Positions 1-64,000 of a stretch of DNA of 64,000 nucleotides are shown one piece after another. This stretch comes from Cryomorphaceae bacterium. Lineage in GTDB: Bacteria; Bacteroidota; Bacteroidia; Flavobacteriales; Schleiferiaceae. The stretch covers positions 5,001 to 69,000 of the forward strand of contig JAHEGI010000020.1 of assembly GCA_024639785.1 (NCBI GenBank), read 5' to 3'. The first letter of the stretch is position 1. Every line of letters begins with the position of its first letter. A program made the translations under genes and the position numbers. Below the pieces are notes generated by a model. The model made no database searches. It was given only the letters and a program-made list of their open reading frames with translations, and had not been told where the DNA came from.

Positions 1-762
1 ATCTTTTACGGGGTCGGCAATGAAGTAGGCTCGGAGCCATTGATTTACCTGACGATAGCGCTGGATGGCTTCATCTGTGCGGGCCCGCTTGGGCGCCGGC
101 CCAGAGGTCTCTTGGGCGGAATCCCCCGCCGTTTTTAGACCCAGCAACCATGCGCGATAAGGCAATTCTAGGCCTTGATCCTCTTGCACTTGCGCCAACC
201 AACGCAGATGCAGTCCACCTGGCTGAAAAAAAGGCAATTTAGATGAGGGCTTCGCTTGCAATACAGCTTCGCGCAGTTCTTCCAGCCCTTCGCCGCTCCG
301 GGTGTTTACGAGCACCACGGCACAACCTAAGGTTTGGGCCAATTCATCCACTTTGAGTTCCATGCCACGTCGTTCCATTTCATCGCGCATGGTCACGGCG
401 AGTACCGCAGGTAAGCCCAGGTCAAGCACCTGGCTAAAAACGAAAAGACATGTTTTTAAATTGGTCCCATCAGCCAGGCCAATCACCCGATCAATGCGCT
501 CTTCGGGAGACTCTTGAAGCAGCGCATTCATCACCACCTCTTCATCTGAGGACGAAGCATGCAAGGAATATACCCCGGGTAAATCGACCACTTCCGCAAG
601 TACCCCAGGCGCCCATTTGGACAATCCGGTCGTGCGCTCCATCGTAACCCCTGGATAGTTGCCCACCTTCTGATTCATCCCCGTTAAACGGTTGAACAAG
701 GAGGACTTGCCCGTATTTGGACGTCCCACGAGAGCAATTCGCAGCGCTTTTTTATCGGGCAT
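1..762 (-). CDS. feoB: Ferrous iron transporter FeoB, N-terminal GTPase part (partial)
   Basis: The reading frame is open from an ATG at 762 to the window edge, giving the first 254 residues of FeoB, the inner-membrane Fe(II) transporter. The cytosolic G domain is visible: P-loop GRPNTGKSS near residue 13, then G3 DLPGVYSL. The usual G4 motif NxxD reads TMRD, and the G5 region reads NTRSGEG instead of SAKxGxG. After the G domain comes the start of the helical regulatory domain; the membrane part lies beyond the window. The ATG overlaps the end of feoA by 11 bases, so the two are translationally coupled. Identification as FeoB is firm from the motifs and the feoA neighbour. The effect of the altered G4 on nucleotide choice is inference. 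Confidence 0.93.
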   Translation of the reverse strand, partial: MPDKKALRIALVGRPNTGKSSLFNRLTGMNQKVGNYPGVTMERTTGLSKWAPGVLAEVVDLPGVYSLHASSSDEEVVMNALLQESPEERIDRVIGLADGTNLKTCLFVFSQVLDLGLPAVLAVTMRDEMERRGMELKVDELAQTLGCAVVLVNTRSGEGLEELREAVLQAKPSSKLPFFQPGGLHLRWLAQVQEDQGLELPYRAWLLGLKTAGDSAQETSGPAPKRARTDEAIQRYRQVNQWLRAYFIADPVKD

Positions 763-979
763 TAGGATCGGTAATGGGGATCAGCTGGGCTAGCTCTCGT
801 CGCATGGAAATCAATGTTCCCTGCACCTGAAAGCACATGGGATCCTGAAAGGGAGCTGCAAAGACCAGCTCTATTTCTTCTCCAGGCATGCAGCCCATCT
901 CGAACAACTTGACGGGCAAGCTGTCGGGTGTTTGAAGCACAATGGCTTTTTGACCGAGGGGCAAGTCTGAGAGAAACAC
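752..979 (-). CDS. feoA: Ferrous iron transport protein A (FeoA)
   Basis: A 75-residue SH3-like FeoA protein, cytosolic partner of FeoB in Fe(II) uptake. Family features are the opening LSDLPLGQKAIV, the middle LFEMGCMPGEEIELVFAAP and the Gly/Arg-poor beta strands ending MRRELAQLI. The start codon is GTG at 979; a longer frame-shifted reading from 1049 is a shadow. It lies just 3' of the pdhC terminator, so it must start its own transcript in the 54 bases between 980 and 1033, where a short inverted repeat (993-1006) sits. Iron-dependent control is likely for the family, but no clear Fur box can be read here. Confidence 0.93.
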   Translation of the reverse strand: MFLSDLPLGQKAIVLQTPDSLPVKLFEMGCMPGEEIELVFAAPFQDPMCFQVQGTLISMRRELAQLIPITDPNAR

Positions 980-992
980 GGGATAGGTAGGC

Positions 993-1006
993 TAAATCGT
1001 TATTTA
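993..1006. promoter_or_regulatory. Short inverted repeat upstream of feoAB
   Basis: TAAAT-cgtt-ATTTA is a near-perfect dyad 14 bases upstream of the feoA GTG, in the only space available for a feoAB promoter. It could be an operator or part of the core promoter. It does not match the classical Fur box convincingly, so the role is speculative. Confidence 0.3.
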
Positions 1007-1032
1007 GAATCAATCTATGTAGCAAATTTCGT

Positions 1033-1060
1033 GAAAAAAAAGGGCCCAACGGCCCTTTAA
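1033..1060 (-). terminator. Rho-independent terminator after pdhC
   Basis: Read on the minus strand, AAAGGGCC pairs with GGCCCTTT across a 4-base loop and is followed by a run of T. It begins about 20 bases after the pdhC stop codon and separates pdhA-pdhC from feoAB. Confidence 0.85.
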
Positions 1061-1077
1061 TTTGAGAAACTTCTCAC

Positions 1078-2316
1078 TTAGAGCATCATCGTTACGGGAG
1101 ACTCCAAGAACGCTTTGACAGAATTCAAGAAAGCAGATCCTGTTGCGCCATCCACCACACGGTGATCACAGCTCAAGGTCAATTTCATGATATTCCCAGG
1201 AACTACTTGGCCATTTTTAACGACTGGAACCGCTTGAATTCCACCTACAGCCAAGATGCAGCTGTCTGGAGGGTTAACAATTGCTGTGAACTGATCAATG
1301 CCGAACATTCCCAAGTTCGAGATGGTGAAGGTGTTTCCTTCCCAGTCCGCAGGTTGCAATTTCTTGGTTTTTGCACGCTGTGCAAAGTCTTTGACTTCCG
1401 CAGAGATTTGGGTCAAGCTTTTGGCATCTGCGTGACGTACCACGGGCACGAGTAAGCCGTCTTCTACTGCGACGGCGACGCCTACATGTACATCGTAGTT
1501 CGTTCGGATAACATCACCTAACCATGCACTGTTGACCGCAGGGTGCTTTTTCAAGCCCTTAGAAACGGCTTTCACCACGAGATCATTGAACGAAATCTTA
1601 TATTCTCCCCCAGCATTCAGTGCGGCGCGAGCCTCAATGGCTGCATCCATATCTACCGACATGGTCAAGTAGAAGTGAGGGGCAGTAAACTTGCTTTCAC
1701 TCAAACGCTTGGCAATGGTTTTGCGCATTTGAGAGATTGGGGTGTCTTGGAATCCAGAACTTGGATAACTCACCGCGACGGGGGCAGCGGCCACAGGGCC
1801 GGCTGAGGCGGTTTCTATATCGCGCTTCACGATACGTCCACCTTCCCCACTACCCGTCACGGAATGAAGATCCACCCCTTTCTCAGCGGCTAGGCTTTTT
1901 GCCAAGGGGCTCACCTTGAGGCGGCTATCGCTGTTTTGAACGGGTGCAGGTGCAGGGGCCGCCACCGGAGCAGGACTTGCTGCAGGTGCAGCCGGAGCAG
2001 CTGGAGCCGATTCGACTACAGGGGAGGCAGCTGGAGCAGTTCCCCCGGCTAAGAGTGCTGAAATATCTTCTCCTTTTTCACCAATGACAGCCAAAATCGT
2101 ATCGACCGGTGAGGCTTGGCCTTCGCCGACGCCAATGTGAAGTAGGATGCCTTCTTGGCCTGGAAAGGCTTCAAAGTCCATCGTGGCCTTATCCGTTTCA
2201 ATTTCAGCAAGTAACGTTCCTTCAGTGATTTTATCACCAACTTTCACGTGCCACTTCGCCACGACTCCTTCGGTCATCGTGTCACTGAGGCGGGGCATAT
2301 TGATTACGATTGCCAT
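1078..2316 (-). CDS. pdhC: Pyruvate dehydrogenase E2, dihydrolipoamide acetyltransferase
   Basis: This 412-residue E2 core enzyme transfers acetyl from lipoyl groups to CoA in the cytosolic pyruvate dehydrogenase complex. Domains in order: one lipoyl domain (residues 1-75, lipoylated Lys43 in ETDKATMDFE), an Ala/Pro-rich hinge (about 90-128), an E3/E1-binding domain (about 132-168), then the catalytic CAT domain with the HRVVDG motif (His385, Asp389). A single lipoyl domain is normal for this group. It follows pdhA with only a 3-base gap, so the two are co-transcribed. The E1 beta subunit is not in the window. Branched-chain or 2-oxoglutarate E2 are alternatives, but the pairing with a pyruvate-type E1 alpha favours pyruvate. 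Confidence 0.95.
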   Translation of the reverse strand: MAIVINMPRLSDTMTEGVVAKWHVKVGDKITEGTLLAEIETDKATMDFEAFPGQEGILLHIGVGEGQASPVDTILAVIGEKGEDISALLAGGTAPAASPVVESAPAAPAAPAASPAPVAAPAPAPVQNSDSRLKVSPLAKSLAAEKGVDLHSVTGSGEGGRIVKRDIETASAGPVAAAPVAVSYPSSGFQDTPISQMRKTIAKRLSESKFTAPHFYLTMSVDMDAAIEARAALNAGGEYKISFNDLVVKAVSKGLKKHPAVNSAWLGDVIRTNYDVHVGVAVAVEDGLLVPVVRHADAKSLTQISAEVKDFAQRAKTKKLQPADWEGNTFTISNLGMFGIDQFTAIVNPPDSCILAVGGIQAVPVVKNGQVVPGNIMKLTLSCDHRVVDGATGSAFLNSVKAFLESPVTMML

Positions 2317-2319
2317 GAC

Positions 2320-3315
2320 TTATTCCTTGATAAATGGGTAATCTGTTTGAACGTAGATGTCCTGCCAAAGTTCATGCGCCTCTGGAAATGGAGAATCTTC
2401 TCCAAACTGAACACATTCTGCCACGAGGGCCTTCACGCGAACTTCGATCTCTTCAAAATCACTTTGAGTGGCCCACTTCTTCTTGGTCAACACATTGCGT
2501 GCAATCAAAATAGGGTCTACTTTTTGGTATTCAGCCACTTCATCTTTGGTGCGATAGTGCTGCGCATCCGACATGGAGTGCCCTTTATAGCGATAGGTTC
2601 GGATCTCCAGGAAGGTCGGGCCGCCGCCGTTGCGCGCGCGATCAATCGCCTCTTGCATGGCTTCGTAGACCACCGCAGGATCCATTCCATCTACCGCTTG
2701 ACAGGGCATTTCATAGCCCAAGCCTAGCTTCCAGATGTCACTGTGATTGGCCGTACGCTCTACACTAGTGCCCATGGCATACCCGTTGTTCTCGCAGACA
2801 AAAACCACCGGCAGATTCCACAGCATCGCCAGGTTGAACGTTTCATGCAGGGATCCCTGACGCACCGCGCCATCACCCATGTATGTCATGGTTACATGGT
2901 TATCTCCTTTGTATTTGTCGGCAAAGGCAAGGCCTGCACCTAAGGGAATTTGACCTCCGACAATACCATGGCCACCATAGAAATGATGCTCTTTCGAGAA
3001 CATGTGCATCGAGCCTCCCTTGCCGCGGGATGTCCCCGTGACTTTTCCCATCAATTCTGCCATGATGCGACGTGGGTCCACGCCCAGTCCAATGGGTTGA
3101 ACGTGATTTCGGTAGGCCGTAATCATTTTATCCCCGGGCTCCATCGCCAACAAGGCACCGGCGAGAACCGCCTCTTGCCCGTTGTACAAGTGGAGAAACC
3201 CACGGATCTTTTGTTGAATGTACAAGGCGGCCGCCATGTCTTCAAACTTGCGCCAGAAGAGCATGTCTTCATACCACTTCAAATAGACGTCTTTAGTCAG
3301 TTTTTTCTTTGCCAT
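2320..3315 (-). CDS. pdhA: Pyruvate dehydrogenase E1 component, alpha subunit
   Basis: This 331-residue thiamine-diphosphate-dependent E1 alpha decarboxylates pyruvate and, with E1 beta, acetylates the lipoyl group of E2. The TPP/Mg motif GDGAVRQGS...ENNGYAMGT lies near residues 148-183, and GGSMHMF (the substrate-channel loop) near 101. The regulatory serine-loop region RYKGHSMSDAQHYR is typical of pyruvate-specific E1 alpha. Length is normal for two-chain E1 enzymes. The gene heads the pdhA-pdhC operon, with a perfect -7 box (3336-3343) just upstream. pdhB must lie elsewhere in the genome. Confidence 0.96.
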   Translation of the reverse strand: MAKKKLTKDVYLKWYEDMLFWRKFEDMAAALYIQQKIRGFLHLYNGQEAVLAGALLAMEPGDKMITAYRNHVQPIGLGVDPRRIMAELMGKVTGTSRGKGGSMHMFSKEHHFYGGHGIVGGQIPLGAGLAFADKYKGDNHVTMTYMGDGAVRQGSLHETFNLAMLWNLPVVFVCENNGYAMGTSVERTANHSDIWKLGLGYEMPCQAVDGMDPAVVYEAMQEAIDRARNGGGPTFLEIRTYRYKGHSMSDAQHYRTKDEVAEYQKVDPILIARNVLTKKKWATQSDFEEIEVRVKALVAECVQFGEDSPFPEAHELWQDIYVQTDYPFIKE

Positions 3316-3335
3316 GATGCGCGTTTAAGCGGGGT

Positions 3336-3343
3336 CAAAAATA
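3336..3343 (-). promoter_or_regulatory. Bacteroidota -7 promoter box for pdhA-pdhC
   Basis: On the minus strand this reads TATTTTTG, a perfect match to the TAnnTTTG -7 consensus, 20 bases upstream of the pdhA ATG. A TTG lies 24 bases further upstream (3368-3370), slightly wider than usual for the -33 element. Confidence 0.55.
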
Positions 3344-3393
3344 GGGCGTAGCACCGGAACATGGGCGCAAGGGTACGATTTACACTAAGGAAC

Positions 3394-4596
3394 TTAATCC
3401 AGCAATTGATTCAAGTCCACCAAAGCACTGAAACGAATCGTGTTTTCGAGGGGTGAACGCACGGTCTGGTCTGCGGGAAACAAATACGCGAAATCCAGGC
3501 CTAGCAAGCTATAGCGGAGGCCAAAGCCCATGGTAAAGAAGCGGCGATTTCCTTTTAATGCGTCTTCGTGCTGGTAGCCACCACGAACGGCAAACTTATC
3601 GTCATACCAGTATTCCACTCCTGCATTGAACATAAATTCACGCATGAGTTCTTTCATTCCGTCGGGCTTAGCAGAAGGATCCCAGCTTTGGAAGATGCCT
3701 TGCATGACCGGAACCTTGTCGTCTTTTCCTGCGATGATTTCATACCGGTCGCCGTCGCCATCTACATCCAAAAGGTCGCGTACAGGCTGCGTGGGCACCA
3801 AAAGTTTGTTGACATCAAAAAGGACAACTACGCGGTTGTAGCGGTCCAAAATCCAGTTGTATCCCACGCCCAACTTCATGTTGGTTGGAATAAAGTCGGC
3901 ATCTCCGGATTCCGTGTATTTGACTTTGGCGCCGATGTTCGAGATATTCAATCCTCCTAACCACTGACCTTTTTGGCCGTCAGGTAAGTTCAATTCTTCG
4001 CCTTGGTAGTAAAATGAAACATCCGTCGCTACGGTTTGGCCAGGTTTAGTCTGAAGACTACCCACGACTTGACCTTGCGTTAGATCAGACATAGCGTAGC
4101 GCAAACCCACCCCAGCGGACCAATTTTCGGATAACTTCAAGGCATAAGCCACATCTAAAGCCATCTCATAGGGACGATACGTCCCTTGTTCATCGCCTTG
4201 TTCATTGCGGAACGTGATATCGCCCAAGGAAAAATAGCGAAGGCTAGCACCCACTCCGGAGCGATCACCCAAGCCCATGGCAACATTGGCGAACATCAAT
4301 TCCACATCAGGAACAAGGCGGCGCAACCACGGTGTGTAGGACAATCCCCCTTGCATATTCCCTGCTCCCATGAACGCCAATTTGGCTGGATTCCAAAACA
4401 GGGCATTTGCATCGGGAGAGGCTGCTACACCTGCATTGGCCATTCCGCCCATGCGAGCATCCGGGCCAATGTTTAGCATTGGCATGGCCGATGTAACTAC
4501 ATTTAAATTGTCGCCAAAAGCAGTCGTCTGGGCTTGAGTTGCCATCGCTCCCGCGAGGGCTGCAGATAATAATATAGGACGAATCATTCGCTTCAT
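3394..4596 (-). CDS. porV: T9SS outer-membrane shuttle protein PorV
   Basis: This 400-residue outer-membrane barrel of the FadL-like PorV/LptO family carries T9SS cargo from the translocon to the PorU sortase. The start at 4596 is chosen because it gives a clean signal peptide (MKRMIRPILLSAALAGAMA, cleaved after AQA/TQA); a longer open frame to 4917 runs into porU and is not real. The mature start has NVVTSAMPMLNIGPDARMGG and DANALFWNPAKLAF, both typical of PorV. It follows porU with a 19-base gap, matching the conserved porU-porV pairing. Confidence 0.95.
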   Translation of the reverse strand: MKRMIRPILLSAALAGAMATQAQTTAFGDNLNVVTSAMPMLNIGPDARMGGMANAGVAASPDANALFWNPAKLAFMGAGNMQGGLSYTPWLRRLVPDVELMFANVAMGLGDRSGVGASLRYFSLGDITFRNEQGDEQGTYRPYEMALDVAYALKLSENWSAGVGLRYAMSDLTQGQVVGSLQTKPGQTVATDVSFYYQGEELNLPDGQKGQWLGGLNISNIGAKVKYTESGDADFIPTNMKLGVGYNWILDRYNRVVVLFDVNKLLVPTQPVRDLLDVDGDGDRYEIIAGKDDKVPVMQGIFQSWDPSAKPDGMKELMREFMFNAGVEYWYDDKFAVRGGYQHEDALKGNRRFFTMGFGLRYSLLGLDFAYLFPADQTVRSPLENTIRFSALVDLNQLLD

Positions 4597-4615
4597 AAGA
4601 GGCACAAATATAGGT

Positions 4616-7600
4616 TTAGTGGAGGAGGATAACGCGTTCTGCCGCATGAACTGTTTGACCATCGGAACGGCGGCGCACCCGAACGCGCGCCACATACCAA
4701 CCCGCAGGCATGAGATGTCCACGGCCGTCACTCCCATCCCATTGGACGGATTGCAGTACCGCTGAGGCAGAAACCCCAGACCAAGATTGATAGAAAATTT
4801 GCTGGCCATCCGGTGCATGCACGGTCCATTCGACTTCCAAGCTGTCTCCTGCCGCATTGTGCTCCACATCCAAATAAAATGGACCGCGCCCAGGATTGGG
4901 ATAGATACGCATGGCACCTAGCTGGAGAGAAGCACGAGACATCACAGTAAAGTCAACGCTTCCTTCGGACACATTATTATAGCTATCCCAGGCACGAACT
5001 GAAAACGTATGCCCTCCATCACTGAGGTTCTCAAATGGCCAGGTTGCCATCCCGCGCTGATATGTACCCGCATTCGCACTGTAGCGACTATTTAGAGAAA
5101 AGGAAGCATTCCAATCCCCATCCAGCGCCCCCATCAAATCATGTCCAATCCCGTTTCCTACGGCATTGATGCCATTCTCATCAAACAGGTGCACGAGACC
5201 CATGGGATCGGGGCTCGTAATTCCCCCCGACTTAAACAGGCTATCCCCCATAAATACTCGAACGGTGGGACCGGTCACATCTACCGGGGCATTTGGGTCA
5301 ATCCCACCGATATATACTCGGAAATCACTGCCCGAAGCATCGGTTGAATCCGTTTGGGCATAGAAAGAAAACTTGCCCTTGCCAAGCTGCAACGCTATGT
5401 CCAGCGGCATGACCCATTCAGCCTCAAATTGCCCGGATTGGGCAAGAACTTGACCGCGATAGGCGGCATTCGCCCATTCGTTGAAGGCGATGTAGGGTCC
5501 CTCCCCATCATTTTTTAACGTGCTTCGCTCGACTTTTTTGTCATAAAGAATGAGCTGAACCGGACCATTAAAATGAGGCGCTAGTTGGCCCGTCAAGCCA
5601 TCTTGGATATGACCATGAATTTGCACACGCTGCAAAGCAGCTAACGTGTCACTCACCCCAAGACCAGCGCTGTCCGATGGGAAAAAAATGTGATTTACAC
5701 TGTCCAAAACAATCCGGTGTTCCGGAACATTCAAACGAAGTGCGGGATCGCCTAAAAGCGAAAATCGAAGTTTATCCGCCGAGGTTGTCCCATTTTTGGC
5801 GCTCCGTAGGATTTGACCAAATGTGCGGTATTGACCGGACTCCTTCTCGAAAATCACCCGAAAAATGGAATCGTTTAGGGTGGCCGCGCCATCGACATAC
5901 ACCACGCGGGTTGTACTGAGCAATGCAATGGCTCCGCCGGCGGGATTAAGCAACAAAAACTCACCCGCAGAAGTCCTTAGTGGGTCATCTAAGCGGCTGA
6001 ATTCACAGGTTACAGTGACAAAAAGGGGAAGCTTGGCCCCATTCGTAAATGTTTTTGTGTCGTTGAGCTGAAGAATATTCTCGCTGGCCCAACCCACTTC
6101 TCCCCCATGGCCAACATAGGCCGTCACGAGATTGCCGTCATTGATCGCCTGGACTAATTCGGTCCGAAGTCGCGGATAGCTTTGACTCGCACTGCTGGAT
6201 TGCTGCTCATAGCTGTCCGCATACATTTTATCGATGTCTAAAAATGGATACGTGGTATCGATGCGATCCGCAATGATATTCGGGATGCTGGTCAACACAG
6301 CCTCCCAGCCTTTATCGACATCATCCGAAACAAAAAGGACCTTCTTCCGCCAATTGCCCAAAGACTGCGCGGGGTTGGAATAGGCGATAATCTTGTCCAC
6401 TACGGCTTTGGCCTCGCCCTCCGTATTAACGGGGATGCGTCCGATGCCCAGATCTAGCCCTTTCGCCCGAAGGTTATTTCCTTCGTCCGCGTCCATAAAG
6501 CCGTAAAAATCATCGGTGCTGAAACTAGAATACAGCGAAAAACTGCTGTAGCTCTGGTAGATAGGAACTTGGTTGGTGTTGGGCTCCACCACACCTCGGT
6601 AATCGTAGGATGCGTCGCCAAAAAGGAGCAAATACTTGGGACGGTCCGTGGCCGTATCCGCCGAATTCCAGAGGTGACGCAGGTAGTCTTTGATTGCCGT
6701 AATGTCCTGAACGCCCGAGGAGAATTCGTTATAAATAGCTTGAACATCGACCGCTTTGACGCGCAAGCCTTTTTCCGTGTGAAAATCCGCCAATCGCTGG
6801 GCCTGGGGAAGCAAGAAAGCTGGCGTCACAATCACGTAGTCCAATGGACCGGATTGCTGTAAATTTTGGTTGCCCACTCTGCCCAACAATGCGGGTGATA
6901 GGGCCGAAGATTCGAATACTGCGATGGTCTGAGGCAATGTGCCGTCCACCCGCAAGCCCCAGTGGGCGGAGCCGTTCGCCGTGAAGCCCAAGGGACTCAA
7001 TCGTTCGGGCTGCAAAGGGTTGCTTACGTTCCATGCTTGACCATTGGCCGTCAATCCGCCCGTCACCTGGGACAGGTTGGCCTGAAGCACTGCCGTATCG
7101 GCAGGCAAGAAATGCCATACCTGTGGCGTTTGACGCCACGTGAAAGGGGCATCGGCATTCACGTTTACATAATCCAGCCAGGCGGCTGCACTGGGATTGA
7201 CGGCGCGATTAAACGTCAGTGTCAGGTCGCCCCAGGTGCCCGAAACGGCACTTTGGGTTTGGGTGATCGCGGATTCGTCGACGTAATCTGCGCCAGAAGA
7301 GGCTGCAATGGAGCCAAAATAGAGCGCGCCAATGGCCCCTTGATTTGTACTTAATTCAAGCTGCGTCCCCGACACGGTGGATCGCCCAACGGCACGCGCT
7401 CGAAATAACGCCGTACTCTGCGCATCCAGAGCGTCTAAATTCAAGTCCAATTGCCGGGTCAAGGTGAAGTCAAAATGTTCACCAAACCACTGACGGCCGC
7501 TTCCTACTAAATTTTGCAGTTCTTGCTCATGATGAGCCACATGCGTATATCGACTCACCGACACGCCCCCACCTGTAAGCGGACTGGCATTCTGAATACG

Positions 7601-8098
7601 CGCGCCCCCCTCTGTGGTCGTCACAAAATATACTTGCTCGTCGCTGTAGGGATGGTGCCGATGGTCCAATTGTCCCGTTACCGAATTATGTACCCAAGTG
7701 TGCGGACTTTGCCCATAAAAATAGATGCGGTCTGAGCCCGAAAATTGCCCATCTCCCCCGTCCTCGACAAAGATGTGTAAAGGCTGTAAATCAGATTCAC
7801 GGGCCACATTGTTTCGCTCGGGCAAAACCCCCGCACTGCGACCATACATACCCAATTTGGAGGATTCAAAGGGCGGGGTGCCCAATCCAAGACTTTCCAA
7901 ATCTGCCGGGCTAAGCATGTAGATCGCGTCGTCCGAAACGGAGACCTTAGCCCAATCACCTTGCTTTAAGACCGATCCAGCATTTTGCGCAAATGCCTGA
8001 TTTACAGCAATAATTAAGACAAAGAGTAGCGTGAATCGGCGCAAAATAATCTGTATTTGAGGTGGAATACCCGAATAAAATTGAATCTTTAATACCAT
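4616..8098 (-). CDS. porU: T9SS sortase PorU (C25-like cysteine peptidase)
   Basis: This 1160-residue protein is the T9SS sortase, which cleaves the C-terminal signal of cargo and attaches cargo to the cell surface. A signal peptide occupies residues 12-37. The gingipain-like C25 domain sits in the middle, with the catalytic pair visible as His664 (YVGHGGEVGW) and Cys698 (VTVTCEFSRLDDP). Their spacing of 34 is close to the 33 of the P. gingivalis enzyme. The C-terminus carries a T9SS-type domain starting at MRIYPNPGRGPFYLDVE, as PorU proteins are known to keep. The gene is divergent from porP and upstream of porV. Confidence 0.96.
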   Translation of the reverse strand: MVLKIQFYSGIPPQIQIILRRFTLLFVLIIAVNQAFAQNAGSVLKQGDWAKVSVSDDAIYMLSPADLESLGLGTPPFESSKLGMYGRSAGVLPERNNVARESDLQPLHIFVEDGGDGQFSGSDRIYFYGQSPHTWVHNSVTGQLDHRHHPYSDEQVYFVTTTEGGARIQNASPLTGGGVSVSRYTHVAHHEQELQNLVGSGRQWFGEHFDFTLTRQLDLNLDALDAQSTALFRARAVGRSTVSGTQLELSTNQGAIGALYFGSIAASSGADYVDESAITQTQSAVSGTWGDLTLTFNRAVNPSAAAWLDYVNVNADAPFTWRQTPQVWHFLPADTAVLQANLSQVTGGLTANGQAWNVSNPLQPERLSPLGFTANGSAHWGLRVDGTLPQTIAVFESSALSPALLGRVGNQNLQQSGPLDYVIVTPAFLLPQAQRLADFHTEKGLRVKAVDVQAIYNEFSSGVQDITAIKDYLRHLWNSADTATDRPKYLLLFGDASYDYRGVVEPNTNQVPIYQSYSSFSLYSSFSTDDFYGFMDADEGNNLRAKGLDLGIGRIPVNTEGEAKAVVDKIIAYSNPAQSLGNWRKKVLFVSDDVDKGWEAVLTSIPNIIADRIDTTYPFLDIDKMYADSYEQQSSSASQSYPRLRTELVQAINDGNLVTAYVGHGGEVGWASENILQLNDTKTFTNGAKLPLFVTVTCEFSRLDDPLRTSAGEFLLLNPAGGAIALLSTTRVVYVDGAATLNDSIFRVIFEKESGQYRTFGQILRSAKNGTTSADKLRFSLLGDPALRLNVPEHRIVLDSVNHIFFPSDSAGLGVSDTLAALQRVQIHGHIQDGLTGQLAPHFNGPVQLILYDKKVERSTLKNDGEGPYIAFNEWANAAYRGQVLAQSGQFEAEWVMPLDIALQLGKGKFSFYAQTDSTDASGSDFRVYIGGIDPNAPVDVTGPTVRVFMGDSLFKSGGITSPDPMGLVHLFDENGINAVGNGIGHDLMGALDGDWNASFSLNSRYSANAGTYQRGMATWPFENLSDGGHTFSVRAWDSYNNVSEGSVDFTVMSRASLQLGAMRIYPNPGRGPFYLDVEHNAAGDSLEVEWTVHAPDGQQIFYQSWSGVSASAVLQSVQWDGSDGRGHLMPAGWYVARVRVRRRSDGQTVHAAERVILLH

Positions 8099-8169
8099 AA
8101 ACGAGGAAAAGCCGCGTTTGTTGTTTAGGCAAATTTGCGCTCTTTTTCACGAAAGAACGAGGAAAATCG

Positions 8170-8177
8170 TATACTTG
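8170..8177 (+). promoter_or_regulatory. Possible -7 box for porP-gldJ-murF
   Basis: TATACTTG matches TAnnTTTG at 7 of 8 positions and lies 25 bases upstream of the porP ATG in the 103-base divergent porU/porP gap. No well-placed -33 TTG is seen. Confidence 0.35.
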
Positions 8178-8201
8178 TGGCTCTTAATTCGTACATCTAA
8201 C

Positions 8202-9194
8202 ATGGCAGTGAAACGCCTATTGACCATAGCTTTCGTCCTTTTGGGGCTCTCGTCCGTATACGGTCAGGATCCCCACTTTTCGCAATTCTATGCCAATCCA
8301 CTGTATTTGAACCCCGCTTTCGCCGGGATCAGACAGTGCCCCAAGGTTAACGTCAACTACCGCAACCAGTACCCATCACTGGGGGTTTATCAGACGTATT
8401 CCGCATCCTATGACCAATACGTTGATCGTCTCAATGGCGGTGTCGGTGTGTTGATCATGCAAGACGAGGCTGCCAATGGCGCACTCGCTCTCACGGAAGC
8501 TTCTTTGATCTATTCGTATCACTTAACCGTGACGCGCGATTTCTCTATTCTTTTTGGCGCCCAGGGTACTTTCCGTCAGCGCTCTTTGGATTGGAATAGC
8601 TTGACTTTCCCCGATCAAATTGATCCTTTCTATGGTTTTGTGAAGCCTACGAATGAAATTGCTCCCGACAACACCACAAACAGCCATCTAGACTTGACTT
8701 TTGGCATGTTGGGTTTCACGGAAAACTTTTATGCTGGCATTACAGCCTCTCACGTGACCGAGCCAAACGAGGCCTTTTTGTCGAATAATTCGTTGCCGAT
8801 GAAGTTGTCTGCTCAAATGGGCGCGACGATTCCAATTGGACGCAAGCGTTTGTACAACTCATTGGATAATTTGCTCATTCCCCACGTGGTCTTCCAAAGC
8901 CAAGGTGGAGCGAACCAAATCACTGGGGGTCTATCCTTCAACCGCGGACCAATGACTGGAGGTATGGCATACCGTCAAGCACTTGGAGCCATTAGCTCTA
9001 ATCCGGATGCCTTAGTGTTCATACTGGGCGTAGCACCAAACGATGTTCCTTGGACTTTCGGTTACTCATACGATTATACCATTTCTCCCCTGAAAAACAC
9101 CTTGGGTGGTGCGCATGAAATTTCCATGTCCTACCAGTTCCCTTGCCGCTCGCGCCGCACGCGCTACAGCGAAATCAAGTGTCCTAAATTCTAA
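8202..9194 (+). CDS. porP: T9SS membrane protein, PorP/SprF family
   Basis: This 330-residue outer-membrane protein of the PorP/SprF family anchors gliding or T9SS components in the outer membrane. The start at 8202 (MAVKRLLTIAF) gives a signal peptide ending SSVYGQ; an in-frame extension to 8118 is unlikely. The family signature follows at once: DPHFSQFYANPLYLNPAFAG, then RNQYPSLG and SASYDQYV. The downstream neighbour gldJ, 11 bases away, and the divergent porU support a core T9SS role. Whether it is the orthologue of PorP rather than a SprF-type paralogue rests on the context. Confidence 0.92.
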   Translation: MAVKRLLTIAFVLLGLSSVYGQDPHFSQFYANPLYLNPAFAGIRQCPKVNVNYRNQYPSLGVYQTYSASYDQYVDRLNGGVGVLIMQDEAANGALALTEASLIYSYHLTVTRDFSILFGAQGTFRQRSLDWNSLTFPDQIDPFYGFVKPTNEIAPDNTTNSHLDLTFGMLGFTENFYAGITASHVTEPNEAFLSNNSLPMKLSAQMGATIPIGRKRLYNSLDNLLIPHVVFQSQGGANQITGGLSFNRGPMTGGMAYRQALGAISSNPDALVFILGVAPNDVPWTFGYSYDYTISPLKNTLGGAHEISMSYQFPCRSRRTRYSEIKCPKF

Positions 9195-9205
9195 TTGATT
9201 CTCTC

Positions 9206-10792
9206 ATGAAGCTTCAATCTGTTCTTCGTTCTTGCACGGCGGCTCTCGCAGCAACCATGCTCCTAGCTAGCTGCGGTAAAACGGCATCTAGCACTACCGG
9301 TATGTCATACAATGACAAGAAAAACGGTGGGTTCCAAATTAATCTTAACTACAAGGGTCAAGAAACAGGCCCTGGGTTGGTCTTTGTTGAAGGTGGAACG
9401 TTCATCATGGGCCGCGTAGAGGAAGATTTCATTCGCGACTGGAACAATACCCCCAACCGCGTGACCGTGGCTTCTTTCTACATGGACGAGAACGAGGTGA
9501 CCAACGCAGATTACCGCGAATACCTTTACTGGTTGCGTCGCGTGTATGATTACGGGTACTATCCGCAGATCTATCAGTCAGCCCTTCCAGATACCTTGGT
9601 ATGGCGTGATAAATTGGGGTACAATGAGACCTATGTAGAAAACTACCTGCGCCACCCTGCGTATAACTTCTACCCTGTCGTAGGCATCTCCTGGGAACAA
9701 GCGATGCGTTACTGTTCTTGGAGAACAGACCGTGTAAACGAGCAAATCTTGATTGACAAGGGTGTTTTGAACGTCATGGCCAACCAAGCAGATGATCAAA
9801 ACTTCAATACCGAGGTGTACCTCTACAAGCAAGGTGAGTATACGCAGCAAAACAAGCGCGGCCTGAAGGATATCTCGCCTCAGCAAGTCTATGGCAAAGA
9901 AGGACGCCCTGCGCGCATCGAAGATGGCATTTTGCTTCCAAAATATCGCCTCCCAACAGAGGCAGAGTGGGAATACGCAGCCTATGCTGAAGTAGGCAAC
10001 CGCGTCTACAACCGCACTATCGACCGAAACAAATACACCTGGAATGGTTCTAGTGTGCGTAATTCAGATAAGAAAAACCGGGGCGACATGTTGGCCAACT
10101 ACCGCCGTGGCGCGGGGGATAACATGGGTATCGGTGGCTACTTGAACGACCAAGCCAACATCACGATGCAGGTGCGTTTTTACCCTCCTAACGATTTTGG
10201 CTTGTATGACATGGCTGGCAACGTGGCTGAATGGGTTCTTGATGTCTACCGCCCCTTGTCTGGTTCTGACATGAGTGATCACCGTCCTTTCCGCGGAAAT
10301 GAATTCGAGACGTTCGACAATAACTACGAAGGCATGGGCGAACTCGCCGTATTGACTGAGCCTCAGTATGATACAGACAGCTCACTGGTTCGTCTTCCCG
10401 GTCAATTGCCCGTACGCAAAGTGACGGAAGAAGAGAACCTCGGTCGCCGCAACTATCAAAAATCCGACTACCGTGACTTTGTTGACGGGGACGTGGAATC
10501 CTCAATCCTTTATGACAAAGGAGGCGTTGCCGAAGGGGATGCACCTATGTACGAGTATGGAGAATCTACCTTGATTGGTAACAATACCCGTGTGTTCAAG
10601 GGTGGTTCTTGGAAGGACATGGCCTACTGGTTGTCTCCTGGAACGCGTCGTTATCTCGAGCAGGATCTTTCTACTGACTTCATCGGCTTCCGTTGTGCCA
10701 TGGATCGCGTAGGATTCCAAAATTTGGATGACAACCGCCGCAAGAGCAACTCCAAGCCCAAAGAAGAGAAATTCCGCCGCTACAAGCCCTGA
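9206..10792 (+). CDS. gldJ: Gliding motility / T9SS lipoprotein GldJ
   Basis: This 528-residue outer-membrane lipoprotein has a lipobox in MLLASCGK with Cys23. It carries a formylglycine-generating-enzyme-like (FGE-sulfatase) fold from about residue 50 to the C-terminus: VFVEGGTFIMGR, MDENEVTNADYREYL, YRLPTEAEWEYAAY, LYDMAGNVAEWVLD and RVFKGGSWKDM. GldJ is a known gliding/T9SS component that stabilises GldK and the ring complex. The fold is structural here, not catalytic. It lies between porP and murF, and its stop overlaps the murF start in a TGATG. The short tail after the FGE domain is rich in Lys and Arg. Confidence 0.96.
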   Translation: MKLQSVLRSCTAALAATMLLASCGKTASSTTGMSYNDKKNGGFQINLNYKGQETGPGLVFVEGGTFIMGRVEEDFIRDWNNTPNRVTVASFYMDENEVTNADYREYLYWLRRVYDYGYYPQIYQSALPDTLVWRDKLGYNETYVENYLRHPAYNFYPVVGISWEQAMRYCSWRTDRVNEQILIDKGVLNVMANQADDQNFNTEVYLYKQGEYTQQNKRGLKDISPQQVYGKEGRPARIEDGILLPKYRLPTEAEWEYAAYAEVGNRVYNRTIDRNKYTWNGSSVRNSDKKNRGDMLANYRRGAGDNMGIGGYLNDQANITMQVRFYPPNDFGLYDMAGNVAEWVLDVYRPLSGSDMSDHRPFRGNEFETFDNNYEGMGELAVLTEPQYDTDSSLVRLPGQLPVRKVTEEENLGRRNYQKSDYRDFVDGDVESSILYDKGGVAEGDAPMYEYGESTLIGNNTRVFKGGSWKDMAYWLSPGTRRYLEQDLSTDFIGFRCAMDRVGFQNLDDNRRKSNSKPKEEKFRRYKP

Positions 10793-12057
10793 TGGAACGC
10801 CTCTACGCATGCTTTGACGAGCATGTAGGAATCTGCTCAGACTCTCGTTCACTCGAGTCTGGGCAGATTTTTTTTGCCCTTAAGGGGGAGCGCTTCGATG
10901 GGCATAGCTTTGCGGTCCAAGCCCTAGCAGAAGGCGCTTCTGCCGTTGTAGTGGAAGACTTGCCTTCCGGCCTAGATGCTTTGGACCCGCGCGTCTTTCA
11001 TGTCCCTAGTGTGCTCCAAGCACTGCAAGATCTTTCGCGTTACCACCGACGCCAATGGGGCAAACCCATCGTTGCTATGACGGGCAGCAATGGAAAAACC
11101 ACTGTGAAGGAACTCTTTGCCGCCGTACTGAGCCAAAAATTTAATCTCCACGCCACCAAGGGCAACTTCAACAACCACTTAGGCGTGCCCTTCACCTTGT
11201 TGCAGTTGCGGTCTGCGCATGAGCTCGCCGTGGTGGAAATGGGCGCCAACCACCAAGGCGAAATCGATCTCTTGAGCCGCATCGCGGAACCTAGTTTGGG
11301 CTACATCACCAATTTTGGTCGGGCGCATCTTGAAGGTTTTGGCGGGGTGGAAGGGGTGATCAAAGGCAAAACGGAACTCTACCGCTATCTCCGAGCCTCC
11401 CAGGGGGAAATCCTGTGCAACCCAGAAGACTCCTTACAAGTGGCGCATGCAGGACCGGGTGCCCTCGTGTTTGAGCCGAAGCTTAGCACGTGGATGGAAG
11501 ACGACGGCTTTGTCCACATTAGCGACGGCACACATTCGGTCAAAAGCCACCTAAGTGGGAGTTTCCAAGGGAATAATCTGAAAGCCGCGTGGACCCTGGG
11601 ACTCCATTATGGGCTCAATCCAGAGGCCATCTGTGCGGGCATCTCCTCCTACATTCCCAGCAACAATCGGGGCGAATTACGCAAGACGGCAAAGAACACC
11701 CTGTTCTTGGATGCCTACAATGCGAACCCGTCGAGCATGGAGCTTTCTTTCCTGTATGCCAAGGGTTCCCATCCAGAGCTTCCACACGTGTACATCGCCG
11801 GCGATTTATTTGAATTAGGAAGCTATTCGGCGCTAGAACATCAACGCATGGTGGACCTCTTTGTGGACCATCAAGCAACCCATGTCTGGTTAATTGGTGA
11901 AGCCTTTTCAGCTTGTCGCTTTCCAGATCATTATCGAAGCTTCAGCAAGACGTCTGAAGCCTTGATTGCCATGCAAGAGGCTCAGGTTCGTGATTCGTTC
12001 GTCTGGATTAAAGGATCGCGCGGCATGGCGTTAGAGAGCCTTTTGCCGGCGCTCTAA
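10792..12057 (+). CDS. murF: UDP-MurNAc-tripeptide--D-Ala-D-Ala ligase (MurF)
   Basis: This 421-residue cytosolic Mur ligase adds D-Ala-D-Ala to UDP-MurNAc-tripeptide, the last soluble step of peptidoglycan precursor synthesis. It has an N-terminal UDP-binding domain (SDSRSLESGQIFFALKGER), an ATP loop GSNGKTTVKE (residues 98-107), the central motif EMGANHQGEID and the C-terminal domain with DAYNANPSSME. Its ATG overlaps the gldJ stop by one base, so it is translationally coupled to gldJ. The gldJ-murF pairing is seen in other Flavobacteriales. Confidence 0.96.
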   Translation: MERLYACFDEHVGICSDSRSLESGQIFFALKGERFDGHSFAVQALAEGASAVVVEDLPSGLDALDPRVFHVPSVLQALQDLSRYHRRQWGKPIVAMTGSNGKTTVKELFAAVLSQKFNLHATKGNFNNHLGVPFTLLQLRSAHELAVVEMGANHQGEIDLLSRIAEPSLGYITNFGRAHLEGFGGVEGVIKGKTELYRYLRASQGEILCNPEDSLQVAHAGPGALVFEPKLSTWMEDDGFVHISDGTHSVKSHLSGSFQGNNLKAAWTLGLHYGLNPEAICAGISSYIPSNNRGELRKTAKNTLFLDAYNANPSSMELSFLYAKGSHPELPHVYIAGDLFELGSYSALEHQRMVDLFVDHQATHVWLIGEAFSACRFPDHYRSFSKTSEALIAMQEAQVRDSFVWIKGSRGMALESLLPAL

Positions 12058-12079
12058 GCGCTGGACTGACGCGGATCGA

Positions 12080-12745
12080 TTAAAGCGATAGGCGCAAGCC
12101 CATACGAATGCCTACGAATAGAGGAAGTTCCGTGTACGCACGGTTGCTCGTCCCATCTTCGAGGTCACCAAAACCATAATCCATCACCCCCATCAAGGAA
12201 TAGCTGAGATATTCCGTCAGGGCGACATTTCCACCTACTTGGATACCTGCTGTCCAAAATGAAGGCGCATGCGGGGCATCCCCTGAACCATTCAGGCCCG
12301 ATTGCTGAAAGCTTATCGCGCGGCGATAGGTAACGGTGGGCCATGCTTCAAGGCTTACCTCATCACTTAATTGTGTTACCAAGCCTGCACGCATCGGAAT
12401 AGACCAATAGCGGGCTTTGGTCGATTGCACCTCGTCATTGGACAGGCGGTGGGCATAGTTGACCCACGTCTGCCCTACCCCGATGCCCAAGTACAAGGGG
12501 CGCAAGTGCACATCTGCCGAAAATCCTGTTTCCACATTCAAGCGCGACAAAAAACGGTCGTCTACTTCGGGTTGCACGCCATTCAAATCGGAGCCAATCC
12601 GTCGAAACATCGTCGTAGGCTGGCCGTATACATTGAAGTTCACGATGCGCTGCCGGACATCGCTATCCGTGTAATAGCGTGGCTCAGACTGCGCTGACAA
12701 GCCTAAAGAGGCACAGAGTACGCTGAAGATGATTATCCGTTGCAT
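12080..12745 (-). CDS. Small outer-membrane beta-barrel protein, function unknown
   Basis: A 221-residue protein with a signal peptide (MQRIIIFSVLCASLGLSAQ) and alternating amphipathic strands that end in GIRMGLRLSL, the pattern of a small 8-10-stranded outer-membrane barrel. I do not recognise a named family. It is translated from an ATG that overlaps the alaS stop by 13 bases, so it is the second gene of the alaS transcript. It is convergent with murF across a 22-base gap with no evident hairpin. A structural or porin-like role is a guess. Confidence 0.75.
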   Translation of the reverse strand: MQRIIIFSVLCASLGLSAQSEPRYYTDSDVRQRIVNFNVYGQPTTMFRRIGSDLNGVQPEVDDRFLSRLNVETGFSADVHLRPLYLGIGVGQTWVNYAHRLSNDEVQSTKARYWSIPMRAGLVTQLSDEVSLEAWPTVTYRRAISFQQSGLNGSGDAPHAPSFWTAGIQVGGNVALTEYLSYSLMGVMDYGFGDLEDGTSNRAYTELPLFVGIRMGLRLSL

Positions 12746-15342
12746 GCGGCTACTTTGTCTTTAAATGCTTGTATAAGATCGGGAATTCCCGCTGGATTTT
12801 TACCCCCTGCCGAGGCATAAAAGGCTTGTCCCCCTCCACCTCCTTGGATGAAGCTGCCTAACTCGCGAACCCACTGGCCTGCGTTTACCTCACCTAAGGC
12901 TTCATCCCCTGCGCCCAGATGCACTTGAGCTTTGCCATCGGCTTCTATAGCCAACAGGATGACTGCCCGTGGATGCTGATCTTTAATTTGGAAGACCAAA
13001 TCTTTGGCCGACGCGGCGTCTAAATCAACTTTAGCCGCCATAACGCGATATCCTCCCAAATCTTCCGCGGCAGCAAGTAAGTCTCCTTTAAGATTTCCTG
13101 CTTGCGCCCGATTCAGATCCTCCAGCTTTTTTTGAAGATCACTAAGTTCTTGACGCATGCTGCGAATCACTGCGGCGGGATCCGCATGTTTGGCTTCCGC
13201 CGTGATTTCTGCTAAGCTAGAACGCTGCTCGAGCAAATAGCTTAAGGCGGCTTGACCGGCTAAGGCTTCCACACGGCGCACTCCAGCGGCTACAGAGGAT
13301 TCTGAGAGTAGAATAAACGTTCCAAGCTGCTGGCTGTTTTCCACATGGGTTCCTCCGCACAATTCGATGCTCGGGCCAAACTGCACAGCACGCACTTTAT
13401 CCCCATATTTTTCGCCAAAGAGCGCCATCGCGCCCATGGCTTTGGCCGCATCGACGGTAATGTCCGAATGCACTTCCAAAGGCAGGGCTTCCGCAATCAT
13501 TTGACGCACCTTGGCCTCAATGGCTGTCCACTCGTCTGGACTGATCTTTTGGAAATGGGAAAAGTCAAAGCGCAACCCGCCTGGATGAACCAGCGAGCCG
13601 CGTTGCTCCACGTGCGTACCCAGCACCTCGCGCAGGGCATGGTGCATCAGGTGAGTGGCCGAATGATTTTCCGCCGAAGCGCGGCGACGCTGAACGTCGA
13701 TTTCCGCTAGCACCGTTTCTGTCCACGTGGATGGCGCAGCGGCTAAGTGGTGCAAAATCACGCCCGTCTCCTTGGTGGTGTTCACCACGGCAATGCGCTC
13801 CTCGCCGAAGGTCAGGAACCCTTGGTCGCCCACTTGACCTCCCCCTTCAGGGTAGAAAGGCGTACCCTCCAAGACCACCTGAACCAAGCGGCCCTTTGGC
13901 GTCTCCACTTCGCGGTGACGCAAGACCGTACAGGTTGCTCCAGATACATTGTAGCCGATAAAAAGGTCGCTTTGACCGTGGGCCAGCTCGACCCAGTCGC
14001 CCACTTTTTGCACAGAGGCCGCCCGCGAGCGCGCCTTCTGCTGGGCCATCTCCTCGCCAAAGCCTGCTTCGTCCACGGACAAGCCGTTTTCGCGGCAGAT
14101 CAAGGCCGTGAGGTCCAAGGGGAAGCCAAAGGTGTCGTAGAGTTCAAACGCGCGAGCGCCTGACACAACGCCGTCTTTTGATTCGGCCATAGCCACATCT
14201 AAACGTTTAAGTCCGGACTCCAAGGTGCGCAGGAAGGCGCTTTCCTCCTCGGCAATCACTTGGGCGACAAGAGCGCCTTGTTGATGCAATTCGGGGAAGG
14301 CCTCGCCCATGGCCTCTTGCATGACCGGCACCAAGTGCGTCATGAAGGGCTCGCGAAAGCCGAGGTCCGAATAGCCGTAGCGAACGGCGCGTCGCAAGAT
14401 TCGGCGAATCACGTAGCCGGCACCCCCCGAAGCGGGCAATTGACCGTCGGCAATCGCAAAAGCCACAGCGCGGATATGGTCCGCAATAACGCGGAAAGCG
14501 ATGTCGATGCGTTCGGTCTGGCCATACACGTGCCCGCTCAAAGCGGTAAGCTTGTCTAAATAGGGTTTAAATACGTCTGTATCGTAATTGGACGACTTGC
14601 CCTCAATGGCGCGCACGAGGCGCTCAAAGCCCATGCCGGTGTCCACATGCTGTGCGGGAAGCGGCACCAAAGAACCGTCTGCCTTGCGCTGGAACTGCAT
14701 GAATACGAGGTTCCAAATTTCGATGACTTGAGGATGGTCGGCATTCACCAAGTCGGCACCGGGCTGCGCAGCGCGCTCAGAGGCCGGGCGCAGGTCAATG
14801 TGAATCTCGGAACAAGGCCCACACGGTCCAGTTTCGCCCATTTCCCAGAAGTTATCTTTCTTGGAGCCGTCCAAAATCCGGTCCGCTGCGATGTGTTTGG
14901 CCCACATGCCGCGGGCTTCCTCGTCGGCGGCCAAACCGTCGCCTGCATCGCCGCCAAAGACGGTCACGTACAATTGCTCCGGATTCAGCCCGTAGACCTG
15001 CGTCAAGAGTTCCCACGCCCAATCAATGGCTTCTTGCTTGAAATAATCACCAAAGCTCCAATTGCCGAGCATTTCAAACAACGTGTGGTGGTAAGTGTCG
15101 ATGCCGACCTCTTCTAGGTCATTGTGCTTCCCACTTACACGCAAACATTTCTGTGTATCCGCAATGCGCGGATGCGTCGCAGGGCGGGCGCCGATGAATA
15201 CATCCTTAAACGGATTCATCCCAGCATTGGTGAACAAAAGGGTGGGATCGTCCTTCATCACCAACGGTGCTGAAGGAACAATGGCATGGCCTTTGGACTT
15301 AAAGAAATTTAAAAATGTGGAGCGAATTTCCGAGGAAGTCAT
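12733..15342 (-). CDS. alaS: Alanyl-tRNA synthetase
   Basis: This 869-residue class II synthetase charges tRNA-Ala. The aminoacylation domain starts immediately (MTSSEIRSTFLNFFKSKGH, VPSAPLVMKDDPTLLFTNAGM). The editing domain carries the zinc ligands His560 and His564 (NHSATH) and Cys662 and His666 (CGGTH). The C-Ala domain closes with GGGGGGQAFYASAGGKNPAG. Length is normal. The gene is divergent from the M23 peptidase; its -7 box (15366-15373) overlaps the divergent promoter region. Confidence 0.97.
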   Translation of the reverse strand: MTSSEIRSTFLNFFKSKGHAIVPSAPLVMKDDPTLLFTNAGMNPFKDVFIGARPATHPRIADTQKCLRVSGKHNDLEEVGIDTYHHTLFEMLGNWSFGDYFKQEAIDWAWELLTQVYGLNPEQLYVTVFGGDAGDGLAADEEARGMWAKHIAADRILDGSKKDNFWEMGETGPCGPCSEIHIDLRPASERAAQPGADLVNADHPQVIEIWNLVFMQFQRKADGSLVPLPAQHVDTGMGFERLVRAIEGKSSNYDTDVFKPYLDKLTALSGHVYGQTERIDIAFRVIADHIRAVAFAIADGQLPASGGAGYVIRRILRRAVRYGYSDLGFREPFMTHLVPVMQEAMGEAFPELHQQGALVAQVIAEEESAFLRTLESGLKRLDVAMAESKDGVVSGARAFELYDTFGFPLDLTALICRENGLSVDEAGFGEEMAQQKARSRAASVQKVGDWVELAHGQSDLFIGYNVSGATCTVLRHREVETPKGRLVQVVLEGTPFYPEGGGQVGDQGFLTFGEERIAVVNTTKETGVILHHLAAAPSTWTETVLAEIDVQRRRASAENHSATHLMHHALREVLGTHVEQRGSLVHPGGLRFDFSHFQKISPDEWTAIEAKVRQMIAEALPLEVHSDITVDAAKAMGAMALFGEKYGDKVRAVQFGPSIELCGGTHVENSQQLGTFILLSESSVAAGVRRVEALAGQAALSYLLEQRSSLAEITAEAKHADPAAVIRSMRQELSDLQKKLEDLNRAQAGNLKGDLLAAAEDLGGYRVMAAKVDLDAASAKDLVFQIKDQHPRAVILLAIEADGKAQVHLGAGDEALGEVNAGQWVRELGSFIQGGGGGQAFYASAGGKNPAGIPDLIQAFKDKVAACNG

Positions 15343-15349
15343 GATTGCC

Positions 15350-15357
15350 TACTTTTG
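15350..15357 (+). promoter_or_regulatory. -7 promoter box for the M23 peptidase operon
   Basis: TACTTTTG is a perfect TAnnTTTG match 33 bases upstream of the ATG at 15391. It heads the long plus-strand run of genes to 22908. No good -33 TTG is visible. Confidence 0.5.
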
Positions 15358-15365
15358 AAGGACTC

Positions 15366-15373
15366 CAAAATTA
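15366..15373 (-). promoter_or_regulatory. -7 promoter box for alaS
   Basis: On the minus strand this reads TAATTTTG, a perfect TAnnTTTG match 23 bases upstream of the alaS ATG. It lies only 8 bases from the opposing box at 15350-15357, so the two promoters must overlap. Confidence 0.5.
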
Positions 15374-15390
15374 GGGGAAATCCCCCGGCT

Positions 15391-16368
15391 ATGCGGAAAG
15401 CGAAGTATATATATGACCCATTAACCTTGGCGTACCACAAAGTGGAGCGCACATGGAGGCATCGTATGCGCGATACAAGCCTATTTTTATTGGCTTCTGC
15501 CTTGTTGGGCATTGTCTTTTTTTTAATCCTTGAATCTGTACTTGATTCCCCCAAGGAAAAGGCACTCAAGCGCGAATTGAATGATGTGTTGCTCACCTAT
15601 GAGCAATTGAATGACCGCGTGGACGAATTATCCCTGGTCATGGGCGATATGGAGCGACGCGATGATGAGGTATACCGCGTGGTCTTTGAATCTGAACCTG
15701 TGGCGGATGAATTGCGTCTATCCTCCATCGGCGGAGCGGCAGAACGCTACGAAGCCATTCGCGGGCTGAGCAATGCCGCCTTATTAGAGCGCACCGCACG
15801 GAAAGTGGACGAATTGACCAAGCGTCTCAGTGTCCAATCCGAAAGTTTAGACGACCTCGCCAAATTAGCTACGAACAAAGAAGCTCTACTCAATGCATTG
15901 CCCGCAATTCGCCCAATTAAAATGACGGCAGGGGTGCGCTTTTCTTCCGGTTTTGGCTACCGCCTCCACCCCATTTTCAAAGTGCGCAAAATGCATGCGG
16001 GTGTGGACTTTACGGCGAAAAAAGGCACCCCCATTTATGCCACGGCGGATGGCACGATCATTTCCAATGATGTGTATGGCGGGCGAGGTTTTGGCAAGCA
16101 TTTGACGATTTCTCACGGCTTTGGCTACCACACCCTGTACGCCCACATGGACCGCGTCGTAAAACGCCGTGGTCAAAAGGTCAAACGCGGGGACTTAATC
16201 GGTTACGTCGGGAATACGGGGCGCTCCACTGCTCCTCACTTACACTATGAAGTTATTCGGAATGGACGCCGGATCAATCCCATTAATTACTTCTTCAATG
16301 AATTGACCCCTGCAGAATACGATGCCCTAGTGCGTGCTGCAGCGGCCTCTAACCAAAGCTTTGACTAA
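15391..16368 (+). CDS. Membrane-anchored M23 family metallopeptidase
   Basis: A 325-residue cell-wall peptidase of the LytM/NlpD type. The start at 15391 is preferred over 15355 because the earlier start would overlap the promoter. One membrane segment lies near residues 28-47, followed by a coiled coil (about 50-170) and a C-terminal M23 domain. Zinc ligands are visible: HAGVD gives His202 and Asp206, and HLHYEV gives His283 and His285, so it should be active. It probably cuts peptidoglycan cross-links in the periplasm during growth or division. The MerR-family gene begins 1 base after its stop. Confidence 0.92.
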   Translation: MRKAKYIYDPLTLAYHKVERTWRHRMRDTSLFLLASALLGIVFFLILESVLDSPKEKALKRELNDVLLTYEQLNDRVDELSLVMGDMERRDDEVYRVVFESEPVADELRLSSIGGAAERYEAIRGLSNAALLERTARKVDELTKRLSVQSESLDDLAKLATNKEALLNALPAIRPIKMTAGVRFSSGFGYRLHPIFKVRKMHAGVDFTAKKGTPIYATADGTIISNDVYGGRGFGKHLTISHGFGYHTLYAHMDRVVKRRGQKVKRGDLIGYVGNTGRSTAPHLHYEVIRNGRRINPINYFFNELTPAEYDALVRAAAASNQSFD

Positions 16369-16369
16369 G

Positions 16370-16717
16370 ATGGCCACGCTACCCACGGAATGGACAAAAC
16401 GCTATTACAGCATCGGCGAAGTCGCACGCATTTTTGAGGTGAATACCTCGACACTTCGCTTTTGGGAAAAAGAGTTTCCTGAACTCAGCCCGAAGAAAAA
16501 TGATCGAGGTGTCCGAAAATACACCCCCGAAAACATGGAAACGGTGCGTCGGATTTACCACCTCGTGAAGGAACGCGGCTTTACGCTGAAAGGCGCTCGG
16601 CAGAAATACAAGCAAAATCCCAACGATGTTGTGCAAACAGAAGATGTGGTACGGCGTTTGCTAAAGATTAAAGGGGACATGGAGTCCCTTAAAAAACAAC
16701 TAGATTCTCTTAAATGA
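16370..16717 (+). CDS. MerR-family transcriptional regulator
   Basis: A 115-residue protein with an N-terminal winged helix (YYSIGEVARIFEVNTSTLRF, residues 12-31), the WEKEF turn and a following RKYTPENMETVRRIYHLVKE wing, then a short C-terminal helix. There is no effector domain or cysteine cluster, so metal or drug sensing is unlikely; these short forms are common in Bacteroidota next to M23 genes. The start at 16370 follows the M23 stop directly. Its stop overlaps the lemA start by 4 bases. Confidence 0.9.
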   Translation: MATLPTEWTKRYYSIGEVARIFEVNTSTLRFWEKEFPELSPKKNDRGVRKYTPENMETVRRIYHLVKERGFTLKGARQKYKQNPNDVVQTEDVVRRLLKIKGDMESLKKQLDSLK

Positions 16718-17307
16718 AACGATCTACGATCACTATTTTTTCTATCGTCGCGGCGGTACTTATGCTCATTCTTTGGGGGGTTAACACCAACAACCGTTTT
16801 GTCTCACTCAATGAAGACATCACCGGCCAATGGGCTCAAGTTGAAAGTGCTTACCAACGTCGAGCAGACTTAATCCCAAATTTGGTCGCCACGGTAAAGG
16901 GCTATGCAGATTTTGAGCAAGAGACTTTGACGCAAGTGATTGAAGCCCGCGCTAAGGCGACTTCGGTCAACCTGGATGCGAATAATTTGAGCCAAGAAAA
17001 TATTGCCGCCTTCCAAGCAGCCCAAGGCGCTGTGAAAGGCTCTCTAGACCGATTACTCTTGACGGTTGAGCGCTATCCCGACCTCAAAGCCAATCAGAAT
17101 TTCCTTGCCCTCCAAAATCAACTAGAGGGCACAGAAAATCGCATTAATGTGGCCCGGGATCGCTTTAACAAGTCCACACAGGCCTATAACAGTGCAATCA
17201 AGCGCATTCCTGCCTCATGGATTGCTGGCATGGGTGGTTTTGAAGCCCGAGGTTACTTTGAAGCTGAAGCTGGAGCAGAATCAGCTCCTGAGGTCTCGTT
17301 TGAATGA
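16714..17307 (+). CDS. lemA: LemA family protein
   Basis: A 197-residue protein with one N-terminal membrane segment (residues 5-23) and the family signature YQRRADLIPNLVATVKGYA and ETLTQVIEARAKAT, then long helices and a Glu-rich tail. LemA proteins have no settled function; they often lie with TPM proteins, as here. It overlaps both neighbours by 4 bases, so it is translated in series with MerR and the first TPM gene. Confidence 0.93.
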   Translation: MKRSTITIFSIVAAVLMLILWGVNTNNRFVSLNEDITGQWAQVESAYQRRADLIPNLVATVKGYADFEQETLTQVIEARAKATSVNLDANNLSQENIAAFQAAQGAVKGSLDRLLLTVERYPDLKANQNFLALQNQLEGTENRINVARDRFNKSTQAYNSAIKRIPASWIAGMGGFEARGYFEAEAGAESAPEVSFE

Positions 17308-17738
17308 AGGTCGTTCTCCAAGAGCGCGATAAGGAAGTGCTTCAGGCCGCCATTCAAGCGGCTGAAAAAAACTGCTCGGGCGAAATTCGCGTCCATGTGG
17401 CCGAAACCTGCACGCGTGATCCCCTCGTGGAAGCCCGATACTGGTTCAAGCAATTGGGCATGCACAAGACGGAATTGCGCAATGGCATACTTTTCTACAT
17501 CGCCCTAGATAGCCGCAAGTTCTCCATCCTAGGAGACCAAGGCATACACGAAAAAGTAGGACAAGCCTTCTGGGAGCAAGTGCGCGACGCCATGATTCCC
17601 TTCCTCCAAAAAGAGGATTGGTTAAGCGCCCTATCCTCAGGGATTTCGCAAGCAGGAAAGGCTTTAGCCACCCACTTCCCCCATGCAGGCTCAGCGGATA
17701 TCAACGAATTGTCGGACGAAATCAGTCATTCATCGTGA
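17304..17738 (+). CDS. TPM domain protein (cytosolic-type)
   Basis: A 144-residue TPM/YgcG-type protein without a signal peptide. It shows AIQAAEKNCSGEIRVHVAET near residue 14, GILFYIALDSRKFSILGDQGIHEKVG near 61 and a helical tail. TPM domains are found in thylakoid photosystem II repair proteins and bacterial relatives; their role in Bacteroidota is unknown. It overlaps lemA by 4 bases and the next TPM gene by 4 bases (GTGA). Confidence 0.88.
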   Translation: MKVVLQERDKEVLQAAIQAAEKNCSGEIRVHVAETCTRDPLVEARYWFKQLGMHKTELRNGILFYIALDSRKFSILGDQGIHEKVGQAFWEQVRDAMIPFLQKEDWLSALSSGISQAGKALATHFPHAGSADINELSDEISHSS

Positions 17739-18511
17739 AGTTCTGGGGCAGCCTATGCGTCGTGCTAATCAGTGCGTTGACCGCCTGGGCTCAACCCTAT
17801 CCCAAGCCTGAGGTCCGCGAAGGCCTTGTCAGTTTTCAAGGAGTCCGCTCCGAGTCCGTATTCCAAGGCAATGAGGAAGCGCTGGTTGAATCTGTACTGC
17901 AGGCAGTAAATGATTCCACCTCGACGCAAATTGCCGTTTTATTTGTCGCATCCTGCGAGGATGATATCAATTTTGCCGCTGCCCAAACACTCAGTGACTG
18001 GGGCATCGGTCAAGCAGGCAAAGACAATGGCGTGTTGGTGCTTATTGCCTTGGAGGATCGAAAGATGGCTATTTCGACGGGCTATGGTCTGGAGGCCAGT
18101 CTCACAGATTACCAGTGCAGTCGGCTAATCCAAGAGGTGCTGATTCCATCCTTTCGCGAGAAGGCCTATGAGGCCGGACTGAGCGAAATGGCCCGGCAAA
18201 TCGCCCAAATCTTGAGCGGTCAATTTGATCCCGAAGCGTATTCATCCCCGCGCGACGACCGAAAAACGATTCGTCTACTCTTTCTTCTTTTCGCGGTTAT
18301 TGCCTTGATTTTCTACTCAGCTCGCCATGGAGGCGGTCCGGGTTCAGGATTTGGAGGCCGACGGGGCTACTGGATGGGGCCGGCCGGCGGAGGCATGTAT
18401 CGCGGCGGTTTTGGCGGTGGTTTTGGCGGTGGCGGAGGCTTCGGCGGGGGTGGATTTGGTGGCTTCGGCGGTGGCATGGGCGGCGGTGGCGGCGCAAGCG
18501 GCGGCTGGTAG
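17735..18511 (+). CDS. TPM domain protein with signal peptide and glycine-rich tail
   Basis: A 258-residue exported TPM protein. The GTG at 17735 overlaps the previous stop as GTGA and gives a good signal peptide ending LTAWAQ; the long open frame back to 17618 is not needed. The TPM domain runs from about residue 25 to 175 (STQIAVLFVASCEDD, LSDWGIGQAGKDNGVLVLIA). A membrane segment follows near 190-206, then a tail of about 60 residues made almost only of Gly with Phe, Met and Trp. Membrane anchoring with the TPM domain outside the cytosol is inferred. It belongs to the LemA-TPM-TPM set. Confidence 0.9.
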   Translation: MKFWGSLCVVLISALTAWAQPYPKPEVREGLVSFQGVRSESVFQGNEEALVESVLQAVNDSTSTQIAVLFVASCEDDINFAAAQTLSDWGIGQAGKDNGVLVLIALEDRKMAISTGYGLEASLTDYQCSRLIQEVLIPSFREKAYEAGLSEMARQIAQILSGQFDPEAYSSPRDDRKTIRLLFLLFAVIALIFYSARHGGGPGSGFGGRRGYWMGPAGGGMYRGGFGGGFGGGGGFGGGGFGGFGGGMGGGGGASGGW

Positions 18512-18555
18512 GTACTTTCCGTTGTTTTTCCGACCTTTGCGTCAAATACTTTGCT

Positions 18556-18960
18556 ATGAAAAATTGGGCTTCCTTGCTCGTGATGGCCGTTTTGATGAGC
18601 GCTTGTGCGACTCCTCAAGCGAGCATTTCTCAGAAATCTTCTACCCTTTACAATGTGCAAGTGCGCAAATCTGCCAACCAATTGATGGAAGTGGTCGATG
18701 TGCAATTGACGGATGGAAGCCAATGGGCCTCCGGCTCATTCCGATTAACTGACCCAAGCGGAAAGCGCAATGTCCTCAATACCAAAGGATACAGTGAATT
18801 TGCCATCCAAGTAGTCACGCCTTCCATGAGCTTTGCGCCCAATCAAGCCTTGATTTCCTACCGTCTAGAGACGGATGGCCCAGTGAAATCCATGCTTCTC
18901 GAATTGCAGTCCATGCCCGCCCCTGTAGAAGCCGAAACGCGTCCTACCCTGGCAGAATAA
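18556..18960 (+). CDS. Small lipoprotein, function unknown
   Basis: A 134-residue protein with a lipobox LMSAC (Cys18) and a mature part of short beta strands (LYNVQVRKSANQLMEVVDVQ, SGSFRLTDPSGKRN). I do not recognise a family. It sits between the TPM protein and queD in the same direction. Localisation to a periplasmic membrane face is the only supportable statement. Confidence 0.75.
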   Translation: MKNWASLLVMAVLMSACATPQASISQKSSTLYNVQVRKSANQLMEVVDVQLTDGSQWASGSFRLTDPSGKRNVLNTKGYSEFAIQVVTPSMSFAPNQALISYRLETDGPVKSMLLELQSMPAPVEAETRPTLAE

Positions 18961-18970
18961 TACCATCCAT

Positions 18971-19384
18971 ATGGTCTACATCCAACGTAGAGAGACGTTT
19001 AGTGCCTCCCACCGATTGCACAATGCAGATTGGTCGGATGCCCAGAATGAAGCCGTTTTTGGCAAGTGTTCCAATCGCTTTGGGCATGGTCACAACTTTC
19101 AACTTATTGTTACGGTAAAAGGCCACGTGGATCCTCAGACGGGCTTCGTCATGAATTTGGTCGACTTAAAAGCCATCATGATGGCCGAAGTGATTGACCA
19201 TGTGGATCACCGCAACCTGAATGAGGATGTACCCTTTTTGGCCGGCATCATGCCCTCGACGGAAAATTTGGCCATGGCCTTTTGGAAGCGCCTATCCCCT
19301 GCCATTGAGGCCAAAGGAGCAGCGCTTCATTGCATCCGAATTATCGAAACTGAAAACAACTTTGTAGAATACTACGGCGAATGA
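18971..19384 (+). CDS. queD: 6-carboxytetrahydropterin / 6-pyruvoyltetrahydropterin synthase
   Basis: A 137-residue T-fold enzyme that converts dihydroneopterin triphosphate. Zinc ligands are His14 (FSASHRL), His39 and His41 (FGHGHNF). The catalytic Cys33 lies in GKCSNRFGHGHN, and the C-terminal Glu is in IRIIETENNF. In bacteria such proteins usually act in queuosine synthesis (QueD); the GKCSN form also resembles the pyruvoyl type, so substrate is not certain. queG, another queuosine gene, lies at 55710. Its stop overlaps the fabD ATG. Confidence 0.88.
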   Translation: MVYIQRRETFSASHRLHNADWSDAQNEAVFGKCSNRFGHGHNFQLIVTVKGHVDPQTGFVMNLVDLKAIMMAEVIDHVDHRNLNEDVPFLAGIMPSTENLAMAFWKRLSPAIEAKGAALHCIRIIETENNFVEYYGE

Positions 19385-20247
19385 AGGCATATATATTCCC
19401 TGGTCAAGGGGCTCAGAGCCCTGGTATGGCCCAAGATCTATACGAAGGCCATCAGGTCTTGTTTGATGAAGCGAATGCCATTTTAGGCTTTTCCTTGTCG
19501 GATATCATGTTCCATGGCAGCATGGAAGACTTGACTCAAACGAAAGTGACTCAACCTGCCATCTTTTTGCACTCTGTAGCCAAGGCCATGAGCCTAGGTG
19601 AGGACTTTCAGCCGGCCATGGTGGCAGGGCACTCACTTGGCGAGTTTTCGGCCTTAGTAGCTGCTGGGGCTATGACCTTTTCAGATGGCATGCGACTCGT
19701 TTCCCAACGTGCTCAAGGCATGCAAGCTGCGTGCGAAGCGGAGCCTTCCACGATGGCAGCTATTCTTGGCTTAGAGGATGCGGTGGTCGAAGATATCTGT
19801 GCCCAAAGCCCAGGTTTAGTGGTGCCGGCCAACTACAACACTCCGGGTCAATTGGTGATTTCAGGAGCCACCGCCGCGGTAGAAGCAGCGTGTGAACTGG
19901 CCAAGGAAGCCGGGGCAAAACGCGCTTTGATATTGCCCGTCGGAGGCGCTTTTCACAGCCCCTTGATGGCCTCGGCCGGGGAAGCCTTATCTGCCGCATT
20001 GGACGCGGTCAACATCCAAAAACCAACTTGCCCTATTTACCAAAACGTCGTGGCGGCTCCGGTACTCGATCCCGAAGAAATTCGCGCTAACCTGAAGGCG
20101 CAACTCACGGGCTCCGTCAAATGGACGCAGACCGTGCAAGCTATGGTGGCCGCAGGGGCAACCCATTTTTACGAGGTTGGACCTGGCCGCGCCCTGCAAG
20201 GGATGGTCAAGAAAATCGCCCCCGAAGCCGAAGCTGTTTCCGCATGA
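19381..20247 (+). CDS. fabD: Malonyl-CoA:ACP transacylase
   Basis: A 288-residue cytosolic enzyme that loads malonyl onto acyl carrier protein for fatty acid synthesis. The oxyanion motif FPGQGAQ is at residues 6-12, the nucleophile Ser85 is in GHSLGEF, and the catalytic His is in GGAFHSPLM near residue 193. It overlaps queD by 4 bases and mvaD by 4 bases, so expression is coupled to both. Confidence 0.96.
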   Translation: MKAYIFPGQGAQSPGMAQDLYEGHQVLFDEANAILGFSLSDIMFHGSMEDLTQTKVTQPAIFLHSVAKAMSLGEDFQPAMVAGHSLGEFSALVAAGAMTFSDGMRLVSQRAQGMQAACEAEPSTMAAILGLEDAVVEDICAQSPGLVVPANYNTPGQLVISGATAAVEAACELAKEAGAKRALILPVGGAFHSPLMASAGEALSAALDAVNIQKPTCPIYQNVVAAPVLDPEEIRANLKAQLTGSVKWTQTVQAMVAAGATHFYEVGPGRALQGMVKKIAPEAEAVSA

Positions 20248-21263
20248 GCATGACCTTCGGTTGGCAGAGCCCATCCAACATTGCGTTGGTTAAATACTGG
20301 GGCAAGCGCGATCCACAGCTGCCCTCCAATCCGTCCATTAGTTTCACCTTAGATGCCTGCCATACACAGACGAAGGCTCATTTTGAGGCGGGCCAAGGGG
20401 TTCAGGTTCTTTTAGATGGCGTCGAAACGCCCAGTTTTGTCCCAAAAATTGAACAATTCATCGGTCGGATCCAACATCGCCATCCTTGGCTAGCCGACTA
20501 CCGTCTGACCGTAGATACCTTCAACAGCTTTCCCCATTCGAGTGGGATAGCCTCGTCAGCCTCAGGCCTGAGCGCCTTAGCGCTCTGCGTAGTGGACGCT
20601 GCCCAAGCGGTAGGCCACGCGCTCCTCGAAGCAGATCCCCGGCGGGAAGCCTCTATTTTAGCCCGACTTGGCTCTGGTAGCGCGAGCCGTTCCGTGTATG
20701 GCGGTTTAGTCGTCTGGGGAGAGACCGCATCCATTCCTGGCAGCAGTGACCACTATGCCCTTCCTTTTCCGCACGTGGTACACCCCGTATTCAGTAACTT
20801 CTGTGACGTGGTCATCCTGGTAGATGTTGGTCAGAAAGCGGTGAGCAGCACCGCAGGGCATGCCCTGATGGAGAGCCATCCATTTGCGGAGCAACGATTT
20901 GCACAAGCCCATACCCATATGGCTGCCTTCAAGGAACTCTTGGCACAAGGCGATGTTTTTCCCTTTTTAGATTTGGTTGAACGTGAAGCGCTCACGCTTC
21001 ACGGGCTTATGATGAGCTCCGAGCCGAGCTATATTCTCATGCGTCCCAACACCCTGCATATTTTGGAGGCCATCCGTCGATTCCGTCAGGAAACTGGCAC
21101 CCCGATTGGCTTCACTCTGGATGCGGGCGCAAACGTACATGTGCTGTTTCCCAAGGAAGTAGAACAAAGCGCCATGCGTTTTGTTAACGAAGTATTGGCT
21201 CCCTATGCCAAAGATGGTCGGTTCATCGAAGACCGTGTTGGCCAGGGACCCCTATCTTTGTAA
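20244..21263 (+). CDS. mvaD: Diphosphomevalonate decarboxylase
   Basis: A 339-residue GHMP-superfamily enzyme that converts mevalonate diphosphate to isopentenyl diphosphate. The N-terminus is diagnostic (SPSNIALVKYWGKRD), followed by the ATP loop FPHSSGIASSASGLSAL and SGSASRSVYGG, and a C-terminal GFTLDAGANVHVLFP. The start ATGAGCATG overlaps the fabD stop; a second ATG at 20250 is possible. It shows that the organism uses the mevalonate route. Confidence 0.95.
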   Translation: MSMTFGWQSPSNIALVKYWGKRDPQLPSNPSISFTLDACHTQTKAHFEAGQGVQVLLDGVETPSFVPKIEQFIGRIQHRHPWLADYRLTVDTFNSFPHSSGIASSASGLSALALCVVDAAQAVGHALLEADPRREASILARLGSGSASRSVYGGLVVWGETASIPGSSDHYALPFPHVVHPVFSNFCDVVILVDVGQKAVSSTAGHALMESHPFAEQRFAQAHTHMAAFKELLAQGDVFPFLDLVEREALTLHGLMMSSEPSYILMRPNTLHILEAIRRFRQETGTPIGFTLDAGANVHVLFPKEVEQSAMRFVNEVLAPYAKDGRFIEDRVGQGPLSL

Positions 21264-21277
21264 CACCTACACCAAGC

Positions 21278-22216
21278 ATGCGCCCAAATTACTTTGCCAA
21301 AATCCTACTCTTCGGAGAATATGGAATCATAAAAGATGCCATGGGGCTTTCCATTCCCTATCGCAATTACTCGGGCGCATTGCATGTACCAGAAGGGGCT
21401 GTGACCGTTTCTCAACGCCTTTCCAATGAAGCTCTTGCGCCTTTTGTAGACTACCTCCAAGAATTAGACTATCAAGGTGAGTTGAAGGCAGGGTTGGATA
21501 TGAAACGCCTCCAAAAAGACCTTTCTGAAGGGTTATTTTTTGAATCGAGCATTCCTCAAGGCTACGGTGTGGGTTCATCGGGGGCTTTGGTTGCCGCGTT
21601 GTATGCGGAATATGCCAAGGAGCCTTTGGACTTGAGCCAAGAACTCCCCGCTCGGGGCATCGCACAACTCAAAGAAGCGCTCGGTCAAATGGAATGCTAT
21701 TTTCATGGAAAGAGCTCAGGAATTGATCCGACCATTTGCTATCTGCAGCTTCCCTTACTGATCCGTTCAAAAGAAGATCTCGGCACCGTAGATATGCCCG
21801 CGACGGAAGTCGAGGGCAAAGGGGCTATTTTCTTGCTCAATTCCGGCAATCCAGGGGAAACACAGCCCATGGTGAACATCTTCATGGAAAAGCTCAAAGA
21901 AGAGGGTTTCCGCAAGGTGATGTCTGGGCAATTCAAGAAATACAACGACGCCTGCGTACAGGCCTTCCTCAATGGCGATTGGGACCCTCTTTTCTCCAAT
22001 TTGAAAGGGCTTAGTCGCGTAGCCTTGGAGCACTTCAGTCCGATGATTCCAAGCGCATTTCATGCCTTATGGCAAAATGGTATTGACAGCAATGCCTACT
22101 ACCTGAAGCTATGTGGTAGCGGGGGCGGGGGCTATATTCTGGGCTTTACCAAAGATTTGGATGCGGCCAAAGCGGAATTAGCACCGCACAAACTGGACGT
22201 CGTCCTGCGATTCTAA
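21278..22216 (+). CDS. GHMP kinase, probable mevalonate kinase
   Basis: A 312-residue GHMP kinase. It opens with YFAKILLFGEYGIIKDAMGL, has the ATP loop QGYGVGSSGALVAALY near residue 93, and ends with LCGSGGGGYILGF. The genes next to it (mvaD upstream) make mevalonate kinase the most likely function; phosphomevalonate kinase is the alternative. The N-terminal lid Gly/Ser loops are intact, so it should be active. Confidence 0.88.
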   Translation: MRPNYFAKILLFGEYGIIKDAMGLSIPYRNYSGALHVPEGAVTVSQRLSNEALAPFVDYLQELDYQGELKAGLDMKRLQKDLSEGLFFESSIPQGYGVGSSGALVAALYAEYAKEPLDLSQELPARGIAQLKEALGQMECYFHGKSSGIDPTICYLQLPLLIRSKEDLGTVDMPATEVEGKGAIFLLNSGNPGETQPMVNIFMEKLKEEGFRKVMSGQFKKYNDACVQAFLNGDWDPLFSNLKGLSRVALEHFSPMIPSAFHALWQNGIDSNAYYLKLCGSGGGGYILGFTKDLDAAKAELAPHKLDVVLRF

Positions 22217-22221
22217 ACGCC

Positions 22222-22908
22222 GTGCGCAGACGCAGCCGGCTCGTACATCGCTTTGTCGCCTTCCTTTCGTTGGTGCGCTGGACGCATTTAGCCTTTTTAG
22301 CTTGGGCGCAAAGTATGGCCTATTTCTTCTTATTTCAGGCAAGCCCTCGGGCGACCTCCTTTGCCGAGCCAAAATTTTTATTTGTGCTTTTGGCTACCGC
22401 CTTTATCGTGGCGGGAGGATCCCTAGTTAATAGCTTTTATGACATGGAGCGCGACTTGGTACAACGGCCATGGCGCACCCTTTTTGAACGTCCCGTTGCT
22501 AAAAAATATGGACTTCGCTTAGCCTCTATGTTCTATGCAGCTGGGCTTTTTTCTGTTTGGATTGGCCTTCCGTGGTGGATCGCATTGCCTTTCAGCTTAT
22601 ACGCTGTGCTCATCTGGCTGTATTCACACAAGCAATGGAGCCAACACCTTTTAGGGCCGTTAATGGCGACCTTGCTCGCCTATACCCCACTTCTTTTATT
22701 GGCCTTGGCTTACACGCCAGATTCAGAAGCTGGATTTTTGCGCTCCCTGCCTTTGGCAATGGTCATGATTGTTTTAGAATGGCGGCGACAATGGGAACGC
22801 AAAAGGCTTTTTCAGCTCGAATCCTCAAAGCGAAAGAATTGGCTTCGACGTCAATGGCTATACAAAGGGCTATTGATCATGGGCATTGCGTCCATTCCCT
22901 TTTTGTAG
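22222..22908 (+). CDS. Short UbiA-like membrane protein with degenerate motifs
   Basis: A 228-residue membrane protein with about six hydrophobic segments, starting at a GTG 6 bases after the mevalonate-kinase stop. Near residue 70 it has NSFYDMERD, which resembles the first Asp motif (NDxxDxxxD) of UbiA prenyltransferases but has Ser in place of the first Asp. The usual second Asp motif is absent; that position holds EWRRQWERKR. UbiA enzymes are normally about 280-300 residues, so this one is short. Its place after the isoprenoid genes supports a prenyl-lipid link, but activity is doubtful. Confidence 0.6.
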   Translation: MRRRSRLVHRFVAFLSLVRWTHLAFLAWAQSMAYFFLFQASPRATSFAEPKFLFVLLATAFIVAGGSLVNSFYDMERDLVQRPWRTLFERPVAKKYGLRLASMFYAAGLFSVWIGLPWWIALPFSLYAVLIWLYSHKQWSQHLLGPLMATLLAYTPLLLLALAYTPDSEAGFLRSLPLAMVMIVLEWRRQWERKRLFQLESSKRKNWLRRQWLYKGLLIMGIASIPFL

Positions 22909-22916
22909 ACTTGATT

Positions 22917-25169
22917 TTACCGAATCAATGTGAACGTACCGTGTTGCTCGGTCACGTTTCCAAAGGGCAAGAATATCATGAGTCGATACGAGTACACTCC
23001 TTCTGGTACCGGTTGGCCTCCAAAGGTGCCATCCCAAGATTCGGCCAAATCATCCGAAGAGTAGACTTTTAATCCCCATCGATTAAAGATTTCCCATTGC
23101 ATCCCTTCGATGCCCAAGGCCTCGACTTTGATGCGGTCATTAATGATGTCCCCGTTGGGCGTAAAGGCGGTTGGGATATACACATAATAGTCCATGCGCA
23201 ACTCGATGGGCACGGTAACGGAGTCCGCGCAGCCTAGGGAATCTGCCACGGCTAACGACACATAATAGGTGCCTGGCTTGGAGTATGAATGCACGGGATT
23301 GACATCGGCACTTTGATCTCCATCTCCGAAATACCACGCCACATAATTGGTGTCACTCGATTGATTGTTGAATTGCACATTCAACGGATTGCTCGGATTG
23401 GGCAGATATGTAAATGCGGCGGCAGGCGTTGGGGCGACACCTACCCACACGCTATCTCGGGTGATGAACCCACATTGATCTACCACTTTAAAGTTGTACC
23501 AGCGGCTCGAGGAGGGCGTCACGGTCCATAGGCTATCCGCTGGACCACCCGTCCACGTGATCGTATAGGGAGGCGTTCCATATCGCGCTTCCGCTTTGAT
23601 TTCCACGCTTTCTCCTGGACATATCCATGTGGTGTCCGAATAGGTCATCACCGAATCATAGGGAAGAACATAAATAGTCACGGAATCCACGGCAGCACTG
23701 TCCATACACTCATCAATGCCATAGAAATAATACGTTTCCGTACCCAAAGGATTTACGGTGAGTTGGACTCCACCTGTCGTGTCTGTTCCCCACCATCCCG
23801 AGGTATTCCCCTCTCCTGCCGTGAATGTCCCCAGCAAGATGCTTTGTTGCCCTGGACATTGCAACGTGTCGTTTCCTTGGGCCACCGAAGCATTGACGGT
23901 AACCTCCACTTTGTCCCGGATTAAAAACGTCTTGTATTGTGCCGGATACACCGCACAATTGGTCGATACGGGCTGCATGACGACTTCAATGGTTTCTTGA
24001 GGCTCAGCTAGCCCATCATCATAGGCCCAAATTTGAATCGAGTCTCGGGTCACGCCGGGCAACAAGGTGACAGACGGTGGAAAAGGACTATAGTCTAGCC
24101 CTGATGTGGCCGTGCCCAGGATGTTAAAGTCTACAACCATCGTATCAAAGACCGCTCCTTGGCGTTCCAAGTATAACCACGAGGGGCTGCAGCCTTCTAC
24201 GACGGTAGAGTCATTGAAACTATTTCCTTGATTCCATGCCTGGCTGAGAGAAATGGTCGGCAACTCAAAGCTTCGAGCCCCGATGAAAACGGCAGAATTC
24301 AAAGCCCCATCGCTCACGTCACATATAAACATTTTGATGGTGTAGAGCGCCCCACATGAGACCGAAGCTCGAGCAGTAAATACATCCGTAAAGCCCTCCA
24401 TGTTGATGATCGAGGTGCCTCCTGAATTCGCGTTGTAATACACGGCGTTGGAGACATAGTTTGGGTTAGCCGTAAGGCAATTGCTCGCCGGCCAACTTCC
24501 TGAGGGAAAACCTTGGTTGATCGTATTCACCGCCACGGGGGTAGTGGTCCCCGGAATAACGGCCAAATTCACGGTGTCAATATTCGGGGTTCCATTGGAA
24601 TTCCACATGGGGGCTCCGTTGATCCCTTGGCCGATCAGGAAAAAACCAAAAACATCATTGAACGAGGAGCACGTGTAGCTACTGTATTCTTTGGAGGCAA
24701 AGACATAATCAAACTTGACGGAATCGCCCGGGGCTACGAAACTGAATTGAATACCTGCCCGATCGTATTGCGTAGAGCTTGAAGAGCCAATAGCACTGAG
24801 CACGGTGGTCAAGTTGGCCGAAGGGGTTTGGGTCGGATACGATGTATATGTCCCTGACTGGCCGGGAACCACGTCAAAGGCATTCGAAGAGACCATCACA
24901 ATACCACTATCCAAACCGAAGCTTGGGTTGTTGATATTGAATTTCCCCAATTGGACGGATGCTGGCTGGCTCAATGGCGTGCCCAAAGGGCCGATCGGAC
25001 TGAACACCGTCATATTTGGCCCCACCATCACGTTCTGAACCAACCACATGGGCTGATCCATTGGCGATGTGGAATTCACGGTCATATTTTGAGCCGTGAG
25101 GGTCGGGAGCAGGGCCAAAAATGCCATACTTACCGCTAGTTTAAAGGACCAAATATTTCTCGCGCGCAT
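22917..25169 (-). CDS. T9SS type B cargo protein with choice-of-anchor and PKD domains
   Basis: A 750-residue secreted protein with a signal peptide ending LLPTLTAQ. An N-terminal choice-of-anchor L-like region (about 30-310) is suggested by FVFASKEYSSY and DVFGFFLIGQGING. Calx-beta-like strands, Ig-like repeats and a PKD domain (YFGDGDQSADVNPVHSYSKPG) follow. The C-terminus is a gliding-motility-associated type B domain: YIPTAFTPNGDIINDRI, WEIFNRWGLKVY and GVYSYRL. It is likely exported by the T9SS and surface-attached or released. Adhesion is a common role for this architecture but is not shown. Confidence 0.9.
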   Translation of the reverse strand: MRARNIWSFKLAVSMAFLALLPTLTAQNMTVNSTSPMDQPMWLVQNVMVGPNMTVFSPIGPLGTPLSQPASVQLGKFNINNPSFGLDSGIVMVSSNAFDVVPGQSGTYTSYPTQTPSANLTTVLSAIGSSSSTQYDRAGIQFSFVAPGDSVKFDYVFASKEYSSYTCSSFNDVFGFFLIGQGINGAPMWNSNGTPNIDTVNLAVIPGTTTPVAVNTINQGFPSGSWPASNCLTANPNYVSNAVYYNANSGGTSIINMEGFTDVFTARASVSCGALYTIKMFICDVSDGALNSAVFIGARSFELPTISLSQAWNQGNSFNDSTVVEGCSPSWLYLERQGAVFDTMVVDFNILGTATSGLDYSPFPPSVTLLPGVTRDSIQIWAYDDGLAEPQETIEVVMQPVSTNCAVYPAQYKTFLIRDKVEVTVNASVAQGNDTLQCPGQQSILLGTFTAGEGNTSGWWGTDTTGGVQLTVNPLGTETYYFYGIDECMDSAAVDSVTIYVLPYDSVMTYSDTTWICPGESVEIKAEARYGTPPYTITWTGGPADSLWTVTPSSSRWYNFKVVDQCGFITRDSVWVGVAPTPAAAFTYLPNPSNPLNVQFNNQSSDTNYVAWYFGDGDQSADVNPVHSYSKPGTYYVSLAVADSLGCADSVTVPIELRMDYYVYIPTAFTPNGDIINDRIKVEALGIEGMQWEIFNRWGLKVYSSDDLAESWDGTFGGQPVPEGVYSYRLMIFLPFGNVTEQHGTFTLIR

Positions 25170-25218
25170 AGGTCGCCCTAAGGTAGTACATCCTTCGGAT
25201 GCTTCCTATATTGCCTCT

Positions 25219-26601
25219 ATGGAAAACTACATTGCTCAAAATCGCCAACGCTTTCTAGATGAGTTGTTTGAAATTCTTCGCATGCCAAGTGTCAGTGCTG
25301 ACCCGGCGTATGCTAAGGATGTTTTTGCTACCGCAGAAAGCACCGCAAAATTTCTAAAAGCGGCCGGAGCTCAGAATGTAGAAGTCTGTGAAACCCCAGG
25401 ATTCCCCGTGGTGTATGGCGATTATCTCATTGACCCTAGCCGCCCTACGGTTCTGGTGTATGGGCATTATGACGTACAACCCGCTGACCCAGTGGAACTT
25501 TGGACCAGCCCCCCGTTTGAACCCGTGATTCGGACCAGCGAAATCCATCCGGAAGGCGCCATTTATGCGCGTGGGGCCTGCGATGACAAAGGCCAGTTTT
25601 TTATGCATGTCAAAGCCTTTGAGGCCATGGTCGCCACGGGCAATGTTCCATGTAACGTCAAATTCATGATCGAAGGCGAGGAAGAAGTGGGTTCAGCTAA
25701 TTTGGCATGGTTTGTCAAGCGCAATCATGAACGACTTGCCTGCGATGTGATTTTAATTTCGGACACCGGCATGGTAGCCCCTGGCGTGCCTTCCTTGACC
25801 ACTGGTCTTCGTGGGCTTGCGTATGTGGAAGTAGAAGTCACGGGCCCAAATCGCGATTTACACTCAGGCCTCTATGGGGGAGCCGTAGCCAATCCGATTA
25901 ACGCCCTTACCGAGATGATTGCCCGTTTACACGACGATCAAAAGCGCGTCACCATCCCTGGTTTTTATGACAAAGTAGAGACCCTCAGTGAAAGCGAGCG
26001 CGCAGAGCTCGCTCTGGCCCCATTCTCATTAGAATCGTATAAAAAAGCCCTCGATCTGGTGGATGTGGCCGGCGAAGCGGGGTATTCGACGATGGAGCGC
26101 AACAGCATCCGCCCCACCTTGGATGTGAATGGAATTTGGGGTGGATACACCGGGGCTGGTGCCAAAACCGTCATTGCCTCCAAGGCCTATGCCAAGATCT
26201 CCATGCGCCTCGTTCCGCACCAAGACCCAGATGAGATTACCGCATTATTCACGTCCTATTTTGGCCAGATTGCCCCCGCAGGAGTTACTGTCAAGGTGAC
26301 CCCGCATCATGGCGGACAACCCTACGTTTGCCCGACAGATCACCCAGGGTACAAAGCGGCCGTGGCAGCATTAACGGACTCCTTTGGCCAGAAAGCCGTG
26401 CCCGTGCGAAGCGGTGGATCCATTCCCATCGTCGCCCTTTTTGAGGCAGAATTGGGGGCCAAAAGCATCCTCATGGGATTTGGCTTGGATAGTGATGCGA
26501 TTCACTCACCGAATGAACATTATGGCGTGGCGAATTACTTCAAAGGCATCGAGACGATTCCCTTGTTTTATCGGCATTTCTCGGCAAGCTGGGGCAAATA
26601 A
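25219..26601 (+). CDS. M20 family dipeptidase
   Basis: A 460-residue zinc peptidase of the M20 family. The start at 25219 (MENYIAQNRQRFLDELFEIL) is chosen over longer frames that run into the divergent gene. Metal-binding motifs are VYGHYDVQPA, ARGACDDKGQ and EGEEEVGS, and the dimerisation domain contains RDLHSGLYGG. The C-terminus has FALDSDAIHSPNE-like residues (GLDSDAIHSPNEHYG). It most likely hydrolyses dipeptides in the cytosol; no signal peptide is seen. Confidence 0.93.
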   Translation: MENYIAQNRQRFLDELFEILRMPSVSADPAYAKDVFATAESTAKFLKAAGAQNVEVCETPGFPVVYGDYLIDPSRPTVLVYGHYDVQPADPVELWTSPPFEPVIRTSEIHPEGAIYARGACDDKGQFFMHVKAFEAMVATGNVPCNVKFMIEGEEEVGSANLAWFVKRNHERLACDVILISDTGMVAPGVPSLTTGLRGLAYVEVEVTGPNRDLHSGLYGGAVANPINALTEMIARLHDDQKRVTIPGFYDKVETLSESERAELALAPFSLESYKKALDLVDVAGEAGYSTMERNSIRPTLDVNGIWGGYTGAGAKTVIASKAYAKISMRLVPHQDPDEITALFTSYFGQIAPAGVTVKVTPHHGGQPYVCPTDHPGYKAAVAALTDSFGQKAVPVRSGGSIPIVALFEAELGAKSILMGFGLDSDAIHSPNEHYGVANYFKGIETIPLFYRHFSASWGK

Positions 26602-26635
26602 GAAGAAAGGGTTTCCTGCTGAACCCCCTAAAGTC

Positions 26636-28846
26636 TTACCCGAAGTACACTTTATGCACTCGGTACGCCAGCGCTGCGATATCGCGTAATTCCAAAAGAA
26701 GCTTCGTTTGAAGATGGGTTTGACGTGTAGTCAACTCCCCTTGGCGGTAGCGTTGCACGTCCAATTCTAACGCCCGATTGATGTCCATCACGATGCGGCG
26801 CTTTGCATTGAGTAAGTCCGCATGCGCCTCCGCCTTGCCCGTTTCAAGCGCCGTCACGATGCGATACATGTAGGGATTGAACAACGCGAGCAAGTCAGCG
26901 TAAGCCAATAGGAATTGACCATGTGGCTCCTTGTGAAAATTTGCGAGATGAGCATATTGCTCTTCCACCATAATTCGGGCACTCTGACTCAAATCACAGA
27001 TATAGTCGAAGGCCATCAAATGCACCGCAGCCTGACTTCCCTCATCGAGTTTCAGTTCCTTGAGCACGCGCGTCATCTTCAATTCCAAATTGCGTTGGCG
27101 CTTGACCACCGCTTCAATCTCTTTATTCAAACGCACCGAACTACGCTTTTGCTTGGCCACTAAGGCTTCACCGGCCATGGCAACAATGTTTGCCGAGCGG
27201 CGAATGTCTGCAGCCATCAAGTTTCGGCTCATGCTGACGGGATCATCACTCAAGGATAGATTGTATACCTCGTCATCAACGAGGTTTTCGGACTTCATCT
27301 TCTTGGCAAAGCCCATGTTGCTGCGAACAATCTGGCCAATCGCAAAGACGGTGAGGATCAATGCCGCGATGAACTCCCCATAGTGTAAGAAGGCCGCAAA
27401 GAGTGCGGCAGCAAGGAATGCCACGGCGGCCGTCAAGAGCCACCCACCAATGACGTTGAGTACTCCGGCTACGCGATAAACGGCGCTTTCACGACCCCAA
27501 GCACGGTCCGCGAGCGAAGATCCCATTCCTACCATGAAAACCACATAGGTCGTAGACAGCGGAAGGCCCAAGCTTGTGGCATAGGCGATGAGGGAACTAG
27601 CGACCATTAGGTCGACCGCAGCGCGCACTAAATCAAAGGCCGGAGCGTCTTTCGATTTGGATTCGGGCAGGGTCTGAAAGCGTACATCCGTCCACGTTTG
27701 GAAACGCGCTGAGCTCACTGTGGCCAGCCCTTGACTCAAGCCTCCGGCTGCAGACACGAGGAGGCGAGAAAGCGTGTTGGGCTTGAATTTTTCTGAACCT
27801 TCTCCTTGACGTGACAAACCAATTTGCGTGGCCGACACTTTGCGGGCCTTGGCGCTCGTCCACAGCGTGACAATCATAATCAGGCCCGCCAACACCAACA
27901 ATAAGGTCGGCGTACCCACTTCTTTGGCCATACTATCCATGATCAACTCATGTGCATCCACCCCTGCAACCGCGAACATGCCATAGGCTTGATACGCCGC
28001 AACCGCCACACCGATAAAATTGACCAGATCATTCCCGGCAAAGGCCATCGCTAAGGAGAAGGTACCGAGCAAAACTACATAGCGAAGTGGGTTGACTTTG
28101 GCGAGGGTAATCATCCCTTGGGCAATCGCTGTGAATAGGAGGAAGAGCCCACCTAGAATTGCATTCTGGTGCTCTAGGAGTAGGTGCACCGTGTCCTTGG
28201 TCAAGAAGGAAGAGCCTTTCAGGCCTTTAAAAATCAAAAAGTTGATAATCAAGGTTGAGGCAATTCCACTGAAGATTCCTCCCCATTTGGACAGGCTCTC
28301 TTCCAACTTATAGGTAAAAGCAAGACGGGCAATCCACTGAATACTTATTCCTGCAACAAAGGCAATGCCCACGGAGGAAAAGATTCCCTGTACAATGTCT
28401 ATCGTTGTATCCACATTGATGTACTCCGAGAAGGCAAAGGGATCTAACCCAGAATCAATGGCCGTGAGAAAGCCAATGGATGCACCAGCTCCAAAAAGAG
28501 TGAATACTAAGGAAACGGTCGTTGACGTGGGAAACCCGAGTGTATTGTAGATATCCAACAAGATCACATTCGTCAACATGACGGCGACGAAGATGAACAT
28601 CAACGCATGAAAGCTGAAATAGCCTGGATTGAAGACGGATTTTCGAGCGACTTCCATCATGCCACTGGAGAACGTTGTGCCTAAAAGAACCCCTAAACTC
28701 GCGACAATGAGTATGGTTTTCATGCTTGCCACCTTGGAACCTAGGGAGGAATTTAAAAAGTTCACCGCGTCATTACTAACGCCAACGATTAATCCCAATG
28801 CGCTCAAGGAGAATAAGAGCACTACGAGGAGCAAGTATGAATCCAT
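26636..28846 (-). CDS. PiT-type phosphate transporter fused to a PhoU-like domain
   Basis: A 736-residue inner-membrane protein. The N-terminal 500 residues form a PiT sodium- or proton-coupled phosphate carrier with inverted repeats: GVSNDAVNFLNSSLGS at residues 22-37 and AGNDLVNFIGVAVAAYQAYG near 275. The C-terminal 220 residues are a soluble helical PhoU/DUF47-like domain, which in other bacteria is a separate protein that regulates the carrier. The fusion is known in Bacteroidota. A perfect -7 box lies 6 bases before the ATG, so the message may have almost no leader. Confidence 0.92.
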   Translation of the reverse strand: MDSYLLLVVLLFSLSALGLIVGVSNDAVNFLNSSLGSKVASMKTILIVASLGVLLGTTFSSGMMEVARKSVFNPGYFSFHALMFIFVAVMLTNVILLDIYNTLGFPTSTTVSLVFTLFGAGASIGFLTAIDSGLDPFAFSEYINVDTTIDIVQGIFSSVGIAFVAGISIQWIARLAFTYKLEESLSKWGGIFSGIASTLIINFLIFKGLKGSSFLTKDTVHLLLEHQNAILGGLFLLFTAIAQGMITLAKVNPLRYVVLLGTFSLAMAFAGNDLVNFIGVAVAAYQAYGMFAVAGVDAHELIMDSMAKEVGTPTLLLVLAGLIMIVTLWTSAKARKVSATQIGLSRQGEGSEKFKPNTLSRLLVSAAGGLSQGLATVSSARFQTWTDVRFQTLPESKSKDAPAFDLVRAAVDLMVASSLIAYATSLGLPLSTTYVVFMVGMGSSLADRAWGRESAVYRVAGVLNVIGGWLLTAAVAFLAAALFAAFLHYGEFIAALILTVFAIGQIVRSNMGFAKKMKSENLVDDEVYNLSLSDDPVSMSRNLMAADIRRSANIVAMAGEALVAKQKRSSVRLNKEIEAVVKRQRNLELKMTRVLKELKLDEGSQAAVHLMAFDYICDLSQSARIMVEEQYAHLANFHKEPHGQFLLAYADLLALFNPYMYRIVTALETGKAEAHADLLNAKRRIVMDINRALELDVQRYRQGELTTRQTHLQTKLLLELRDIAALAYRVHKVYFG

Positions 28847-28851
28847 GAGCG

Positions 28852-28859
28852 CAAAAGTA
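28852..28859 (-). promoter_or_regulatory. -7 promoter box for the phosphate transporter gene
   Basis: The minus strand reads TACTTTTG, a perfect TAnnTTTG match ending 6 bases before the ATG. That places transcription start at or next to the start codon. Confidence 0.5.
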
Positions 28860-28892
28860 CCGCTTATGTCAGTCCACGAGTTAATTCCATGT

Positions 28893-28900
28893 TATTTTTC
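28893..28900 (+). promoter_or_regulatory. Possible -7 box for the DUF255 gene
   Basis: TATTTTTC matches TAnnTTTG at 7 of 8 positions, 31 bases before the GTG at 28931. It lies inside the longer frame that starts at ATG 28889, which argues for the later start. Confidence 0.35.
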
Positions 28901-28930
28901 CATCCTGCTCGGACGGCGTATCCTTGTGTC

Positions 28931-30832
28931 GTGAACAACCTGGCTCAAAGTGATAGCGCTTACTTACAGCAGCATGCAAACAATCCGGTAGATTGGTGGC
29001 CATGGAATGCCGAGTCCTTGGAGGCCGCCGCCGCCCAAGGCCAATGGCTATTGGTCAGTATTGGCTATTCGGCTTGCCATTGGTGCCACGTCATGGAACG
29101 TGAAATTTTTGAGGATGCCGACTGTGCTTCCTACATGAATGCGCACTTTCGGAATATCAAAGTGGACCGGGAAGAGCGACCGGATATCGACCAAGCTTAT
29201 ATGGATGCGGCGCTGGCTCTATCTGGTCAAGGTGGTTGGCCATTGAATGTGGTTTGTTTGCCCGATGGACGTCCTATTTGGGCCTCCACCTATCTACCAA
29301 AGGAGCGATGGCTGGCCGCCTTGGAACGATTAGTCGGGATTCGTGAGGAACACGCGGATTTGCCCGGACCCTATGCACAACGACTCGTGGATGCGTTAGA
29401 GGCCTCCCTACTGCCAAGCTCTCAGATACTCCCTCTTCCACAATCGCTGGACGAGCTTCCCGCGTGGGATAGTGCTTGGGACCCTGACCATGGGGGCTTC
29501 CGTGGAGCGCCGAAGTTTCCATTGCCCGCGTTGTGGACGGAAGTAGCTCGACTCCCACGTGCGGGGAAGGACGGTCCTGATCATAGCTTGATGACTTTGC
29601 GTAGTATTCTTCGCTCAGGGAGCTATGATGCGCTACGCGGAGGACTCTTCCGCTATAGCACGGATCCCGTTTGGCAGGTTCCCCACTTTGAAAAAATGGC
29701 CTATGACAATGGGCTATGGATGCGTTGGGCCGCTGCTGCCTATGCGCGAAAGTCCGAACCCCTCTTTGCCGAAGCATTTAAGTCCACGGCCGAATGGCTC
29801 TTCAGAGAAATGCGTCTCCCCAGCGGCCTTTTTGCGGCCTCCCTCGATGCAGATTATGCCGGACAGGAAGGTCGATCCTACACATGGACCGAATCGGAAC
29901 TTGAATCTTCGCTGGACGCCGATTGCGCCGCACGCGCCATTCAATTATTCAAGGCACAAGGCCCTGCCTGGGAAAATCAATGGATTCTGCATCGGCACCC
30001 GCAAGAAAATGATCTGAAGGTGCATCAAGCTTGGGAAGATCTCATGGTGGATTTGCGGCCACATGCGCTTCAACGATCCCTCCCCTTTCGAGATGACAAG
30101 TCTGTCCATGCATGGAACGCTTATATCGTGGTAGGCCTGGCAGAAGGCGCTCTGCATTTTCCCCCATGGAAAGCGCGTGCGGTCGAGTCGGCCAAGGCGC
30201 ATTGGGAAGCTTTTGGTGCGGACCACGGGACGATAGGTCATGTTGTCTACCCTGGAAAAACAACACAGGGTCGAGCCTTTTTGGACGACTTAGCCGCCAC
30301 CATGGCCTGTTGTATCGCGATGGCTCAACTTACCTTGGACCCGCTGTGGGTAGATCGGTGTGATGCCCTGATACAGCAGGCAAATTCAGGCCATTGGGAT
30401 GGTCAAGCCTATACCTTTTCGCACCGAGATCAAGCGGAACCTGCGTTTATGAATCACTACGATTGGGAGGACGATGTCCTGCCCAGCGCACAAGCGGGCA
30501 TAGCGAGAACATTGATATACCTAGGCCATCTGCGCCAACGATCAGATTATCTCCAACGGGCCAGGCATTTGATTGTTGCCGCGAATCTGAGTGAACGCGA
30601 AGTCCGGCAGTCATTGTCGTGGTGGAGTTTGATTCCTTGGGTTCAAGACCATGTGGAGCATCTAATCATAAAGCCGAAAGCCCATTTGATGCACGCCCTC
30701 CCTGCACATTTTTGGCTGTGGGGGCCCGGCGAAACGGTTAAAGGTCCCTTTGGACAGCTCTGCCACATGACCGCCTGTACTTTGGCTTTTGAAACAGACA
30801 CAGACCTCCATGCCTACTTCCAAAAAGACTAA
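28931..30832 (+). CDS. Thioredoxin-domain protein of the DUF255 (YyaL/SPATA20) family
   Basis: A 633-residue protein. The GTG at 28931 gives the usual family N-terminus (NNLAQSDSAYLQQHANNPVD); an ATG at 28889 would add 14 residues. The thioredoxin-like domain has CHWC at Cys49-Cys52, followed by six-hairpin (GH76-like) helices: KFPLPALW, GLFRYSTDPVWQVPHFEKM and SLDADYAG. The biochemical function is not known. The gene is divergent from the phosphate transporter, and its 3' end overlaps tag by 23 bases. Confidence 0.9.
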   Translation: MNNLAQSDSAYLQQHANNPVDWWPWNAESLEAAAAQGQWLLVSIGYSACHWCHVMEREIFEDADCASYMNAHFRNIKVDREERPDIDQAYMDAALALSGQGGWPLNVVCLPDGRPIWASTYLPKERWLAALERLVGIREEHADLPGPYAQRLVDALEASLLPSSQILPLPQSLDELPAWDSAWDPDHGGFRGAPKFPLPALWTEVARLPRAGKDGPDHSLMTLRSILRSGSYDALRGGLFRYSTDPVWQVPHFEKMAYDNGLWMRWAAAAYARKSEPLFAEAFKSTAEWLFREMRLPSGLFAASLDADYAGQEGRSYTWTESELESSLDADCAARAIQLFKAQGPAWENQWILHRHPQENDLKVHQAWEDLMVDLRPHALQRSLPFRDDKSVHAWNAYIVVGLAEGALHFPPWKARAVESAKAHWEAFGADHGTIGHVVYPGKTTQGRAFLDDLAATMACCIAMAQLTLDPLWVDRCDALIQQANSGHWDGQAYTFSHRDQAEPAFMNHYDWEDDVLPSAQAGIARTLIYLGHLRQRSDYLQRARHLIVAANLSEREVRQSLSWWSLIPWVQDHVEHLIIKPKAHLMHALPAHFWLWGPGETVKGPFGQLCHMTACTLAFETDTDLHAYFQKD

Positions 30833-31406
30833 ATGCGCGTGGTGCTTGACCGCCCCTGATTACGAAGCCTACCATGATGCGCATTGGGGACGTCCCATCT
30901 ATGATGACCGTCAAATGTTCCAGTTCCTTCTCCTTGAGACTTTTCAGGCGGGCCTCAATTGGCTCATGGTGTGGCGTAAACGCGAGGCCTTTGCGCTCGC
31001 ATTTCATCAATTTGACCCCCATCGTATAGCTCAAATGACGGAAGCAGATGTCGAGCGGCTCGCCATGGATCCAGGGATTATTCGAAATCGCGCGAAAATT
31101 CGCGCGGCCATTAAGAATGCTCAAGCTACACTTGCCCTTCAAGAAGAAGGCATAGGATTGGCTGCGTACTTCTGGTCATGGACGAAGGGACAAGTTCAGG
31201 AGCGCCCAAATGGACAACCTGTGCCATCTAAGAGTGCATTAAGCGATCAGATTTCGGCGGATTTGAAAAAGAGGGGGTTTTCCTTTGTAGGGAGCACCGT
31301 GATTTATGCCCATTTACAAGCCAGTGGGCTCATCAATGACCATGATTCAGACTGCTTTAGAGCTTCGGAAGTCCGAGCCTTGGCACACCCGCCCGAAAAG
31401 CCTTGA
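30810..31406 (+). CDS. tag: DNA-3-methyladenine glycosylase I
   Basis: A 198-residue HhH-superfamily enzyme that removes 3-methyladenine from alkylated DNA. The zinc site is complete: a Cys in KCAWC, His in AYHDAHWG, and the C-terminal HDSDC pair. The aromatic pocket residues are in FQAGLNWLMVWRKREAF, and NRAKIRAAIKNA marks the helix-hairpin-helix. It starts inside the end of the DUF255 gene (23-base overlap), and its 3' end overlaps tsaB by 50 bases on the opposite strand. Confidence 0.94.
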   Translation: MPTSKKTKCAWCLTAPDYEAYHDAHWGRPIYDDRQMFQFLLLETFQAGLNWLMVWRKREAFALAFHQFDPHRIAQMTEADVERLAMDPGIIRNRAKIRAAIKNAQATLALQEEGIGLAAYFWSWTKGQVQERPNGQPVPSKSALSDQISADLKKRGFSFVGSTVIYAHLQASGLINDHDSDCFRASEVRALAHPPEKP

Positions 31407-32064
31407 GGTAATTTGGGCTAAAGGCGGCCGCGTCCACTGCTTCACCCGCATTGAAGGCAGCTAGGGCCAGCTTCGCCCCATGCCTTGCGGAGGCATAGGG
31501 AATACCTAAGTCCTGAAGTCCGGGAAATCCTGGGATGGCCTTGGCCACACCATCCCCCACTCCATAGACCGTATGTTGGTTCGGCAATCCAGCAGGAATG
31601 GGCTCCTCCTCTAGGAGCTGGGGCGCATCATCACTTAAGCGCTGGCCATTCCCATCAAAGAGCGCGCTGTATACTTCCATGCGTCGGGCATCCATGGCGG
31701 CCCAAAAAGTAGCCTCCGAAGCGAATTCCCCTCGTGCCTCCATCCCTGCATGGGATAGCGCTTGCAGCGATGAGTACGCAATGAGCGGGAGATCATAGGG
31801 AGCCACTAAGCCCTTCGCAGAGGCGGCGCCAATGCGCAAACCGGTGTAGGATCCTGGGCCTGCAGATAGGGCTATGGCATCAAAGCTAGATACCGCATAT
31901 CCCGTTTCTTGAATCAACCGCTGCAGATAGACATGCAGGACTTCAGCATGTTGAAATCCATTCGGATCGACCGATCCAACTTCATACACCAACTGGTCGC
32001 CCTCCATGAGCGCAACATCACAGCGGCGTGAGGCCGTTTCTAGTAAGAGGATTCGCGCCGACAT
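31357..32064 (-). CDS. tsaB: tRNA threonylcarbamoyladenosine biosynthesis protein TsaB
   Basis: A 235-residue ASKHA-fold protein that partners TsaD in forming t6A37 on ANN-decoding tRNAs. It opens with ILLLETASRRCDVALMEGD and has SAGPGSYTGLRIGAASAKGL near residue 69, both diagnostic. The metal-binding residues of TsaD are absent, as expected for TsaB. It lies 9 bases downstream of the membrane-fusion gene and converges with tag with a 50-base overlap. Confidence 0.94.
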   Translation of the reverse strand: MSARILLLETASRRCDVALMEGDQLVYEVGSVDPNGFQHAEVLHVYLQRLIQETGYAVSSFDAIALSAGPGSYTGLRIGAASAKGLVAPYDLPLIAYSSLQALSHAGMEARGEFASEATFWAAMDARRMEVYSALFDGNGQRLSDDAPQLLEEEPIPAGLPNQHTVYGVGDGVAKAIPGFPGLQDLGIPYASARHGAKLALAAFNAGEAVDAAAFSPNYLKAFRAGVPRLGLPKL

Positions 32065-32073
32065 GGCCGCAAG

Positions 32074-33291
32074 TTACTTCTTGATCGTAACCTTATCGCC
32101 GTCTTCAAGTTTGCGACTCACGGCATCAAATGGACCGCGGACTACCTTGACATCACTGAGGGCATCCAAACTTGTACCGATATCAATAAACTGCTCATCT
32201 TGAATGCCTGTGCTCACCTGATATTGACGCACGAGGTCACCTTCCACAACGAAGACCACTTCATTCATCTTTTTCTGGACAGAATCCTCGCGCGTTGTGA
32301 CCGCTTCTATAGGCAAACAGCGTGCATTGGCTGATTTTTTGGTGCGGATATCGACCGTGGCTGTCATGCCGGAACGCAAAGGCTGGGCGCGACTTTCCGT
32401 TACCAGGTCGGCATAGCTTGCTGGCAGAATTCGTACCTCTACTTCAAAATTCGTCACTTGATTAGCGCTGAGCTGTTGGCCCTTTGCTGCATTGCTGATT
32501 TCTGTCACGATCGCCTTGAAGTCATGCCCCAAAAAGGCATCCACACGCACGATCGCCGTATCTCCCATATGGACTCGAACGATGTCATTTTCATTCACAT
32601 CCACTACAACCTCCATGGTTTCCAGCTGCGAAACTCGCATCATCTCGGTGCCAGCCATTTGAGCTGTACCTACCACGCGTTCGCCCACTTCGACATTCAG
32701 GCCTGTGACCGTGCCATCCATAGGAGCCGTAATGACTGTACGCTTCAGGTTGTCCTTCGCTTCCTTCACCGAATTGAAGGCCGATTGCAATTGATATTCC
32801 GCCGATTCCACCGCGAGTTCAGCCACCGCGTACATGCGTTCCGCCGCATCCCATTCAGCTTGAGAAATCACATTCTGATTCTTCAACGTCATGTTGCGCT
32901 TGTACGTCTGCGTGGCTTCTAAAAATTGCGCTTGCGCTTGCGCCTTTCCAGAACGTGCCATATTGAGGGACGCCTCGGCCCGGCCAAGCATGGATTGATA
33001 AATGTCCGGGTTGATTTTTGCTAGAAGTTGGCCTTTTCTGACTTGTTGACCTTCAACCACGGGCAAAGCAATGATTTCACCACTGACTTCCGGTGAAATT
33101 TTGACATCAACTGCTGGCTGAATTTTGCCTGAGGCATTCACCGTTTCCACGATAGTATGCAAGCTTACTTCGGTCAATTCCACTTCCAAAACATCGCCGG
33201 TAGCGCCCCACCATCCCTGTTTCTTGCCGATGACACCCACGGTGCCCAAAACCGCCACGAAGGCGACTAAAATCCATAAACGTTTGTTCAT
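32074..33291 (-). CDS. Periplasmic adaptor (membrane-fusion) subunit of an efflux or export pump
   Basis: A 405-residue membrane-fusion protein with one N-terminal membrane anchor (residues 5-22). The barrel-sandwich/lipoyl half-motif PAVDVKISPEVSGEIIALPV is followed by a long coiled-coil hairpin (about 95-190). Then come the second lipoyl half TAPMDGTVTGLNVEVGERV and beta-barrel and membrane-proximal domains. It resembles MacA-type adaptors. It overlaps the TolC gene by 4 bases. No ABC or RND inner-membrane partner is adjacent; tsaB follows instead. Confidence 0.9.
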   Translation of the reverse strand: MNKRLWILVAFVAVLGTVGVIGKKQGWWGATGDVLEVELTEVSLHTIVETVNASGKIQPAVDVKISPEVSGEIIALPVVEGQQVRKGQLLAKINPDIYQSMLGRAEASLNMARSGKAQAQAQFLEATQTYKRNMTLKNQNVISQAEWDAAERMYAVAELAVESAEYQLQSAFNSVKEAKDNLKRTVITAPMDGTVTGLNVEVGERVVGTAQMAGTEMMRVSQLETMEVVVDVNENDIVRVHMGDTAIVRVDAFLGHDFKAIVTEISNAAKGQQLSANQVTNFEVEVRILPASYADLVTESRAQPLRSGMTATVDIRTKKSANARCLPIEAVTTREDSVQKKMNEVVFVVEGDLVRQYQVSTGIQDEQFIDIGTSLDALSDVKVVRGPFDAVSRKLEDGDKVTIKK

Positions 33292-34712
33292 TGTAGGGGG
33301 TTCTGAAGATAAAATTTGAGAATGTACGCCTTGAATTGGGCATCATATTTTGCTCGAAGCACATCGCTGACCGCAGCCAAGTACGTATTCTGCACCGCAT
33401 TATAATCGTACACGGTCATCATGCCCTCGGTGCGTCGAACGTTCGCATCATCCATGGCTTTCTTTGAGGCCTCTAGGGACTTTTGCGCCGCTTGATATTG
33501 TGACCAAGCCGCACTCGCATCGGCGTGAGCGCGTTGAACTGATTGTTCAAAATTATCGCGCTCCTGCTGGTACTGTAGTTGGGCATTCTCCGCATTCAAT
33601 TTGCTGCGAGTAATGCCATTTTGCACTTGGAAGCCGCTGAAAATAGGAATGCTCAAATTCAACCCCACATAACGGCGTTGGTTTTCATAAATCTGGTCAC
33701 TAAAAGGCATAGACTCCGTGATTGGCAGCGAGTATTCGGTGTACACGGGCACTTGCGAACCCCCATTATCCCAATATCCGATAGGCACGATCACCGAACT
33801 TGACCCTGTGACTTTGCGTGCCAAATCGGAGTAGCTCGTTCCCCACTGTCCATTGACTGTCAAACGCGGTAGGCGACGAGCTTGCGCCACTTTTATGCCC
33901 AAGAGCGCACTCTCCACGCGAGCCGAAGCCGCTTTGATCGCTGGTTGGTCTTCGACTGAAGCCGCATAAATCGCATCCGGACGAAGGCTAATCACCGTAG
34001 GCTGACTATTGAACTCACTGTCCTTCATGTCGACAATGGTGAATGTCCCAACCGGTTTTCCCATGGATTGCGCCAAGATGAGGTAGGATAAGTTGGTTTG
34101 ATTCTGTGCGGTCAAAAGGCGCTGTTCATCGCGGGCCAGCTGGGCATCTAACTGCAGCAATTCATTGGCCGGCGCTGCCCCCGCTTCCACAAGCTGCTTG
34201 GCACGGCGTTGCTGACCTTGAGTTACTTTCACCTGTTCCGCAGAGACTTTTTCAGCTTCTTGCGCGAGTAAAACTGCCAAATACTGTGAAGCGGTATTCA
34301 AAGCCACCGTATTGATCGCAGCGTCGTACTGGTATTGGCTCGCTAGAATATTGACCTTGGCCTGGCGCCAGGCATTGAAAGAGGCAAAGCCATCAAAAAG
34401 GGTCATGCCAAAACCTAGCCCGCCATTGGCCGTAGAAAGGTTGTTGAACCGAACCTCATTGGTAACGGGGTCAATGGTTAAACCTGAGTTCCAAGCATTG
34501 CCCGCACTCCCGGAAATCTGAGGAAGCATGGCGCCAAAAGCGGGGGCTGCATCGGAATAAGCCCCTTTAACATTGTTGGCAGATTGACGTACCGAATAAC
34601 TGTACTCAATAGCCATTTCTACGCATTCATTGAGCGACCACGTCTCCGGTGCCTCTTGGGCTTGGAGAACGAACGCGGAGAACAAGGTTAAAAAGAAAAT
34701 GCGCGTTTTCAC
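33288..34712 (-). CDS. TolC family outer-membrane channel
   Basis: A 474-residue outer-membrane efflux protein with a GTG start at 34712 giving the signal peptide KTRIFFLTLFSAFVLQAQ. It shows the twofold TolC repeat of paired coiled-coil and barrel segments: WSLNECVEMAIEYSYSVRQS and later LNLSIPIFSGFQVQNGI. It forms the exit duct for the adaptor encoded by the overlapping next gene. The open frame extending to 34814 is not supported. Confidence 0.92.
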   Translation of the reverse strand: MKTRIFFLTLFSAFVLQAQEAPETWSLNECVEMAIEYSYSVRQSANNVKGAYSDAAPAFGAMLPQISGSAGNAWNSGLTIDPVTNEVRFNNLSTANGGLGFGMTLFDGFASFNAWRQAKVNILASQYQYDAAINTVALNTASQYLAVLLAQEAEKVSAEQVKVTQGQQRRAKQLVEAGAAPANELLQLDAQLARDEQRLLTAQNQTNLSYLILAQSMGKPVGTFTIVDMKDSEFNSQPTVISLRPDAIYAASVEDQPAIKAASARVESALLGIKVAQARRLPRLTVNGQWGTSYSDLARKVTGSSSVIVPIGYWDNGGSQVPVYTEYSLPITESMPFSDQIYENQRRYVGLNLSIPIFSGFQVQNGITRSKLNAENAQLQYQQERDNFEQSVQRAHADASAAWSQYQAAQKSLEASKKAMDDANVRRTEGMMTVYDYNAVQNTYLAAVSDVLRAKYDAQFKAYILKFYLQNPLQ

Positions 34713-34777
34713 AGTGTATGGGTTTAGTGCTATCCGAGATCCGGCACTACAAGTTCGCAAATACCGTGCTAAAGTGC

Positions 34778-35002
34778 TCAGGCTTGCGTTTTTTGCTTTT
34801 GATGACGGTACCACATAAAGGCAACCGCACCAATCAGCAAATAAGGAAATGCCATCAAGTAGAGGATTCCTGTATTCAGGCCATCGGCAACGCCGCCGCC
34901 GCCCTCAAGGTCTGTCTGCGCCGCCGCTTTGCACATGGCACATTGAGCCCATGCCCCGGAGGAGAGGACCATCATCCATGCAAGGAGCATCCACTTTTTC
35001 AT
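34778..35002 (-). CDS. 74-residue exported membrane protein with CxxC motif
   Basis: The ATG at 35002 overlaps the DUF420 stop as ATGA, so a 101-residue longer frame is rejected. The product has a signal peptide ending SSGAWAQ, directly followed by CAMCKAAAQ (CxxC at the start of the mature protein), a Gly-rich stretch and one membrane segment (about 48-64) with a basic tail HQKQK. The CxxC should therefore face the periplasm. It is the last gene of the oxidase assembly operon after SCO1 and DUF420. A copper-handling or thiol role in cytochrome oxidase assembly is inference; I know no named family. Confidence 0.75.
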   Translation of the reverse strand: MKKWMLLAWMMVLSSGAWAQCAMCKAAAQTDLEGGGGVADGLNTGILYLMAFPYLLIGAVAFMWYRHQKQKTQA

Positions 35003-35559
35003 GCCACTGGGTAATAAGGCGCCATAAAGAGATAGACCATCACGCCAGTGATAGCCACGTACATCCAAATGGGGAAGGTCCATTTCACCAAAGCCTTGTG
35101 CGCTGCAATTTGGTTATTCCACGCCCGATAGATCGAAAGCATAGCCAACGGAAGCACGGGGACGCTCAAAAGAATGTGACTAATCAGGATGAAGAAATAC
35201 ACAGGACGTATCCAGCCTTCGCCGCCAAAATGGGCATCCGGATTGGAGAGATGCGAAATCACGTAGGAGATCAAAAAGATGGCAGAAAGGGCAAAAGCGC
35301 CCACATTGGCGAGGCGGTGAAGCGCCACATTCTTCGTTTTTATCATGCCATAGGCCACTGCAAGCAACACAGCGGTAGAACCATTTAAGACGGCATGAAA
35401 GAAGGGTAAACTGCGCACGTTGGCGGAACCCCATTGTAGTTTCCATGATTCTGGAAGGAGGAATAACAAAGCCACCGCAATGGGGACTGCAATGGACAAG
35501 GCGACAATCGCAGGGATGGCAAATCGGTCGTTAGGATGCGATTTTCCGTTGGCTTTCAT
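34999..35559 (-). CDS. DUF420 membrane protein, cytochrome oxidase assembly type
   Basis: A 186-residue inner-membrane protein with about five membrane segments. The DUF420 signature is visible as LPFFHAVLNGSTAVLLAVAY near residue 50, HRLANVGAF, SYVISHLSNPDAHFGGEG and FILISHILLSVPVLPLAM. A relative (CtaM of Staphylococcus) is needed for heme-copper oxidase function. The start codon overlaps the SCO1 stop (TAATG), and its own stop overlaps the next gene, so translation is coupled through the operon. Confidence 0.9.
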   Translation of the reverse strand: MKANGKSHPNDRFAIPAIVALSIAVPIAVALLFLLPESWKLQWGSANVRSLPFFHAVLNGSTAVLLAVAYGMIKTKNVALHRLANVGAFALSAIFLISYVISHLSNPDAHFGGEGWIRPVYFFILISHILLSVPVLPLAMLSIYRAWNNQIAAHKALVKWTFPIWMYVAITGVMVYLFMAPYYPVA

Positions 35560-36242
35560 TATTGACCCATTTTAATTTTTCGATGCTCCTTGACAAGGAC
35601 GCGGACATCTTCGACCAGTTGATCTACGAGGTATGGTTCAGAAACATCATAGACCCCAAGAAGGTTTCCATCATCAGTAATTCGACTGCGTAGATGGCCA
35701 TTCCAATCTAGAATCACGGCGGACTGCGAGTGTGTGTAGCCTCCGGCCGCCGAAGAATCTTGCATGGCCACTAGGTAATATGCATTGGCCAAGGCGTATA
35801 AGTCTTCCCTCTGACCTGTTATAAATTCCCATTTATTGGAGCCATCGACTCCAAGTCGCTCCTTGTAGGCATGAAGCACCACGGGAACATCCGTTTGCGG
35901 ATCTACTGTGCAACTGATGAAAATCAAGTCTTTGAAGCCATAGAGGCGATCATGAGCTTCTTTCAGATGGAAATTCATGGCCGGACAAATCGTCGGACAC
36001 GAAGTGAAAAAGAAACTGACTACGGCAATTTTTCCATCGAGAGAATCGACCGTCCACAGCTGCTCATCGGAGCGAGTGAATTGGATCGAGTCAGACCAAT
36101 TGGCCTTGGCTAAGGGATCACCTAAATCTTCTAAACTTCGGAAGTTGACTGCTCCCGAAATCACGAGAGAGCCCAAATACATGGCCACCGGCAAGACCAG
36201 CAGCACACCCAAAAGAAGCCGCTTACTGGTCATGGAAGCCAT
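35559..36242 (-). CDS. SCO1/SenC family copper chaperone
   Basis: A 227-residue membrane-anchored thioredoxin-fold protein that delivers copper to the CuA site of cytochrome oxidase. One N-terminal membrane segment (residues 9-30) is followed by the copper motif FTSCPTICPAM with Cys82 and Cys86, and the partner His in AAGGYTHSQSAVILDW. All copper ligands are present. It overlaps the subunit IV gene at ATGA. Confidence 0.94.
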   Translation of the reverse strand: MASMTSKRLLLGVLLVLPVAMYLGSLVISGAVNFRSLEDLGDPLAKANWSDSIQFTRSDEQLWTVDSLDGKIAVVSFFFTSCPTICPAMNFHLKEAHDRLYGFKDLIFISCTVDPQTDVPVVLHAYKERLGVDGSNKWEFITGQREDLYALANAYYLVAMQDSSAAGGYTHSQSAVILDWNGHLRSRITDDGNLLGVYDVSEPYLVDQLVEDVRVLVKEHRKIKMGQ

Positions 36243-36562
36243 CAGAATTCGTACGTAGCCTGACCTTCAAACAAGAGGATGAACGTCAAGTAGGGAATCA
36301 ATACAAGTACAGGGAGGTAAATCGCTTTTTGCAAGCTGCCTAATTCGTACTTCAAGTGCATGAAGTATTGAACAATGTAGGCTGCCTTCACCAAGGTCAA
36401 TCCGATAAAAATCAGGTTGAGGATACTGGTTCCTGCCACCATGGTGAGGAGAATTTCAGGCTTGATAATACCTAAAACCACTTCGACCGTCGTGATAGCT
36501 AAAAGAATCCAAAAGATTTTCCAAATCCAACCAGTTCCAGAAGGGGATGCGTGATCTGCCAT
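36242..36562 (-). CDS. Cytochrome c oxidase subunit IV-like protein
   Basis: A 106-residue protein with three membrane segments (IWKIFWILLAITTVEVVLGI, AGTSILNLIFIGLTLVKAA and AIYLPVLVLIPYLTFILLF), matching prokaryotic cytochrome oxidase subunit IV. The start at 36562 (MADHASPSG) is chosen; a longer frame overlaps subunit III. It lies 11 bases after subunit III and is coupled to SCO1. Confidence 0.88.
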   Translation of the reverse strand: MADHASPSGTGWIWKIFWILLAITTVEVVLGIIKPEILLTMVAGTSILNLIFIGLTLVKAAYIVQYFMHLKYELGSLQKAIYLPVLVLIPYLTFILLFEGQATYEF

Positions 36563-36573
36563 GATGCGAATAA

Positions 36574-37485
36574 TTAAACGAGGTAGAAGAAGGTGAATAC
36601 GAATACCCAAACTAAATCGACGAAGTGCCAGTACAAACCAACTTTCTCGACCATGAGGTATGACTTACGACGCTCATACGTTCCGAGCAATACGTTCCAG
36701 AAAAGCAAGACATTCAAAACAACCCCTGAGAATACGTGGAAACCGTGGAATCCCGTAATGAAGAAGAAGAAATTAGCGAACTGCTGTGCGCCATATTCAT
36801 TGTGGTGCATGTTTGCGCCTTGAATTACTTGGGCACCGCGTAAGGCCGACAATGACGCCTCACGGCTCATCGCCGGATGACCTTTGCCTGGGCTTTGGAG
36901 CACGATGTGCTCGTTCGCTTGGAACGCAGCAACTACTTCTTCTGTCGTGAAGGTTTCTTCGTGATTCGCGGCGTGGCCGTGTTCCATGCCGTGAACAAGT
37001 TGAGATAGGGAAAGGACTTCACCTTCCTCATTGGCTACTTTCCAAACTTCCGTATTGGCTAGCTCGATACCGCCCTTATCTCCCATGATGAAGTGGTACC
37101 ACTCCCATGCTTGAGATCCAACGAAAATGGCACCACCGACAATAGTCGCTACCATCCACCAAGCAGTGGCTGTTTTCTTTAAGTGATGGCCCGCATTTAC
37201 CGCTAATACCATCGTGACGGATGACATGATCAAAACGAAGGTCATGAAGGCCACATACAACAACGGCTGATCTCCCTCCAAACCGGGGAAGTGTGTGAAG
37301 ACATCCTCGGCAATAGGCCAGGTGGAGTCATAACGGAAGCGCATGAAGCCATAGGCGGTCAAGAATCCAGAGAAAGTCAAAGCATCTGAGATGAGGAAAA
37401 ACCACATCATCATCTTGCCGTATTCGGAATTCATCGGCTTATTTCCGCCCGCGGACCAAACATTGGTTTTTGCTGTCGTTGCCAT
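36574..37485 (-). CDS. coxC: Cytochrome c oxidase subunit III with large hydrophilic insertion
   Basis: A 303-residue heme-copper oxidase subunit III. The family helices are recognisable: MMMWFFLISDALTFSGF near residue 25, GSQAWEWYHFI near 123, ITGFHGFHVFSG near 243 and WHFVDLVWVFVF near the end. Between the EWYHF and FFFITGFHG helices lies an insertion of about 100 residues (135-236) rich in Glu, His and Gln, where normal subunit III has a short loop. It belongs with the caa3-type subunits I and II encoded at 57707-60549. Confidence 0.92.
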   Translation of the reverse strand: MATTAKTNVWSAGGNKPMNSEYGKMMMWFFLISDALTFSGFLTAYGFMRFRYDSTWPIAEDVFTHFPGLEGDQPLLYVAFMTFVLIMSSVTMVLAVNAGHHLKKTATAWWMVATIVGGAIFVGSQAWEWYHFIMGDKGGIELANTEVWKVANEEGEVLSLSQLVHGMEHGHAANHEETFTTEEVVAAFQANEHIVLQSPGKGHPAMSREASLSALRGAQVIQGANMHHNEYGAQQFANFFFFITGFHGFHVFSGVVLNVLLFWNVLLGTYERRKSYLMVEKVGLYWHFVDLVWVFVFTFFYLV

Positions 37486-37519
37486 TCGGTGTATTTCGTC
37501 TAGTTAAAGTGTTGCAAAA

Positions 37520-38092
37520 TTAGCGAAGAAACGCTAAAAAGAGGAGTAAATAAATCCACAAGATGCCTAAGAAATGCCAGAACTGACCTGCCAGATCATA
37601 TCCAAGATGAGAATCTGCAGTATAGCGGCCTTGATGTGCCCGCCAAGTCGTCAAAGACAAAACAATGACTCCAGCCAAGGCATGCATCCAGTGAAACCAG
37701 GTGATGACATACAACCAGCTCCCTGCCGGAGTGCTGTTAGGCCCTGTAAACCAAATATTTGCATTAGTCAGTGTGCGCCAACCCATCACTTGAAGAACCA
37801 CAAAGGCCAACCCTAAAAGCAAGGCCAACTGAAGATAACGAAGGGGCGTCATGCCCGTTGATTTGGCAAATTGACGCTGGCCCGCAATCAATAAAACCGA
37901 GGACAATAAAATCGCGATCGTCGAGAAATAAAATGCCATAGGAAGGTCGATGCTCTGCCAAATGTTCTTGGCTTCCAAACTTCCTTTGGCGACCACATAC
38001 CCAGAAGTCAGGCCGGCAAAGGCCATGCCGATGCTCGCCATTCCAATCCAGAGAAGAGGTTTTGCTGTTTTGTTTTCCTTGCTCATAGTCAA
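37520..38092 (-). CDS. Second cytochrome c oxidase subunit III family protein
   Basis: A 190-residue five-helix subunit III homologue: LWIGMASIGMAFAGLTSGYV, PMAFYFSTIAILLSSVLL, WFHWMHALAGVIVLSL and FWHFLGILWIYLLLFL. It is the short form, lacking the insertion found in the following 303-residue subunit III. Tandem subunit III genes of unequal length after cyoE are a common Bacteroidota arrangement. Its start overlaps the cyoE stop by 4 bases. Confidence 0.9.
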   Translation of the reverse strand: MTMSKENKTAKPLLWIGMASIGMAFAGLTSGYVVAKGSLEAKNIWQSIDLPMAFYFSTIAILLSSVLLIAGQRQFAKSTGMTPLRYLQLALLLGLAFVVLQVMGWRTLTNANIWFTGPNSTPAGSWLYVITWFHWMHALAGVIVLSLTTWRAHQGRYTADSHLGYDLAGQFWHFLGILWIYLLLFLAFLR

Positions 38093-38943
38093 GCTAGATA
38101 ATGATCAATTACGTAAGTGATTTGGAGTAGTGGGAGATAGCGAATCGTCGCAAACATGAGTTTGCGCGCACTTAGATCGCTTGGATTTTTATGATGCGTC
38201 CAGGCGTGGTAGAGGACATCCGCCCCAAGAACCAGCACCACCGCCGTGGCAGGTAAACTCAAACTTAAGCTTCCTGTGACTCCGAAGGCAGGTAAGACGG
38301 AAAGCAAGATCATCCATACGGTATAGACCACACTTACAAAGGTGGCTGTTCGATCTTTTTGACCCGTGGGAAGAAGGTAATAACCTGCCTTGGCGTAATC
38401 TTCATACCCCACCCATGCGATCGCCCAAAAGTGTGGAAATTGCCAAATAAATTGAATCGCAAATAGGCTGCCCGCTTCGATCCCAAAGTCACCCGTGACC
38501 GCCACCCAGCCCAAGAGAAATGGAATCGCTCCGGGAAATGCACCCACGAGTACAGCCCAGGGACTGTGCGCCTTCATTGGCGTGTATGCCAAGACGTAAA
38601 TGAGCAAACTCAGCAAGCCAAATGCAGCCGTTGCCACATTCAGATATCCCAGCGCCAAAGTTCCAGCGATCCCCAAACTGATCGCCCACGCATAGGCCTC
38701 CGATTTTCGCATGCGTCCTGCGGGCAAGGGTCGATTCTTTGTCCGTTCCATGACGGCATCGCGTTCGATTTCCCAGATTTGGTTGAATGCATTGCTCGAC
38801 CCCACAATGGCAAAACCGCCTAAAGTAAGCAGGAGAAATTCCGACCAAACAAAACTTGGCGCGCCGAGCAAATAGCCTGCAGCAGCTGAAAAAACTACCG
38901 TAAATGCCAACCGAAATTTGAGGAGTAGACCTACGTCACGCAT
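38089..38943 (-). CDS. cyoE: Heme O synthase (protoheme IX farnesyltransferase)
   Basis: A 284-residue UbiA-family inner-membrane enzyme that adds a farnesyl group to heme b, a step needed to make heme for the oxidase. Motifs are NQIWEIERDAVMERTKNRPL and the later HFWAIAWVGYEDYAKAGYYL with KDRTATFVSVVYT. The start at 38943 (MRDVGLLLKFRLAFTV) overlaps the cysQ stop; an ATG at 38964 would add 7 residues. It opens the oxidase part of the operon. Confidence 0.94.
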   Translation of the reverse strand: MRDVGLLLKFRLAFTVVFSAAAGYLLGAPSFVWSEFLLLTLGGFAIVGSSNAFNQIWEIERDAVMERTKNRPLPAGRMRKSEAYAWAISLGIAGTLALGYLNVATAAFGLLSLLIYVLAYTPMKAHSPWAVLVGAFPGAIPFLLGWVAVTGDFGIEAGSLFAIQFIWQFPHFWAIAWVGYEDYAKAGYYLLPTGQKDRTATFVSVVYTVWMILLSVLPAFGVTGSLSLSLPATAVVLVLGADVLYHAWTHHKNPSDLSARKLMFATIRYLPLLQITYVIDHYLA

Positions 38944-39787
38944 GCCCACAAAGATAGGGCGCACCGCAGACTAAGAAGTATGGATTGAGTAGGTTTTCCT
39001 TGTTGTAAATCAAGGGCTCAGACCACGTTGGCATGCCATCAATGACCTCGATTTGGAACATGGAGCACTGTGCGCCCAAAGCGACCGCATGACCGGCCGC
39101 TGTATCCCATTCCATCGTGGGTGCAACCCGGGGATAGGCGTGAGCACGTCCTTCAGCCACCAGGCAAATCTTCAGGGAACTACCCATGCTTACGCGCTCA
39201 ATACTCCCGTGCTTGGATTCCCATTGGGCAATCAAGGCTTCTGTGGCGGGACTGCCATGCGAACGACTCGCCACGATGGTCATCTTTTCGGGAAGCCGGC
39301 CAGGCAAGTGCATGCCTTGGGCCAAGAGTTCGTCCCAACCGACGCGCTGCAATGATTTGTAGGAGCCCATGCTGGGGCCACCAACGTATAACCAATTTAA
39401 AATGGGACTGTAGACCACCCCAAATACGGGAGCATTCCCTTTGACCAAGGCAATATTGATCGTGAATTCGCCATTCCCTTTGATGAACTCTTTGGTTCCA
39501 TCTAAGGGGTCAACCACCCAGTAATAATCCCAGTCTTTTCGCTCTGCAAATGGAGCGTGCTTCCCTTCTTCGCTCATCACCGGCCAGCCACTCTTTTCCA
39601 AAACAGCTTGGATGATGTGGTGTGCCCGAATGTCGGCTTGCGTCACCGGGCTATTGTCAGACTTAGTTTCTGCGACAATGGCCTCCCGTTGATGGTAGAC
39701 TTCGAGGATGGCATCCGCAGCCGCATAGGTTGCTTCTAGGATTTCGTCCGGATGCAGGTGGTCATTAGGAAAGGGGAGCATAGACAT
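38936..39787 (-). CDS. cysQ: 3'(2'),5'-bisphosphate nucleotidase (CysQ)
   Basis: A 283-residue inositol-monophosphatase-fold enzyme that hydrolyses PAP to AMP in sulfur metabolism. Metal-binding motifs are VMSEEGKHAPF, DPLDGTKEFI near residue 94 and the C-terminal EWDTAAGHAVAL. An ATG at 39781 (MLPFPN) is an equally possible start. The tonB terminator hairpin ends only 5 bases upstream. The stop overlaps the cyoE start, coupling it to the oxidase genes. Confidence 0.94.
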   Translation of the reverse strand: MSMLPFPNDHLHPDEILEATYAAADAILEVYHQREAIVAETKSDNSPVTQADIRAHHIIQAVLEKSGWPVMSEEGKHAPFAERKDWDYYWVVDPLDGTKEFIKGNGEFTINIALVKGNAPVFGVVYSPILNWLYVGGPSMGSYKSLQRVGWDELLAQGMHLPGRLPEKMTIVASRSHGSPATEALIAQWESKHGSIERVSMGSSLKICLVAEGRAHAYPRVAPTMEWDTAAGHAVALGAQCSMFQIEVIDGMPTWSEPLIYNKENLLNPYFLVCGAPYLCGHA

Positions 39788-39792
39788 GGAGA

Positions 39793-39822
39793 TAAAAAAA
39801 GCCCCGGCAGAACCGGGGCTTG
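39793..39822 (-). terminator. Rho-independent terminator after tonB
   Basis: On the minus strand AAGCCCCGG pairs with CCGGGGCTT around a 5-base loop, followed by a T run. It lies 41 bases after the tonB stop and abuts the start of cysQ, which runs in the same direction. Confidence 0.85.
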
Positions 39823-39862
39823 AAGAACTTATTCATTCAAAGCAAGAGGCCCGATGGCTCGC

Positions 39863-40567
39863 TTACTGCAATTTCGCATTGATCGGCAAGCTGTAACGCA
39901 TCCGCACGGAGCGTCCACCCACTTTGGCCGGAATCATCTTTGGCAGCTTGTTGACTACACGCATAGACTCATCGTCCAACAGTTTGTCCACGCCACGCTC
40001 GATAGTGATATCGGAAACTTTGCCGTCTTTTTCAATGATAAAAGAGACCCACACTTTTCCTTGGATACCCATTTGCTTCGCCATCTCAGGGAATTCAAAA
40101 TTCTTTCCAACAAATTGACGAATCTTGATATTGAAACAGTTAAACCGCTCATCCTCCGTGGCGAGATCTTCACAACCAGGGAAAATGGGTTTGTTCTCTA
40201 CGTTGACAAAATTGAAGACCTCATCTTGGTTTACGTCTACCTCGATGAGCTCAAAAATGTCGTCGTTATCGATCTCTGTAGACTCCATGGTGATCTCTTC
40301 GATGTCCATCTTCTCGTCATCCACAATGTTCAACACCTCGGGCGGTGCGGGAGGAGGAGGGGGAGGTGGAGGCGTATTGCGCTGAGTAATCAACACTTCT
40401 TCATCATCGATGACCATGTCCAAATCACCCAGTGAGCCTGGACCATTCTGGTAGGTCTTCCACTCAAAGGCGGTCCATACGCTAGCCAAAGCGAGCACTA
40501 AGCCTATCTGCAAGAAGAGTCCCTTCTTGTTCTCCAGATCAGCTAAAAATGTTTTGCGGTTCTGCAT
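39863..40567 (-). CDS. TonB family energy transducer
   Basis: A 234-residue protein with a cytosolic N-terminus, one membrane segment (residues 18-36), a proline run near residue 66, an acidic spacer and a C-terminal TonB domain (GIQGKVWVSFIIEKDGKVSD, VVNKLPKMIPAKVGGRSVRM). It transmits proton-motive force to outer-membrane receptors. It ends the ruvA-sprA-gcvH-vanZ-tonB run and has its own terminator. A Cys-containing segment (PGCEDLATEDERFNC) precedes the TonB domain, as in many Bacteroidota homologues. Confidence 0.93.
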   Translation of the reverse strand: MQNRKTFLADLENKKGLFLQIGLVLALASVWTAFEWKTYQNGPGSLGDLDMVIDDEEVLITQRNTPPPPPPPPAPPEVLNIVDDEKMDIEEITMESTEIDNDDIFELIEVDVNQDEVFNFVNVENKPIFPGCEDLATEDERFNCFNIKIRQFVGKNFEFPEMAKQMGIQGKVWVSFIIEKDGKVSDITIERGVDKLLDDESMRVVNKLPKMIPAKVGGRSVRMRYSLPINAKLQ

Positions 40568-40577
40568 GAGGCAAATT

Positions 40578-40946
40578 TTACGGGTTAAAGATACGCTTCC
40601 CTAATCGTAGCGCAAGAAGCATTCCAAAAATTAAACCAACCGTATTGGCCAGCATATCAGAGTAACTAAAATGGCGTCCTACGGCCAGAATGGGTTGAAG
40701 AATTTCTAATCCAACGCCTAGGCCAAAAGAGAGGACCGCCGGTTTCCAAGGCCCTTTAGGTGACCGCGAGCCCATAGTCAAGAGGAAAGCCGCTACCGCA
40801 TAGGCGACAAAATGCAAGATGAGATCTTTCGTATTCAAGAATAAATCAGGCAATCGACTTGGCGCCAACAAGCTGAAATAGATCACGACCAGACACCATA
40901 GGAATCCGGCACTCAACCAAAAAAAACGTGGGCTCTTAGGCACCAA
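40578..40946 (-). CDS. VanZ family membrane protein
   Basis: A 122-residue protein with four membrane segments and the VanZ pattern LILHFVAYAVAAFLLT near residue 46 and EILQPILAVGRHFSYSDMLANTVG near 81. Its function is not known outside antibiotic-linked VanZ. It overlaps gcvH by 11 bases. In Flavobacteriales this gene commonly sits between gcvH and tonB. Confidence 0.9.
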   Translation of the reverse strand: MVPKSPRFFWLSAGFLWCLVVIYFSLLAPSRLPDLFLNTKDLILHFVAYAVAAFLLTMGSRSPKGPWKPAVLSFGLGVGLEILQPILAVGRHFSYSDMLANTVGLIFGMLLALRLGKRIFNP

Positions 40947-41319
40947 TCAAGGCGGCGTAGGCCGTGGCGTCCATCAAAGCATCTGCCTCGGAAGGGTCAG
41001 ACATTTTGATTTTTACCATCCAGCCAGCGCCATACGCGTCACTATTCACGGTTTCCGGTGCGCCATCCAAATCTGGATTGACTTCCACAATCTCACCTCC
41101 GACCGGCAAGTACAAGTCACTCACGGTCTTGACCGCTTCGACAGAACCAAAAACCTCTTCGGCATCCATGGTTTCGCCTTCCGTGGGGATGTCCACAAAA
41201 ACGATGTCACCCAATTCGCCTTGGGCGAAATCAGTAATGCCAATAGTGGCAAAATCACCTTCAATACGGAGCCACTCGTGGTCCTTGGAATAGCGGAGGT
41301 CAGCTGGAACGTTCATCAT
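40936..41319 (-). CDS. gcvH: Glycine cleavage system H protein
   Basis: A 127-residue lipoyl carrier that shuttles the aminomethyl group between the P, T and L proteins of glycine cleavage. The lipoylated lysine is Lys64 in GSVEAVKTVSD. The N-terminal KDHEWLRIEGDFATIGITDFAQ is diagnostic. gcvP and gcvT are not in the window. The gene lies 33 bases after sprA, in the conserved sprA-gcvH order. Confidence 0.96.
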   Translation of the reverse strand: MMNVPADLRYSKDHEWLRIEGDFATIGITDFAQGELGDIVFVDIPTEGETMDAEEVFGSVEAVKTVSDLYLPVGGEIVEVNPDLDGAPETVNSDAYGAGWMVKIKMSDPSEADALMDATAYAALIGA

Positions 41320-41352
41320 GCGTTGAATTAGAAGACAAAGATAGGGGAAGGC

Positions 41353-44300
41353 CTAGTTTCCGAGGTTAAGTCGGAAAGCAATTCCACTCTGCCATTGATT
41401 GGTCGGGAAGGCCATGGAAGTTTTGAACTCTGAGATCGTCTGATCATAGTAAAACTGTGCGGCTAGACGGCGACTGAGACGATAGTCTGCGGTGAACTTG
41501 ATCGTCGTTCGTTTTTGGCCTGCGGTGGGCTGATTGAATCCTTCTAAAATGCGTCGGATGACGGTCTGGTTATCTGCGAGGCGCAAGTCCAACTTGAGTT
41601 CCAAATTAGATTTAATCTTATTCCGCGTTCCCGCCTCATCGACAATCGTGAATTGAACATCCCGAATAATGTAGCCCACTCCGATCGTCACATCGGTGCT
41701 TTTGCTTTCCGTGATTTGGTTGTTGGCCATGCTTAAAGCCACCTGGCGTTGCTTGCCTACTTCAAATTTGAAGGAGGTATTGGTCCGTGTGCGGATATCC
41801 ACCCCAATGAGCGGAGAGAAGGATTCTGACATGGAAACCTGGCCCACTTGATTTTCAGAAATAATATCCAAATTGGCATTCCTTGGATAGCGAACCGTGG
41901 GATCATCCTGTAGACGCTGGGCCCGTAACATGTTGGTTTGAATCCCCTGTACCGTCAAATTGTTGGCGTAGGCGTGATTGACTGCAAACGCGGTAAATAT
42001 TTTGCGCATCGGCTTAAGACGCATGAGCCCCGTGTAGTTGACTGTCCAGTTGGGCATCGGCGCAATGCCACCCAAGTCGTTGATGACCCAGGTATTGGCA
42101 TCTCCCATACCATAGGTAGACAGGAAGCTATTGAGCAGAACATCCGTTTGTAGTACCGAATAGCCTTCAAAACCATACCGCGAAGAATCTGGAGAGGCAA
42201 TAAAGCTTTTGACATACGTTGGGTCGTTTTGCCCCTGTAGGGTGGCCAATCGATCCGAAAGCACAATCCGATTATTCAAGAATCGCGTGTAGGCATCGCT
42301 ATCGTAATCCGGTGCAGCCGACTTTTCAAAGGCAGAATTCCACGCGAGCCAGCTCGTTGTAAAGGTTTGCTGGTTTTGGGGGCTAAAGGCATGGAATCCT
42401 TCGGGGAACAAGCTATCACGACCTGTTCCACGACTATAGCGATACGTACTGCTTTGCTGGCTGCCGAACGTTTGGTTCGCTGTCACCGTAATTCTAAAAT
42501 CCGTCAATGGCTCCAATTGGGCCCTTCCATTGATGGTACGGGTGCTTGTACGCATCATGCGGTTCGGTTGGTTTGGATTCTTGATGAGCCAATCATTGGC
42601 CGCGGCTAAGGGGCCGATGTCCACCGGCAATCCGGCCAGCATAGACCAACCAGGCGCCATGGCTTTGGAAGGATTTATTCCCGAATAGACTGGCGTGGGG
42701 GTGAATCCCGGAAGCAAGGTACCCGTATTGAGACTTCCAGAAACATTGACGCTTTTGACCAACGTGACCGCATCCACGGCAGCAATGAGTATTTGTTTGG
42801 CTATTCCGTTACTCTGCTCCTCTTCTTTGGCATCTTTCGGGCCATTAGCTCCCCTTGATACCGGACTGCGGGACGGCGCGCCTCCTCGGCTACGACTCGA
42901 ACCTTGCTTTAGCTTTTTGTACCACGGAAACTTGTTGTAGAAGGTGGCAAAATTCAGGTTAGCCGTGGCATTCCACTTACCAGAGTTCTCAATGGTATTT
43001 CCATAATTCAGACTGTCAATCCCTTGCATGATTGCCAATAGCGAATTGGTACTCCAATCATAATCTGCCGTATACCGCAACTGAACCTGGGCAAAGTCCA
43101 TATAGGGCAGCTTGTTGATTGGCACATTCCATGAAGTATTCACGGTATGGTGATAGGTGATGGGACGGCCCCCTGCTTGAATCCCCTGTAGCATGAAGGA
43201 TTTGACCGAGTCCACCGTATTCGGCCCCGGCAATTCATCCACTCGAACGCGCATGCGCGCTGTGTAGTCAAACTTTAAGCCCTTGCTCAAGTCCCAGATC
43301 ACATTATAGTTGCGATCCATGGTGAAATTCTTACTGAAGGTGCGAGGCAATTCAAACTTCGGATTGTCCACGTTGCGCATTTGCATGACTTGCACCGTGC
43401 GGTTGACCTCAGCCCGAGCACTCACTCGAGAAGGGGTCAAATTCACATTGAAGTCCTTGATGAGGGCGAGGTTTTTGTTCTTTATTTTTTTGAAAGGCTG
43501 GATATTAAATGGCGTCGTCTGGAACACATAGGCTAGGCTGCCTTTGTATTCTTGGAAATTGTCTACCAGCGTATTGGCATCGCGTTTAAGCACCTCATTA
43601 AAGGCATAAGAAGCGGTCCAATTGGCCAAATCAAAGGGAGTGGGGCCCATTCCCTTACCGCCTCCACTTCCGCCGCGGCCCGAGGGCCCAGGCAATCCCG
43701 GCATCCCCATGCCGCCTTTTCCATCTCCCGCATCCCCGCGGCCACCGCCCGGAGCGCCGCCTCGGCCGCCACCGCCACCGCCTGCGCGATCAAAGCGGAC
43801 ATTGGTAAAATTGAATCCCCTACGCTGGGTGAAATCACTCACCATAGAGCGCAAGGAGTCCCGCTCATCCGCCGTAGCCAAATTGCTCAGAGCCCGACTC
43901 ATCTCGATGTCTGGATTCAACGGATTGAACATGGGCGTTTTCCAGTCCTGTGCATGGTTGATGAAGAAGGGTAATCGAAGTCGAGTTTGAAAAGGAAGAA
44001 ACTTGGTGAGTTCCAAATTTGTCTGCAAATCGTACGTCGCAGAGGAGAACTTATTACGCTCTTGCGGATTCATTTCTAGAGAACCGAATCCTACCGTCGA
44101 ATAACTTGTGCTTAGCGCTACCTGACCCAAATCGGCTAATTGCGCGGTGCTGCGGGCGATTGCAGCCAAGCCACCTCGATTGTCAAAGTCCGTCATGCGC
44201 AACTCATTCACCCATATTTCCGCACACTTATCCATGCCATCATCTGCACTGGCAGAACTCCGTTTTTTGGGATTTCGAATACCCATCATTACGGTGCGAA

Positions 44301-47300
44301 CATTGCCCAAATTTGGAACGCCTACGACGCGAATCACCCCTTCCCCATAGGCCTTTTCAAAAGGCACATTGCTTTGAATGGCCGGATTGTCTCGGACCGC
44401 GGCATCGCGCTCTAACTTCAAGCTTGTCCACGCTTCAAAGGCAAGGTCTATCTCGTTTTCCAAGGGCCAAATCACCCCAGGATCGGTAGATCCGTAGGGG
44501 GTAACCTTGAGTGGCACCTCGAATTCGTAGTAATTCTGATTGTAGTCATTTCCCATCCGAATGAAGAGGCGAACATCCCCATCATTGAGTGGCTGCGAGG
44601 CATCGCCTGCCTCCGCATGGGCAAACAAACGCAATCGCTTGTTCATCCGCATGTCAATCGTCGTGTTTTTAAAGACGGCGCGTGCGTCTCCATCACGCAA
44701 TCCACAGGCCTTCATGGAGAGAGACTGTTCGTTTTGCTGAACCAAGGAAGTGTTACCAAGGAGTACTTGACGTTCAATTCCAGGAGGTAGGACGTAGGGA
44801 ATGGGCTGACGACCGCCATTTTCCTCCAGGTTCACTGCGTTCATGACAAAACTCGTCTCATCACTGGCATCCACGGGAATGAGCTCGCGAGACTCCTCCA
44901 GAGAAAAGCGATACCGCCTCCACTCTCCCCGGACAAGGTCTAATCGAGCGAAACGAAGGACCGTCGGATCTTCCCAACCTTTCAGAACCATTCGCAAGAA
45001 ACGGATGGATCGAAAATCACTTGCCCCGTTCACCCGGTCATCGGGATCAAATACGGGTATTTTAAATTGAATCCAGCGCACCGGCTTTCGCGTTTGGTCT
45101 GGCAAGAGATCCGTGGTGGTTTCATAAATATCGGCAATGTGATTGCGGCCGATGACCAAGTCCTCCGGACGCATGGAAATGCGGTATTGAAAGTACTGTT
45201 CTGACTTGTTCAGTGTCGCGTCGCGATTGACGTCCTCTTTATCTGGAAGGTTGGTATAGGTCGCTGGCAAACCGTTGATCAAAGTCGTTTGAGAGTTGCC
45301 ATCCGGATTATTCCAATACCGGTAACGACGCAGGATGTCTGCATCTGCACTGTCTTGACTTGGCCCACGATAATACTGGAAATTATCCGCTGCGGGATCT
45401 TGAGCGGCCACTGAGTAAATCGCCGAACTCGTGCCAAATACGGAGGCCAGGGAGGCCAAGTACGATTGGCCGCCCGTCCCAGGCCAGGTTGCTTCGGCCG
45501 CATCGGGAAGACCATCCAAACCGACATCTTGGAAAATCCGGGCATTCGGGTCATTGTCAAAAGCGTCCACGACCGGCTGGTATTTGGAAGTGTACCCCCA
45601 AATGCTCGAATCCACATCGAGGCGCAATCCGGCGGGAGAAAGTCCGTTTTCAAAACTTTGGCGACCGTCTTTCAAAATGTCCTCGGAGAGATTTCCAAGA
45701 TGGAAATAGAGGTCACCACCTGCTGCGCTTGGATCGTCCAAGAAGGGATCCATGACCCAAAACTGAATGAACTCAATGTTCTGCTCTTCGAAATTATTGA
45801 TCGTTAATTGGCGCATCAAACCGCCCCAGCGGCTTCGAGGATCCTTCAGGCTACCATCGTTTTCCAATCCCTTCGAGAGGCCAGGATAGCCCGCTACATC
45901 ATAGTTGTACGGGCCACGTTCCAAGGGATCGAACTGGATGTCAAACATCGCAATGTTTCGAGCCATGCCCGGCTGCAGGGGAATGTTAGGAAATACCTCA
46001 GCCAAAGGAACCATCCGTTGGCGATGATCCGAAGTGGTTGACGGATTGTTTCGAATGTTATCCGGAGTCTGGGAAGTGGATGCAAAGAAGCTTGGATCAA
46101 TAATATACCAGCTCAGTCGGGCGCGATTCGCGTTGTAAGCCCAGTCATTCGCCAGGGCCGCTTCGGGAAAAAGCTTGGATTGCCCCTCGGGGGTCGATGC
46201 GAGGGTCCACGTCGTGGTCCCGCGAAGATCGATCGTCGTTTGGCTCGTCTCAAAATCATCCAAATACGTCGTCGCCTCCCCATTGATCTTTATTCCTCGA
46301 GGGGACCCCGGAATGAGCTGGGCAAATTCAGCTTGAACCTGAACCCGTGAAGGCGCATTGGTACTGATGAAGGGCAATCCATCTAAGAAACGGGTAAGGC
46401 CTGGAAGGTTTTTCTGATACTGGGTATTGAGGCCCCAAATTCGATTCGAAATGGGTTCATCCCCTGCGTTGACTTTTTGGGTCAAGGGGCGCTCAGACAG
46501 CCTCAGCAAGGAGCCGCCAATGGTCCAATCACGTGAAAGCTTGTGTTCTACCGTGGTGCCCGCAAAGGTTTTGGCCTGCATATTAAAGAGCGTGTTGTTC
46601 TCAAAACTGACACGTATCGGCATACCTGAACTCAAGAGGCTCTCATTCAGGATACGCACTTGTCCGAGGGCATAATCGACGGTAAAATCTTGGTTTTCTA
46701 TCAATTTACTTCCCCCCGCCGTCACAGATATTGAGCCCCGGGGAATATTGAAGGCATTCAGCTGAATCAAGGAACCTCCCGCGCTTTTGTAGCGTCCGCG
46801 AAGCACAAATTTGTTGAGCTGCGTTTGCTCTTGGGCCCGGAATAAAGTCGAATCATATAGTTGTTGATATACGTATCGCTTTTTCTCTGCGGCAGTAGGC
46901 AGCGCCCGATCCAATGCGGATCCAAAAGGCTCCAACACAGGCAGGATGACTCGGCCCGTTTGACTCAGGACCGTGACGCCTTCGATGTAGTCAAATAAGC
47001 CATCTGGAAAAGGATCATTGTTGCTATTTACATGGTCCAAATCCAAGACTTGGATGAGCAACTTGTCCTTTACCGAGCTCTTGGGCAGGAAAGGAATGGG
47101 AAGACCGGTCTCATCATTTCGATACAAAACCTCCAAGCGAAAATCTTCGGGGGATAATTGGAAAGCATTCAAGCTGTACACATTTTTCATCATCAAGTCC
47201 CAAATGGGTGACTTGACATTGAGCAAGGTGTGCTTCACCAGTTTGAGGATGAGCGACTTTGGAGCAACGATCCCATCATTGGAGAATTCCCCGACTTGGT

Positions 47301-48666
47301 AGGTGCGACCGTTGGCGGTGTATTGATAGGCCACGGCCAAGACTTCATCCTGGTTTAGGGCCGTGTTTAGGGTCATGTAACCCATTTGCGGATGGAAGCT
47401 ATACTCGTTGGGTTGGAGTTTCCGCGCATTGGTCAATTCGGCATACTCCACATTGGCATCATACCCTGCGCTCGTCAAAGAGGTACCGGCTAATGCCCCA
47501 TCGCGCACCCCGGAAAATCGTTGGGTCAAATCCTCTGGGTCCAATCGGTTGACTCGGTTGCTCGGCAATGGATCCGAGGTGGCGCCTGGGAAAATAGATT
47601 CTCCTGGACGATTGTTTGTGGGCGAACGCCAGGCCTTACTCGTTCCTTCGCCCAAATCCGTGAAGGCGATAATATTTCGAACCTCTGTGGGGGTGCTCCG
47701 ACGATTGGTTACCCACACTTCCAGTCGAGTGATTTGGACAGGGGATTGAATCACGGGCAATGTGCTGAGCCATTGTTCGTAATGATCGCGGAAGTAGTGG
47801 CTTAAAAAGAAATGGCGATTCGCTTCATAGTTATCGCCCTGAATTAAAAACTCCTGCGTTGTCGCCCCTCCTTGAATGTTGAGATTTTGGCTTTGGCTGC
47901 GCTGTTCAGCCATAACCGTGGTGACCGTGGTGTTTCCGAATTGGAATTGTCCTTTGAGTCCAAACAAGCTCTGGGCCCCAGTAATCAAACTCCCCCCTGT
48001 TGGAAGACTCACGTTACCCATCTCCAGCGCCTTGACAATATCGTCCTCCGTGCCTTTGAAGTCGAGCTTCATTTTATTTTCAAAGGCAAACGTGGCCTCC
48101 GTGTCATAGTTGATTTGCATTTCCAATCGCTCACCGAGCTTCCCGGTGGCATTGACTTGCATTTTTTGATCAAAATCAAAGGCCAAAGTCTTCCGATTTC
48201 GCTCAGGGACAATGGGATTTTTAATGTGCTGGAATCGAAGCCCAAAGCGGATTTCCGCGGTTCCCTGGGGACGAAGCTCCAATTCATCCGAACCAAAAAT
48301 GTCCTTTATCGTCGGGTTGGTGATGGTCATATCCGGCACGATACTCGCGCCTTCCCGCTGGTCGGAAGCACTCCCCTGCGACCATCGATTTTGCCAACCT
48401 TGTGCTTCTTGCTGTCCAAAAACCAATTGTCGATATGCTGCCGGTGTGTAATACATCGGACCACCCAAAGGCACCGTCCCGATGTATTTCTGCGCTACGT
48501 AGAATCCGGTGATGGGATCGTATGTGACTTCTGTATGGATGTTACTGGGCGTACTCAAGCCCGGCATGTTCCAGGTACTTGATGAATCCTGCACTTGGGC
48601 CGTCAGGGTCCCAGTACATAGTACGGCCACAGCCGCCAAGAGGAGGCGCTGACCGAAATGCATCAA
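41353..48666 (-). CDS. sprA: T9SS outer-membrane translocon SprA (Sov)
   Basis: A 2437-residue outer-membrane barrel, the very large channel through which folded T9SS cargo leaves the periplasm. A signal peptide (LLLAAVAVLCTGTLTAQ) is followed by the family start YDPITGFYVAQKYIG. The rest is beta-strand rich through to a C-terminal barrel ending QSGIAFRLNLGN. Two hydrophilic insertions stand out: a Gly/Arg/Pro-rich stretch at residues about 1628-1675 and a Ser/Arg stretch near 1917-1955. Its length is close to SprA of Flavobacterium (about 2400). It overlaps ruvA by 4 bases. Confidence 0.97.
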   Translation of the reverse strand: MMHFGQRLLLAAVAVLCTGTLTAQVQDSSSTWNMPGLSTPSNIHTEVTYDPITGFYVAQKYIGTVPLGGPMYYTPAAYRQLVFGQQEAQGWQNRWSQGSASDQREGASIVPDMTITNPTIKDIFGSDELELRPQGTAEIRFGLRFQHIKNPIVPERNRKTLAFDFDQKMQVNATGKLGERLEMQINYDTEATFAFENKMKLDFKGTEDDIVKALEMGNVSLPTGGSLITGAQSLFGLKGQFQFGNTTVTTVMAEQRSQSQNLNIQGGATTQEFLIQGDNYEANRHFFLSHYFRDHYEQWLSTLPVIQSPVQITRLEVWVTNRRSTPTEVRNIIAFTDLGEGTSKAWRSPTNNRPGESIFPGATSDPLPSNRVNRLDPEDLTQRFSGVRDGALAGTSLTSAGYDANVEYAELTNARKLQPNEYSFHPQMGYMTLNTALNQDEVLAVAYQYTANGRTYQVGEFSNDGIVAPKSLILKLVKHTLLNVKSPIWDLMMKNVYSLNAFQLSPEDFRLEVLYRNDETGLPIPFLPKSSVKDKLLIQVLDLDHVNSNNDPFPDGLFDYIEGVTVLSQTGRVILPVLEPFGSALDRALPTAAEKKRYVYQQLYDSTLFRAQEQTQLNKFVLRGRYKSAGGSLIQLNAFNIPRGSISVTAGGSKLIENQDFTVDYALGQVRILNESLLSSGMPIRVSFENNTLFNMQAKTFAGTTVEHKLSRDWTIGGSLLRLSERPLTQKVNAGDEPISNRIWGLNTQYQKNLPGLTRFLDGLPFISTNAPSRVQVQAEFAQLIPGSPRGIKINGEATTYLDDFETSQTTIDLRGTTTWTLASTPEGQSKLFPEAALANDWAYNANRARLSWYIIDPSFFASTSQTPDNIRNNPSTTSDHRQRMVPLAEVFPNIPLQPGMARNIAMFDIQFDPLERGPYNYDVAGYPGLSKGLENDGSLKDPRSRWGGLMRQLTINNFEEQNIEFIQFWVMDPFLDDPSAAGGDLYFHLGNLSEDILKDGRQSFENGLSPAGLRLDVDSSIWGYTSKYQPVVDAFDNDPNARIFQDVGLDGLPDAAEATWPGTGGQSYLASLASVFGTSSAIYSVAAQDPAADNFQYYRGPSQDSADADILRRYRYWNNPDGNSQTTLINGLPATYTNLPDKEDVNRDATLNKSEQYFQYRISMRPEDLVIGRNHIADIYETTTDLLPDQTRKPVRWIQFKIPVFDPDDRVNGASDFRSIRFLRMVLKGWEDPTVLRFARLDLVRGEWRRYRFSLEESRELIPVDASDETSFVMNAVNLEENGGRQPIPYVLPPGIERQVLLGNTSLVQQNEQSLSMKACGLRDGDARAVFKNTTIDMRMNKRLRLFAHAEAGDASQPLNDGDVRLFIRMGNDYNQNYYEFEVPLKVTPYGSTDPGVIWPLENEIDLAFEAWTSLKLERDAAVRDNPAIQSNVPFEKAYGEGVIRVVGVPNLGNVRTVMMGIRNPKKRSSASADDGMDKCAEIWVNELRMTDFDNRGGLAAIARSTAQLADLGQVALSTSYSTVGFGSLEMNPQERNKFSSATYDLQTNLELTKFLPFQTRLRLPFFINHAQDWKTPMFNPLNPDIEMSRALSNLATADERDSLRSMVSDFTQRRGFNFTNVRFDRAGGGGGGRGGAPGGGRGDAGDGKGGMGMPGLPGPSGRGGSGGGKGMGPTPFDLANWTASYAFNEVLKRDANTLVDNFQEYKGSLAYVFQTTPFNIQPFKKIKNKNLALIKDFNVNLTPSRVSARAEVNRTVQVMQMRNVDNPKFELPRTFSKNFTMDRNYNVIWDLSKGLKFDYTARMRVRVDELPGPNTVDSVKSFMLQGIQAGGRPITYHHTVNTSWNVPINKLPYMDFAQVQLRYTADYDWSTNSLLAIMQGIDSLNYGNTIENSGKWNATANLNFATFYNKFPWYKKLKQGSSRSRGGAPSRSPVSRGANGPKDAKEEEQSNGIAKQILIAAVDAVTLVKSVNVSGSLNTGTLLPGFTPTPVYSGINPSKAMAPGWSMLAGLPVDIGPLAAANDWLIKNPNQPNRMMRTSTRTINGRAQLEPLTDFRITVTANQTFGSQQSSTYRYSRGTGRDSLFPEGFHAFSPQNQQTFTTSWLAWNSAFEKSAAPDYDSDAYTRFLNNRIVLSDRLATLQGQNDPTYVKSFIASPDSSRYGFEGYSVLQTDVLLNSFLSTYGMGDANTWVINDLGGIAPMPNWTVNYTGLMRLKPMRKIFTAFAVNHAYANNLTVQGIQTNMLRAQRLQDDPTVRYPRNANLDIISENQVGQVSMSESFSPLIGVDIRTRTNTSFKFEVGKQRQVALSMANNQITESKSTDVTIGVGYIIRDVQFTIVDEAGTRNKIKSNLELKLDLRLADNQTVIRRILEGFNQPTAGQKRTTIKFTADYRLSRRLAAQFYYDQTISEFKTSMAFPTNQWQSGIAFRLNLGN

Positions 48667-49238
48667 AGTTGGGCTAGGGCCTGTCTGACGACGGATTCGA
48701 CGGTAGAGCTTGGCTCTTTGGCCAAAATAGAAGCGACTACTTTTTCGACTGCGGGACGCGCGAAGCCCAATACAGTAAGCGCTTGAATGGATTCACCTCG
48801 GGCGGAACCAACTTCATCCAGCGGCATGGATGCGTCGACCTTGCCAACCTTATCACGTAAGTCAATGACGATGCGCTGAGCCGTCTTGGCCCCGATCCCC
48901 TTAATTTTCTGGAGGAGTCCACTATTGCCCGAAGCAATCGCCTGAACCGCTTCGGAAGGCTGGAGGGCTGACAAGATCATCCGCGCAGTGTTGGCTCCAA
49001 CGCCTGATACTGAAAGGAGCAGCAAAAAAACATCTCTTTCGGCGGCCGTGGCAAAGCCAAATAGGAGCTGAGCATCTTCGCGGTAGACGGCATGTGCCAA
49101 GAGTTTGACCTCGGGACCTTCCGGCATTTGACCATAGGTGGTCAGCGAAATATGAAAGTAATAGCCCACTCCGCCGCATTCCACAATGGCATGGGCAGGG
49201 GATTTTTCGATGAGGCGACCTACAAAATGATGAAACAT
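48663..49238 (-). CDS. ruvA: Holliday junction branch migration protein RuvA
   Basis: A 191-residue DNA-binding protein that targets the RuvB motor to Holliday junctions. The OB-fold N-terminus (VECGGVGYYFHISLTTY) is followed by two helix-hairpin-helix units: LLSVSGVGANTARMILSAL and LQKIKGIGAKTAQRIVIDL. A C-terminal RuvB-contacting helix domain completes it. It is coupled to sprA; ruvB lies separately at 56621. Confidence 0.96.
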   Translation of the reverse strand: MFHHFVGRLIEKSPAHAIVECGGVGYYFHISLTTYGQMPEGPEVKLLAHAVYREDAQLLFGFATAAERDVFLLLLSVSGVGANTARMILSALQPSEAVQAIASGNSGLLQKIKGIGAKTAQRIVIDLRDKVGKVDASMPLDEVGSARGESIQALTVLGFARPAVEKVVASILAKEPSSTVESVVRQALAQL

Positions 49239-49274
49239 CCGAGTCCTAACGCCTGAATTGACGTCTTTGGTATG

Positions 49275-49976
49275 TTACTGGATGAGGACTTTCCCCACGT
49301 TTTCTTGCATTGTTCCTGTGGAACGTCGCAGGATGTAGATGCCTTTTGGGGCGTCGCCTACATTCCAAACCACCTTGTTCGCGTAGGCCGGTACTAAAAC
49401 CTGAGCGCGCACGCGGCCCAACATGTCCAACACATCCACACGACCTGCTTGAGCCAAGGGGGCAAATTCAATGGTTACCCGCCCAGAATGACTCGGGTTC
49501 GGGTAAATCTTGTTTTTGATTTGCACGGGCTCTCCTTGTCCAAACGTTTGCGAAAAGGCAAAAATCATGGGCACATCCAAGAAGTCCGCTGTGTCCGCCA
49601 CGTTTTCGAAGCGATACCACACCGTGTCTTGACCATTGGCTGCAGTATCCATCACATAGGCGTAGCCGCTAAAGTCATAGGCTACCGCTCCGGCATTCAC
49701 TTGGACCGAGCCTTGGCTTTGATTCACCCAAGTTGGGTAGCAAAGGTCCCAGCAGAAATAGTTAGAATCCACAAGCCCTGTGTTTCCTACCTCAATACGC
49801 TTTAAAATATAGCTCTGCGTACTGCCACTTGTGTTCAATAAGGCAATATGTCCTTCTGCCAACGAACCGGTATGACTATTGACATAGGCTACAGAATCCA
49901 TGGAGTGTACCGTCAAACTTTGAGCGCTCAATGATGCGGTGAATACACAGGCGAAGAATAAGAAAATGCGTTTCAT
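49275..49976 (-). CDS. T9SS type A cargo protein, short
   Basis: A 233-residue secreted protein. The start at 49976 (MKRIFLFFACVFTASLSAQ) gives a signal peptide; the longer frame to 50048 is unlikely. The middle has beta strands of a DUF4625 or Ig-like type with no recognised catalytic motif. The C-terminus is a type A sorting domain: KIYPNPSHSGRVTIEFAP, VDVLDMLGRV and PKGIYILRRSTG. It should be exported by the T9SS made by the nearby sprA. A perfect -7 box lies upstream at 50004-50011. The function of the mature part is not recognisable. Confidence 0.87.
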   Translation of the reverse strand: MKRIFLFFACVFTASLSAQSLTVHSMDSVAYVNSHTGSLAEGHIALLNTSGSTQSYILKRIEVGNTGLVDSNYFCWDLCYPTWVNQSQGSVQVNAGAVAYDFSGYAYVMDTAANGQDTVWYRFENVADTADFLDVPMIFAFSQTFGQGEPVQIKNKIYPNPSHSGRVTIEFAPLAQAGRVDVLDMLGRVRAQVLVPAYANKVVWNVGDAPKGIYILRRSTGTMQENVGKVLIQ

Positions 49977-50003
49977 AGGTTCGAATGATTCTTGGAAGAG
50001 TTC

Positions 50004-50011
50004 CAAAGGTA
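50004..50011 (-). promoter_or_regulatory. -7 promoter box for the short T9SS cargo gene
   Basis: The minus strand reads TACCTTTG, a perfect TAnnTTTG match 27 bases upstream of the ATG at 49976. No TTG at normal -33 spacing is evident. Confidence 0.45.
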
Positions 50012-50127
50012 CATAGACCGCAAGCATTCCTCGTAAGCGAATGAACATAAGAAGAACGCTTTTTCATTATCTTTCGGTTCTCTTTTAATCCCAAAAGGAG
50101 TTAATAACCCAATTTTAACCAAGCACC

Positions 50128-52077
50128 ATGAAAAAACTTACGCTTGCTGTTGCCTTGATGCTAATCGGCGGAACCGCCTATGCTCAAGCAACTCGTCTGG
50201 TTTTGTTTGAGGAGTTTACCCAAGCGTCTTGTGGACCTTGCGCCTCTCAAAACCCTGCCTTCAACACCTTACTTTCGGGTAATACTTCAAAGGCGATCTC
50301 CATCAAATACCAGACTTCTTGGCCTGGTGTAGACCCTATGAATGCGGCTAACCCTACGGACGTCGCTACGCGTGTTTCATACTACGCCGTAAGTGGAGTG
50401 CCCTGGACGGCTATGGACGGGGTGGCCGCTACAGGCTCTTCGTACTCTGGTTCTCCATCCAACGCAACTCAAACCGCCATCGACGCGCGCTACGCAGTTT
50501 CATCTCCTTTGGCTGTTTCCGTATACCACCAGTTGAATGCTTCCTATGACTCGATCCAAATTGTTGTTTCGGTAAGCAATCCTGGCACCTCTTCCGTTAC
50601 TTCAGGTTCTGCCAACTCTTTTAAGTTGCACACCGTGATTGTTGAAGAAGAGATTAACTACCCCACGGCTCCAGGTTCCAACGGAGAGACCGATTTCTAC
50701 AGCGTCATGCGCAAAATGTTGCCTGACGCAGGCGGTACGACGTTGTCCGATACATGGGCTGCAGGCGCATCTTCTACCTTCACCTTCAATGTGGCACTTC
50801 CTTCCTACATCGCCAACTTGGGCGAGGTGGCCGTAGTAGCTTTCGTTCAGGACAACAGCAGCAAAGACGTGAAAAACGCCGCGTATTCTGCACCTCAAGC
50901 CGTTTCTGGCCTAGCCGATGCGGGCATCAATGCGTTGAATGCAAGCACCAATGGTTTGTGTGATGCCAATGTGACTCCTTCTGTCGTTTTCGAAAATGCA
51001 GGTTCTGTGGCGATCACTTCAGCTACTGTGGGATACAGCATCAATGGCGGTACGCCCGTTACTCAAAACTGGACAGGCAACTTGGCTAGCGGTCAGACAG
51101 CCACCGTCACCTTCCCACAAACGACCCTCCCTGGTGGAACAAGCTCGTTAGTGGCAACAGTTTCTAGCCCGAATGGATCTGGCGACTACAATGGCATGAA
51201 CAATTCTTCAGCCCCTGTTAACATTGCTGTTCTTAGCTCTACTCCACAAGCTTCTCCCAAGACGGAAGACATGGAAGGTGCCACGATAGGTACTATCCCC
51301 TCGGATATGATCATGCAATTCAACACGGCTACTGCTCCTCGTTTATACGTTGTAGACAAGTCGGTTGCTGGCACAAGCTATGAATTGGGTGGTTGGGGTC
51401 AATCAGCGAAGTCACTTCGTTACGACTATTATGCGATTGCTGCGGGTGCAGTAATGTCTGTGACCACTCAGAAAATCAACGTGAGCACGTTGACCGCGCC
51501 TAAGTTGTACTTCCAGCACGCTTACTGCTCGTACGCAGGTGAAGCGGATGGCTTGAAAGTGTACGCATCTACGGACTGTGGTGTCACTTGGACCAACATC
51601 TTCGATAAATCAGGTACGAGCTTGGCTACTTCGGGCAACCAAACGGCTCGCTTCTATCCTCAAGCAAGTCAGTGGGTAACCAACCAAATTTCTTTGGCAC
51701 AATTCGCGACTTCGAATGAATTGGTATTGAAGTTCGAAGGCACCTCGGCATACGGTAACAGCATGTATTTGGACAACATTTGGGTCGCTAACAACGCGTT
51801 GGGCGTAGACGAGCAAGCTGCTGCTTCCTTGGTAGCCTATCCAAATCCTGCAAGTGATGTCGCTACGTTGGACTTGAACTTGACCAACGAAGCCAATGTA
51901 TCGGTGAGCCTCTACAACGTAGCGGGTCAGCAAATCATGAATCTTCCTGCAGAGCGCATGGCTGCCGGCCAGCACAGCTTGGAGATTCCTGTGGCTTCGT
52001 TGCCAAATGGTCTGTACACGGCTCAAGTGAATATGGACGGCGCGATCCAAACGGTGCGCATCTCTGTAGCTCACTAA
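50128..52077 (+). CDS. T9SS type A cargo protein with Omp28-like thioredoxin-fold head
   Basis: A 649-residue secreted protein with a signal peptide ending GGTAYAQ. The N-terminal Omp28-related domain (residues 22-270) has a thioredoxin-type motif, CGPC at Cys35-Cys38 (EEFTQASCGPCASQNPAF). CARDB or Ig-like strands follow (about 275-380), then a choice-of-anchor J-like jelly roll (LYFQHAYCSYAGEADGLKVY). A type A C-terminal domain ends it: LVAYPNPASDVATLDLN and PNGLYTAQVNM. Export by the T9SS to the cell surface is expected. It is followed by a terminator. The homologous lipoprotein at 54636 lies in the next transcript. Confidence 0.92.
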   Translation: MKKLTLAVALMLIGGTAYAQATRLVLFEEFTQASCGPCASQNPAFNTLLSGNTSKAISIKYQTSWPGVDPMNAANPTDVATRVSYYAVSGVPWTAMDGVAATGSSYSGSPSNATQTAIDARYAVSSPLAVSVYHQLNASYDSIQIVVSVSNPGTSSVTSGSANSFKLHTVIVEEEINYPTAPGSNGETDFYSVMRKMLPDAGGTTLSDTWAAGASSTFTFNVALPSYIANLGEVAVVAFVQDNSSKDVKNAAYSAPQAVSGLADAGINALNASTNGLCDANVTPSVVFENAGSVAITSATVGYSINGGTPVTQNWTGNLASGQTATVTFPQTTLPGGTSSLVATVSSPNGSGDYNGMNNSSAPVNIAVLSSTPQASPKTEDMEGATIGTIPSDMIMQFNTATAPRLYVVDKSVAGTSYELGGWGQSAKSLRYDYYAIAAGAVMSVTTQKINVSTLTAPKLYFQHAYCSYAGEADGLKVYASTDCGVTWTNIFDKSGTSLATSGNQTARFYPQASQWVTNQISLAQFATSNELVLKFEGTSAYGNSMYLDNIWVANNALGVDEQAAASLVAYPNPASDVATLDLNLTNEANVSVSLYNVAGQQIMNLPAERMAAGQHSLEIPVASLPNGLYTAQVNMDGAIQTVRISVAH

Positions 52078-52097
52078 GCTATATCGCCTATTTTTAC

Positions 52098-52128
52098 AAT
52101 CCGGAGGGCGTATGCTCTCCGGATTTTT
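52098..52128 (+). terminator. Rho-independent terminator after the Omp28-like cargo gene
   Basis: ATCCGGAG pairs with CTCCGGAT around a loop of about 9 bases and is followed by TTTTT. It starts 21 bases after the stop at 52077 and ends 14 bases before the next ATG. Confidence 0.85.
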
Positions 52129-52141
52129 CATTTCAACTGCT

Positions 52142-52639
52142 ATGAAGAAACTAACTACCCTCCTTCTCTGCTTGGCAACTTCTGTCCTTATTGCGCAAGG
52201 ACTGCCCAATGCCGAAATTCAAAATCTTCAGGGCCAAACCCTGGATGCTAGTAGCCTTAAAAGCGACGGGCATCCCATGATTGTGAGTTTCTGGGCCACA
52301 TGGTGCAAGCCTTGCATCAGCGAGTTGAACGCCTTCCACGATTATTATATCGACCTGGCCGAAGAAACAGGCGTTAAAGTCTTGGCCATTTCCATCGATG
52401 ATCCACGCACAATGAGCAAAGTAGCTCCTTTTGTAGCAGGCCAAGCCTGGGAATACAACATCTTCTTGGATCCTAACTCCAATTTGCGTCGCGCTATGGG
52501 GGTGAACAACGTACCTCACACCTTCTTGCTCGACGGGGAGGGCAACATTGTTTGGCAAGCCAACAAATACGTCCCCGGCGAAGAAGAAGAACTTGCGCAT
52601 AAAGTGGAAGCCCTAGCGGCGGGACAACCCATTGAATAA
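52142..52639 (+). CDS. TlpA-like secreted thioredoxin
   Basis: A 165-residue thioredoxin-fold protein with a signal peptide (MKKLTTLLLCLATSVLIAQ). It is TlpA/ResA-like with active-site Cys55-Cys58 (FWATWCKPCISEL), the cis-Pro loop GVNNVPHTFLLDGEGNIV and a C-terminal helix. The KP pair between the cysteines is typical of reducing ResA/TlpA forms. It probably reduces or exchanges disulfides in periplasmic proteins. It heads a four-gene run with a DUF6029 barrel, a small secreted protein and an Omp28 lipoprotein. Confidence 0.92.
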   Translation: MKKLTTLLLCLATSVLIAQGLPNAEIQNLQGQTLDASSLKSDGHPMIVSFWATWCKPCISELNAFHDYYIDLAEETGVKVLAISIDDPRTMSKVAPFVAGQAWEYNIFLDPNSNLRRAMGVNNVPHTFLLDGEGNIVWQANKYVPGEEEELAHKVEALAAGQPIE

Positions 52640-52642
52640 GCC

Positions 52643-54310
52643 ATGAAGAAACTGCTCCTCCTTGCCCTTTGTGCCAGCACCTGGTCTGCATGGGGGCAGC
52701 AATCCACCTTGCGCGCCATCCTACAGAGCGATGCCCAATGGTATTTGCGCGATGAGGTCTTGGACCCCAGCGGTGAATTCTACCCCGACGAGCGCTTGTT
52801 GGGTCAAGGCTTCGCGCTTTTTACTTACACGGACGGCGACTTCAGCGCCGGCATGCGCTACGAAAACTACCAAAACGTCATGCTGGGCTTCCCTCCGGGC
52901 TTCCGCGGGGAAGGCATCAGCTACCGCTACGCACGCCTCAATCGGGACCGTTGGAACATCACGGTCGGAAATTTCTATGAGCAGTTTGGTTCTGGGTTGA
53001 TTTTCCGTTCCTATGAAGAGCGTGGCTTGGGATTGGACAACGCCATGGACGGCGTTCGCATCATCACGGACTTGGGCCATGGCCTCACCGTCAAGGGCGT
53101 TCTCGGTCGTCAGCGCCTCTACTTTGGCAAAGGGGAAGGTATTGTGCGTGGCCTCGACGGCGAATGGAGCCTCAACAAGGTCTTTCCCTCTCTGTCGGAA
53201 AAGCAACTCTACGCCACGGTAGGCGCCAGCTTTGTTTCCAAATTTCAAAAGAGCTTTGATCCCATCCTGAACCTCCCCAACAACGTCGGGGCATGGGCCA
53301 CACGGGCGAACCTCACCTACAAGAACTTTGCGTGGAACACGGAATACGCCTACAAGATCAACGATCCGAGCTACGACAACGGCTATATCTACCGTCCGGG
53401 GACGGCCTTTCTGAGCACTTTGAGTTACAGCCAAAAAGGGTTAGGGATCTTGGCCTCGGTCAAGCGCATTGACAACATGAGCTTCCGCTCCAACCGGGAT
53501 GGCCAGCAGTTTGACCTCTTCATCAACTTCTTGCCCCCCACGACCAAGCCCCATACCTACGCCCTAGCAGCCCTCTACCCCTATGCCACTCAAGTCAATG
53601 GCGAAATGGGTGGGCAGTTCGAAATCAACTACATGATTCCCCGCGGCAGCAAATTGGGCGGCAAGTATGGCACCCAGCTCAGCCTCAACACCTCCATGGC
53701 GAACAGCATCGACAAAGGCTTTTTGGAGGATGGCACCCGTGGCGAGAAAGGCACCCAAGGCTATACCTCCAATCCCTTCGCCTTTGGGCCGATTGTATAC
53801 TTCCGCGACGTGAACGCCTCGGTCACACGCAAATTTTCGAAGAAATACAAGAGCCAACTCACCCTCTTCAATTTCCAATACAACAAAACGGTTTTGAACG
53901 ACGGCGTCGGCGACATCACCCTCTTGGAAGCGCCAGGAACGGATTCCATCATCAACGTCCAGGCCGTCGTATGGGAGAACCAAATCAAGCTTCCCAAGGG
54001 CCAAACCTTGCGGACCGAATTCCAACTCGCCCTCGCCGATGGCTTCCGCGGCGACATGGCCATGGGCCTCGCCGAGTGGACCATTTCCCCTGACTGGACC
54101 ATTGCCGTTCAGGACATTTACAACTACGGCCACCCCAGCGAAAGCCGCCGGATTCACTACCCTATCATCTCTTTGATACACTTCAACGGCCCTACGCGCG
54201 TCCAAATCGGCTATGGCCGTCAGCAACAAGGCATTTTCTGTGTAGGCGGTGTCTGCCGCGTGGTCCCGCCCTCTAGTGGCTTAAGCTTCTCCTTAACTAC
54301 GAGTCTATAA
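52643..54310 (+). CDS. DUF6029 family outer-membrane barrel protein
   Basis: A 555-residue protein with a signal peptide (MKKLLLLALCASTWSAWGQ) and continuous amphipathic strands ending in LSFSLTTSL, indicating a large outer-membrane barrel. The stretches YRYARLNRDRWNITVGNFYE, SGLIFRSYEERGLGLDNAMD and RQQQGIFCVGGVCRVVPP fit the DUF6029 family. Function is unknown. A Cys pair (CVGGVC) near residue 534 is notable given the thiol neighbours. It starts 3 bases after the TlpA-like gene, and its stop overlaps the next ATG in TAATG. Confidence 0.87.
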   Translation: MKKLLLLALCASTWSAWGQQSTLRAILQSDAQWYLRDEVLDPSGEFYPDERLLGQGFALFTYTDGDFSAGMRYENYQNVMLGFPPGFRGEGISYRYARLNRDRWNITVGNFYEQFGSGLIFRSYEERGLGLDNAMDGVRIITDLGHGLTVKGVLGRQRLYFGKGEGIVRGLDGEWSLNKVFPSLSEKQLYATVGASFVSKFQKSFDPILNLPNNVGAWATRANLTYKNFAWNTEYAYKINDPSYDNGYIYRPGTAFLSTLSYSQKGLGILASVKRIDNMSFRSNRDGQQFDLFINFLPPTTKPHTYALAALYPYATQVNGEMGGQFEINYMIPRGSKLGGKYGTQLSLNTSMANSIDKGFLEDGTRGEKGTQGYTSNPFAFGPIVYFRDVNASVTRKFSKKYKSQLTLFNFQYNKTVLNDGVGDITLLEAPGTDSIINVQAVVWENQIKLPKGQTLRTEFQLALADGFRGDMAMGLAEWTISPDWTIAVQDIYNYGHPSESRRIHYPIISLIHFNGPTRVQIGYGRQQQGIFCVGGVCRVVPPSSGLSFSLTTSL

Positions 54311-54639
54311 TGCGCGTTCTGCTCCTCGTCGGTGCCCTCCTCGCCTACTCCCCGATTTTTGCGCATTCCGCGCAAGCGTTAGAGCCCGTAGGCCAGACCA
54401 CGGCAGTGGAACTAGGAACTACACATGAGGTCGACGTGATGTTTAAACCCACAGAAACCGGGGGCGCTGAAGTCATTCGCTACAAAGCCAAATGCCGTTT
54501 GAACCGCTCGGACAAAGCGGATCTCAAAGTCGAAGTGTACCGAATCATTGCCGAACTCGATTTTACCACCGAAGAATGGTGGGATGGCTCTCAAGCGGGC
54601 CAAACCTACCAACTTCCCATTAACATTACGTTCCAGTGA
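54310..54639 (+). CDS. Small secreted protein, function unknown
   Basis: A 109-residue protein with a signal peptide (MRVLLLVGALLAYSPIFA) and a mature part of beta strands (THEVDVMFKPTETGGAEVIR, YKAKCRLNRSDKADLKVEVY) with one Cys. I do not recognise a family. Its start overlaps the DUF6029 stop by one base, and its stop overlaps the lipoprotein GTG, so it is translated as part of the same unit. It may assist or be a partner of the barrel or the lipoprotein. Confidence 0.8.
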   Translation: MRVLLLVGALLAYSPIFAHSAQALEPVGQTTAVELGTTHEVDVMFKPTETGGAEVIRYKAKCRLNRSDKADLKVEVYRIIAELDFTTEEWWDGSQAGQTYQLPINITFQ

Positions 54640-55493
54640 AACACCTGATTTCTTTCCTCCTGCTCCTACTCATCTGGGCCATCGCTCCCAGCTGCGACGT
54701 CATCACAGAACCTTTCAAAGAAAACCCCAATCCGGTGGACACCAGTTCGGTGGTCCGCGGCGACACCCTGGTCCAAACCGCGCGCGCCGTCTTCATCGAA
54801 GACTTCACAGGTCACCGCTGCAAGAACTGCCCAAAAGCCTCCAAAGCCATCAAGGCACTGGATAGCATCTACGGGCCTACTCTCATCATTCCTGTCGCGC
54901 TGCACGCGGGCCCTTCCAACTTTACAGGCGTAAATACGGACTACCCCACGGACTTCACCACCGTTGAAGGGGACGATATCGCCACCCTGTTTGGCATCTT
55001 CGCGTTACCCATGGGCATGGTGCAACGCGCCGACTACCCCACCGCCCACCAAAAGACCTACACGGCATGGGCCGGCCTCGCTGCACAAGAAATTGCCTCC
55101 ACACCTGAAGCCCTGTTCACGCTCTCCGCGGACTATGACTCTGTTTCCCGACAAGCCATCGTCCATTACAGTGCAGCCCTACAAAGTGCCCAAGCCAACG
55201 CCTTGGGGATAGCCGTCTACCTCAAGGAGTCTCACATCATTTCTCCGCAGTTGATGCCGAACAACACGCGCGACGAATTCTACATGCACAAAAACGTATT
55301 CCGCGCCGCGCCACTTGGTCCCACCGGGGTCGAAGTTTCTGCTACAGGTGGTTCGGCTGGACAAGTCTTTACCGGCAGTGCGACTAAAACCCTGGATCCC
55401 CTCTGGAACCCCAAGGAATGCGAGTGGGTGGTCATTCTCTACGACCGCAGCACGTATCGGGTACTTCAGCCGGCGCAGATCTTCGTGTGGTAG
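54636..55493 (+). CDS. Omp28 family lipoprotein with CxxC motif
   Basis: A 285-residue outer-membrane lipoprotein. It starts at a GTG that overlaps the previous stop (GTGA) and has a lipobox ending at Cys20 (AIAPSC). The Omp28/thioredoxin-like domain follows, with VFIEDFTGHRCKNCPKASKA giving Cys62 and Cys65. Later strands include KESHIISPQLMPNNTRDEF and WNPKECEWVVILYDR. Omp28 was described as a surface protein of Porphyromonas; its thiol activity is unproven. It closes the TlpA-DUF6029 run. The homologous T9SS-exported form is at 50128. Confidence 0.9.
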   Translation: MKHLISFLLLLLIWAIAPSCDVITEPFKENPNPVDTSSVVRGDTLVQTARAVFIEDFTGHRCKNCPKASKAIKALDSIYGPTLIIPVALHAGPSNFTGVNTDYPTDFTTVEGDDIATLFGIFALPMGMVQRADYPTAHQKTYTAWAGLAAQEIASTPEALFTLSADYDSVSRQAIVHYSAALQSAQANALGIAVYLKESHIISPQLMPNNTRDEFYMHKNVFRAAPLGPTGVEVSATGGSAGQVFTGSATKTLDPLWNPKECEWVVILYDRSTYRVLQPAQIFVW

Positions 55494-55709
55494 TGGGCTA
55501 GCGGGCGCTACGCGCTGTTTGCTCGTATGTTCGTTCGTTGGCTAGCGGGCTAGCGCTTGGCAAAACAACGGAAAGTCCCGGCGCGCAGCGAAGGTCCACC
55601 AAAGAGTTTAAGGGTAAAAGAGAATAAGCGTTTAAGCGTTGACGCTTCATATCACCCAACAGACGATCTAGCGAACAAACACAGCGAGCGTGAAGCGCGA
55701 GCCCCCAAG
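55494..55709. repeat. Repeat-bearing intergenic region
   Basis: This 216-base gap separates convergent genes and is the longest in the window. An 11-base unit GGCTAGCGGGC occurs at 55496-55506 and again at 55540-55550; the second copy runs into a near-palindrome of two GCTAGC sites. A perfect small dyad AAGCGT-TG-ACGCTT lies at 55634-55647. The segments at about 55512-55527 and 55669-55685 are imperfect inverted copies of each other. No gene or clear T-tailed terminator is visible. It may be a degenerate mobile repeat. Confidence 0.5.
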
Positions 55710-56624
55710 CTACCTCGCCCCCAAATTCCTCTGAATCCCTTCCAATCCTCGACGTGTGAGCGCGGATTTCCCAAACACGCGATCAAACGTTTCTTCCGTG
55801 AGTTCGCGCCAGTCTTCGGAGGTCCAATCAGGCCACTCATTCGCTACGAATTTGGGCTCCGCATGCGCTTTGGCATGTCGGTTCCATGGACATATATCTT
55901 GGCATACATCGCAACCAAAAACCCACGGGGCAATCGCCTCCTTATGCGCCTCAGGCAACGCCCCATGCAGCTCTATGGTCATATGCGAAATGCAGCGCGA
56001 ACTATCCACCACCTCAGGCGCGATGATAGCGCCCGTCGGGCATGCATCAAGGCAACGGGTGCAGGTACCACAGTGATCAGCCACGGGGGAATCTGGCGCA
56101 AAATCGTAGTCGACAATGAGTTCCGCGAGGAAGAAAAAGCTGCCTTCATTTTTGCGCAATAGCAGGCTGTTTTTTCCGACCCAGCCTAGTCCGCTTCGTT
56201 TGGCCCAAGCACGCTCCATGACAGGGGCTGAATCCACAAAGCAGCGCCCTTGGATGGCACCGAGGGATTCGCGGAGACTGTCTAGAAGTTCGAAGAGTTT
56301 GTCTTTGACCACGCGGTGGTAATCTTCGCCGTAGGCATATTTCGCAATGCGCGGTTTTTCGCCGTCTGCGAGGTCCTTTTCAGGAAAATAGTTGTAGGCC
56401 AAGCTGATCACTGATTTGGCGCCAGGAACGAGCTTTCGGGGGTCTAAGCGTTTATCGTAGTGGTTTTCCATGTAGGCCATGGATCCATGATAGCCTTTGG
56501 CGAGCCAGGCATCGAGGGCCGGTGCTTCCTCCGCTAGGAAATCCGCCCGTGCCACGCGACAGGCATCAAAGCCTAGGCGTTCGGCATGCTGCAGGAGATA
56601 TTTTCGCGAGAGATCTGCGTTCAT
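55710..56624 (-). CDS. queG: Epoxyqueuosine reductase QueG
   Basis: A 304-residue cobalamin- and iron-sulfur-dependent enzyme that reduces epoxyqueuosine to queuosine in the anticodon of target tRNAs. The N-terminal cobalamin-binding part has [19 protein letters not shown] and [12 protein letters not shown]. Two 4Fe-4S motifs follow: [16 protein letters not shown] and [11 protein letters not shown]. It is slightly shorter than HEAT-repeat-bearing homologues, as usual in Bacteroidota. Its start overlaps the ruvB stop by 4 bases. Confidence 0.95.
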
Positions 56625-57640
56625 CCTTGATCAAAGAGACCCGTTTGGCTCGGTGCCTTTCGGCCTAAGTGTACAAATGCCTTATCCATTGCGACTCGAC
56701 CGCGGGGGGTGCGCGCCAAATAGCCTTCTTGGATCAGATAGGGTTCATATACTTCTTCCAAGGTTTCAGCTTGCTCCGAAACGGCCGTCGCAAGCGTATT
56801 CAAACCCACGGGGCCCCCTTTGAACTTGTCGATAAGGGCTGATAAAATCTTATTGTCCATTTCATCCAAGCCATGCTCATCCACATCCAACGCATCCATC
56901 CCAAAACGGGCAATCTCTAGGTCCACATGCCCTTTGCCCTTGACTTGGGCAAAGTCGCGCAATCGCCGAAGTAGCGCATTCGCGATCCGAGGGGTTCCAC
57001 GACTTCGCCGAGCCACCTCAATCGCGGCATTTGGTTCGACTTCAATATGTAAAATACCGGATGAGCGCTCGACAATGGTGCTCAGGAGTTCCACCTTGTA
57101 GTACTCCAGGCGGGCAGAAATGCCAAAACGTGCACGTAAAGGCGCAGTAAGCATCCCAGAACGCGTTGTCGCACCGACCAGGGTGAATGGCTTCAGTTTA
57201 ATCTGCACTGAACGGGCAGATGGGCCGCTCTCGATCATGATATCGATGGAAAAATCCTCCATCGCTGAATACAAATACTCCTCTACCACCGGACTTAAAC
57301 GATGAATTTCATCGATGAATAACACATCATTTTCTTCCAAACTGGTTAATAGACCAGCCAGATCTCCTGGCTTATCTAACACCGGGCCCGAGGTCATGCG
57401 CAAGGCACTGCCCAATTCGTTGGCGAGAATGTGCGCCAGGGTGGTTTTGCCTAGCCCAGGGGGACCGTGCAATAGGACGTGGTCCATGGCCTCCCCGCGT
57501 TGACGTGCCGCTTGAACGAAGATTTTGAGATTCTCAAGCACTTTGTCTTGTCCCGCAAAGTCATCAAAGCGCGCCGGCCGTAGGCGCTGATCTGCGTCGG
57601 CTTCAGGGGCCATGCCCTCATCATCAACAAAGCGTGTCAT
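56621..57640 (-). CDS. ruvB: Holliday junction DNA helicase RuvB
   Basis: A 339-residue AAA+ motor that drives branch migration with RuvA. Walker A is [12 protein letters not shown] (residues 59-70), Walker B is LFIDEIHRL, sensor 1 is VGATTR, and the arginine finger region is [20 protein letters not shown]-terminal winged helix ([18 protein letters not shown]) completes it. A perfect -7 box lies 5 bases before the ATG. Confidence 0.97.
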
Positions 57641-57644
57641 AAAA

Positions 57645-57652
57645 CAAATTTA
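57645..57652 (-). promoter_or_regulatory. -7 promoter box for ruvB-queG
   Basis: The minus strand reads TAAATTTG, a perfect TAnnTTTG match that ends 5 bases before the ruvB ATG. The message is likely to be leaderless or nearly so. Confidence 0.5.
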
Positions 57653-57657
57653 AACGG

Positions 57658-57684
57658 AAAGGGCCGCCCTGTGGGGCGGCCCTT
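57658..57684 (-). terminator. Terminator hairpin after the ACIII-oxidase operon
   Basis: AAAGGGCCGCC pairs with GGCGGCCCTTT around a short loop, 23 bases after the ctaD stop, followed on the minus strand by a T-rich tract (57641-57657). The tract also contains the ruvB -7 box. Confidence 0.8.
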
Positions 57685-57706
57685 TGAAAGTCTTTCAACA
57701 ATTCGC

Positions 57707-59497
57707 TTAGTGTCCTACTTCACCCTCTTTGAGCGGAGTGGATTGCGGCACGAAATCCTCTTCATACCCAGGCTTGCTATAGTCGTAGGCCCAGCGATGC
57801 ACTTCGGGGATTTCTCCAGGCCAGTTTCCGTGCATGTGCTCGACCGGCGTGGTCCACTCCAAGGTGTTTGAACGCCATGGGTTTTGGGGAGCCTTTGGTC
57901 CGCGCCACATGGAGTAGAAGAAGTTGAAAATGAAAATCAACTGCGCAATACCACCTAGGATGGCGAACATCGTAATGATCACGTTGATATCCTGCAACTC
58001 ATCGAAGATGGGGAATTCCGCATTGCTGTAATAGCGACGTGGCAGACCAGCCAATCCGGTGAAGTGCATCGGGAAGAATACTCCATAGGCGGATACAAAC
58101 GTCAACCAGAAATGTAGATATCCCAACCCCTTGTTCATCATGCGACGGTACATTTTAGGGAACCAATGGTAAACCCCAGCAAACATTCCAAAGATCGCCG
58201 AGAGGCCCATAACAATGTGGAAGTGAGCTACCACGAAGTAGGTATCATGCACGTTGATATCCAAGGCGGAGTCACCCAAAATGATACCGGTCAAACCTCC
58301 TGCAACGAACGTGCTTACCAAGCCAATGGAAAACAACATCGCAGGGGTGAATTGGATATTTCCTTTCCACAAGGTGGTGATGTAGTTAAAGGCCTTCACC
58401 GCGGAAGGGATGGCGATCAACAGCGTCGTGAAGGTGAATACCGATCCCAAGAAGGGGTTCATACCAGTGATGAACATATGGTGACCCCAAACGATAAAGG
58501 ACAAGAAAGCGATAGCCAGAATGGAACCAATCATCGCACGATAACCAAAGATGGGCTTACGTGAATTGGTCGCAATGACTTCGGAGGTGATACCCAAAGC
58601 GGGCAACAAGATGATGTAGACCTCAGGGTGACCTAAGAACCAGAACAAGTGCTCATACAATACTGGGCTACCACCTTCGTTGTGAAGCAATTCACCCGCC
58701 ACCATGATGTCAGACAAATAGAAGCTCGTACCCAATAGGCGATCGAACATCAAAAGCAACGCAGCTGAAAGCAATACAGGGAAGGACAATACCCCCAGGA
58801 TGGCGGTCACTAGGAACGCCCAAATGGTCAAAGGAAGGCGCGTCATGGCCATCCCCTTGGTACGCAAGTTGATGATGGTCACGATGTAGTTCAAAGAACC
58901 CAGCAACGAACCTGCAATGAACAAAGTCATTGAGACCAACCAAAGGGTCATACCTGTTCCCGAGCCGGGCATGGCCTGCGGCAGAGCACTCAAAGGAGGA
59001 TAGACCGTCCATCCACCCGAAGCGGGACCTGTCTCCACAAAGAGGGACACTAACATCACGACAGAAGAAGCGGCAAAGAACCAGTATGAAAGCATGTTCA
59101 GGAAGCCTGATGCCATGTCTCGTGCGCCAATTTGCAATGGAATTAGGAGGTTCGAGAAGGTTCCGGAAAGACCTGCGGTCAATACAAAGAATACCATGAT
59201 GGTTCCGTGGATAGTCACCAATGCCAGGTACATATTTGGATCCATTTGGCCTTCAGGTGCCCATTTGCCCAAGAAGGTCTCGAGGATGGCAAATTTTTGA
59301 TCAGGCCATGCCAACTGCAAGCGGAAGAGCATGGACATAAAGACACCCACAATGCCCATGAACATACCCGTGATGAGGAATTGCTTCCCGATCATTTTAT
59401 GGTCCATGGAGAAGATGTACTTCGACCAGAAGTTTTCTACGTGATGCTCGTGATCGTGATCGTGAGCGTGGTCGTTACCGTGTTCGTGCGAAGCCAT
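57707..59497 (-). CDS. ctaD: Cytochrome c oxidase subunit I (caa3 type)
   Basis: A 596-residue heme-copper oxidase catalytic subunit with 12 or more helices. Heme and CuB ligands and channel motifs are visible: TIHGTIMVFFVL, EHLFWFLGHPEVYIILLPALG (with the His-Tyr cross-link region), WGHHMFITGMNP and HDTYFVVAHFHIVMGL. It is of the A family. The N-terminus is His/Asp-rich (HEHGNDHAHDHDHEHH), unusual for subunit I. It is the last gene of the actC-ctaD operon, 26 bases after coxB. Confidence 0.97.
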   Translation of the reverse strand: MASHEHGNDHAHDHDHEHHVENFWSKYIFSMDHKMIGKQFLITGMFMGIVGVFMSMLFRLQLAWPDQKFAILETFLGKWAPEGQMDPNMYLALVTIHGTIMVFFVLTAGLSGTFSNLLIPLQIGARDMASGFLNMLSYWFFAASSVVMLVSLFVETGPASGGWTVYPPLSALPQAMPGSGTGMTLWLVSMTLFIAGSLLGSLNYIVTIINLRTKGMAMTRLPLTIWAFLVTAILGVLSFPVLLSAALLLMFDRLLGTSFYLSDIMVAGELLHNEGGSPVLYEHLFWFLGHPEVYIILLPALGITSEVIATNSRKPIFGYRAMIGSILAIAFLSFIVWGHHMFITGMNPFLGSVFTFTTLLIAIPSAVKAFNYITTLWKGNIQFTPAMLFSIGLVSTFVAGGLTGIILGDSALDINVHDTYFVVAHFHIVMGLSAIFGMFAGVYHWFPKMYRRMMNKGLGYLHFWLTFVSAYGVFFPMHFTGLAGLPRRYYSNAEFPIFDELQDINVIITMFAILGGIAQLIFIFNFFYSMWRGPKAPQNPWRSNTLEWTTPVEHMHGNWPGEIPEVHRWAYDYSKPGYEEDFVPQSTPLKEGEVGH

Positions 59498-59523
59498 AGG
59501 GTTTCCCTTTTTAACGTCCTTGA

Positions 59524-60549
59524 TTAGAGAGTTTCAGCAATTGTCTTTTGTTCTTTCACCCAAGCATCATATTCTGCTTGCGTTTCGACAACAATGTTCA
59601 TTTGCATGTTATAGTGGGCAGAGCCACAAATTTTATTACAAAGCAAGATGTAGTCATATGCATAGAGCTCTAGCCCTTTGGCCGAGCGGATGGCATTGAT
59701 GCGCTCTACCTTTCCTTGAACATCCGCGTCTTGACGAATTTCTGCAGTGGTAATGGTCGGAGTGAATTGGAAATGGGTTTCCATCCCTGGGACACAGTTC
59801 ATCTGAGCGCGGAAGTGCGGCATATACGCCGAGTGAATTACATCCTGTGAGCGGAATTTGAACAACACGGGGCGTCCAACAGGAAGGTGAATTTCCGTAG
59901 CCAAGAAGTCATCTCCCGCATTTGTATGCGTCGTATCCACCCCTACTGTGTTGGCACCGCCAATGAGACGAACGTTGGCATAGCCCAAGGTATTGTCGTC
60001 GCCAGAATAACGAGCGGTCCATTTGAACTGCTGAGCATAGAGCTCCACAACCATGGGCTCCTCCTCATTCTCTGGATTCATCACGTTGGACCAGGTCGTC
60101 AAACCATAAATGATCAGGACAGCCAACGCAATTGCTGGAACGATGGTCCAGATAAATTCTAGGCGGTCGTTGTGCTCGTAGAATGTGGCTTTGCCATCCT
60201 TACGGCCTCGGTATTTGTAGGCGAAGTAGAACATCACCGGTTGAACCAAGACAAACATGAACACAATCAGTCCCATGGAAATGTCCCATAGGCGATCCAC
60301 TTCGACTCCGTGCATGGACGACGGCTTGGGCAACATGACCTCGCTCCAAGCAGCTACCATCCAGAAGAAGGAAACAATTAGGCCGATTCCAAACAACAAC
60401 ATCAGGCGACCCTGGGTATTGTTGTCCTTGTCTGTCACCTCATATTCGCGCTCTTGGCGAGCTTTGGCCGAAAGCTCATAGATGCGCATGATTTGTGCTG
60501 CGGCAAATACCGCAAGTGCAAGCACAATAACCATCAAAAGACCGGTCAT
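59524..60549 (-). CDS. coxB: Cytochrome c oxidase subunit II
   Basis: A 341-residue subunit II. It has an extra N-terminal membrane segment (residues 2-24), then two helices (about 50-70 and 90-110) and the CuA domain. CuA ligands are visible: HSAYMPHF, then Cys304, Cys308, His312 and Met315 (LCNKICGSAHYNM). There is no fused cytochrome c, so electrons would come from a separate carrier or from ActE. It lies 11 bases after actF. Confidence 0.95.
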   Translation of the reverse strand: MTGLLMVIVLALAVFAAAQIMRIYELSAKARQEREYEVTDKDNNTQGRLMLLFGIGLIVSFFWMVAAWSEVMLPKPSSMHGVEVDRLWDISMGLIVFMFVLVQPVMFYFAYKYRGRKDGKATFYEHNDRLEFIWTIVPAIALAVLIIYGLTTWSNVMNPENEEEPMVVELYAQQFKWTARYSGDDNTLGYANVRLIGGANTVGVDTTHTNAGDDFLATEIHLPVGRPVLFKFRSQDVIHSAYMPHFRAQMNCVPGMETHFQFTPTITTAEIRQDADVQGKVERINAIRSAKGLELYAYDYILLCNKICGSAHYNMQMNIVVETQAEYDAWVKEQKTIAETL

Positions 60550-60560
60550 ATCAGAGAATA

Positions 60561-61985
60561 TTATTGGTGGAACAATTTACTTTCATGAATCAGGGCATGG
60601 TTCTTCATGCGCAATGGCGCGGCGGCCAAATTGCGTTGAACCACATAAAGGAGTAATCCTGCATAGAACAAGAATCCGCCAATTTCAACCCAGCCAAAAC
60701 CATAATGGTATCCTACGCTACCTGGCATGATCATGATGTAGTGATCCATCCAGTGACCAGCCAGTACAAAAACGGCCGCCATTAAGATGAATCCCATGAT
60801 CCGCTTGGAGTCACGCGACATCAAAACCAAAACTGGCATGATGAAGTTTAAGACCAACATGGTGATGAAAAGAGTCTTGTACTCGCCAAAACGAGCCAAG
60901 TAATAGGGAGTCTCTTCCGGAATGTTCGAGTACCAAATCAACATGTACTGTGAGAACCATAGGTAGGTCCAGAACACGGAGAAAGCGAACATGAATTTAC
61001 CCAAATCATGCTGGTGGTTGTCATTTACCCATGGCAAGTAGTTGTTGACGCGGAGGTACATAACCAACACGTTCAATACCGTCAGAGCCGTTACGAACAT
61101 GCCCGCAAACGTATACCAACCAAATAGGGTAGAGAACCAGTGTGTGTCGATGGACATGATCCAATCCCATGCGCTCGTTGAGCTCGTTACCGCATAAAGC
61201 ACGATGAACGTAGCCGCCAATTTGCGTTGAGTGAAGAACATGGTTTGACCTTCAGGAAGTGCATCTTCTTTCAGACTATTACGGCGCAACAAGAATGCGG
61301 CACCCGCCCAGATGACCAAATAGGCCACTGTACGCAACGTAAAGAACGTATCATTGAGATAACCTTCTTTGCCCGCTATGATGGCATCGTAATTTGGACT
61401 TGTTTCATCCATAATCCCATCTTGCATCCAATGCCAGATATGGTGCATATCCATGTTCCCCGTGATGGCCAAGAACAGCATCCCCAACAAGGGAATACCT
61501 ACAAACAAGGCAACGGATTCCATCACACGAAGGATTCCCGCAGACCAACCGGCTTGTGCGGCATACTGGATTGCCAAGAAGAACAGTGTACCAATACCAA
61601 TCCCCAAAAAGAAGATGGTATTTACCAAGAATGCTGACCATGGGCGATTGGCCGCACCATGATCTTCATGACCTCCGTGACCATCAGCATGGGCTTCTTC
61701 TCCGTGTGCTTCTGCCCCGTGCTCTGCGTGGGCTGCCTCCGCCTCTTCAGCATGAGGGGCGTCCATCGCTTCGTCGTGCGCCTCTTCAGCATGTGCAACG
61801 TGTGCCTCTTCTGCATGCTCCGCATGCGTTTCTGTCGCGTGCATTTCCGTAGCATGCGCATCGTGGCTTTCTGCCTCGTGACCGCTAGTATTGAACCCAA
61901 TCACCATCATGACCAAACCCACCAGGGTGAGCGTCATAGCGAAGAGTTTAGCCTTTTTAGTAAATACAAACATCGTAGTCGGCAT
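60561..61985 (-). CDS. actF: Alternative complex III subunit ActF with His-rich insertion
   Basis: A 474-residue quinol:cytochrome c oxidoreductase subunit, NrfD-like, with about ten membrane helices (WSAFLVNTIFFLGIGIGTLF, WSAGILRVMESVALFVG and WDWIMSIDTHWFSTLFGWYT are family segments). Between the first helix (about 13-31) and the second lies a tract of about 75 residues (34-110) made mostly of His, Ala and Glu with about 17 His. Such a long run is unusual. ActF is proposed to form part of the proton path. It lies 6 bases after actE. Confidence 0.93.
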   Translation of the reverse strand: MPTTMFVFTKKAKLFAMTLTLVGLVMMVIGFNTSGHEAESHDAHATEMHATETHAEHAEEAHVAHAEEAHDEAMDAPHAEEAEAAHAEHGAEAHGEEAHADGHGGHEDHGAANRPWSAFLVNTIFFLGIGIGTLFFLAIQYAAQAGWSAGILRVMESVALFVGIPLLGMLFLAITGNMDMHHIWHWMQDGIMDETSPNYDAIIAGKEGYLNDTFFTLRTVAYLVIWAGAAFLLRRNSLKEDALPEGQTMFFTQRKLAATFIVLYAVTSSTSAWDWIMSIDTHWFSTLFGWYTFAGMFVTALTVLNVLVMYLRVNNYLPWVNDNHQHDLGKFMFAFSVFWTYLWFSQYMLIWYSNIPEETPYYLARFGEYKTLFITMLVLNFIMPVLVLMSRDSKRIMGFILMAAVFVLAGHWMDHYIMIMPGSVGYHYGFGWVEIGGFLFYAGLLLYVVQRNLAAAPLRMKNHALIHESKLFHQ

Positions 61986-61991
61986 TTGAAA

Positions 61992-62579
61992 TTAGGCAGC
62001 GGGCTCCGCAGGAGCAGCCGTTGCGGATTGATCTTCACGAAGTTTCATCACATACTTGATGATTTTCCAACGCTCTTCATAGGTCAACTGGGATGCGTGT
62101 GATCCCATGTTGTTCTTTCCATGCATGATCACATGGTAGATAGTTCCCGGCGTAATGTCTGGCAAGCGGCTAGTGCTGTACCCTGGAACACCTAAAATCT
62201 TTTCACGTTCCATCAAGATGCCATTTCCATCGCCCTTTAAGCCATGGCAATGCGAACAGAAAGTGCCATAGAGCTCTTTACCCGGTTCAGCATCCAGCGC
62301 TGCGAAATAGGATGGTACCGCAGAGTTATTCTTTGACGCCTCATACCCTTCGTTGCTATTTGGCAGGTCATAGGGCACATAACCGCGAGCCACTGTTCCT
62401 TCGACGGGCAACTGAGCTGCAGTTCCTTGCGCTGTATTCGCAGCGGCAGAATACGTTTCCAATGAAGGGGAACGATACATATCGTCCATGTACGTATAGC
62501 CTGGGGTCGATTTGTCCGAATTGCAGCCGGTCACTAGACCAAGCACAACAACGGAGGAGAGTAGAATTCCTTTTTTCAT
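61992..62579 (-). CDS. actE: Alternative complex III subunit ActE (lipoprotein monoheme cytochrome c)
   Basis: A 195-residue lipoprotein with lipobox GLVTGC (Cys19). The start at 62579 is chosen because a longer frame overlaps actD. A single heme c site is present, CSHCH with Cys108, Cys111 and His112 (YGTFCSHCHGLKGDG). A distal Met is likely in NMGSHASQL. It passes electrons from the ACIII core toward the oxidase. A short Ala-rich tail ends it. Confidence 0.94.
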   Translation of the reverse strand: MKKGILLSSVVVLGLVTGCNSDKSTPGYTYMDDMYRSPSLETYSAAANTAQGTAAQLPVEGTVARGYVPYDLPNSNEGYEASKNNSAVPSYFAALDAEPGKELYGTFCSHCHGLKGDGNGILMEREKILGVPGYSTSRLPDITPGTIYHVIMHGKNNMGSHASQLTYEERWKIIKYVMKLREDQSATAAPAEPAA

Positions 62580-62583
62580 GGGA

Positions 62584-63102
62584 TTAGGCTTCTGCAATTT
62601 CAATGGCACCCGTCGCTTTCAGCGCGTCAAGAACCCCTTCGCCAGCAGCTACCTCAATCATGAAGTGGTGATCTGTCGTGCGGGGATCTGGATTCTGAGG
62701 GGCGGCGCCTGGGTACAACTTATTGATGATCATAAACGTCCATACCATCAAGTGCGCCGCGAAGAACACGGTTAATTCGAACATGATGGGCACGAATGCG
62801 GGCATATTTTTTCCCCATGTCATGGATGGCTTACCGCCAATGTTCTGCGGCCAATCCAAATTCATCATATAGGAAGTGATCAAGATGGCTACAGTCAAAC
62901 CGATCAAACCATACATGAAAGCTGCCATCGCAATGCGCGTTTCTTTTAGACCCATGGCTTTATCCAAACCGTGGATCGGGAAAGGAGAGTAAACCTCCTT
63001 GACCTTAATGCCTTTTCCGCGCAGGTCTTTGACCGCATCCAAGACGACATCATCGTCTAGATAAAGCGCGCGTACAACCGGGGTATGCTCAGTGTGCGCC
63101 AT
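62584..63102 (-). CDS. actD: Alternative complex III subunit ActD (DUF3341)
   Basis: A 172-residue membrane protein with two central helices (about residues 57-80 and 97-121) and an N-terminal cytosolic domain ([40 protein letters not shown]), matching DUF3341/ActD. It is a structural subunit of ACIII. It overlaps actC by 14 bases and lies 4 bases before actE. Confidence 0.93.
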
Positions 63103-64000
63103 GGGGATCGTGGTGTTTTTTCTGGGATTCTCCAGATGATTTAAGGATAGTCTTCAATTCGGCTTGGGCAATGACCGGGAAGGTACGTGCGTAGAGAAGG
63201 AACAATACGAAGAAGAACCCGATCGTTCCGATGAAGATGCCGATATCTACAAAGGTGGGAGAGAACATGCTCCAGCTTGAGGGCAAGTAATCGCGGTGCA
63301 AGGAGGTCACAATGATGACAAAACGCTCAAACCACATACCAATATTCACCACGATGGAGATCAAGAAAGTGAAAATCAAATTGGTCCGTAACTTCTTGAA
63401 CCACATGAACTGTGGGGAGAACACGTTACATGTCATCATCGACCAGTAGGCCCACCAATAAGGGCCGGTGGCGCGATTCAAGAAGGCATACTGTTCATAT
63501 TCGACACCTGAATACCATGCAATGAAGAGCTCTGTGATGTACGCAACACCCACGATCGAACCCGTAACCATGATGACGATATTCATCATCTCAATGTGTT
63601 GAATCGTGATGTAGTCCTCCATCTTAAAGATCTTGCGAACGATCAACAACAAGGTTTGCACCATCGCAAAACCGGAGAAGATTGCGCCTGCAACGAAGTA
63701 GGGAGGGAATATGGTCGTGTGCCAACCTGGAATCACCGAGGTAGCAAAGTCCATGGATACAATCGTGTGTACGGAGAGTACCAAAGGCGTAGCCAAACCG
63801 GCTAAAACCAGGGATACCTCTTCGAAACGCTGCCATGCTTTGGCCTTACCACCCCAACCGAAGGAGAGGATGCGATAGATATGCTTTTGAACTGGATTGA
63901 TCGCACGGTCGCGAATCATCGCGAAGTCCGGAATCAAGCCCGTGTACCAAAAGACCGTAGATACCGTCAAGTAGGTCGAGATAGCAAAAACGTCCCACAA
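63089..64000 (-). CDS. actC: Alternative complex III subunit ActC (NrfD-like), partial
   Basis: The last 303 residues of an NrfD/PsrC-family quinol-binding subunit; the frame is open to the window edge and the N-terminus lies outside. At least seven membrane helices are present, with [53 protein letters not shown] and [12 protein letters not shown]. Full ActC is about 450-490 residues. It is the first ACIII gene seen here; actA and actB are expected just beyond 64000. Confidence 0.93.

Follow-up and report, generated by a model that had tools for sequence, protein, structure and literature searches.

The question raised by this locus is whether five adjacent genes for secreted proteins at positions 50128-55493 of the window (the whole stretch of 64,000 nucleotides analyzed here) encode a joint surface thiol system, as proposed in an initial annotation made from the letters alone. 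All five open reading frames are present on the + strand, the cysteine motifs CGPC, CKPC, CKNC and CVGGVC occur as described, and the gaps of the last four genes match the reported 3, -1 and -4 bases (52639/52643, 54310/54310, 54639/54636). The grouping is real and its last four members are tightly packed, but a terminator-like hairpin splits the first gene from the other four. The membership of the conserved set had to be revised in part: Omp28, TlpA and DUF6029 belong to it, whereas the 109-aa gene falls outside, and a divergent neighbor (49275-50048) had been overlooked, a gene for a T9SS cargo that resembles PorA and has a conserved Cys pair.

41353-48666, - strand: SprA/Sov, T9SS translocon, genomic context (SprA_N, 1.3e-151)
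48663-49238: ruvA, between SprA/Sov and the PorA-like gene (Pfam)
49275-49976 (ORF 49275-50048), - strand: PorA-like small T9SS cargo, N-domain with FCWDLCY (CxxxC) and C-terminal sorting domain (Por_Secre_tail, 32.4 bits; PorA N-domain profile match)
50128-52077, + strand: T9SS-exported Omp28-type protein with CGPC and C-terminal sorting domain (Omp28, 2e-13; Por_Secre_tail, 3.4e-11)
52098-52125, + strand: intrinsic-terminator-like hairpin between the T9SS-Omp28 and TlpA genes (12-pair stem with T run)
52142-52639, + strand: TlpA-like thiol-disulfide oxidoreductase with CKPC, signal peptide by eye (AhpC-TSA, 3e-21)
52643-54310, + strand: DUF6029 outer-membrane barrel, 24 predicted strands (PF19494, 8.5e-165; model pLDDT 93.9)
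54239-54256, + strand: codons of the DUF6029 Cys pair C533-VGGV-C538, in the hairpin preceding the final strand (alignment columns and model position)
54310-54639, + strand: small secreted protein of 109 aa, outside the core module (nothing significant in Pfam)
54636-55493, + strand: putative outer-membrane lipoprotein of the Omp28 family, thioredoxin fold (CKNC) and Ig-like domain (Pfam Omp28, 58.4 bits)

The start of the PorA-like protein (MKR at 49976) was judged by eye. A search of positions 49000-57000 found no tandem repeats, and a Bacteroidota-type promoter pattern had no match within the window.

Conservation of the gene neighborhood

Across 296 Bacteroidota genomes, Omp28 is present in 58 of the 59 with DUF6029 (called at 60 bits or more, a cut-off of our own choice) vs. 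4 of the 237 others. In an order sample of 246 genomes, counted by reading, 116 have both families, two DUF6029 alone and nine Omp28 alone. At the level of loci, TlpA lies within 1.5 kb of DUF6029 in 72 of 82, Omp28 within 2 kb in 70 and a PorA-like gene nearby in 45; TlpA is missing from this range in 10 loci (including every locus of families f46 and f47), and Omp28 from its range in 12. Because TlpA, Omp28 and PorA-like neighbors recur in 25, 26 and 15 of the 27 families, respectively, while any other neighbor cluster recurs in at most five, the grouping around DUF6029 exceeds chance. The neighborhood on which the initial annotation had staked its proposal is therefore kept across the phylum, and so are the cysteines in DUF6029 (74/74), TlpA (72/72) and the Omp28 family (70/70 of the Omp28 neighbors found and 43/43 of the lipoprotein family). 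The CxxC counts are site-aligned for Omp28 and recounted for TlpA, as the first C-x-x-C located by pattern can fall in the signal peptide. The labels of an iterated CTD profile, which drifted onto Omp28 and TlpA, were excluded from all counts.

In the 20 distant DUF6029 loci without Omp28, the Cys motif is always retained and a TlpA gene always lies upstream; 19 of them have a downstream thioredoxin-fold protein with CxxC, and Por_Secre_tail was found in all eight long downstream proteins scanned. Genomes with weak DUF6029 matches were rejected as a negative control for the Cys motif, since they keep both the motif and TlpA and replace Omp28 by other thioredoxin-fold proteins. The predicted layout (periplasmic TlpA, outer-membrane barrel, thioredoxin-fold lipoprotein and T9SS-exported thioredoxin-fold protein) thus recurs in these distant loci with other thioredoxin-fold proteins. 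The 109-aa protein, rejected as a component, has no significant Pfam family, is found in only three of 22 genomes of the genus and lacks a counterpart at the other 81 loci.

As judged from these sequences, three proteins make up the core: TlpA, the DUF6029 barrel and a putative lipoprotein of thioredoxin fold, which is Omp28 in the majority of the lineages seen and of AhpC-TSA type in others. It is often joined by T9SS-exported partners, namely Omp28-type or AhpC-TSA-type as well as PorA-like proteins, and a conserved Cys pair is carried by the core and PorA-like proteins alike.

The DUF6029 barrel and its cysteine pair

The window protein matches DUF6029 (PF19494) with 549.9 bits against a gathering score of 27, covering model positions 1-537 of 538. 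Our literature search found no biochemistry for DUF6029 or for the gene set. Both cysteines of the motif C-x-x-G-[VI]-C are invariant in an alignment of 74 proteins, which leaves out five intact longer or more divergent sequences and two damaged ones; over 81 sequences the two columns are filled in 79 and 80, the exceptions being an apparently frameshifted and a truncated copy. In the predicted 24-strand barrel these two residues, the only conserved cysteines of the protein, are expected to face each other in the last hairpin, which, with both termini in the periplasm, would presumably lie on the outside.

Structure comparison bears on a first alternative, i.e., that DUF6029 serves as a pore through which a polysaccharide, a small molecule or a protein such as PorA is transported, and that the thioredoxin-fold proteins have no task beyond forming or guarding the disulfides of barrel and cargo, in the way that LptD depends on Dsb proteins for its disulfides. 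The 24-strand architecture fits such a pore, as do the three best Foldseek rows for the model, all PapC and FimD usher pores; moreover, there are Wzi barrel homologues that resemble DUF6029, and a role in polysaccharide handling has been proposed (PMC9603273). However, usher pores and 18-strand porins tie in Z, so that the fold match names no cargo, and exported extracellular thioredoxin-fold proteins are hard to account for if the folding of one barrel were the sole task. We consider this alternative unlikely. The usher likeness is structural only: Pfam returns DUF6029 alone for the window protein. When the PDB was searched with the profile of this family, the sole matches were RecA constructs (0.0079 and 0.1).

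Thioredoxin-fold partners

Both Omp28-type proteins exceed the PF11551 gathering score of 34.9 (51 bits for 50128-52077 and 58.4 for 54636-55493). The first also carries the T9SS export domain ascribed to it, with 43.7 bits for Por_Secre_tail against a cut-off of 27, and qualifies as a type A cargo; its N-terminal part has no significant match in the PDB, and among large Omp28-type proteins of DUF6029 loci a CxxC within residues 16-160 occurs in only 46 of 68. The second had been described as an Omp28 lipoprotein, which agrees with its Pfam match and a lipobox-like Cys, but with 140.6 bits (E 5e-41) it stays below the cut-off of 150 of NF033782 (Omp28 family OM lipoprotein) and is therefore filed as an Omp28-family putative lipoprotein outside that subfamily. 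Residues C20, C62, C65, H90 and P125 are invariant in 43 of 43 members of its family. The Omp28 profile matches Omp28 (PG2173, PDB 2R2C; 8.1e-30) and HBP35 (PDB 5Y1A; 1.6e-6), and the nearest solved fold to the lipoprotein is HBP35 (5y1a; Z 23.7 over 217 residues, 2.4 Å).

This kinship raises the alternative of heme or metal acquisition, with Cys pairs binding copper, zinc or heme and handing it on. The CxxxC motif is reminiscent of Sco and CuA sites, and downstream open reading frames of the window resemble, by eye, cytochrome c oxidase subunits; nevertheless, the neighbor cluster of ~594-aa frames (an oxidase subunit by eye) recurs in only two of 27 families. P125 of Omp28, moreover, is invariant at the position where thioredoxin has its cis proline, which argues against this alternative. 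As for HBP35, hemin is bound by it and a mutant lacking it is slow to grow when hemin is withheld, but the CxxC is dispensable for hemin binding (PMC2907840). Heme or metal acquisition appears quite improbable. The thioredoxin activity of HBP35, which depends on the two cysteines, favors a thiol-disulfide role; on the other side, its authors saw no role in protection from oxidative stress (PMC2907840), and the Omp28 fold serves other ends too, since in Paraprevotella trypsin is recruited by a related T9SS protein (PMC9477747).

The TlpA-like protein has CKPC and an AhpC-TSA match of 76.1 bits (cut-off 26), placing it broadly among TlpA/DsbE-like proteins. Because none of the 14 listed NCBIfam models (ResA, DsbE and others) is matched above its curated cut-off (at best 68.4 bits vs. 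170, for ResA), only the broad name is used. Its start, earlier placed at 52112, is more likely 52142, as 52112 falls inside the strong terminator hairpin (52098-52125; fold z -4.0). In the same gap of relatives, nine of ten sequences (all but L136) fold to -19.7 kcal/mol or lower, these energies being without shuffle control.

The PorA-like neighbor

The divergent gene product scores 32.4 bits for Por_Secre_tail (cut-off 27), as a T9SS type A cargo. Its single sequence found nothing in the PDB, so that only the family profile reveals the homology to the PorA N-domain (6KJK, E 2.4e-5; next match 0.24). Residues N48, C74 and C78 are invariant in 28 of 28 sequences taken from a list pre-filtered for C-x(2-4)-C; among unfiltered profile matches, CxxxC or CxxxxC lies in the first matched stretch in 45 of 49, the exceptions having the motif elsewhere (L083_14, L113_9), a longer spacing (L069_6) or none in that stretch (L093_6). 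According to PMC7712824, BLAST homologues of PorA are confined to Porphyromonas, and P. gingivalis PorA controls PorXY-SigP and T9SS gene expression and gets to the surface without the T9SS translocon; its surface location in sov and porV mutants is described as a puzzle (PMC8754138).

PorA-like proteins could also be a T9SS regulatory part merely sharing the locus with a separate redox operon of TlpA, DUF6029 and Omp28. Consistent with this, PorA-like genes are near DUF6029 in just the 15 families given above and occur without it in at least seven genomes; in 12 of 39 genomes with both, they lie more than 10 kb apart, although this separation is partly a matter of assembly, since 10 of the 12 sit on another contig. 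At most 12 candidates were scored per genome in the whole-genome search for PorA-like genes, so the numbers it yields are lower bounds. On the other side, PorA stays in the cluster in three different arrangements (34 cases upstream on the opposite strand, nine upstream and three downstream on the same strand), and the Cys pair is retained in both sequence sets. We regard mere sharing of the locus as improbable. In Porphyromonas gulae, TlpA, DUF6029, Omp28 and PorA form a single run, which favors a common module.

A proposed thiol-disulfide module and its comparison with known systems

Overall, we favor, by a modest degree of confidence, the interpretation that these genes form a conserved module for thiol-disulfide exchange at the outer membrane and surface of Bacteroidota cells, whose proteins probably share a redox function. 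TlpA would supply thiol equivalents in the periplasm; the DUF6029 barrel and its lipoprotein partner would bring the exchange to the outer face or carry it out there; the exported proteins may be clients or end partners. In Porphyromonas, PorA may be among the clients, and the module would therefore bear on T9SS regulation. A bolder version, which we put forward as speculative and rather unlikely, is a first outer-membrane thiol relay, in which the usher-like DUF6029 would bring PorA-type Ig domains and/or thiol equivalents outside with no need for the T9SS translocon. The PorA CxxxC would then be a surface redox switch; TlpA, Omp28 and the barrel would set its state, which PorXY-SigP would report to control T9SS expression. 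The module makes testable both how PorA gets onto the surface of sov and porV mutants and what PorA senses. Should the redox reading fail, the conservation of the gene set across the phylum and the enlargement of the PorA family remain valid results.

We know of no dedicated thiol-disulfide system that extends to the outer side of the outer membrane. The inner-membrane helical proteins DsbD, CcdA and ScsB relay thiol equivalents, and the idea of passing these across a membrane is shared here, but with an outer-membrane barrel. TlpA/ResA/DsbE oxidoreductases have the AhpC-TSA domain and CKPC of the window protein, whose genomic partner differs in being an outer-membrane barrel. HBP35 is T9SS-exported and hemin-binding, whereas the 54636 protein has a lipobox-like Cys and CKNC. 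P. gingivalis PorA (PG2172/PGN_0123, PDB 6KJK) shares with the PorA-like family a C-terminal sorting domain and N-domain homology over the stretch that holds its LCFGQC. Finally, the FimD/PapC chaperone-usher pores have a 24-strand barrel, as predicted for DUF6029 (345-388 residues aligned, 3.9-5.3 Å, Z 15.6-17.7), whereas the DUF6029 model shows no accessory domains and the identity is 10-13%.

Conserved neighbourhood of DUF6029, TlpA and Omp28

The initial annotation had proposed a run of five genes at 50128-55493 with particular overlaps, cysteine motifs and family assignments, all of which are borne out by reading frames and family searches:

50128-52077, + strand, T9SS-exported Omp28-type protein
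52142-52639, + strand, TlpA-like protein
52643-54310, + strand, DUF6029 barrel
54310-54639, + strand, 109-aa secreted protein
54636-55493, + strand, Omp28-family putative lipoprotein

Across the whole genome (1.8 Mb in 22 contigs, the window being part of contig C12), the two Omp28 matches and the one DUF6029 match all lie inside this cluster. A terminator-like hairpin with a 12-pair stem (52098-52125) stands 3' of the T9SS-exported Omp28 gene, and the gap between this gene and TlpA folds at -19.7 kcal/mol or lower in nine of ten relatives examined (locus L136 is the exception); the gene at 50128-52077 is thus probably its own transcription unit, and the hairpin likewise points to 52142 as the probable TlpA start. 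The 109-aa ORF between DUF6029 and the lipoprotein is present in 3 of 22 genus genomes.

Among 296 Bacteroidota genomes, each at least 90% complete, 80 contain DUF6029 and 62 contain Omp28 (E <= 0.001). At our own cut of 60 bits, which leaves 59 genomes with DUF6029, Omp28 is found in 58 of these vs. 4 of the 237 others (counts that ignore phylogeny); the single exception, genome G355, has an Omp28-type gene 396 bases downstream, detected by our own profile. An order-level sample of 246 genomes gave both families in 116, DUF6029 alone in two and Omp28 alone in nine (table counted by reading). We fetched 80 neighbourhoods, 21 hand-chosen from the order sample and 59 from the phylum sample, the latter comprising every DUF6029 row at or above 60 bits once the window itself was set aside and a split gene of G266 was represented by its first fragment. 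In unfiltered reading frames of these loci plus the window and Porphyromonas gulae (82 in total), TlpA lies within 1.5 kb of DUF6029 in 72, Omp28 within 2 kb in 70 and a PorA-like gene within 5 kb in 45. Counted by taxonomic family (P. gulae left out; PorA-like within 5.2 kb), the values are 25/27, 26/27 and 15/27, with the commonest other neighbour cluster reaching only 5/27.

SprA_N, marking the T9SS translocon, occurs in 227 of the 296 genomes; the figure is 58 of 59 for those with DUF6029 at the 60-bit cut and 169 of 237 for the rest (table read). In genome G448, TlpA and DUF6029 stand together with an Omp28 protein whose Omp28 domain is present twice; this genome gave no SprA match and, among the candidates scored, no PorA-like match, so the core may be able to work without T9SS. 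A second genome of its genus, G455, likewise gave no SprA match.

Conserved cysteines and substitute proteins

Conserved cysteines occupy only two columns among 81 DUF6029 proteins, corresponding to C533 (79/81) and C538 (80/81) in the window's copy; the exceptions are one apparently frameshifted (L086) and one truncated (L087) sequence, and both residues are invariant in all 74 proteins of alignment A3. CxxC is likewise retained at the aligned site of Omp28 (70/70) and in TlpA (72/72), and the 43 putative Omp28 lipoproteins share invariant C20, C62, C65, H90, P125, W145, E198 and R223. Conservation is looser in the 68 large Omp28-type proteins, 46 of which have CxxC within residues 16-160; Por_Secre_tail is present in 60 and the Pfam Omp28 domain in 45. 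In a small number of large Omp28-type proteins close to the loci (alignment A5, L061-L140), an alpha-amylase, kelch or fn3 domain is matched as well. Both window Omp28 proteins (50128-52077 and 54636-55493) match the Omp28-related selenoprotein family NF045500 far below its cut-off; a variant with selenocysteine would be consistent with redox activity at this site.

None of the 21 genomes with DUF6029 below 60 bits has an Omp28 match. All 20 neighbourhoods fetched from these (L145-L164) retain C-x-x-G-I-C near the DUF6029 C terminus and a TlpA-like CxxC protein directly upstream. In 19 (all except L154), DUF6029 is followed on its own strand by one or two thioredoxin-fold proteins with CxxC. 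Ten downstream proteins scanned are all Redoxin/AhpC-TSA, with Por_Secre_tail in 8/8 long and 0/2 short ones; the two short ones have a cysteine near residue 17 that, by eye, fits a lipobox. Other thioredoxin-fold proteins thus seem to fill the same four roles.

PorA-like proteins

Outside the five-gene grouping, a divergent ORF (49275-50048, - strand) encodes a PorA-like protein with a T9SS sorting domain. Its 28 relatives, pre-filtered for a cysteine pair, share an invariant Asn and the pair itself; with the filter dropped, the pair lies within the first matched stretch in 45 of 49 profile matches. Pfam recognises the sorting domain in 24 of these 28 proteins; their N-domains match no shared family. 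Searched against PDB, the N-domain profile retrieves the P. gingivalis PorA N-domain (6kjk, E 2.4e-5; next match 0.24), whose aligned stretch contains LCFGQC. In P. gulae DSM 15663, four genes follow one another on one strand:

6668-7150, TlpA
7212-8972, DUF6029
8992-9861, Omp28
9884-10606, PorA

This PorA contains YKGGGTGLTNIGLER, similar to the PG2172 peptide published in PMC4560394. For P. gingivalis, the locus numbers of PorA (PG2172) and Omp28 (PG2173) are adjacent (PMC9722745). Genome-wide, at least 39 genomes combine DUF6029 with a PorA-like match (E <= 1e-5), located within 10 kb in 27, on another contig in 10 and farther on the same contig in two; at least seven have PorA-like matches without DUF6029 at this threshold. 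In L093 (G305:C105:7145-9050) the domain is repeated, with four matches across two adjacent ORFs of ~500 aa each.

In 18 fetched loci, from families f1, f11, f14 and f21, a PorA-like gene occurs together with a SprA fragment. In the window, sprA and ruvA (41353-49238) adjoin the PorA-like gene, a linkage similar to that in these relatives. A PorA-PorV-Sov complex is described for P. gingivalis (PMC8754138).

Proposed mechanism and structural comparison

Sequence comparison shows that the genes are grouped, that their cysteines are conserved and that other thioredoxin-fold proteins can take the same positions. The mechanism we prefer, with moderate confidence, is an exchange of thiols and disulfides at the outer membrane and cell surface: electrons would flow through the module, the barrel and lipoprotein would act as partners, and PorA would be a client. 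The 2020 PorA paper expects additional factors to link surface PorA with PorY and reports PorA homologues in Porphyromonas only; its main text has no mention of a cysteine residue, disulfide or operon (PMC7712824). In the literature searched, with most subscription papers outside it, DUF6029 is named in one paper and no report linking PorA, Omp28, TlpA and DUF6029 was found.

The barrel fold of DUF6029 and the position of its cysteine pair are predicted from a model (mean pLDDT 93.9) with 24 long strands counted. The two sides of the barrel differ, short turns prevailing on one and long loops on the other. The pair sits in a hairpin (530-534, 537-541) that connects the penultimate strand to the final one. 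Both ends of outer-membrane barrels are periplasmic, and by this general rule the modelled pair presumably faces outward. Foldseek ranks the PapC and FimD pores best, and VIA-align gives a tie between ushers (Z 15.6-17.7, 345-388 residues, 3.9-5.3 A) and OprD/AlgE-type porins (Z near 17, ~305-340 residues, ~6 A), one of the latter being its top row. The lipoprotein model is nearest to HBP35 (Z 23.7, rmsd 2.4 A over 217 residues).
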